22,633 bases of DNA from IMG/VR virus record IMGVR_UViG_3300040807_000267, positions 1 to 22,633 of that record. One strand, 5' to 3'. The notes beneath the pieces were generated by a model that saw only the letters and a program-made list of their open reading frames with translations, was not told where the DNA came from and ran no database searches. The number at the start of each line of letters is the position of its first letter. Position 1 is the stretch's first letter. This document shows positions 1 to 22,633 of this stretch, piece after piece. A program made the translations under genes and the position numbers. Source of the stretch: a virus.

Positions 1-1
1 A

Positions 2-1225
2 CTTTATGGTATGCCTTACTCAGAAGATAAGATTGACGCAAAAGAATTAGCCACATTTATTTCTAAATTAAATCTTCCACATACAATGAGAGACTATCAA
101 TTCCTTGCTGTGATCGAAGGATTGAAACGTCAAAGAGGTGTACTCCTTTCACCAACTGGTTCTGGTAAATCTCTTATCATCTATGTTCTTTTATCTTATT
201 ATCTTGGTATGTTAAGAGGAAGTAGTGATAAGAAAGTCTTAGTGATTGTACCTACAACATCGCTTGTTGAACAGATGACAAATGACTTCGAAGAATATAA
301 TATGCCAAAAGGATTGGCTCATAAAATCTATTCTGGTAAAGATAAAGATACTGATGCTCCTATTATTGTATCAACATGGCAATCAATCTATAAACTTCCG
401 AAAGCTTGGTTCGAACAATTTGGTATGATTATCGGTGATGAGTGCCACGGATTTAAATCTAAATCACTTATGAATATTATGAATAAAGCTACTGAAGCTG
501 TTTATAGGTATGGAACTACTGGTACTCTTGATGGCACTCAAACACATGAGCTTGTACTTCAAGGATTATTTGGTAAGATATATAAAGTAACGACGACGAA
601 AAAATTACAGGACAATGAAACACTAGCACCACTCGATATCAATCGTCTAGAGTTGAATTGGCCAGAAGAATTTAGAAAAGCATTTGGTAAAAAAACATAC
701 CAAGAAGAAATAGAAGAAATTGTAACAAACGAAAAGCGTAACAAGTTTATTACAAATCTGTCATTAGATCTAAAAGGTAATACACTTGTTCTCTTTAATT
801 ATGTAGAAAAACATGGTAAGCCTCTCTTTCAATCGATACAAAGTAAAGCAGCCGAAGGCCGAAGAGTTTTCTTTGTATCAGGTGACGTCGCTACGTCAGA
901 TCGAGAAGCCATTCGTGGAATAGTGGAGAAACAGAAAAATGCTATTATCGTTGCTAGCCTTGGAACTTTTAGTACTGGCATCAATATACGAAACTTACAC
1001 AACATTGTATTTGCCTCACCGTCCAAATCACAGATACGTGTTTTACAGTCAATTGGTCGCGGTCTTCGTAAAAGCGACGATGGGTCGACGACTGTCTTAT
1101 ACGATGTTATAGATAATATTAGTACTGATAGTCAAAAGAATTTTGCGTGGCTTCATGGTCTCGAAAGATTAAAGATATATCAGAGAGAACAATTTAATCA
1201 CAAAACTTACAAGATTGACCTATGA
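2..1225 (+). CDS. uvsW: UvsW-like superfamily 2 DNA/RNA helicase, 5' end cut by window edge
   Basis: UvsW is the T4 ATP-dependent helicase that unwinds R-loops and branched DNA and moves the phage from origin-dependent to recombination-dependent replication. Counting from the first in-window ATG (position 11), I see a Q-like motif (MRDYQ, residues 26-30), Walker A (SPTGSGKS, 47-54), a DECH box (143-146), motif III (TGTLDG, 170-175) and motif VI (QSIGRGLRKS, about 345-354). That is a complete helicase core. From the first in-window ATG only 404 residues are present, against about 500 in T4, and the frame stays open to the window edge, so the true start and an N-terminal domain of roughly 100 residues probably lie upstream. 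The stop overlaps the next gene by 4 bases (ATGA), which suggests translational coupling. Family assignment is firm. Confidence 0.93.
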   Translation, partial: LYGMPYSEDKIDAKELATFISKLNLPHTMRDYQFLAVIEGLKRQRGVLLSPTGSGKSLIIYVLLSYYLGMLRGSSDKKVLVIVPTTSLVEQMTNDFEEYNMPKGLAHKIYSGKDKDTDAPIIVSTWQSIYKLPKAWFEQFGMIIGDECHGFKSKSLMNIMNKATEAVYRYGTTGTLDGTQTHELVLQGLFGKIYKVTTTKKLQDNETLAPLDINRLELNWPEEFRKAFGKKTYQEEIEEIVTNEKRNKFITNLSLDLKGNTLVLFNYVEKHGKPLFQSIQSKAAEGRRVFFVSGDVATSDREAIRGIVEKQKNAIIVASLGTFSTGINIRNLHNIVFASPSKSQIRVLQSIGRGLRKSDDGSTTVLYDVIDNISTDSQKNFAWLHGLERLKIYQREQFNHKTYKIDL

Positions 1226-1677
1226 CTTATAAACAAATCAAACTCACTAATGGCGAAGAATTCATCGCGAATATCTTAGATGTTCAAGAGGATGAAGGTG
1301 TTATAATCATGTCAGACGCTCTAAAGATCGTAGAAGCTGAAAATTATGACGAAGGATATAGTTACTTTGCTTTTCGGCCACTCATGTCTTTTACAGAAAA
1401 CACCGATAAACTTCAAGTTCTTAATTTGGCCCATATAGTTGTTGAGACTACTCCGTCTGAAAATATTATGAAACACTATCATAGCACCTTAAGTAAAATG
1501 AAACGATATTCTAAAGGTGGATTAACTATGGAAGAACTAGAAGAGTCAAGTGACGAAGATTTTGAAAAGTATATGAAATTACTTGATGCGATGGAAGAAG
1601 AAATGGAAAAACCAGAAAAAGATCCGCGCGGAGAAAATATAGTACAATTTAAACGACCAAAGGATACCTTTCACTAA
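1222..1677 (+). CDS. Small Sm-like (LSm-fold) phage protein, hypothetical
   Basis: This 151-residue protein is conserved-looking but I cannot name its function. The N-terminal 70 residues look like a short all-beta Sm-type barrel: a first strand with L-T-N-G-E-E-F-I (about residues 8-15), a second strand VIIMSD, then FAFRPLMSFT. The C-terminal half is highly acidic and charged (runs of E, D and K), probably helical or disordered. The N-terminal pattern L-x-N-G-x-E-x-I followed by F-x-P-x-x-S-x-T recurs in the protein at 17351-17644, so the two look paralogous. It overlaps the helicase stop by 4 bases and its stop overlaps the next ATG (TAATG), so it is translated as part of the uvsW unit. An RNA-binding role is only a guess from the fold class. 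Confidence 0.8.
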   Translation: MTYKQIKLTNGEEFIANILDVQEDEGVIIMSDALKIVEAENYDEGYSYFAFRPLMSFTENTDKLQVLNLAHIVVETTPSENIMKHYHSTLSKMKRYSKGGLTMEELEESSDEDFEKYMKLLDAMEEEMEKPEKDPRGENIVQFKRPKDTFH

Positions 1678-2312
1678 TGTCTTTTTTAGTAGCACCATTA
1701 CCACCAGAAAACGTGTTTGTTCGTAAAGAATTCTTATACGATCATCAAAAAGGTCATGGCGAATTCACACCAGGTATATGGATATCTGTAAAATCAACTC
1801 AGTACAAAGCTCTGTATTTCGAAACATTGCTAACCGAATACGGTGCTCTCTATGATAAGCTTCCGATATCTGCATTTGTATGGAAGACAGATCATGGTGA
1901 GTTGTTGCCTCTTGATATTCTTCAGCTTTGGGATTGTTTTGACTATCACTTGACTGTAGTAGAAAAACCAATTCTTTCTCGCTGTGAATTCTTTGGTAAA
2001 GATAAGAAGATGCATCCAGGCGAATATCTTTTTACAATTGATAATGCTCACCCTGATAAAAGTATTTTGGATATTAATTTCTCTGAACACGATCCAGAGC
2101 ATAAATCTTTTAATGTTATAATGTTGGATAATGGACAATTTGCTGCTCAACCTAATAATAGAGTTATATGGCGTGACTCGAGTTTGACGCCCGATAAGTT
2201 AAAAACGCCAGACTTTAAGGTTTGTACACAAAACTATAGAGTAGAAACTGAACCAAAATGGTCAGTTGGTCATACCGACGAATGGAACTATAGAACTAAG
2301 GACGGAGCATAG
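1677..2312 (+). CDS. Hypothetical protein, 211 residues
   Basis: I do not recognise a functional family. The protein is soluble-looking, without a signal peptide or membrane segment, and rich in aromatic residues (many W, Y, F and H). The start shares its A with the last base of the previous stop (TAATG), so it is the third cistron of the uvsW unit. Genes of this kind travel beside uvsW in several marine T4-like phages as unnamed conserved proteins, to my recollection, but I cannot verify this. It is the last gene before a 149-base gap that holds a promoter for gp55, so it closes the first transcription unit. No clear terminator hairpin follows the stop. The coding call rests on length, coupling and typical codon use. 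Confidence 0.8.
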   Translation: MSFLVAPLPPENVFVRKEFLYDHQKGHGEFTPGIWISVKSTQYKALYFETLLTEYGALYDKLPISAFVWKTDHGELLPLDILQLWDCFDYHLTVVEKPILSRCEFFGKDKKMHPGEYLFTIDNAHPDKSILDINFSEHDPEHKSFNVIMLDNGQFAAQPNNRVIWRDSSLTPDKLKTPDFKVCTQNYRVETEPKWSVGHTDEWNYRTKDGA

Positions 2313-2406
2313 GTATACTACCCTCTCCAAAAAACCTTAATTTATTATATCATATCTGGCGAAAAAGTACACAACTATTTTTTCGTATGATAACAAAATT
2401 AAACAG

Positions 2407-2435
2407 TGTACACAACCGCCTCTATTTGATATAAT
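2407..2435 (+). promoter_or_regulatory. Sigma70-like promoter for gp55 (TGTACA-N17-TATAAT)
   Basis: TGTACA (2407-2412) is separated by exactly 17 bases from TATAAT (2430-2435). A start site near 2442 would leave a leader of about 20 bases to the ATG at 2462, with AGAGGA at 2451-2456 as ribosome binding site. The same box pair with the same spacing occurs seven more times in the window. Confidence 0.8.
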
Positions 2436-2461
2436 ATACTTACATAATGAAGAGGACTATT

Positions 2462-3058
2462 ATGGCAAGATCAAAAAGACAAAGCATTCACTATGTGAAC
2501 AATGCTGAATTCTCACAAGCAGTAGTCGATTATGTGTCTATAGTTAACGAAGCTCGAGAAAACAATAAGACTATTCCAAAAGTACCAGATTATGTCGCGC
2601 AATGCTTCTTACGCATCGCCGAGGGTTTGTCTCACAAATCTAATTTTATTCGCTACACGTATCGCGAAGAAATGGTAATGGATGCTGTCGAAAACTGTCT
2701 AAAGGCTATTAATAACTACGACATCGAAGCAGCTACTCGTACTGGTAAACCAAACGCCTTTGCGTACTTTACTCAGATTACCTGGTATGCTTTCCTTCGT
2801 CGTATTGCTCGTGAGAAAAAGCAACAAGACATTAAAATGAAATATATCGCTAATTCTGGCTTCGAAACCTTTATGGTTAACGAGCATGGAGATGATACCT
2901 CTGGATTAATAGCTGAGGCATTTGTTGATACACTCAAGACTCGTATTGATCGAGTTAAGTTTGTTGATACTGAAGTAAAGGAATACTCTAAGGTAGAAAA
3001 GAAACGTAAGAAACGTTCTGTCACGGCTGATTCTGATTTGTCGGAGTTTTTAGAATGA
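2462..3058 (+). CDS. 55: Late-transcription sigma factor gp55
   Basis: gp55 is the T4 sigma-like factor that directs host RNA polymerase to TATAAATA late promoters and is coupled to the gp45 sliding clamp. The protein aligns by eye with T4 gp55 along its length: YVNN near the N-terminus, RIAEGLSHKSNF and YREEMV in the core helices, AYFTQ and F-R-R-I-x-K-E-K-K following, and a C-terminal LSEFLE that matches the clamp-binding tail of T4 gp55 (SLDFLYE). I chose the ATG at 2462 because AGAGGA sits 5 bases upstream of it. The in-frame ATG at 2447 would lie almost at the transcription start and has no ribosome binding site. Length is 198 residues against 185 in T4. Its 3' end overlaps gp47 (ATGA). 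Two late-type promoters in this window are its likely targets. Confidence 0.93.
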   Translation: MARSKRQSIHYVNNAEFSQAVVDYVSIVNEARENNKTIPKVPDYVAQCFLRIAEGLSHKSNFIRYTYREEMVMDAVENCLKAINNYDIEAATRTGKPNAFAYFTQITWYAFLRRIAREKKQQDIKMKYIANSGFETFMVNEHGDDTSGLIAEAFVDTLKTRIDRVKFVDTEVKEYSKVEKKRKKRSVTADSDLSEFLE

Positions 3059-4116
3059 AGATCGCTGTCTTAAATGATACTCACTGCGGAATTCGTAACT
3101 CATCTCAAATCTTTCTAGATAACGCTGAAGACTTTTATAAGAACGTTTTCTTTCCGGAATGTGAGAAGCAAGGTATTACTCAGATCGTACACCTTGGAGA
3201 CTATTACGATAATCGTAAAGTAGTTAATATCAAAGCGCTGAATCATAATCGTAAATGTTTTCTTAATGAGATGCGTAAACGTGGTATGGTTATGGATATC
3301 ATTCCTGGTAACCACGATACGTATTTTAAGAATACCAATGACATGAACAGTTTGAAAGAACTACTCGGTCACTTTATGAATGAAATCAATATCATCATGG
3401 AACCGACTGTGATGGAATACGGTTCTTTGAAGATTGCTATGTTACCGTGGATCTGTCAGGATAACTATGACAAGTCTATGGAGTTTATTGCTAACTGTAA
3501 AGCTGATTGGCTCGGCAGTCACTTAGAACTTGGTGGCTTTGAACTCATGCGTGGTGTTGAAAACAATCATGGCATGAACCATAAGTTGTTCGAAAGGTTT
3601 GAATTGGTATTGACTGGCCACTTTCACGTTTCATCTCGTAAAGACAACGTCTGGTATCTCGGTAGCCAAATGGAGTTTTTCTGGTCAGATGCTCATGATC
3701 CTAAGTACTTTCACATTATCGATACAGAAACTCGTGAAATAGAAAAAATTCAAAATCCTTACACTTTGTTTCATAAAATTGTTTACAATGACAAAGAAAT
3801 AGATTATAATAATTATGATACGTCGGTATTAGACAAGAAGTTCGTCAAAGTTGTGGTAGTGGATAAGGGTGATACGTTTGCTTTTGATAGATTCATTGAT
3901 CGTATTCAGAATCAAGACATCTATGATTTGAAGATCTCTGAAAACTTTAATGAGTTTATTGGATCAAACGTTGATGACGAAGGCCTAGAAATTGATGACA
4001 CTCCGCAATTAATGGATGACTATATCGAAGGCGTGGATACTGATCTCGATAAAGATCGTATCAAAGTGATGATGAGAGACCTGATGACTCAGGCTCAAGC
4101 TTTGGAAATTGTATGA
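3055..4116 (+). CDS. 47: Recombination nuclease subunit gp47 (SbcD/Mre11-like)
   Basis: gp47 is the metallophosphoesterase subunit of the gp46/gp47 complex that resects DNA ends for recombination-dependent replication. All signature motifs are present: D8-x-H10 (LNDTHCG), GDYYD (48-52), GNHD (85-88) and GHFH (188-191), which bind two metal ions in this family. Length 353 residues is close to 339 in T4. It overlaps gp55 upstream and gp46 downstream by ATGA, so 55-47-46 form one coupled unit. A perfect consensus promoter lies inside its coding sequence at 3782-3810, which may boost gp46. Confidence 0.95.
   Translation: MKIAVLNDTHCGIRNSSQIFLDNAEDFYKNVFFPECEKQGITQIVHLGDYYDNRKVVNIKALNHNRKCFLNEMRKRGMVMDIIPGNHDTYFKNTNDMNSLKELLGHFMNEINIIMEPTVMEYGSLKIAMLPWICQDNYDKSMEFIANCKADWLGSHLELGGFELMRGVENNHGMNHKLFERFELVLTGHFHVSSRKDNVWYLGSQMEFFWSDAHDPKYFHIIDTETREIEKIQNPYTLFHKIVYNDKEIDYNNYDTSVLDKKFVKVVVVDKGDTFAFDRFIDRIQNQDIYDLKISENFNEFIGSNVDDEGLEIDDTPQLMDDYIEGVDTDLDKDRIKVMMRDLMTQAQALEIV
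3782..3810 (+). promoter_or_regulatory. Intragenic promoter inside gp47 (TTTACA-N17-TATAAT)
   Basis: TTTACA (3782-3787), a 17-base spacer and TATAAT (3805-3810) match the consensus of the intergenic promoters in this window exactly. It lies about 300 bases upstream of gp46, which it could drive independently of gp55/gp47. Because the sequence is also coding, chance cannot be excluded. Confidence 0.5.
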
Positions 4117-5822
4117 TTATTTTTCAGAAAATTCGTTATAAAAACTTTTTATCAACCGGTAATAACTTTACAGAAATCGATCTGACTCGTCATAAGACTA
4201 CTCTCGTAGTTGGCCAAAACGGTTCTGGTAAGTCTACCATGTTAGATGCTTTATCGTTTGGTCTCTTTGGTAAAGCACACCGAAAAATTGGTAAACCTCA
4301 ACTTATTAACTCAATAAACGGTAAAGGTAGTCTAGTTGAAGTAGAGTTTAAAATTGGTGCTTCTCAATTTAAGATCGTGCGTGGAGATAGACCGGCCAAG
4401 TTTGAGATCTGGAAAAACGATGAGATGATTAACCAGTCTTCTCATAACAAAGAATATCAGCGTATTCTCGAACAAAATATTCTTAAACTCAATCACAAGT
4501 CTTTTCATCAGGTTGTGGTACTCGGTTCATCTAACTTTGTTCCTTTCATGCAGTTGAATCCACACAGCCGTAGACTTGTGATTGAGGATCTTCTTGACAT
4601 TGGTGTCTTCTCTAAGATGAACCAATTACTTAAAGAAGAAGTTACTCATATCAAAGACAAACTAAAAGATGTTTCTTACCAAATTGATTTAACTAAAAAC
4701 AAAGTCGATACTCAAAAGAAGTACATTACTGACGTCAAGAAAATTACTGATGAAGCCATCACTTATAAAGAAACTCAGATCTCTACAAAGCGTAATCAGA
4801 TCGACAGTTTAGAAACTGAAAACTCTCAATTGAGTAAAGATATTGAAGGTAAACAGGACAATATTCAGAATGAACTTAACCAACTTCACAACCGGAAACA
4901 ATCGCTCTTACAATACAACGCGCAGTTCAAACAGCAAATGGCAACAGTCGTTAAAGATGCGAAATTTTACGAAGAAAATGAAACATGCCCTACCTGCGAT
5001 CAAGATATTGATTCGGAAAGACGAGATGAAAAACTCTCCACGGCTAAGTCTAAAGCAAAAGAATTACAAAGCGCTATGGGTAAGCTCGCTGAAGAGTCAG
5101 ATCAAGTTGAACAATCTATTTCAACAACAAATGACGCACTTTCCGAGATACGAGACAAACAAAGTAGCTTACATTCTAACATACAACAAATCAATAGGCT
5201 CCAAGGCGAGATTGGAGATCTCAGAAAAGATATCGCTGGATCAGCCACCGCTGATTTAAAAGCTGCTGAAGAAGAACTAGAGAATATTAAATCACACCTT
5301 TCTTCTCTTATGGACGATAAGATGAGATCAAATGAAGAATATTCTTATAAGTCTGCTATAGGTGAAATGCTCAAAGATACTGGAATCAAAACAAAGATTA
5401 TCAAGCAGTATCTTCCAGTCATGAATAAGTTAGTCAATCAGTATCTTCAAGTACTGGACTTCTATGTCCACTTCAATTTAGACGAAGAATTCAATGAGAC
5501 AATTCGTTCTCGGCACAGAGACGATTTTACTTATGACTCTTTTTCTGAAGGTGAAAAACAAAGAATTGATCTGTCTCTACTCTTTACTTGGAGACAGATC
5601 GCTAAGATGAAGAATAGTGTAGCCACAAATCTTCTTATGTTAGATGAAACATTTGATTCTTCTCTTGACCATGAAGGTGTGGATAATCTACTTAAGATTC
5701 TCTATACACTCGGTGATGATACAAATATCTTTATCATCTCTCATAAGGGAGAAATTCTTGATGGTAAGTTCGAAAACAAAATCGAATTCATCAAAGATAA
5801 AAATTTCTCGAGAATAAAATAA
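4113..5822 (+). CDS. 46: Recombination nuclease ATPase subunit gp46 (SbcC/Rad50-like)
   Basis: gp46 is the SMC-like ATPase partner of gp47. Residues 34-41 form Walker A (GQNGSGKS). Two long coiled-coil arms flank a zinc-hook motif CPTC at 292-295, followed by the ABC signature SEGEKQR from residue 478, a Walker B region ending LMLDE near 510, and a His switch (ISHK). The length of 569 residues nearly equals T4 gp46 (560). The start overlaps the gp47 stop (ATGA). The next gene, gp45, has its own promoter after a short gap, and I see no terminator after gp46. Together with UvsW and gp47 it gives the phage a complete end-processing and branch-remodelling set. Confidence 0.95.
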   Translation: MIIFQKIRYKNFLSTGNNFTEIDLTRHKTTLVVGQNGSGKSTMLDALSFGLFGKAHRKIGKPQLINSINGKGSLVEVEFKIGASQFKIVRGDRPAKFEIWKNDEMINQSSHNKEYQRILEQNILKLNHKSFHQVVVLGSSNFVPFMQLNPHSRRLVIEDLLDIGVFSKMNQLLKEEVTHIKDKLKDVSYQIDLTKNKVDTQKKYITDVKKITDEAITYKETQISTKRNQIDSLETENSQLSKDIEGKQDNIQNELNQLHNRKQSLLQYNAQFKQQMATVVKDAKFYEENETCPTCDQDIDSERRDEKLSTAKSKAKELQSAMGKLAEESDQVEQSISTTNDALSEIRDKQSSLHSNIQQINRLQGEIGDLRKDIAGSATADLKAAEEELENIKSHLSSLMDDKMRSNEEYSYKSAIGEMLKDTGIKTKIIKQYLPVMNKLVNQYLQVLDFYVHFNLDEEFNETIRSRHRDDFTYDSFSEGEKQRIDLSLLFTWRQIAKMKNSVATNLLMLDETFDSSLDHEGVDNLLKILYTLGDDTNIFIISHKGEILDGKFENKIEFIKDKNFSRIK

Positions 5823-5825
5823 TGG

Positions 5826-5854
5826 TGTACAATCAGACTATTATATGTTATAAT
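5826..5854 (+). promoter_or_regulatory. Sigma70-like promoter for gp45 (TGTACA-N17-TATAAT)
   Basis: TGTACA (5826-5831) and TATAAT (5849-5854) are separated by 17 bases. They lie directly after the gp46 stop and 32 bases before the gp45 ATG, which has AAGAGGT (5874-5880) as ribosome binding site. An extra promoter for the clamp fits its need in high copy number. Confidence 0.8.
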
Positions 5855-5885
5855 AACTTATTAATGAAACACAAAGAGGTATATT

Positions 5886-6563
5886 ATGGAACTCAGCGAA
5901 AATACTCTTAACGTCCTGAAAAACTTTTCAGGTATCAATCAGAATATGATGATTCGTACGGGTAATACAATCAAAACAATCTCTGAAGCACGCACTGTAC
6001 TTGCCACAGCTCATGTGACCGAAGAGTTTCCAATTGACTTTGGTATCTACGACCTGAACGAATTTATCGGTGTTTTGAGTCTTGTCGATACTCCACGTCT
6101 TGCTTTCAAAGACGAGTATGTTATTGTCAACGATTCAACCGGCCGGTCAAAGGTAAAATACTTCTTCTCATCAGAAGATACTTTGACCACACCACAAAAA
6201 GATCTCAACATGCCCGAGACAAATGTCAAGTTTACTTTGACAAATGACACGATGAATAAAATTAAACGTGCTGCATCGACTCTCGGACACAGTGAGGTAT
6301 CCATCTCTGGTCAAGACGGAGTGCTCAGTCTTTCTGTGGTTGATTCTCAAAACATGACATCTAATGCTTTCTCTATTGACGTCGATGGAGACTTTGATAA
6401 AGATGCTGTGTTTAACTTTATTCTGAGCATAAATAACCTGAAGATTCTACCTGGTGATTATGAGGTAGGTATCTCATCTAAACTCATTTCGCAATTCAGT
6501 CATACAAGTCTAGACGTGAAATACTGGATTGCTCTTGAAAAATCCTCAACTTTTGGAGTATAA
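5886..6563 (+). CDS. 45: Sliding clamp gp45
   Basis: gp45 forms the trimeric processivity ring that tethers gp43 polymerase and also activates late transcription through gp55. The protein (225 residues, T4 228) aligns by eye over its length: LKNFSGINQNM at the start, the stretch DFGIYDLNEFIGVLSLV matching DFDVAIYDLNGFLGILSLV in T4, FNFILSINNLKILPGDY matching the T4 C-terminal domain, and a final WIALE. It has its own promoter and a good ribosome binding site. Partners with candidate clamp-binding tails in the window are gp55 (LSEFLE end) and gp43 (SLDDFFA end). The clamp loader follows immediately. Confidence 0.95.
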   Translation: MELSENTLNVLKNFSGINQNMMIRTGNTIKTISEARTVLATAHVTEEFPIDFGIYDLNEFIGVLSLVDTPRLAFKDEYVIVNDSTGRSKVKYFFSSEDTLTTPQKDLNMPETNVKFTLTNDTMNKIKRAASTLGHSEVSISGQDGVLSLSVVDSQNMTSNAFSIDVDGDFDKDAVFNFILSINNLKILPGDYEVGISSKLISQFSHTSLDVKYWIALEKSSTFGV

Positions 6564-6564
6564 T

Positions 6565-6783
6565 ATGTCGACAGAGACTCTAACAAATCTACGTGAATTG
6601 TCAAATCGTACAGCTCGTTCTATGATTGCTGTTATTGACGCGATGACTCAACGTGGTGCAATTAAAGGAGAAGAACTCTCCACGATTGGTGGTCTTCGCG
6701 ATCAATCAATTCAAATTATTCAACTGTGCGAACAGGCTGAACAAGAAGCAGCTATGGAAGAAGCTTCTGAAGAACAAGGTTAG
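6565..6783 (+). CDS. Small hypothetical protein between gp45 and gp44
   Basis: This 72-residue acidic protein appears helical: a central helix with RTARSMIAVIDAM, a loop with RGAIKGEE, then a helix ending in an E/A-rich tail. I chose the ATG at 6565, which has TTGGAG just upstream and starts two bases after the gp45 stop; an in-frame ATG at 6529 would lie inside gp45 and lacks a binding site. T4 has the RNA polymerase-binding protein RpbA beside gene 45, but I see no similarity. A strong hairpin terminator follows. Position suggests a clamp- or replication-linked role, with no direct evidence. Confidence 0.75.
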   Translation: MSTETLTNLRELSNRTARSMIAVIDAMTQRGAIKGEELSTIGGLRDQSIQIIQLCEQAEQEAAMEEASEEQG

Positions 6784-6801
6784 TCGCTCAATAGACTCGC
6801 G

Positions 6802-6830
6802 GGGGAGCCACGGTTAGCTCCCCATCTTTT
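6802..6830 (+). terminator. Rho-independent terminator-like hairpin between clamp and clamp loader
   Basis: GGGGAGC (6802-6808) pairs perfectly with GCTCCCC (6817-6823) around an 8-base loop, followed by ATCTTTT and an AT-rich stretch. The GC-rich stem contrasts with the AT-rich surroundings. It would lower readthrough from the abundant gp45 message into gp44, adjusting the clamp-to-loader ratio. Confidence 0.7.
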
Positions 6831-6851
6831 ATTATATTATGGAGCACGTGA

Positions 6852-7781
6852 ATGTCAAATGATTTCCTCTGGGTCGAAAAGTATCGTCCCAAAACTATTT
6901 CCGAGTGTATTCTTCCTGAATCGCTCAAACAAACTTTTCAAAAAATCGTAGATTCTGGCGAACTGCCCAACATGCTGTTAACGGGTACAGCTGGTCTCGG
7001 TAAGACCACAGTCGCCAAAGCGATGTGTAACGAACTCAACCTTGATTGGATTATCATTAACGGATCCGAAGAGGGTAATATCGATACACTCCGTGGCAAG
7101 ATCAAACAGTTCGCGTCAACTGTCTCACTTCAAGGTGGATACAAGGTTGTGATCCTTGATGAGGCAGATTACTTGAACCCGCAGTCAACGCAACCTGCTC
7201 TTCGTGGTTTCATCGAAGAGTTCTCCAACAACTGCCGGTTCATTCTCACTTGTAACTTTAAAAATCGAATTATTGAGCCACTTCATTCTCGGTGTGGTGT
7301 ATATGAATTCAATACGTCAAAGAAAGATATGGTCAAGCTGGCTGAGAACTTCTTTGAGCGTGCTAAGTTTATTCTAAACAATGAAGGAGTAGAATACGAT
7401 GAAAAAGTTATTCCGCCGATTATTATTAAACATGCGCCTGATTGGAGAAGAATCCTCAATGAACTCCAGCGACATTCTGTTCTGGGGTTTGTGGGTGTTT
7501 CTGATTCTGTATCTACTGGCTATGATGATCTATTCCAGTACCTAAAAGAAAAAGACTTCAAGAAGATGCGCTCATGGGTTGTTAATAATATAGATACTGA
7601 TGCAGCTGCAATCTTTCGCGCTATCTATGATCGTATGTATGATAAAGTAGATCCACAATCAATTCCACAATTGGTTCTTATTCTTGCTGATTATCAATAC
7701 AAAAACGCGTTTGTTGCTGATCATGAATTGAATGTCGTCGCTTGTCTCACGGAGGTAATGGCAAATGTCAAATTCGCATGA
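6852..7781 (+). CDS. 44: Clamp loader large subunit gp44 (AAA+ ATPase)
   Basis: gp44 is the ATPase subunit (four copies with one gp62 in T4) that opens and loads the gp45 ring. Walker A GTAGLGKT is at residues 45-52, a DEAD-type Walker B at 103-106 and the arginine-finger motif SRC at 146-148, all standard for RFC-like loaders. The length of 309 residues is close to 319 in T4. The start at 6852 has GGAG upstream. The 3' end overlaps the glutaredoxin gene by 17 bases, whose ribosome binding site (GGAGGT, about 7751-7756) lies inside gp44. Unlike T4, gp62 is not the immediate next gene. Confidence 0.95.
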   Translation: MSNDFLWVEKYRPKTISECILPESLKQTFQKIVDSGELPNMLLTGTAGLGKTTVAKAMCNELNLDWIIINGSEEGNIDTLRGKIKQFASTVSLQGGYKVVILDEADYLNPQSTQPALRGFIEEFSNNCRFILTCNFKNRIIEPLHSRCGVYEFNTSKKDMVKLAENFFERAKFILNNEGVEYDEKVIPPIIIKHAPDWRRILNELQRHSVLGFVGVSDSVSTGYDDLFQYLKEKDFKKMRSWVVNNIDTDAAAIFRAIYDRMYDKVDPQSIPQLVLILADYQYKNAFVADHELNVVACLTEVMANVKFA

Positions 7782-8034
7782 GATTATTTTGTACACTCAA
7801 TATGGTTGTCCATTTTGCGATATCATGAAAAACAATCTAAAAGAATGGGGATACACGTATCAAGAAATCAATATTGACAAGATGCCAGAACAAAAGCAGT
7901 TCCTTAAAGAACAAGGGCATCGCACCGTTCCACAACTTTATGTAAATGGTAAACATGTTAATAAAGTAAATACTGTTGATTTTACGGTGGAGATGCTACA
8001 AGCCAAAAGATCCAAGTGGAGAAACAAATCTTGA
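7765..8034 (+). CDS. Glutaredoxin
   Basis: Glutaredoxins pass electrons from glutathione to proteins such as class I ribonucleotide reductase. This 89-residue protein has the redox motif C15-P-F-C18, a cis-proline loop TVPQ (54-57) and the usual short thioredoxin-fold length. T4 NrdC does the same job but lies elsewhere in that genome. Here the gene is wedged between the two clamp loader subunits, overlapping gp44 by 17 bases and the proposed gp62 start by 4, so it is translated within the replication unit. A CPFC-type active site is nearer to cellular glutaredoxins than to the CVYC of T4, as I recall. Function as a reductase partner of nucleotide synthesis is likely. Confidence 0.9.
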   Translation: MSNSHEIILYTQYGCPFCDIMKNNLKEWGYTYQEINIDKMPEQKQFLKEQGHRTVPQLYVNGKHVNKVNTVDFTVEMLQAKRSKWRNKS

Positions 8035-8411
8035 ATCCCTTTGAATTTGTAAATGATATCAATTTCGGTAAGTCCAACATTATGGTTGATGACATTACCG
8101 AAAAAGCGTACAACGCGTTTATGGTAAATCGTAGTCTGTCTTACTTTAATGATACTGTTTTGATGGCTAATGAGATGAATTTGAACGCGCATCTGGATAA
8201 TCGCCTTCAATTTGATTTTCTTATAAATATAGTAAGGAAAAAGAAAAGATTTTCCAAATGGGCAAAAGCTCAAACAAACAGTGACGTGGAAGTGGTTAAA
8301 GAGTATTATGGTTATAGTAATGAAAAAGCACGCCAGATCCTTCCCCTTCTTACGTCTGAACAAATTGACGATTTAAAAAAGAAGGTTTACCGAGGTGGAA
8401 AAAGAAAATAA
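8031..8411 (+). CDS. 62: Clamp loader small subunit gp62
   Basis: gp62 is the non-ATPase fifth subunit of the T4 clamp loader. The segment YNAFMVNRSLSYFNDTV aligns with T4 gp62 (YSKFMVENALSQF), and KRFSKWAK matches KRYGKWAK of T4. I prefer the TTG at 8031: it overlaps the glutaredoxin stop as TTGA, the same 4-base arrangement as the ATGA couplings elsewhere, and GTGGAG lies about 8 bases upstream. A GTG at 8016 would give 5 more residues. At 126 residues it is much shorter than T4 gp62 (187), lacking mainly the C-terminal part. The gene overlaps RegA at its 3' end. Synteny (after gp44, before RegA) supports the call. Confidence 0.85.
   Translation: MNPFEFVNDINFGKSNIMVDDITEKAYNAFMVNRSLSYFNDTVLMANEMNLNAHLDNRLQFDFLINIVRKKKRFSKWAKAQTNSDVEVVKEYYGYSNEKARQILPLLTSEQIDDLKKKVYRGGKRK
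8222..8229 (+). promoter_or_regulatory. Possible intragenic late promoter box (TATAAATA)
   Basis: An exact T4 late-promoter octamer lies inside gp62, about 170 bases upstream of RegA. It is coding sequence, so it may be chance; it would let gp55-polymerase transcribe regA late. Confidence 0.25.
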
Positions 8412-8811
8412 TATAGTTGAATGGACACCCGCCTCCATGCTTGAGGTGACTTTGAACGAGCCTGATGATTTTCTGAAAGTAAGAGAAACACTGACTCGAA
8501 TTGGCGTGGCATCACGAAAAGATAATACACTCTTTCAATCCTGCCATATCCTCCACAAACAAGGACGATACTTTATCGTTCATTTCAAAGAACTCTTTTT
8601 GCTCGATGGGAAAAAGTCCAACTTAGAAGAAAATGATGTTGCGCGTCGTAACACGATAGCGACACTCATGAGTGATTGGGGATTAGTGTCAATTGACAAT
8701 AGAGACAAGGCTAAGCCACTAGCACCTCTACGTCAGATTAAAATTATTCCTTTCAAAGAAAAAAATAATTGGACTTTACAACCAAAATATAATATTGGAA
8801 ATAAGTCTTAA
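8395..8811 (+). CDS. regA: Translational repressor RegA
   Basis: RegA binds ribosome binding sites of many early phage mRNAs and shuts off their translation, including its own. The sequence aligns closely with T4 RegA: EVTLNEPDDFLKVRETLTRIG, FQSCHILHKQGRYFIVHFKE, DWGLVSI and a C-terminal PKYNIGN. T4 RegA starts at the residue matching the ATG at 8437 (MLEVTL). The GTG at 8395 adds 14 residues and has GAAGG at 8381-8385, whereas nothing resembling a binding site precedes 8437. I give the longer form but the short one remains possible. As in T4 it follows gp62, but polymerase gp43 is about 3 kb away instead of adjacent. A late promoter begins directly after its stop. Confidence 0.93.
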   Translation: MEKENNIVEWTPASMLEVTLNEPDDFLKVRETLTRIGVASRKDNTLFQSCHILHKQGRYFIVHFKELFLLDGKKSNLEENDVARRNTIATLMSDWGLVSIDNRDKAKPLAPLRQIKIIPFKEKNNWTLQPKYNIGNKS

Positions 8812-8812
8812 A

Positions 8813-8820
8813 TATAAATA
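8813..8820 (+). promoter_or_regulatory. T4-type late promoter (TATAAATA) upstream of hsp20
   Basis: The exact T4 late octamer lies one base after the RegA stop in a non-coding gap, without a -35 box, as expected for gp55-dependent promoters. Transcription would start about 6 bases downstream, near 8826, directly before the structured leader of hsp20. Confidence 0.75.
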
Positions 8821-8828
8821 TAAAGTAG

Positions 8829-8945
8829 TCACGGGAAAGCCTCTGTCTCTAATCGGTGATAGTTTATTGGAGTTACGCTCCCGTGATGACCTAGTGGATG
8901 CCGAATAATTCGGGTCCACAACATAACCTTGCTTAACAGGAGGTC
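8829..8945 (+). promoter_or_regulatory. Structured hsp20 leader resembling a ROSE-type RNA thermometer
   Basis: Three consecutive hairpins fill the leader. Hairpin 1: TCACGGG (8829-8835) pairs with CCCGTGA (8880-8886), continuing as AGC/GCT (8838-8840/8877-8879) and an inner stem CTCTAAT/ATTGGAG (8847-8853/8866-8872). Hairpin 2: GTGGA/TCCAC (8894-8898/8915-8919) enclosing CCGAA/TTCGG with a TAA loop. Hairpin 3: CTTGCT (8928-8933) folds over a TAAC loop onto AGGAGG (8938-8943), the ribosome binding site, with a G-G opposition at 8931/8940. The T(T/C)GCT motif facing the Shine-Dalgarno sequence with an unpaired-type G is the hallmark of ROSE elements, which open on heating and control small heat shock genes. 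The gene downstream is hsp20, exactly the expected context. Thermosensing itself is inferred. Confidence 0.65.
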
Positions 8946-8948
8946 ACA

Positions 8949-9413
8949 ATGACTAAAGCAACTTTATTGCCACGAAACGCATTTCTTGGTTTCGACCACA
9001 TCTTCGATCAGCTGGAAAACATTCACAGCCACGCGAAGGATACCTATCCACCACATAACGTAGTTAAACACGATGCGTATCATTACGAAATCGAATTAGC
9101 AGTGGCTGGATTTAGTAAAGAACACATTGACATTGAGATTAAAGACCATGTATTGACTATCAAAGGTGATAGACCAATGCGTCGTCCTCAAGAACTTTAT
9201 GTTCATAAAGGTATCAGTGCTCGAAATTGGAGCAAGTCATTCAGACTGTCGGAATATACCGAAGTATCCGGAGCTGATCTAACGGACGGAATCTTGACTG
9301 TCAAACTTGAAGTCATTCTTCCAGAAGAAAAGCTGCCTCGTAAAATTTCTATTGGAAACAACGAGGTAAAAAATGACAACAATAGCGCTGAACTACTCAC
9401 AGAGTCTGCTTAA
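8949..9413 (+). CDS. hsp20: Small heat shock protein Hsp20 (alpha-crystallin family)
   Basis: This is an IbpA-type holdase chaperone that binds unfolding proteins in the cytoplasm. The 154 residues show an N-terminal arm with YPPHNV (33-38, conserved in IbpA-like proteins as YPPYN), an alpha-crystallin domain at about 40-137 with GILTVKL (114-120), and the C-terminal I-S-I anchor (133-135) that docks neighbouring dimers. Hsp20 genes are frequent in marine T4-like phages. It sits behind a late promoter and a leader resembling a ROSE thermometer with AGGAGG as binding site, so it is probably made late and more strongly when warm. It may assist virion assembly. Its 3' end overlaps the next small gene by 41 bases. 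Confidence 0.95.
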   Translation: MTKATLLPRNAFLGFDHIFDQLENIHSHAKDTYPPHNVVKHDAYHYEIELAVAGFSKEHIDIEIKDHVLTIKGDRPMRRPQELYVHKGISARNWSKSFRLSEYTEVSGADLTDGILTVKLEVILPEEKLPRKISIGNNEVKNDNNSAELLTESA

Positions 9414-9609
9414 CGGATTTTGGAGAGTAATTAAAAACATTCTTCGAGGTGTAATGATAGGATGGATTCTGTCTCGTCAGGCTAGAGCAAATCAATATAT
9501 TGCTGCCCATATGATTCACGAATATCCTGGTCATACAGTTGAATCACTTACACATGAACTTAATTCAAAATCTTTTGAAAAGATTAGAAAGGAATTTGGT
9601 CGTGCGTAA
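9373..9609 (+). CDS. Small hypothetical protein with hydrophobic N-terminal segment
   Basis: This 78-residue protein starts at an ATG with CGAGG upstream, inside the 3' end of hsp20. Residues about 10-33 are rich in I, L, W, G and V (WRVIKNILRGVMIGWIL), suggesting an amphipathic or membrane-associated helix. The rest is helical and charged, with RQARANQYIAAHMIHEYPGHT. Its stop overlaps the next small gene by 8 bases. I do not recognise a family. Being in a late unit near an endolysin, a membrane role is possible but unproven; it lacks the look of a classic holin with two or three clean transmembrane helices. Confidence 0.65.
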   Translation: MTTIALNYSQSLLNGFWRVIKNILRGVMIGWILSRQARANQYIAAHMIHEYPGHTVESLTHELNSKSFEKIRKEFGRA

Positions 9610-9739
9610 TTGGTTCAAGGATTTTATTAAAATGATTAATATGTCAGCAACTGAAAGATATCTTGCTCAAGCTACAGATCGTTATGATCTAGAAGAGCGT
9701 CAGAAAAATCTTCAGTTCGGAAAGGCAAAGTTATTTTAA
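9602..9739 (+). CDS. Very small DUF3563-like protein
   Basis: The likely start is GTG 9602, which overlaps the previous stop and has AAGGA about 8 bases upstream, giving 45 residues. An in-frame ATG at 9539 lies deep inside the preceding gene. The core SATERYLAQATDRYDLEERQ resembles the short proteobacterial DUF3563 family, whose hallmark is a (Y)LA-x-A-x-D-x-x-DLE-x-R segment, as I recall it. The function of that family is unknown. The protein is probably two short helices. Its stop overlaps a possible 13-residue ORF. Confidence 0.55.
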   Translation: MRNWFKDFIKMINMSATERYLAQATDRYDLEERQKNLQFGKAKLF

Positions 9740-9780
9740 TGTGGCCTTATACTGACGAAGAATCAGATTATTTAAAATAA
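9739..9780 (+). CDS. Possible 13-residue micro-ORF
   Basis: An ATG overlapping the preceding stop (TAATG) opens a 13-codon frame beginning M-W-P-Y-T-D-E-E that ends just before the late promoter box. The TAATG coupling is the same as at real junctions in this window. With so few codons, chance is a serious alternative. Confidence 0.25.
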   Translation: MWPYTDEESDYLK

Positions 9781-9786
9781 TAAATA
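9779..9786 (+). promoter_or_regulatory. Late promoter variant (AATAAATA) before the Cys-rich/endolysin unit
   Basis: AATAAATA matches 7 of 8 positions of the T4 late box, and marine T4-like phages are reported to use NATAAATA. It lies in a gap upstream of the 45-residue Cys-rich gene and the endolysin, a typical late gene. A start site near 9792 would fall inside the following hairpin. Confidence 0.5.
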
Positions 9787-9815
9787 AAGAGAGCAGGGAA
9801 ACTTGCTCTCTTTAA
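9786..9815 (+). terminator. Hairpin with 10-bp perfect stem, probable bidirectional terminator
   Basis: AAAGAGAGCA (9786-9795) pairs perfectly with TGCTCTCTTT (9804-9813) around an 8-base loop, followed by AATT. A-run and T-run flank the GC part, the usual bidirectional terminator form. It would end the hsp20 transcript before the Cys-rich/endolysin unit. Confidence 0.6.
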
Positions 9816-9830
9816 TTACAGGAGGAGCGT

Positions 9831-9968
9831 ATGGCCGAATGCAAAACGTGTGGACACGAATGTCATTGTGGTTGTGAATGCGAAGAATGTGTTAATGATG
9901 TTTGTGTAAATTGTACGTGTAATAATGATAGAGATATACCAGATAGTTTTACAAAGGAGAATACTTAA
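9831..9968 (+). CDS. Cysteine-rich metallothionein-like mini-protein
   Basis: This 45-residue protein has ten cysteines (positions 4, 7, 11, 13, 15, 17, 20, 25, 28 and 30) and two histidines (9 and 12), all in the first 30 residues: C-x2-C-x3-C-x-C-x-C-x-C-x2-C-x4-C-x2-C-x-C. This density is typical of metal-cluster proteins such as metallothioneins. An unusually strong ribosome binding site (AGGAGG, 9820-9825) precedes the ATG, and its stop overlaps the endolysin ATG (TAATG). It follows a late-type promoter and a terminator hairpin. A metal-binding role is inferred from composition only; a zinc-ribbon-like or virion protein is an alternative. I am confident the ORF is translated. Confidence 0.7.
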   Translation: MAECKTCGHECHCGCECEECVNDVCVNCTCNNDRDIPDSFTKENT

Positions 9969-10480
9969 TGGCTGCAGAAAATTGGGATACATGTATTGAG
10001 ATGATTCTTCATCATGAAGGTGGATATGTTAATCATCCAAAAGATCCAGGTGGAGAAACAAATCTTGGAGTTACTAAACGTGTTTATGAAGAACATGGTG
10101 GTACTAAAGATATGAAAGACTTAACAGTTGAAGACGTAAAGCCAATTTACAAAGAATCATATTGGGATCGAGTTAAAGGCGATAATTTGCCAGCTGGTTT
10201 AGATCTTTGTGTATTTGACTTTGGTGTAAATGCTGGAACTGGACGTGCAGCAAAATATCTTCAAACATTGATTGGTACTGTCGCTGATGGTGGTATTGGA
10301 CCAAATACATTAGCAAAATTAGATGCGTACGTTGAAGAAAATGGTTTAGAAAAAACTATTCGTAATTATCAAGACGCTCGTCAAGAATACTACGAAAGCC
10401 TTTCAACATTTGAAACATTTGGTAAGGGATGGACTCGCCGAGTTAATGAAACGACAAACGCGGCATTGTCTATGGCATAA
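9968..10480 (+). CDS. Endolysin, GH108 family N-acetylmuramidase
   Basis: Endolysins cut the host peptidoglycan at the end of infection. The 170-residue protein starts with the GH108 signature: catalytic Glu17 in EGGY (17-20), DPGG (26-29) and TNLGVTK. The C-terminal part with GGIGPNTLAKLDAY resembles the PG_binding_3 domain usual for this family. There is no N-terminal signal peptide, so export would need a holin, and no obvious holin is next to it. AAAGGAG precedes the ATG, which overlaps the previous stop, and its own stop overlaps the next ATG (TAATG). The gene is unusually placed inside the replication cluster, behind a late-type promoter. Confidence 0.9.
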   Translation: MAAENWDTCIEMILHHEGGYVNHPKDPGGETNLGVTKRVYEEHGGTKDMKDLTVEDVKPIYKESYWDRVKGDNLPAGLDLCVFDFGVNAGTGRAAKYLQTLIGTVADGGIGPNTLAKLDAYVEENGLEKTIRNYQDARQEYYESLSTFETFGKGWTRRVNETTNAALSMA

Positions 10481-11460
10481 TGAAATACGAAACCATATAC
10501 GAACCTGGGTGTTTATCTGAAGAGCAAGTAAAAACTCTTCAAGATGGTTTTTATTCTATGGCTGGTCTTCTAGAAGAATGGGAAGGCCGGCCTATACACC
10601 TCACTGAATTTCAGACTCTTGGTTTCTGGCATCATCGACATCCAGAAAGAAAAAGAGACGGTGTATTTCATCACGATTTAGTTCATATAGAATATACACC
10701 GATCAATCACTGGAGAGCTATTCATCCTGAAAACCATCCAAACTTTCCTAATTGGCTTAAGAAGAAAAAATCTATATTTGATGTAGAAGAATTTCATTAT
10801 TATATTGTAGATCTATTAAAGAAAAAATTACCTGAAGTTGGCAGAGATACTTCAGGTAATAATAAACCTTATATGATTGCTTTGTATGACCTAAACTTTA
10901 ATTTTGAGACTCATACAGACGGAGCAGACGTACATTGTAAAAAATTACCACGCCCAGAAAATTGGAGCGATCTTAAACCAGAAGATTGGATATCACCAGA
11001 TGATGAAGGGTGGACATACACTCATCAAGGTCTTATTCCTATTGACGTAACAGATACTAAAGATGGCACAATCATCTTTGATCAAATGTTTGATTATTCA
11101 GTATATCTCAACATGGGAAGAGAATATAATGAATTCTGGTTAGAGAACGATGATCGTAAACAAATGATTAAAATAGGTCGTGGTGATAGTATCGAAAGAT
11201 TCGGTAAGAAAGTAGAAAACTTTACAAATAAGCCAATGACACAAGAAGATTATGATTGGATCATGGAAAATTGTTTCGATGAAACTGACTTTCCAATTGA
11301 ACATGGCTATGGATTGAGCGTAGAAACCATGTGTGAGTTTCATTCGAATGGAACACTATACGATTGGCAAGCAAATAGATTCCACAAGACTCGACCAAGA
11401 GTAGTAAAAGAGGATGAGAGAAGAGTAACACTCGTCTACTCATACGCACAGTTTGATTGA
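10480..11460 (+). CDS. Putative 2-oxoglutarate/Fe(II)-dependent oxygenase
   Basis: The 326-residue protein has the layout of a double-stranded beta-helix dioxygenase. LNFNFETHTDGAD supplies an H-x-D iron-binding pair (about residue 146), GTIIFDQ lies in the following strand, and a distal His in NRFHKTRP is followed by RRVTLVYSYAQF, where an Arg would hold 2-oxoglutarate. T4-like marine phages carry many such enzymes, most with unknown substrates. It starts on the endolysin stop and is followed by an Fe-S carrier gene, so it lies in an iron-linked pair. A perfect 12-bp inverted repeat lies within its coding sequence (10827-10860). The substrate is unknown; modification of DNA or protein is possible. 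Family call is by motif only. Confidence 0.55.
   Translation: MKYETIYEPGCLSEEQVKTLQDGFYSMAGLLEEWEGRPIHLTEFQTLGFWHHRHPERKRDGVFHHDLVHIEYTPINHWRAIHPENHPNFPNWLKKKKSIFDVEEFHYYIVDLLKKKLPEVGRDTSGNNKPYMIALYDLNFNFETHTDGADVHCKKLPRPENWSDLKPEDWISPDDEGWTYTHQGLIPIDVTDTKDGTIIFDQMFDYSVYLNMGREYNEFWLENDDRKQMIKIGRGDSIERFGKKVENFTNKPMTQEDYDWIMENCFDETDFPIEHGYGLSVETMCEFHSNGTLYDWQANRFHKTRPRVVKEDERRVTLVYSYAQFD
10827..10860 (+). repeat. Perfect 12-bp inverted repeat inside the oxygenase gene
   Basis: ATTACCTGAAGT (10827-10838) is followed after 10 bases by its exact reverse complement ACTTCAGGTAAT (10849-10860). A perfect 12-bp stem of this kind is unlikely by chance in 22 kb. It lacks a T-run, so it is not an obvious terminator. 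Confidence 0.7.
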
Positions 11461-11734
11461 AATCACTGAATCAGCAAAAGAATATTTAAACAAAGTCGGA
11501 CAACCAAATGTTTGGTTATCTGTCAAAGGTGGTGGCTGCTCTGGATTCCAATACGTTTGGGATGTCACAGACAAAGAACCAACTATAGAAAATCTAGCAC
11601 TTGATCCAATGGCAGAAATGTTTGTCATTGGTTGTACCATAGATTACGTTAACGAGCTCGGCGGATCTTACTTGAAAGTAGTAAATCCAAATGCGACTGC
11701 GTCATGTGGATGCGGCGAATCTTTTGCGGTTTAA
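11453..11734 (+). CDS. A-type iron-sulfur cluster carrier (IscA/HesB family)
   Basis: A-type carriers receive Fe-S clusters and hand them to target enzymes. This 93-residue protein has all three cluster cysteines: C29 in GGGCSGFQY and C85/C87 in SCGCGESF, plus the typical VNPN before them. The start is a TTG at 11453 that overlaps the oxygenase stop; no ATG or GTG fits, and the N-terminus MIEITESAKEYL is exactly family-like. Upstream binding site is weak, so translation probably depends on coupling. HesB-like genes occur in some marine phages. Clients might be phage or host Fe-S proteins; the neighbouring iron oxygenase and glutaredoxin suggest attention to iron and redox supply. Confidence 0.9.
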   Translation: MIEITESAKEYLNKVGQPNVWLSVKGGGCSGFQYVWDVTDKEPTIENLALDPMAEMFVIGCTIDYVNELGGSYLKVVNPNATASCGCGESFAV

Positions 11735-11747
11735 TTCACTTTTCCTA

Positions 11748-11776
11748 TTTACAAACGTCCTCAAATAGTATATAAT
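11748..11776 (+). promoter_or_regulatory. Sigma70-like promoter for gp43 (TTTACA-N17-TATAAT)
   Basis: TTTACA (11748-11753) and TATAAT (11771-11776) are 17 bases apart. The stretch AAATAGTATATAATA is shared exactly with the promoter at 19796, and closely with that at 14294. GGAGG precedes the gp43 ATG 23 bases after the -10 box. Confidence 0.85.
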
Positions 11777-11798
11777 AATATATGAATTTGGAGGTAAT

Positions 11799-14288
11799 AT
11801 GTCTTTTTATACTAATGTCTGTCGCTATGGTAATTCAATGCTATATCGCGGCTATAATCAACACGGCAAACGAATCTATCGAAAAGATAATGAGTTCAAG
11901 CCTGTTTTCTACACTCAAACAAAAATACCTACAGGATGGACTGGTCTAGACGGCGCACAAATTGCGCGGGTCGAACAGCCAAACATGAGAGAAGCCAAGT
12001 ACTGGCTCGAAGCAAATAAAGACGTTGCTGGTCGTAAGATCTATGGCAACCGTAATTATATTCACCAATACATTACTCAACGCTTTCCACGCGATATCGA
12101 GTTCAAGCGTGAGCGTATTGATGTTGGTACTTTTGATATTGAAACTGAATATGACGATGGCTTTCCACATCCACGTGAAGCGAGCCAGCGTATCCTTTCG
12201 ATTACTTACAAGTCAAGTAAATCGAAGCTATATCACGTCTGGGGTTATGGCGATTTTGACATGAACAAGTCTTTGATTCAGCCAGTTCGCTATTATCGGT
12301 GTCGCGATGAAGCCTCACTCCTCTCCAAATTTCTTGACTTCTGGTCTGACCCAGATAAGACTCCAGACGTGATCACTGGTTGGAATATTCGTTTCTTTGA
12401 TGTACCATACCTTATTAATCGTACTGCTAAGATTCTTGGTGTAGAACAAATCAAACATTACTCTCCTTGGCGTATGGTCGATCATCGTGAAATCACGCGC
12501 CGTGGTCGTACCGAAGACGCTTACGATATCAAGGGTATCGAACAACTCGATTATATGGAACTCTTTCAAAAGTTCGGTTATTCGTATGGCCCGCAAGAAT
12601 CTTATAAACTGGATCATATTGCCTATGTCGTACTTGGAGATAAAAAGCTTTCATACGAAGAATCCGGTTCTCTGAAGAATCTTTATAAAGATGACTTCCA
12701 AAAGTATATCGACTATAATATGAAAGACGTTGAACTTATCGAACGGCTTGAAGAGAAGATGGGATTGATTACCTTAGCTATGACTATGGCTTATCGGGGT
12801 GGTGTCAACTATAGTGACACGTTTGGTGTTACAAATATTTGGGAATCAATCATCTATCGTAAGCTACATTCTGAAAAGCGTATGCCACCAGCCTTTGTCC
12901 CTGATCACGGTAAGTCTAAGTTTGCTGGCGGTTATGTCAAAGAACCGCATGTCGGTGCTCATGACTGGGTAGTTTCGTTTGATTTAAATTCTCTGTATCC
13001 AAACATTATTGTCCAATGGAATATGAGTACTGAAACTCTGATTAGTCAAGCCGAAGCTTCTGGTGTCGAGTACTATATGAATGCTCCAGATTTTACTGAT
13101 GATTGCTGTGTTGCCGCTAACGGATCCACGTATACAAAGAAAGTCGATGGTGTTATTCCTAATATTATTATCGACTACTATGATGATCGTAAGTCAATTA
13201 AGAAGATGATGTTGGCTGCTGAGACTGCGGAACAACAAGAAAAGACAGTTGAACTTGAAAAAGAAATCAACAAACTGAAAAACCAGCAAATGGCTATTAA
13301 GTATCTGATGAACTCTCTTTACGGCGCGCTCGGTAATCAGTACTTTAAGTATTTCGATCTTCGTCTTGCTGAAGGCATAACTCTTACTGGCCAGCTCGCT
13401 ATCAAGTGGGCTGAACGTGCAGTGAATGAGTACATGAACGAATTACTTAAGACCGAAGATGTTGACTATGTTATCGCAATCGATACTGATTCGCTTTATG
13501 TTAACTTTGGTCCAATGGTTGAAAAGTTTGAACCAAAAAATCCAGTCAATTTCCTCGATGGTATTTGTCGTACTCATGTTGAGCCAAAGATTAAAGAAGC
13601 TTATGAGAAACTCTTTACTCGTATGAATTGTTATAAAGACCGTCTTGAAATGGGGCGTGAGGTAATTGCTGATCGTGGTATATGGACCGCTAAAAAGCGC
13701 TATATCTTAAATGTACATAACTCTGAAGGTGTTCAATATGCTGAACCAAAACTCAAGATCATGGGTATTGAAGCGATTAAAAGCTCAACACCCGAAGTAT
13801 GCCGAGATAAGTTTAAGGAGATATTTAAGATCATCATATCTGGATCTGAAGATGACACACAGGCTTATATCAAAGACTTCAAGACAGAATTCAAGTCTCT
13901 TCCTGCTGAAAAAATTGCATTCCCGCGTTCGGTCTCGAATATTACTGACTGGTCAGATCGGAAGTCTATATACAAGAAGGGATCGCCTATTCATGTTCGC
14001 GGTAGTCTCCTCTATAACAAGCTATGCAAGGACAACAAGCTCACAAAGAAATACGAGCTTATTCAAAATGCGAATCGAATCAAATTCTGTTATATGAAAA
14101 TGCCAAATCCAATTCAAGAGAATGTGATCGCGTTTCCAGAAGTTCTTCCACCTGAACTCAAACTCGACCACTATATAGACTATGATCTACAATTTGACAA
14201 GACTTTTGTAGAACCACTCAAACTGATTCTTGACTCGATTGGTTGGCATCCAGAACCAGTCGCAAGTTTAGATGATTTTTTCGCATAA
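11799..14288 (+). CDS. 43: Family B DNA polymerase gp43
   Basis: gp43 is the replicative polymerase with proofreading. The exonuclease has D113-x-E115 (FDIETE, Exo I), NIRFFDVPY (Exo II) and a D in the KDVELIE region (Exo III). The polymerase active site has DLNSLYPNII starting at D395 (motif A), NSLYGALGN (motif B) and DTDSLY with D562 and D564 (motif C). The C-terminus SLDDFFA matches the clamp-binding tail of T4 gp43 (SLDFLFG). Length is 829 residues against 898 in T4. It has its own promoter and strong binding site and is uninterrupted, with no intein or intron seen. In T4 it directly follows regA; here the hsp20-endolysin-IscA island separates them. Confidence 0.97.
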   Translation: MSFYTNVCRYGNSMLYRGYNQHGKRIYRKDNEFKPVFYTQTKIPTGWTGLDGAQIARVEQPNMREAKYWLEANKDVAGRKIYGNRNYIHQYITQRFPRDIEFKRERIDVGTFDIETEYDDGFPHPREASQRILSITYKSSKSKLYHVWGYGDFDMNKSLIQPVRYYRCRDEASLLSKFLDFWSDPDKTPDVITGWNIRFFDVPYLINRTAKILGVEQIKHYSPWRMVDHREITRRGRTEDAYDIKGIEQLDYMELFQKFGYSYGPQESYKLDHIAYVVLGDKKLSYEESGSLKNLYKDDFQKYIDYNMKDVELIERLEEKMGLITLAMTMAYRGGVNYSDTFGVTNIWESIIYRKLHSEKRMPPAFVPDHGKSKFAGGYVKEPHVGAHDWVVSFDLNSLYPNIIVQWNMSTETLISQAEASGVEYYMNAPDFTDDCCVAANGSTYTKKVDGVIPNIIIDYYDDRKSIKKMMLAAETAEQQEKTVELEKEINKLKNQQMAIKYLMNSLYGALGNQYFKYFDLRLAEGITLTGQLAIKWAERAVNEYMNELLKTEDVDYVIAIDTDSLYVNFGPMVEKFEPKNPVNFLDGICRTHVEPKIKEAYEKLFTRMNCYKDRLEMGREVIADRGIWTAKKRYILNVHNSEGVQYAEPKLKIMGIEAIKSSTPEVCRDKFKEIFKIIISGSEDDTQAYIKDFKTEFKSLPAEKIAFPRSVSNITDWSDRKSIYKKGSPIHVRGSLLYNKLCKDNKLTKKYELIQNANRIKFCYMKMPNPIQENVIAFPEVLPPELKLDHYIDYDLQFDKTFVEPLKLILDSIGWHPEPVASLDDFFA

Positions 14289-14293
14289 AACTG

Positions 14294-14322
14294 TTTACAA
14301 AATGACTAAAATAGGATATAAT
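14294..14322 (+). promoter_or_regulatory. Sigma70-like promoter for the MazG-like gene (TTTACA-N17-TATAAT)
   Basis: TTTACA (14294-14299) and TATAAT (14317-14322) are 17 bases apart in the short gap after gp43. The expected start site, 7 bases after the -10 box, is 14329, which is the A of the best ATG of the next gene. Confidence 0.75.
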
Positions 14323-14328
14323 AATATT

Positions 14329-14739
14329 ATGAAACAATGGCACGAAGATATTTGGGATATGCACTACAAGTTTGGTGTACACGAATGGATCATCAAAAAT
14401 ATTGATGACAAAGAAAAGCTAGCAAAGTTTCTTGAGTTTCGTATGAACTTTCTACGTGAAGAACTCAATGAAACACAAAACGCGATTGACAATCAAGATC
14501 CACAAGAAATCGTGGATGGTTTGATCGATCTATGTGTGGTAGCTATTGGTACACTTGACGCCTTCGGTATTGACGCTCAACGAGCTTGGAACGAAGTTCA
14601 TAGTGCTAATATGGCTAAGCAACCTGGCGTAAAAGAATCACGTCCAAATCCGCTTGGTCTTCCAGATTTGATTAAACCTGAGGGATGGACAGGACCAGAT
14701 CATGACGATAACACAGGGTATTTCCCTAACGCTCTTTGA
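14329..14739 (+). CDS. MazG-like (all-alpha NTP-PPase) nucleotide pyrophosphohydrolase
   Basis: All-alpha NTP pyrophosphohydrolases convert NTPs or dNTPs to monophosphates. Counting from the ATG at 14329, the metal-binding helices are visible as EELNE (44-48) and E-I-V-D-G-L-I-D (60-67), the E-E-x-x-E plus E-x-x-D pattern of the fold. The C-terminal tail (ANMAKQPG, then GLPDLIKPEGW) resembles marine phage proteins annotated as MazG- or phosphoribosyl-ATP-pyrophosphohydrolase-like. The longer frame from 14272 overlaps gp43 and the promoter, so I rejected it. No ribosome binding site precedes 14329, and the ATG coincides with the predicted transcription start, so the message may be leaderless. 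With gp42 nearby, a role in emptying the dCTP or dUTP pool is attractive but unproven. Confidence 0.75.
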   Translation: MKQWHEDIWDMHYKFGVHEWIIKNIDDKEKLAKFLEFRMNFLREELNETQNAIDNQDPQEIVDGLIDLCVVAIGTLDAFGIDAQRAWNEVHSANMAKQPGVKESRPNPLGLPDLIKPEGWTGPDHDDNTGYFPNAL

Positions 14740-15643
14740 TAATATATTTGACACTAAAACTGACAAGCGTATTGATCTAGCAGATTTTAATGCGTTTGAA
14801 CGTGTTTTATATCAGTTGTCTGAAGTTGAACGTAAAGGCAAAAAAGACGCTCAATTGATGTCACCGGCGATATATAATAAAGGCACAACAAGATTGAATG
14901 ATAATGTTATTGAATGGACTGGATGGTGTGCAGTCGATGTTGATGATTGGATACCAGAAGGAGATCTAGAAGATGATTTACTTAGCCGTTTTTCTCGTTA
15001 TCGTTTTGTTTGCTATAGTACTGCCAGCTCACAAGCTGATCACCCTAAGTTTAGGTTGGTCTTCCCAATTACCAGAGCTGTACAAGCCGATCGAATTCAA
15101 AAATTCTGGTACGCGCTCCAATCCGATCTTGGAGATCTCGGAGATCGACAAACTAAGGATTTCTCGCGCATGTATTATATCCCTGGCAAATATATTATGG
15201 CTGACAATTTTATATTCAGCAATCGTGACGGTGACGCTATTGATCCAGATGAGTTAATCTTTAAGCATCCAATGCCAGAAAAAGCAAGCCTCAATAACTT
15301 CTTTGATCGCTTGCCTGAAGCTCTACAAGAACAAATCGTTCAATATCGTAAAGATAATCTTGATGCCAGCTTTGAATGGTCGTCTTATCATGACTGTCCG
15401 TTCTGGCCAAAGCATCTTGCGAATGAATACAAAGCTATTTCTAAAACTGGTTGGTATGCCAAGATGTATTCTATTATGGTAGCCACTGCCGGTAATGCGG
15501 TACGTAATAAGTATCCAATTACTGCTGACGAGATCTCTCAACTATGTCGACAATTTGACCAAGACACTGGTAACTGGTACAAGAATCGTCCACTTAATAA
15601 AGAAGCTGATCGTGCTCTCGAATACGTTTATAAAAATTTATAA
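14702..15643 (+). CDS. Primase-polymerase-like (AEP superfamily) protein, tentative
   Basis: The 313-residue protein has features of archaeo-eukaryotic primase-like domains in phage and plasmid replication proteins: hydrophobic-D-x-D-D (CAVDVDDW, D79 and D81), then CYSTASSQADHPKFRLVFPI with a candidate motif II His114, and DFSRMYYIPG further on. The C-terminal 80 residues look like a helical PriCT-type module (ITADEISQLCRQ). There is no helicase domain. T4-like phages normally prime with gp61 (DnaG-like), so a second primase-type protein would be unusual. The gene overlaps the MazG-like gene by 38 bases and has AGGA about 8 bases before the ATG. It is the last gene before the next promoter. 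The family call is by eye and moderate. Confidence 0.45.
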   Translation: MTITQGISLTLFDNIFDTKTDKRIDLADFNAFERVLYQLSEVERKGKKDAQLMSPAIYNKGTTRLNDNVIEWTGWCAVDVDDWIPEGDLEDDLLSRFSRYRFVCYSTASSQADHPKFRLVFPITRAVQADRIQKFWYALQSDLGDLGDRQTKDFSRMYYIPGKYIMADNFIFSNRDGDAIDPDELIFKHPMPEKASLNNFFDRLPEALQEQIVQYRKDNLDASFEWSSYHDCPFWPKHLANEYKAISKTGWYAKMYSIMVATAGNAVRNKYPITADEISQLCRQFDQDTGNWYKNRPLNKEADRALEYVYKNL

Positions 15644-15659
15644 TTTGATAACTTTTTTG

Positions 15660-15688
15660 TTTACAAATGAAAAAAACTTTGATATAAT
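15660..15688 (+). promoter_or_regulatory. Sigma70-like promoter (TTTACA-N17-TATAAT) before the 60-residue gene
   Basis: TTTACA (15660-15665) and TATAAT (15683-15688) are 17 bases apart, followed by GAGGAG (15702-15707) before the ATG at 15715. This promoter heads the run of small genes leading into the modification cassette. Confidence 0.8.
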
Positions 15689-15714
15689 ATATCTAACAGT
15701 TGAGGAGATATATA

Positions 15715-15897
15715 ATGAAAACCTATCTTGTTTGGGGCGAATATGGTCCTGTTGCGTATATGACTATTGAATATAAAGTTCAAGCCGAATCACGTGATGC
15801 TGCTCGTGCAGAGGGTATCCGTCTGTTGAAAGAGACTGACTACTGGGATCGCATTGGCGAACGCAACGTCTATGTTATGGATCCATTGGATCCTTGA
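15715..15897 (+). CDS. Small hypothetical protein, 60 residues
   Basis: First gene after a strong promoter with a textbook binding site (GAGGAG, 7 bases from the ATG). An in-frame TTG at 15700 was rejected because it precedes that site. The sequence suggests a short beta-alpha fold: strands with KTYLVW and YMTIEYKVQAES, a helix with RDAARAEGIRLL, then VYVMDPLDP at the end. I do not recognise a family. High expression signals suggest an early host-interaction or regulatory protein, which is inference from context only. Confidence 0.8.
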   Translation: MKTYLVWGEYGPVAYMTIEYKVQAESRDAARAEGIRLLKETDYWDRIGERNVYVMDPLDP

Positions 15898-15909
15898 GGA
15901 GAATGCGTA

Positions 15910-16473
15910 ATGCTTACAGTAAATGATGATCGAATCATAGATATTATTGAAATACCGGTATCTCAAATCGGTAAGGGCGATAACCCTAGTGCTAGTAGTA
16001 ACCGCGAATATTTGAAAGCTGTTTATCAAGTCTTTCACAAAGACAACAAAGATAAGATTGGTGATCAATTAATTCATGAAGATATTGGTTATAGTGGTTC
16101 TTCAAAAGATGTTTGGTATAGAACAGTAAGTATTAGACAACCTAATGGTAGTCATGGGTGTGGTGTTTATATGCGAAACAATGACTTAAATTTAGATGAC
16201 TATCTAATTAGGTATCTTTGTTTAGACGAAGATCTTAGTCCAAAACAAATTAAAGAATTTGAAACTGAGATTCAAAATACTACCAAAGAAAAATTTGGTG
16301 CTAAGTTTGCTTGGGCTGGAGCATCTGGTGGTAATTCTGGTAGTAAAGATAGAATTTTGTCTTTAATTCCAAATCTGAATACAGAAGAAATGTTAGAGAT
16401 AAAAGAAAAATTAGAGTCTGCATTCATGGAAAAAGCAATGGATGCAGCACAACAAGCATGGAGCGCAGCATGA
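15910..16473 (+). CDS. Hypothetical protein, 187 residues
   Basis: Starts at an ATG with GAGGAG 8 bases upstream, 12 bases after the previous stop. I see no known family. The N-terminal part (RIIDIIEIPVSQIGKG) and a glycine/serine-rich middle (GYSGSSKDVWYRTVSIRQ) look globular. A low-complexity stretch AWAGASGGNSGSK then leads into a charged amphipathic helix ending in KAMDAAQQAWSAA. No signal peptide. Codon use is more AT-rich and less varied than in the replication genes, perhaps a recent arrival. The stop overlaps the next gene (ATGA). Confidence 0.75.
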   Translation: MLTVNDDRIIDIIEIPVSQIGKGDNPSASSNREYLKAVYQVFHKDNKDKIGDQLIHEDIGYSGSSKDVWYRTVSIRQPNGSHGCGVYMRNNDLNLDDYLIRYLCLDEDLSPKQIKEFETEIQNTTKEKFGAKFAWAGASGGNSGSKDRILSLIPNLNTEEMLEIKEKLESAFMEKAMDAAQQAWSAA

Positions 16474-16817
16474 AATATTCTCTTAAAGTTCTTCAGCGTG
16501 CAGCTGAAATCCAAAACAAGAAATCTTCTGATTATCAGAATCCAAACTCACGAATCAAACAAGCAGACTATTATGTCCGTGGTTGTTCCACTATTCTCGA
16601 TACAATGCATGCCAAAGTTCTTCGTATGCAGTCTGTCATGGAAGCAATGGAAAAAGATCCAGACTATGGTATAAACTTTGAATCACTCGAAGATTCTTGT
16701 ATTGATCTCATTAACTATGCTTCTTTCTTCGCAGCTTATCTTGCAGGTGAAATGGAAGGTCAAAAGCCAGATCGTGATTTTCTAAATCGTCCAGTGGAGA
16801 CTAACAATGTTAATTAA
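16470..16817 (+). CDS. DUF1599-type (nucleotide-modification-associated) protein, tentative
   Basis: The 115-residue protein begins at the ATG overlapping the previous stop (ATGA), with GGAG upstream; an in-frame ATG at 16458 contains that binding site and was rejected. Its pattern K-K-S-S-D-Y near residue 20, then D-T-M-H-A-K-V-L-R-M and finally DSCIDLINYASFFAAYL matches, to my recollection, DUF1599: a (K)DY motif, a D-x-x-x-K-x-x-R-I/M helix and an E/D-x-x-x-D-x-I-N-Y helix. That all-helical domain is reported in nucleotide-modification gene neighbourhoods of phages. It lies about 1.6 kb upstream of dCMP hydroxymethylase, consistent with such a role. Activity is unknown. Confidence 0.5.
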   Translation: MKYSLKVLQRAAEIQNKKSSDYQNPNSRIKQADYYVRGCSTILDTMHAKVLRMQSVMEAMEKDPDYGINFESLEDSCIDLINYASFFAAYLAGEMEGQKPDRDFLNRPVETNNVN

Positions 16818-17145
16818 TATTAATGATATCGGTGGTGAAGTCGTCAAAGAAGACGATCGCTATAGAGTAGTTGACAACAAGACACTAAATAATCTTATCG
16901 TAAGCAGCACTGACTTATATGCCGGTAAGTCTACAAGTGGTCATGCTCATGCTGGTCAAGAAGAAGTCTATTACTTTGTTAAAGGCTCTGGTAAAATGGA
17001 ACTCGATAATCATTTATTTACATTCTTCATCAATGTAAAAGAAGGTGATGTTGTTTTGATTCCTGACGGATGGTTCCATCGAGTACACGCAGGTCCGCAC
17101 GGATGCTACTTTGTTTGTGTCTTCGATGGAAAGCGCAATCACTAA
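16807..17145 (+). CDS. Cupin-fold protein (metal-binding type)
   Basis: A single-domain cupin of 112 residues. Metal ligands are visible as GHAHAGQEE (H46, H48, E52 or E53) followed by YYFVKGSG, and IPDGWFHRV with H91, the two classic cupin boxes. Single cupins include sugar isomerases, epimerases, dioxygenases and binding proteins. Between a DUF1599-type gene and a sugar-nucleotide locus, a sugar-isomerase role is possible but not shown. The start overlaps the previous gene by 11 bases with GGAG upstream, and the stop overlaps the next ATG (TAATG). Confidence 0.8.
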   Translation: MLININDIGGEVVKEDDRYRVVDNKTLNNLIVSSTDLYAGKSTSGHAHAGQEEVYYFVKGSGKMELDNHLFTFFINVKEGDVVLIPDGWFHRVHAGPHGCYFVCVFDGKRNH

Positions 17146-17351
17146 TGGCTGAACTTAGAGAAAAGATTAATCAACGTATGGACATCCTTCAGATGTGGAT
17201 GGAAAAGAATTATCATCTACAACGTCCAGAAGTCGTATCGGAACATATTGCGACAGTCAGTAAGTTTTGGTCTGTCTTGTCTGAAGAAGATCGTGACTAT
17301 ATACAATGTAGTCAACACGCAATTGAAGAACAAACGGAATGGAATGTTTAA
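17145..17351 (+). CDS. Small helical hypothetical protein, 68 residues
   Basis: The ATG at 17145 overlaps the cupin stop (TAATG) and gives 68 residues. A longer frame reaching back to 17070 overlaps the cupin heavily and was rejected. The protein appears all-helical (EKINQRMDILQMWMEKNY, then EHIATVSKFWSVLSEEDRDYI) and ends HAIEEQTEWNV. I have seen similar endings in small conserved proteins of T4-like marine phages but cannot name a family. Its stop is coupled to the second Sm-like gene. Confidence 0.75.
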   Translation: MAELREKINQRMDILQMWMEKNYHLQRPEVVSEHIATVSKFWSVLSEEDRDYIQCSQHAIEEQTEWNV

Positions 17352-17644
17352 TGAATTACCAAGAAAATGATATTGTTACTCTCGTACTTTTGAATGGTGC
17401 TGAAGTAATTGGCCGATACAAAGGTAAGAGTGAAGGTACTGTCACGATCTATAAACCTCGTATGGTATCTCCACAAGAATCTGCTACTGGCGTAACTATC
17501 GGATTTGTACCAGGAATTAGTATGACAGGTGAACAACCAAATGGAGACTTCGTCTTTTCAACTAACTCTATCCTTTATATTTTAAGAACAAATGATCAGA
17601 TCGCTAGTGGTTGGCAGAAAACAACTTCAGGATTAGTGACATAA
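17351..17644 (+). CDS. Second Sm-like (LSm-fold) small protein, hypothetical
   Basis: This 97-residue protein shares the pattern L-L-N-G-A-E-V-I near residue 14, a following strand VTIYKPRMV, F-V-P-G-I-S-M-T and a C-terminal I-L-Y-I-L-R-T with the protein at 1222-1677, spaced alike. It lacks the acidic tail of that protein. I read both as short Sm-type beta barrels. The ATG overlaps the previous stop (TAATG), and its stop overlaps the nucleotidyltransferase ATG. Sm-fold proteins often bind RNA or oligomerise into rings; nothing more can be said here. Confidence 0.75.
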   Translation: MNYQENDIVTLVLLNGAEVIGRYKGKSEGTVTIYKPRMVSPQESATGVTIGFVPGISMTGEQPNGDFVFSTNSILYILRTNDQIASGWQKTTSGLVT

Positions 17645-18066
17645 TGAGAATCGGATTAACTGCATCAACATTTGATCTGTTACACGCAGGTCATATCGCC
17701 ATGTTGAGAGAAGCAAAATCTCAATGTGACTACTTAATTTGTGCTCTACAGGTTGATCCGACTCTTGATCGTAAAGAAAAGAATGCGCCTGTTCAAAGTA
17801 TCGTTGAAAGACAGGCTCAATTGGCTGCAATAAAATATGTCGATGAAGTGCTTATTTATTGTACAGAAGCCGATTTACTTGATATAATAAACATGTATCC
17901 AATTAATATACGGATACTTGGCGAAGAGTATCGTCAAAAAGATTTTACCGGTAAAGATGAATGCCGTAATCGTGGTATTGAACTTTACTTTAACAAGCGA
18001 GACCACCGGTTCTCGTCTAGTGATTTGAGGGAGAGAGTAGCAGATGCGAATATACACCGTAAGTGA
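17644..18066 (+). CDS. Nucleotidyltransferase, TagD/glycerol-3-phosphate cytidylyltransferase-like
   Basis: Members of this HxGH family join a CTP- or ATP-derived nucleotide to a phosphorylated small molecule. The 140-residue protein has the signature GLTASTFDLLHAGH with HAGH at 14-17, E-R-Q-A-Q-L-A-A-I-K-Y-V-D-E in the middle and S-S-S-D-L-R-E-R near the C-terminus in place of the usual ISTT-x-I-x-x-R/ISSS-x-L-R. Likely substrates are a sugar or polyol phosphate. It precedes dCMP hydroxymethylase and a glycosyltransferase locus, so it may activate a sugar for DNA modification. The start overlaps the previous stop (TAATG). A perfect internal promoter (17860-17888) lies in its coding region, and its end overlaps gp42 by 23 bases. 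Confidence 0.85.
   Translation: MRIGLTASTFDLLHAGHIAMLREAKSQCDYLICALQVDPTLDRKEKNAPVQSIVERQAQLAAIKYVDEVLIYCTEADLLDIINMYPINIRILGEEYRQKDFTGKDECRNRGIELYFNKRDHRFSSSDLRERVADANIHRK
17860..17888 (+). promoter_or_regulatory. Intragenic promoter ahead of dCMP hydroxymethylase (TGTACA-N17-TATAAT)
   Basis: TGTACA (17860-17865), 17 bases, and TATAAT (17883-17888) match the window consensus exactly, though inside the nucleotidyltransferase gene. It lies about 155 bases upstream of gp42 and could give the hydroxymethylase and deaminase their own early transcript. Confidence 0.55.
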
Positions 18067-18772
18067 TATCCGTCGATTCTTTATTGACGAACTAAAAGAT
18101 GAAGCGTTTACAATCGATAAAACTGGCATGAAAACAATTGAATTGATTGGTGCTTCATTTCTAGCAGATGAGCCATCTATCTTTGGTACTCCCAATCAGG
18201 ACTATATTGATGATGAGATTGCTTGGTATTATTCTCAATCAACTAATATCAATGATATCTATCGGTTGCCAAATCATCCGAAAGATAAAGCACCACCAGA
18301 AGCTTGGCAATACACTGCAAATAAACACGGTGAAATCAATTCTAATTATGGTTTATTGATTTTTGGACATAAATATTTTCAGCAGTATGAACTGGCTCTA
18401 GATGAGCTACTAACAAATCCAGATAGCCGTCGTGCTACTATGATCTATACACGTCCTTCTATCTGGAGCGAGTACAATGAAAATGATAAAAACGATTTTA
18501 TTTGTACCAATTCTGTCACCTATTACATTCGTGATAATCTTCTCCATGCGGTTGTTCAAATGCGTTCGAATGATGTAGTGTTCGGTTATAAGAACGATTA
18601 TGCTTGGCAAGATCATATCTTGAATAAATTGGTCGATGACTACAATGGTTGCCGCGATCTAGACATTATCGCGCGCGATAATCATAATCGTGAAGAAATC
18701 AGTGCTGGTAGTATTACTTGGCAAGTTCAAAACTTACATGTTTATGAAAGGCATTTCCACCTTGTCAAATAA
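18044..18772 (+). CDS. 42: dCMP hydroxymethylase (T4 gp42-like)
   Basis: gp42 converts dCMP to 5-hydroxymethyl-dCMP using methylenetetrahydrofolate, the committed step to hydroxymethylcytosine DNA. The 242-residue protein aligns closely with T4 gp42 (246): KTGMKTIELIGASFLADEP, GEINSNYG, NPDSRRATMIYTRPS, then the catalytic C154 (FICTNSV), and MRSNDVVFGYKNDYAWQ. D185 in that last motif corresponds to T4 Asp179, which specifies cytosine; thymidylate synthases have Asn there. The Cys-to-Asp distance (31) is the same as in T4. This is therefore not a thymidylate synthase. GAGGGAGAG lies upstream of the ATG. Downstream is dCMP deaminase. T4 gp42 homologues are uncommon in marine T4-like phages, as I recall. 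Confidence 0.93.
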   Translation: MRIYTVSDIRRFFIDELKDEAFTIDKTGMKTIELIGASFLADEPSIFGTPNQDYIDDEIAWYYSQSTNINDIYRLPNHPKDKAPPEAWQYTANKHGEINSNYGLLIFGHKYFQQYELALDELLTNPDSRRATMIYTRPSIWSEYNENDKNDFICTNSVTYYIRDNLLHAVVQMRSNDVVFGYKNDYAWQDHILNKLVDDYNGCRDLDIIARDNHNREEISAGSITWQVQNLHVYERHFHLVK

Positions 18773-19199
18773 ATGGGATAAGAGATACCTTGAGCTAGCA
18801 GAACAGGTCTCCACCTGGTCTAAAGATCCACGTACTAAAGTTGGTGCTGTGGCTGTTGGACCAAAAGGCCAAGTTCTCGCTCAAGGTTATAATGGTTTTC
18901 CTCGTGGGATTAGTGATGATGATCGTTATGATGATCGTACGAGGAAATATGAGCTGGTAGTCCACGCAGAAATGAATGTCATATATAATGCTTCATATAA
19001 TGGTGTTTCATTGGATGAATCGACGTTATACGTGCATGGGCTACCGGCTTGCTCAGATTGTGCCAAAGGTATTATCCAAGTTGGCATCAAAAGAGTTGTC
19101 ATGAGAGATCAGGAAATTCCGACTCTCTGGCAACAATCATGGACTAAAACAGAAGAAATGTTTAACGAAGCGGGAGTTTCCTATGACTTTATCGAATAG
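18762..19199 (+). CDS. cd: dCMP deaminase
   Basis: dCMP deaminase makes dUMP for thymidine synthesis. The zinc site is visible as H68-A-E70 (HAEMNVI) and C97-S-D-C100 (LPACSDCAK) counted from the TTG at 18762, with C-A-K-x-I-I-Q-V-G-I-K-R-V-V typical of the family. I prefer TTG 18762 (N-terminus MSNKWDKRYLELA) because GAAAGG lies about 10 bases upstream; ATGs at 18744 and 18690 are in frame but without a binding site and overlap gp42 more. It follows gp42 by an 11-base overlap. The pair shares dCMP as substrate, so the balance between them decides between thymine and hydroxymethylcytosine precursors. Length is 145 residues, shorter than T4 Cd (193). Confidence 0.92.
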   Translation: MSNKWDKRYLELAEQVSTWSKDPRTKVGAVAVGPKGQVLAQGYNGFPRGISDDDRYDDRTRKYELVVHAEMNVIYNASYNGVSLDESTLYVHGLPACSDCAKGIIQVGIKRVVMRDQEIPTLWQQSWTKTEEMFNEAGVSYDFIE

Positions 19200-19455
19200 A
19201 GAATCTTATGAAGATTACATGGTACGGCGTCTTAAAGAAGAAGAATTTTCTAGATATCCAACTACACCTGAGCTACTAGAAAAAATAGAAATTCTTGAAA
19301 AACGAATTAAAACGATTGAAACTGATTTAGCCTACATCTGGAAACCAATTATTCCGGATGAATACAAGAAGAAATACTGGACGCATACAGTAGAGACAAG
19401 TGGCGATATTCCTGAATACATGAAACAAAAGATCAAAGAATATCTAAACAAATGA
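19183..19455 (+). CDS. Small coiled-coil hypothetical protein
   Basis: The 90-residue protein starts inside the deaminase 3' end, with GGGAG upstream. A central charged coiled coil is evident (ELLEKIEILEKRIKTIETDLAYI), followed by a short tail with KYWTHTVETSG and a final helix. No family is recognised. Its stop overlaps the following gene (ATGA). It may be a small oligomeric adaptor, but nothing direct supports that. Confidence 0.75.
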   Translation: MTLSNRESYEDYMVRRLKEEEFSRYPTTPELLEKIEILEKRIKTIETDLAYIWKPIIPDEYKKKYWTHTVETSGDIPEYMKQKIKEYLNK

Positions 19456-19823
19456 AAGTTCTTGTAGTCGGACATAGTCCTGGTAGCTCTAAAATTAAAT
19501 TTAGAGATAAGTCACCTACGATTAAAAGGCTAAACGTATGGCTGGAGGCATGTGATGTATATCTATATAGCTTTACTAATCTTCGAGCCTCCAGCGTACG
19601 ATTTCACCGAAATGATGAAAGTGATGAAATATTGTTACAGGAATGCATTAAGGGCTATAATAAAATTATAACTTTAGGTAAAGAAGTGTCACAATATTTC
19701 AAAAAACAAGGCATAAATCACTTCCCGGCTCCGCACCCTTCGCCGTTAAATAGAAAGTTTAATGACAAATCATTTGAACCCAGCGTGATTAACAGTTTAC
19801 AAACCTATCTAAATAGTATATAA
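19452..19823 (+). CDS. Uracil-DNA glycosylase-fold protein, short
   Basis: Residues 95-101 form HPSPLNR, the C-terminal signature of uracil-DNA glycosylases (HPSPLS in family 1). GHSPG at 7-11 resembles the N-terminal GxxPG motif, and LYSFTNL and ITLGKEV fit the central strands of the fold. At 123 residues it is shorter than usual (about 200), so it is either a minimal UDG or a related UDG-fold enzyme. The first catalytic motif (Asp and Tyr of GQDPY) is not clearly present. A modified-base role is possible given its place between gp42/dCMP deaminase and a glycosyltransferase; it could also remove uracil produced by deamination. The promoter for the glycosyltransferase overlaps its 3' end. Confidence 0.6.
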   Translation: MKVLVVGHSPGSSKIKFRDKSPTIKRLNVWLEACDVYLYSFTNLRASSVRFHRNDESDEILLQECIKGYNKIITLGKEVSQYFKKQGINHFPAPHPSPLNRKFNDKSFEPSVINSLQTYLNSI

Positions 19824-19824
19824 T
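19796..19824 (+). promoter_or_regulatory. Sigma70-like promoter for the glycosyltransferase unit (TTTACA-N17-TATAAT)
   Basis: TTTACA (19796-19801) and TATAAT (19819-19824) are 17 bases apart, the -10 box containing the stop codon of the UDG-like gene. The bases AAATAGTATATAATA are identical to the gp43 promoter. AAAAGGA lies before the ATG at 19849. It puts glycosyltransferase, mutase and epimerase under their own transcript. Confidence 0.8.
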
Positions 19825-19848
19825 ATACAAAATTGAAAAGGATTCGTC

Positions 19849-20874
19849 ATGAAAATATTGATTACTGGCATGAACAAGCAGCAGTGTACTGAGAACTTTT
19901 ATAAAACGTCTCAGTTAAAAATTATTCCGTCTCACATTTCTTTGATTGCGTGTCTTCGTGACATGGGCCATGAAGTAGAGCAACGCGGTGTTACTATCGG
20001 AGAAGACCTTAGCTCATATGATAAGGTCATTTGTTATATTCATAACCCGTCTGGTTTTGCTAGATTTCTTTATAATGGTCTGTGGCTTCTCGGTGCTCGA
20101 GAAGAAGACGTCATTCTCGCTTTCGATGATTGGCAAACAGAAGGTATTTACAAAGGTTTGATGGCTCTTCAAGATGATAGCAAACTGTTTCGTAAGTACT
20201 TTAAAGACATGGCTGAACGCATTCCGGATAATATAGAACAGTACGAGCAAGTCTTAAATAAAGGTCTTGCCGCGATTGAGGCTAAGAAGCATCCTATGTT
20301 AGTCAGCGCGTTTGCTGGTGGTGATCTGTCTCTGCTTATTGACTATCCTAAAGAACTTTTATATGGCTTTAATCCAAATCCGTATCACATTAATCTGCAA
20401 TCTAACTTTAATCCTCTCTTTGATGAGAAACAAAAAGTCTTTAATTATGCTGGTCTAATTCAGGACAAGACGAAGAAATGGATTAAAGAGCAAAATATCG
20501 GTGATTGGAAACTCAAGAAATACGGTTCTCGTAAAGACGGTCAGGATCGAGTCATTGAACCAGAAATGGTTAACATCTACGGTCAACAATGGGGTGTCCT
20601 CATGCCAGGTTATTTCCATGCCGGTTCTGGTTGGTGGAGAGCTCGTCCTCTACAGGTAGCAGACGCTGGTTCTATTCTAATCGGTGACTGGAAAGAAATG
20701 GTTCTCTATTACGATGACGATGAACTCGCTTCTATCAAGGCGCACGAATTGACCGCAATGTCAGACACTCAGCTCGAGGACGTAGCAGATGCTCAGAAAA
20801 AAGCACTATATACTACACACCCGCTCGATAAAGGTGTCGAGCAGGAAGAACTTAACAAGGTATTACACGCATGA
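19849..20874 (+). CDS. GT-B-type glycosyltransferase, candidate DNA hydroxymethylcytosine sugar transferase
   Basis: The 341-residue protein looks like a two-Rossmann GT-B enzyme, similar in size and order to T4 beta-glucosyltransferase (351). N-terminal: MKILITGMN, then SHISLIACLRDMGHEVEQRGV and SSYDKVICYIHN, matching the T4 order of strands. AFDDWQTE lies where the T4 protein has YLFTDIRLP with catalytic Asp100. C-terminal: KKYGSRKDG, then QQWGVLMPGY, WRARPLQVADAGSILIGDWKEM, lying like ALIIGD and RVWETMASDAVMLID of T4. Sequence identity is low, so the DNA target is inferred from context (gp42 upstream) and layout. An alternative is a lipopolysaccharide or capsule sugar transferase. It has its own promoter and is coupled to the mutase gene (ATGA). 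Confidence 0.5.
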   Translation: MKILITGMNKQQCTENFYKTSQLKIIPSHISLIACLRDMGHEVEQRGVTIGEDLSSYDKVICYIHNPSGFARFLYNGLWLLGAREEDVILAFDDWQTEGIYKGLMALQDDSKLFRKYFKDMAERIPDNIEQYEQVLNKGLAAIEAKKHPMLVSAFAGGDLSLLIDYPKELLYGFNPNPYHINLQSNFNPLFDEKQKVFNYAGLIQDKTKKWIKEQNIGDWKLKKYGSRKDGQDRVIEPEMVNIYGQQWGVLMPGYFHAGSGWWRARPLQVADAGSILIGDWKEMVLYYDDDELASIKAHELTAMSDTQLEDVADAQKKALYTTHPLDKGVEQEELNKVLHA

Positions 20875-21884
20875 AGATTCTAGTAGTAGGTGCTGGTTTT
20901 TGTGGAGTAACGGTAGCTCGTTTACTGGCAGAAGCAGGCCACAAGATCACAGTAATTGATGAGAGAGACCACGTCGCAGGTAACGCATATGACTATATAA
21001 ACCAGTATGGCATTCGTGTCCACAAATATGGTCCTCATCTTTTTCACACAAATAATAAGAAAGTCTATGATTGGTTAAATCAATTTACGACTTGGGTTCC
21101 GTACAAGCATAAAGTAAAGGCTATCCTTGAAGACGGTCAGTACGTAACTCTTCCAGTCAATAGAGAGACAAAACGTATTGTCGGTGAAGATAAGATTGTC
21201 GACACGTTCTTTCGACCTTATACTTACAAGATGTGGGGTAAGCCGATCGAAGAGCTTGATCCGAGTATTATCAATCGTATTCCAAGTCGTGATGATGATA
21301 ACGAGTACTATTTCCCTAATGACGAGTATCAGGCTCTACCAAAAAACGGCTACACGGAAATGGTAAAAAATATTCTCGATCACGAAAACATCGCGGTATC
21401 ACTTAGTACAAGATTTGATTATGACATGGAGAAAGCTTTCGATCACGTATTCAATTCTATGCCGATTGATGTGTATTTCGATTATCGTCATGGCGAACTA
21501 CCGTATCGTTCTATTAAGTTTTATAATGTCACACTACCAATTCCTAAGCTATTACCGACAGGTACAGTTAACTTTACACATGATGGACCATACACGAGAG
21601 TAACAGAATGGAAGAACTTGCCAGCGCACGGCACGAATCCGCGCTACACGACTCTAACGTATGAACAGCCTTGTGACTATCGTGAGAACGACAAAGAGAG
21701 ATACTATCCTGTTAAAGACATTGACGGTAAAAATCGCGAAACATATGAAAAATATAAACAGATGGTAAATCCAAATATGACTTTTATTGGTAGATGTGGA
21801 ATGTACGTATACATAGACATGCACCAAGCAATTAACTCTGCTATGTCGACTGCAGAGAAATTTATTCAGGAGAATTTGGTATGA
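20871..21884 (+). CDS. glf: UDP-galactopyranose mutase
   Basis: This flavoenzyme interconverts the pyranose and furanose forms of UDP-galactose (some relatives use UDP-arabinose). The 337-residue protein has the FAD Rossmann motif GAGFCG (7-12), ERDHVAGNAYD, YGPHLFHTN (53-61), KVYDWLNQFTTW, the conserved RPYTYKMWG that contacts the substrate, and a C-terminal FIGRCGMYVYIDMHQAI. All are standard UGM landmarks. It is slightly shorter than bacterial Glf (about 370-390). The start overlaps the glycosyltransferase stop and the stop overlaps the epimerase (ATGA at both). Its presence implies the sugar transferred is a furanose, or that the pathway supplies cell-surface galactofuranose. Confidence 0.93.
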   Translation: MKILVVGAGFCGVTVARLLAEAGHKITVIDERDHVAGNAYDYINQYGIRVHKYGPHLFHTNNKKVYDWLNQFTTWVPYKHKVKAILEDGQYVTLPVNRETKRIVGEDKIVDTFFRPYTYKMWGKPIEELDPSIINRIPSRDDDNEYYFPNDEYQALPKNGYTEMVKNILDHENIAVSLSTRFDYDMEKAFDHVFNSMPIDVYFDYRHGELPYRSIKFYNVTLPIPKLLPTGTVNFTHDGPYTRVTEWKNLPAHGTNPRYTTLTYEQPCDYRENDKERYYPVKDIDGKNRETYEKYKQMVNPNMTFIGRCGMYVYIDMHQAINSAMSTAEKFIQENLV

Positions 21885-22627
21885 AGGTAGCGATTACTGG
21901 ATCACGTGGTTTTATCGGTGGCCACTTAAAAGAGAGACTCAAAAGAGACGGTCATGAGATCACTGAATGGGATCTTCGAGTTGATAAACCAATAGAAGAA
22001 TTTGAATTAGCCGGTGCAGACTACGTAGTGCACCTTGCCGCGTGGGCAGACGTAAGAGCCTCTATTGAAGAGCCACAAAAGTACTGGGATAATAACGTAA
22101 CTAATACTACTCGTATTCAAAAACATTGTTACTACAATAATGTGCCTCTCTTGTACGCGTCTTCTTCTTGTATTCATCAGTGGTGGTTATCGCCATACGG
22201 TATTAGCAAGAAGGTAAATGAAGAGACCGCGTACGATAAGCAAGTCGGTCTTCGATTTACGACCGTATACGGTGAGGGTGCACGAGACACGATGCTCATT
22301 GGTCGATTAGCGAGTGGTAATATCAAGTATCTGACAAATCACGTACGCGACTTCGTTCATGTAGATGACGTAGTAGACGCTATTATACTACTCATGAATA
22401 GTGATATTCGTTTACTCAAACCCGCTTACGACATCGGCACCGGTAAAGGTGATGTGGTATCAGAACTCGGTAAGATCGCAGGATACACGGATCTTCCAGT
22501 ACAGTGCGGTGATGCTTGTGAAGCACAAGATAACACAGCAGATATCAGTGATATGAAAGCTCTCGGCTGGGATCCGCAAGTAGACGTAAAACAATATTTG
22601 AATCAAATCAAATTAAACAGAAAGTAA
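21881..22627 (+). CDS. Sugar-nucleotide epimerase/dehydratase (extended SDR family)
   Basis: NAD-dependent enzymes of this family alter UDP- or dTDP-sugars; UDP-glucose 4-epimerase is the best-known. Visible are the cofactor motif GSRGFIGG (7-14), HLAAWADVR, SSSCIHQ, the catalytic Y106-G-I-S-K110, RFTTVYGEGAR and RDFVHVDDVVDA. At 248 residues it is shorter than GalE (about 338), with a reduced C-terminal substrate domain, so the exact substrate cannot be read. In a unit with UDP-galactopyranose mutase, a UDP-glucose to UDP-galactose conversion feeding Glf is the simplest guess. The start is coupled to glf with CAGGAG upstream. An ATG (22631-22633) ends the window, perhaps the next gene. Confidence 0.85.
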   Translation: MKVAITGSRGFIGGHLKERLKRDGHEITEWDLRVDKPIEEFELAGADYVVHLAAWADVRASIEEPQKYWDNNVTNTTRIQKHCYYNNVPLLYASSSCIHQWWLSPYGISKKVNEETAYDKQVGLRFTTVYGEGARDTMLIGRLASGNIKYLTNHVRDFVHVDDVVDAIILLMNSDIRLLKPAYDIGTGKGDVVSELGKIAGYTDLPVQCGDACEAQDNTADISDMKALGWDPQVDVKQYLNQIKLNRK

Positions 22628-22633
22628 AATATG

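Follow-up and report, generated by a model that had tools for sequence, protein, structure and literature searches.

The window – the whole stretch of viral DNA that was analysed, 22,633 nucleotides – contains a T4-type hydroxymethylase gene followed by genes for a glycosyltransferase and two sugar-nucleotide enzymes. The features of this region are given below with the matches on which their names rest; sets are 84 contigs plus the window.

14272..14739, + strand: MazG-like nucleotide pyrophosphohydrolase (phrog_671, 4.8e-25), upstream of gp42 in many relatives
16458..16817, + strand: small protein with weak likeness to 'nucleotide modification associated domain 1' (DUF1599; PF07659, E=0.014, below cut-off; phrog_1485, 1.9e-11); its cluster is represented in 58 of 85 sets
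16807..17145, + strand: cupin (PF07883, 2.2e-7), patchy among relatives (13 of 85 sets)
17644..18066, + strand: cytidylyltransferase-like nucleotidyltransferase of the HldE / glycerol-3-phosphate cytidylyltransferase type (PF01467, 4.8e-13; TIGR02199, 2.5e-19, far below cut-off)
18044..18772, + strand: T4 gp42-type dCMP 5-hydroxymethylase with Asp185 (53% identical to T4 gp42; PDB 1b49, 5e-69)
18690..19199, + strand: dCMP deaminase (PF00383, 3.9e-20; phrog_174, 4.4e-46), start codon uncertain
19183..19455, + strand: small cassette protein, an ORF with no function assigned; relatives at 44-50% in a few loci
19452..19823, + strand: small protein resembling the UDG superfamily (PF03167, 7.1e-5, below cut-off); cluster in 20 of 85 sets
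19796..19824, + strand: sigma-70-like promoter before the transferase, TTTACA-17-TATAAT, a pattern kept in relatives
19849..20874, + strand: GT-B glycosyltransferase, proposed to be a DNA 5-hydroxymethylpyrimidine glycosyltransferase (phrog_14998, 2e-38; predicted GT-B fold; gene context)
20871..21884, + strand: UDP-galactopyranose mutase (UGM), for UDP-furanose supply (GLF, 6.8e-53); 4-base overlap with the transferase
21881..22627, + strand: sugar-nucleotide epimerase, a short SDR with a proposed UDP-glucose 4-epimerase role (PF01370, 1.6e-26); 4-base overlap with the UGM

The core genes that an earlier note had listed as a DNA hypermodification cassette (gp42-type hydroxymethylase with Asp185, dCMP deaminase, GT-B-like transferase, UGM and epimerase) are all present, as judged by family matches. 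The UDG-fold protein in the same list exists as a gene, but the match behind its name is weak. It is evident from the coordinates that the last three genes are coupled by two successive ATGA overlaps, as claimed, and the order gp42-deaminase-transferase-UGM-epimerase was seen again in dozens of contigs. The claim that these three genes have their own promoter holds for the site itself: the pattern is kept in 18 of the 19 loci with a transferase identity of 74% or more, and it precedes the transferase in 21 of the 80 loci having 90 bases upstream, versus 3 of 4000 mononucleotide shuffles. As a class, however, promoter-like sites show no enrichment over shuffles in this region (28 against 23.1 +/- 5.5).

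Relatives were compared in three sets of loci, anchored on the transferase (84 loci), the UGM (80) and gp42 (80), with adjacency defined as within about 150 bases. The nucleotidyltransferase is found in 34 of the transferase loci and in 52 of the gp42 loci, though only 5 of the latter have a UGM. It is an accessory gene with no specificity for the sugar of the cassette, and the specific part in sugar activation that had been suggested for it and for the cupin is not supported.

The gp42-like protein is 51–54% identical to gp42 of T4 and T6, and its Asp185 lines up with the corresponding Asp in T4 gp42. An Asn/Asp switch at thymidylate synthase position 177 is described in PMC8670742. Assignment to the T4-type family, the makers of 5-hydroxymethyl-dCMP, is strong.

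The UGM assignment is also strong; that the substrate is UDP-galactopyranose is inferred. The protein scores 179.8 bits on GLF (cut-off 26.3), and its nearest solved structures are UGMs, but at 273.9 bits it falls below the 303.75 cut-off of the NCBIfam equivalog TIGR00031, and at 337 aa it is shorter than the solved UGMs (367 aa and more). The residues taken here to bind substrate in the Klebsiella UGM – Tyr155, Trp160, Arg174, Tyr185, Arg280, Tyr314, Arg343, Tyr349 and Asp351 – align with Tyr117, Trp122, Arg136, Tyr147, Arg243, Tyr279, Arg308, Tyr314 and Asp316 of the window protein, nine positions that are invariant in all 16 UGMs aligned. The epimerase is not a clear GalE: its best NCBIfam match, galE (TIGR01179), is at 4.1e-17 and 62 bits, far below the cut-off of 262.3. 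Other branches have, instead of this downstream gene, a more GalE-like protein upstream of the transferase. Two of these upstream proteins match TIGR01179 at 4e-64 and 6e-42 (216.5 bits in L059 and 143.6 in L102, still below the equivalog cut-off), so two different epimerase types appear to have been recruited beside UGM.

The transferase matched no Pfam family at E <= 0.1, AGT (PF11440) included, save DUF3220 at 0.054. A profile search of PDB sequences retrieved neither an AGT nor a BGT chain at E <= 1, and a direct hhalign comparison to T4 BGT was weak (probability 28 over 62 columns). In the structure prediction that had been proposed as a check, the AlphaFold2 model (pLDDT 85, pTM 0.85) is a GT-B fold with two Rossmann-like domains that matches SenB, T4 BGT and T4 AGT along its whole length. 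T4 BGT is among the best matches (Foldseek 4.5e-6; Z 15.2 over 293 residues), with SenB slightly higher and glycogen synthase level with it, and many bacterial GT-B enzymes are similar in fold.

The position of the gene is that of beta-gt in T4, between gene 42 and uvsX. The T4 order is 42, b-gt, segA, uvsX; that of the relatives is gp42-deaminase-transferase-UGM-epimerase-UvsX, the last being presumably UvsX from its sequence and position. The gp42-anchored set contains 43 complete gp42-to-UvsX slots, 17 with a T4-type AGT (one member scores 97.2 bits on PF11440, cut-off 25), 7 with a window-type transferase and 19 with a third system; none of the 43 has two systems. Across all 80 gp42 loci the numbers are 36, 10 and 27, again without co-occurrence, and 70 loci lack the window-type transferase. 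The mutual exclusivity of the slot systems has exceptions; a k15-type protein comes after the transferase in Aeromonas phages.

Three-quarters of the transferase loci (65 of 84) have a UGM beside the transferase, and 61 of the 80 UGM loci have a transferase beside the UGM. Where both genes are present they are adjacent without exception (65 of 65 and 61 of 61). With near-copies removed, UGM accompanies 27 of 32 transferase representatives. The 19 UGM loci without a transferase include some that end at a contig edge and several in which the UGM lies amid GT25-type genes; in one contig of 123 kb (G042), UGM and gp42 are far apart. From the transferase side, 15 of the 47 complete slots in that set have no UGM. 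A UGM was sought in the records of 12 contigs with such slots and of one further contig (L084) and found in none of the 13, and the family can therefore use another donor.

In a sister branch of 19 loci, a TET/JBP gene is present in 17, UGM in 17, an epimerase in 18 and UDP-glucose dehydrogenase in none. In C48C1, a complete phage, the start of the transferase is overlapped by a Tet_JBP gene (62.6 bits, cut-off 34.9). Among the 14 records searched (13 contigs of the branch and C48C1), no gp42 was found. In this branch TET/JBP appears, from sequence, to take the place of the hydroxymethylase beside transferase and UGM, so that one sugar module would serve 5-modified pyrimidines made by two unrelated routes. 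The same 14 records yielded no C5-methyltransferase, and the acceptor in the branch may therefore be hydroxymethyluracil. In pairing transferase and UGM with a Tet_JBP dioxygenase, the branch resembles phage TET/JBP systems with associated glycosyltransferases, which are already known. The window differs in having gp42, with no TET among the ten window proteins scanned.

Because of these relatives – the slot, the exchange of systems, the pairing with UGM and the coupling to TET/JBP – the window genes are read as a probable DNA-glycosylation cassette. This T4-like virus fragment probably makes hydroxymethylated cytosine and then adds a five-membered-ring sugar, most likely galactofuranose, though the sugar is inferred and there are no chemical data. 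The gp42-type enzyme would produce 5-hydroxymethyl-dCMP for incorporation into DNA while, by analogy to T4, the deaminase and the MazG-like protein (a candidate for dCTP removal) drained unmodified dCMP and dCTP. The epimerase is inferred to turn host UDP-glucose into UDP-galactose, the UGM would contract UDP-galactopyranose to UDP-galactofuranose, and the GT-B transferase would place the furanose on the hydroxymethyl group in DNA. This last step is an inference from the fold and position of the transferase, its coupling and its exchange for a DNA glucosyltransferase. The purpose would be to shield the DNA from host nucleases. The earlier proposal of hydroxymethylcytosine with a UDP-furanose-fed DNA sugar transferase is thus upheld as a candidate by the T4-type hydroxymethylase, the GT-B fold, the T4 beta-gt position, the AGT exchange and the TET/JBP coupling. 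That the product is galactofuranosyl-5-hydroxymethylcytosine is the favored reading, held with some reserve in the absence of chemical data.

Several other readings must be weighed against it. The same DNA cassette could transfer a pentofuranose, with UGM acting on UDP-arabinopyranose to give arabinofuranosyl-hmC. Conversion of UDP-arabinopyranose in vitro is known for bacterial UGMs, and in Morganella phage Rgz1 a 28% relative of the transferase has an arabinose-5-phosphate isomerase on one side and a nucleotidyltransferase-kinase-like gene on the other. Rgz1, however, has an RB69-type enzyme instead (79% identical to that of Mosigvirus NBG1), the two upstream epimerases tested are GalE-like, and the cassette shows neither UDP-glucose dehydrogenase nor any other pentose route. 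The dehydrogenase is rare at transferase loci (2 of 84; 1 of 80 UGM loci) compared to gp42 loci (39 of 80), which argues for a hexose, and this alternative is considered unlikely. Two contigs do have UGM, transferase and a dehydrogenase match together, one at 31%. Transfer of a pyranose, whether glucose, galactose or some uronic sugar, with UGM and epimerase serving another purpose, would fit the slots without UGM and a diverged transferase clade (36–40% identical, left outside the transferase-anchored set by its cap at the best 80 matches) that goes with an epimerase and with UDP-glucose dehydrogenase in place of UGM. It is made improbable by the unbroken adjacency of transferase and UGM and their 4-base overlap in the window.

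The usual role of UGM is in cell-surface glycans, and the target of the transferase and UGM might not be DNA but a virion protein, lipopolysaccharide or surface glycan; the UGMs found amid GT25-type genes without the transferase, and the many bacterial GT-B enzymes near it by fold, point in that direction. The slot position with its exchange for a T4-type DNA alpha-glucosyltransferase, the coupling to gp42 or TET/JBP, and T4 BGT among the top fold matches leave little room for this. Least credible is that the base is 5-hydroxycytosine, as in RB69, despite the distant transferase relative in phages with an RB69-type enzyme. With the Mosigvirus NBG1 enzyme as the RB69-type reference, the window hydroxymethylase is 27% identical to it and 53% to T4 gp42, and an RB69-type 5-hydroxy-dCMP synthase was rejected on these values. 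The window protein scores 235.9 bits to T4 gp42. To two solved chains with which the Rgz1 RB69-type enzyme aligns at 422 bits, its score is 35.8–35.9. According to PMC13390438, the RB69 base is arabinosyl-5-hydroxycytosine, and the comparison once drawn to an arabinosylated hmC in RB69 is outdated.

The proposed galactofuranosyl-hmC cassette resembles the T4/T6 glucosyl-hmC pathway in its T4-type hydroxymethylase, dCMP deaminase, GT-B transferase and place between gene 42 and uvsX. It differs in that Pfam does not assign its transferase to the AGT family, and a profile search gave that protein no T4 AGT or BGT match. T4 draws on host UDP-glucose, whereas the window phage carries its own UGM and epimerase. 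With the RB69/Mosigvirus pathway, of which the Rgz1 cluster is an example, it shares phage sugar genes between polymerase and UvsX, but it lacks the RB69-type enzyme, and none of the ten proteins scanned (nine from the cassette plus one more, in a 22.6-kb part of the genome) is an arabinose-5-phosphate isomerase or nucleotidyltransferase-kinase.

A broader proposal, which could equally well prove right or wrong, is a widespread phage module: one UGM-fed galactofuranosyltransferase family acting on 5-hydroxymethylpyrimidines of two unrelated origins (from gp42 at the nucleotide level, giving galactofuranosyl-hmC; from TET/JBP on DNA, giving galactofuranosyl-hmC or a base-J-like galactofuranosyl-hydroxymethyluracil), among several interchangeable sugar cassettes in one slot beside gene 42. 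No description of galactofuranosylated cytosine DNA was found in the searchable literature. Should the proposed modification be real, a hexofuranose occurs on DNA, and phages exchange sugar modules as units without changing the base, presumably evading defences that read glucosyl-hmC. Which sugars phages are able to attach to DNA becomes a testable question, as does the way in which base hydroxylation, sugar supply and transferase combine.

The transferase-UGM pair is also present in isolated phages of Aeromonas (Tulanevirus), Stenotrophomonas (IME13) and Erwinia (FBB1), and in the unrelated DSL-LC01. With relatives available in isolated phages of Aeromonas and Erwinia, the window virus itself would not have to be isolated for a test. 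The transferase adjoins UGM in the Aeromonas, IME13 and FBB1 phages as in the window, but is only 31–33% identical. The two phages tested, FBB1 and 50AhydR13PP, gave no epimerase match; both have a T4-type gp42, as in the window, and in both the pair is close to motA instead of adjoining gp42.

The window is a 22.6-kb virus record, and the cassette lies within a run of plus-strand genes that begins at 14.3 kb:

from 14.3 kb, plus strand: a MazG-like enzyme, a primase-like protein, an unknown protein, a DUF1599-like protein, a cupin, small unknown proteins and a nucleotidyltransferase
18044-18772, plus strand, gp42-like dCMP hydroxymethylase
then, plus strand, dCMP deaminase, a small protein and a weakly UDG-like protein
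19849-20874, plus strand, GT-B glycosyltransferase (phrog_14998; "the transferase")
20871-21884, plus strand, UDP-galactopyranose mutase (UGM)
21881-22627, plus strand, epimerase, a short SDR

The last three genes are coupled, as the earlier note had claimed – the transferase and the UGM, and the UGM and the epimerase, each share 4 bases – and the promoter of their own that it proposed corresponds to a sigma-70-like site immediately 5' of the transferase. Where transferase identity is 74% or more, 18 of 19 loci conserve the promoter pattern; the figure for all loci is 21 of 80, and for shuffles 3 of 4000. Sigma-70-like patterns taken as a whole show no enrichment in this region. A megablast search of window 10000-22633 against deposited phages gave no match, and scanning the window for Rfam families and tRNAs gave nothing informative. 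Elsewhere in the window, 8949-9413 encodes a small heat shock protein of the Hsp20 type (phrog_432, 1.4e-35), and 10480-11460 a 326-residue protein with no Pfam match at E 0.1 and no PHROG match at 0.01.

The hydroxymethylase was read as a T4 gp42-type enzyme with a cytosine-specifying Asp185, and this was upheld. The protein is 51-54% identical to gp42 of T4 and T6, and Asp185 occupies the cytosine-selecting position (PMC8670742). Asp is also found at the equivalent position in the other aligned thymidylate-synthase-fold enzymes from transferase-bearing records, including DSL-LC01 and ctIqW946. The distinction from the Mosigvirus type matters because Mosigvirus enzymes make 5-hydroxy-dCMP (PMC13390438). 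Identity to the Mosigvirus enzyme, used as a stand-in for the RB69 type, is only 24-27%. The RB69-type enzyme of Morganella phage Rgz1 scores 422 bits to two solved "thymidylate synthase" chains, while the window enzyme scores ca. 36 bits to the same chains and 236 bits to T4 gp42. With a T4-type rather than an RB69-type enzyme on both measures, 5-hydroxycytosine was rejected as the base.

The transferase and the UGM are found together. Among 84 transferase-anchored contigs – the best 80 of 388 relatives and 4 from another scan, whose other 27 were the same contigs, with the window not counted – 65 have a UGM, and among the best 80 of 531 UGM-anchored contigs 61 have the transferase; the two genes adjoin every time. 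Presence was called by tblastn, with thresholds of 1e-5, 1e-8 or, for UDP-glucose dehydrogenase, 1e-10. The contigs are not independent, several being near-identical (L102-L105, for example), and many end within the cassette. After removal of near-copies, 27 of 32 transferase loci have a UGM and 23 of 32 have gp42. The substrate-binding residues of Klebsiella UGM are invariant in 16 aligned UGMs. Co-divergence adds nothing specific, since the correlation of transferase and UGM distances (Spearman 0.64 over 49 sets) is no higher than that of UGM and gp42 (0.67).

An epimerase accompanies the transferase in 55 of the 84 loci, on the downstream side in 34 of them and upstream in the other 21. Two upstream epimerases were tested and are GalE-like (4e-64 and 6e-42) but do not reach the equivalog cut-off. 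Those downstream, the window's among them, are of a different type, a shorter SDR. The occurrence of two epimerase types beside the UGM fits a need for UDP-galactose. One alternative is a pentofuranose. UDP-glucose dehydrogenase is the entry to UDP-glucuronate and the UDP-pentoses, and it was found in 39 of the best 80 of 556 gp42-anchored loci but in only 2 of the 84 transferase loci, 1 of the best 80 of 531 UGM loci and none of 19 loci of a sister branch (phage C48C1 type), in most of which a Tet_JBP dioxygenase lies beside the transferase and UGM. On this distribution of genes, its rarity favours a putative hexofuranose over a pentofuranose. The nucleotidyltransferase and cupin, suggested earlier as a further sugar-activating step, were rejected as specific makers of this sugar, given their distribution among loci.

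A number of loci depart from this pattern. Sixteen gp42-bearing transferase contigs have neither UGM nor dehydrogenase nor epimerase at the locus, though at least one of them (L036) ends inside the transferase. In the transferase-anchored set, 15 of 47 complete slots lack a UGM, and no UGM was found anywhere in the 13 contigs searched (12 UGM-less transferase contigs and L084). A diverged transferase clade (36-40%) is accompanied by UDP-glucose dehydrogenase, and a 28% relative lies within an RB69-type arabinose cluster. Transferase, UGM and a dehydrogenase match are found together in two contigs, L091 (the contig of L242) and L106 (at 31%). Conversely, 19 of the best 80 of 531 UGM-anchored contigs have no transferase. 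In one 123-kb contig (G042, locus L202) the UGM belongs to an island of GT25-type glycosyltransferases well away from gp42; phage UGMs thus serve other contexts too. A 40% transferase and a dehydrogenase occupy the gp42 slot of this contig. Given the loci without UGM, the dehydrogenase-linked clade and the UGMs elsewhere, the partner genes probably determine the sugar, and the transferase family as a whole is not tied to galactofuranose. Three loci (L165, L171 and L172) have a UGM with a cupin and/or nucleotidyltransferase and no gp42 or transferase; a different gene precedes the UGM, and that of L171, the one scanned, has no Pfam match.

In the complete phage C48C1 the transferase and UGM are paired, and there is no gp42 match. 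The gene overlapping the start of its transferase encodes a Tet_JBP dioxygenase. A scan with this transferase gave 19 contigs, of which 17 have the dioxygenase, 17 the UGM and 18 the epimerase; 2 lack the upstream part and 2 end inside the transferase. No gp42 was found in the 14 records searched (13 contigs and C48C1), though the same query did match in other records. Thus two unrelated pyrimidine-C5 enzymes accompany the same transferase and sugar module. Nor was a C5-methyltransferase found in the 14 records, with a control that matched in 10 of 14 genomes, so the acceptor in this branch may be hydroxymethyluracil. L002:10586-14033 and L121-L139, which lack gp42 and a detectable C5-methyltransferase, have Tet_JBP, (nucleotidyltransferase), epimerase, transferase and UGM; here the base could derive from thymine, as base J does. 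A search of published literature on C48C1 found nothing informative.

Glycosylated, C5-modified phage DNA is of a known kind. The DNA base of RB69 and NP is arabinosyl-5-hydroxycytosine (PMC13390438; PMC6024577), and Thanatos DNA has a (deoxy)pentose attached directly to cytosine (PMC12838424). Agrobacterium phage Atu_ph04 has a UGM and a deoxycytidylate hydroxymethyltransferase, and nine restriction enzymes failed to cut its DNA, but its authors assigned the UGM to the cell wall (PMC6630229). The earlier note knew of no galactofuranosyl-hydroxymethylcytosine, and the literature search likewise gave no account of phage DNA bearing galactofuranose, with most subscription papers and preprints outside its scope; work from 2025 (Lee et al., bioRxiv, on glycosylated 5-hydroxycytosine; Mahler et al.) could already contain part of this. 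No literature naming an Aeromonas phage and UGM together was found.

No Pfam family was found for the transferase. An AlphaFold2 model was made from 31 sequences (trimming left 80 of the 84 transferases and near-copy removal 32; 30 and the window went into the model), with pLDDT 85 and pTM 0.85. The best Foldseek match was the selenosugar synthase SenB (1.9e-6), with T4 beta-glucosyltransferase in fourth place (4.5e-6). Z scores from a structural aligner were 16.4 for SenB, 15.2 for T4 beta-glucosyltransferase (over 293 residues), 15.2 for glycogen synthase and 13.5 for T4 alpha-glucosyltransferase. The comparison with the T4 glucosyltransferases that the earlier note had proposed therefore shows a GT-B fold, both T4 enzymes being matched, but not the acceptor, as GT-B folds resemble one another. 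Sequence homology to T4 beta-glucosyltransferase was rejected as proof because direct profile comparison was weak. The transferase profile had just two matches among PDB sequences, to an unrelated protein (E 0.44 and 0.46), and a viral-contig scan for relatives of the Rgz1 transferase gave nothing informative.

The T4 order is 42, b-gt, segA, uvsX, and in the window's relatives it is gp42, deaminase, transferase, UGM, epimerase, UvsX. The best 80 of 556 relatives of the window gp42, chosen regardless of transferase, include 43 complete gp42-to-UvsX slots. The T4 DNA alpha-glucosyltransferase family occupies 17 (L239:8228-11246 and 16 more), the transferase 7, and a third, unnamed system 19 (families k15, k18 and k23, as in L230:8108-10947); none holds two of the three. 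Across all 80 loci the counts are 36, 10 and 27, with no co-occurrence. The alpha-glucosyltransferase-family member tested scored 97 bits on PF11440 (cut-off 25). From this exclusive tenancy, the slot seems to be where a DNA sugar transferase is carried, with the window transferase among its interchangeable tenants. Exclusivity is not absolute elsewhere, however: Aeromonas phages have the transferase followed by the third-system protein k15 (phrog_13881), as in L004:9118-10164. Also, 70 of these 80 gp42-anchored loci lack the transferase, so the presence of gp42 is not enough to predict it.

UDP-glucose dehydrogenase is present in 9 of the 17 alpha-glucosyltransferase slots, where the product is perhaps a uronic sugar on hydroxymethylcytosine; L239 has an epimerase too. 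A myo-inositol-1-phosphate synthase-like gene is found 3' of gp42 in L248:3913-5211 (PF01658, 3.2e-8) and L235, possibly for an inositol-type modification. A C5-cytosine DNA methyltransferase (PF00145) lies near UvsX in L095:9857-11044, with matches in 30 of the 84 transferase loci, and this type occurs in cassettes whose cytosine C5 should be modified already.
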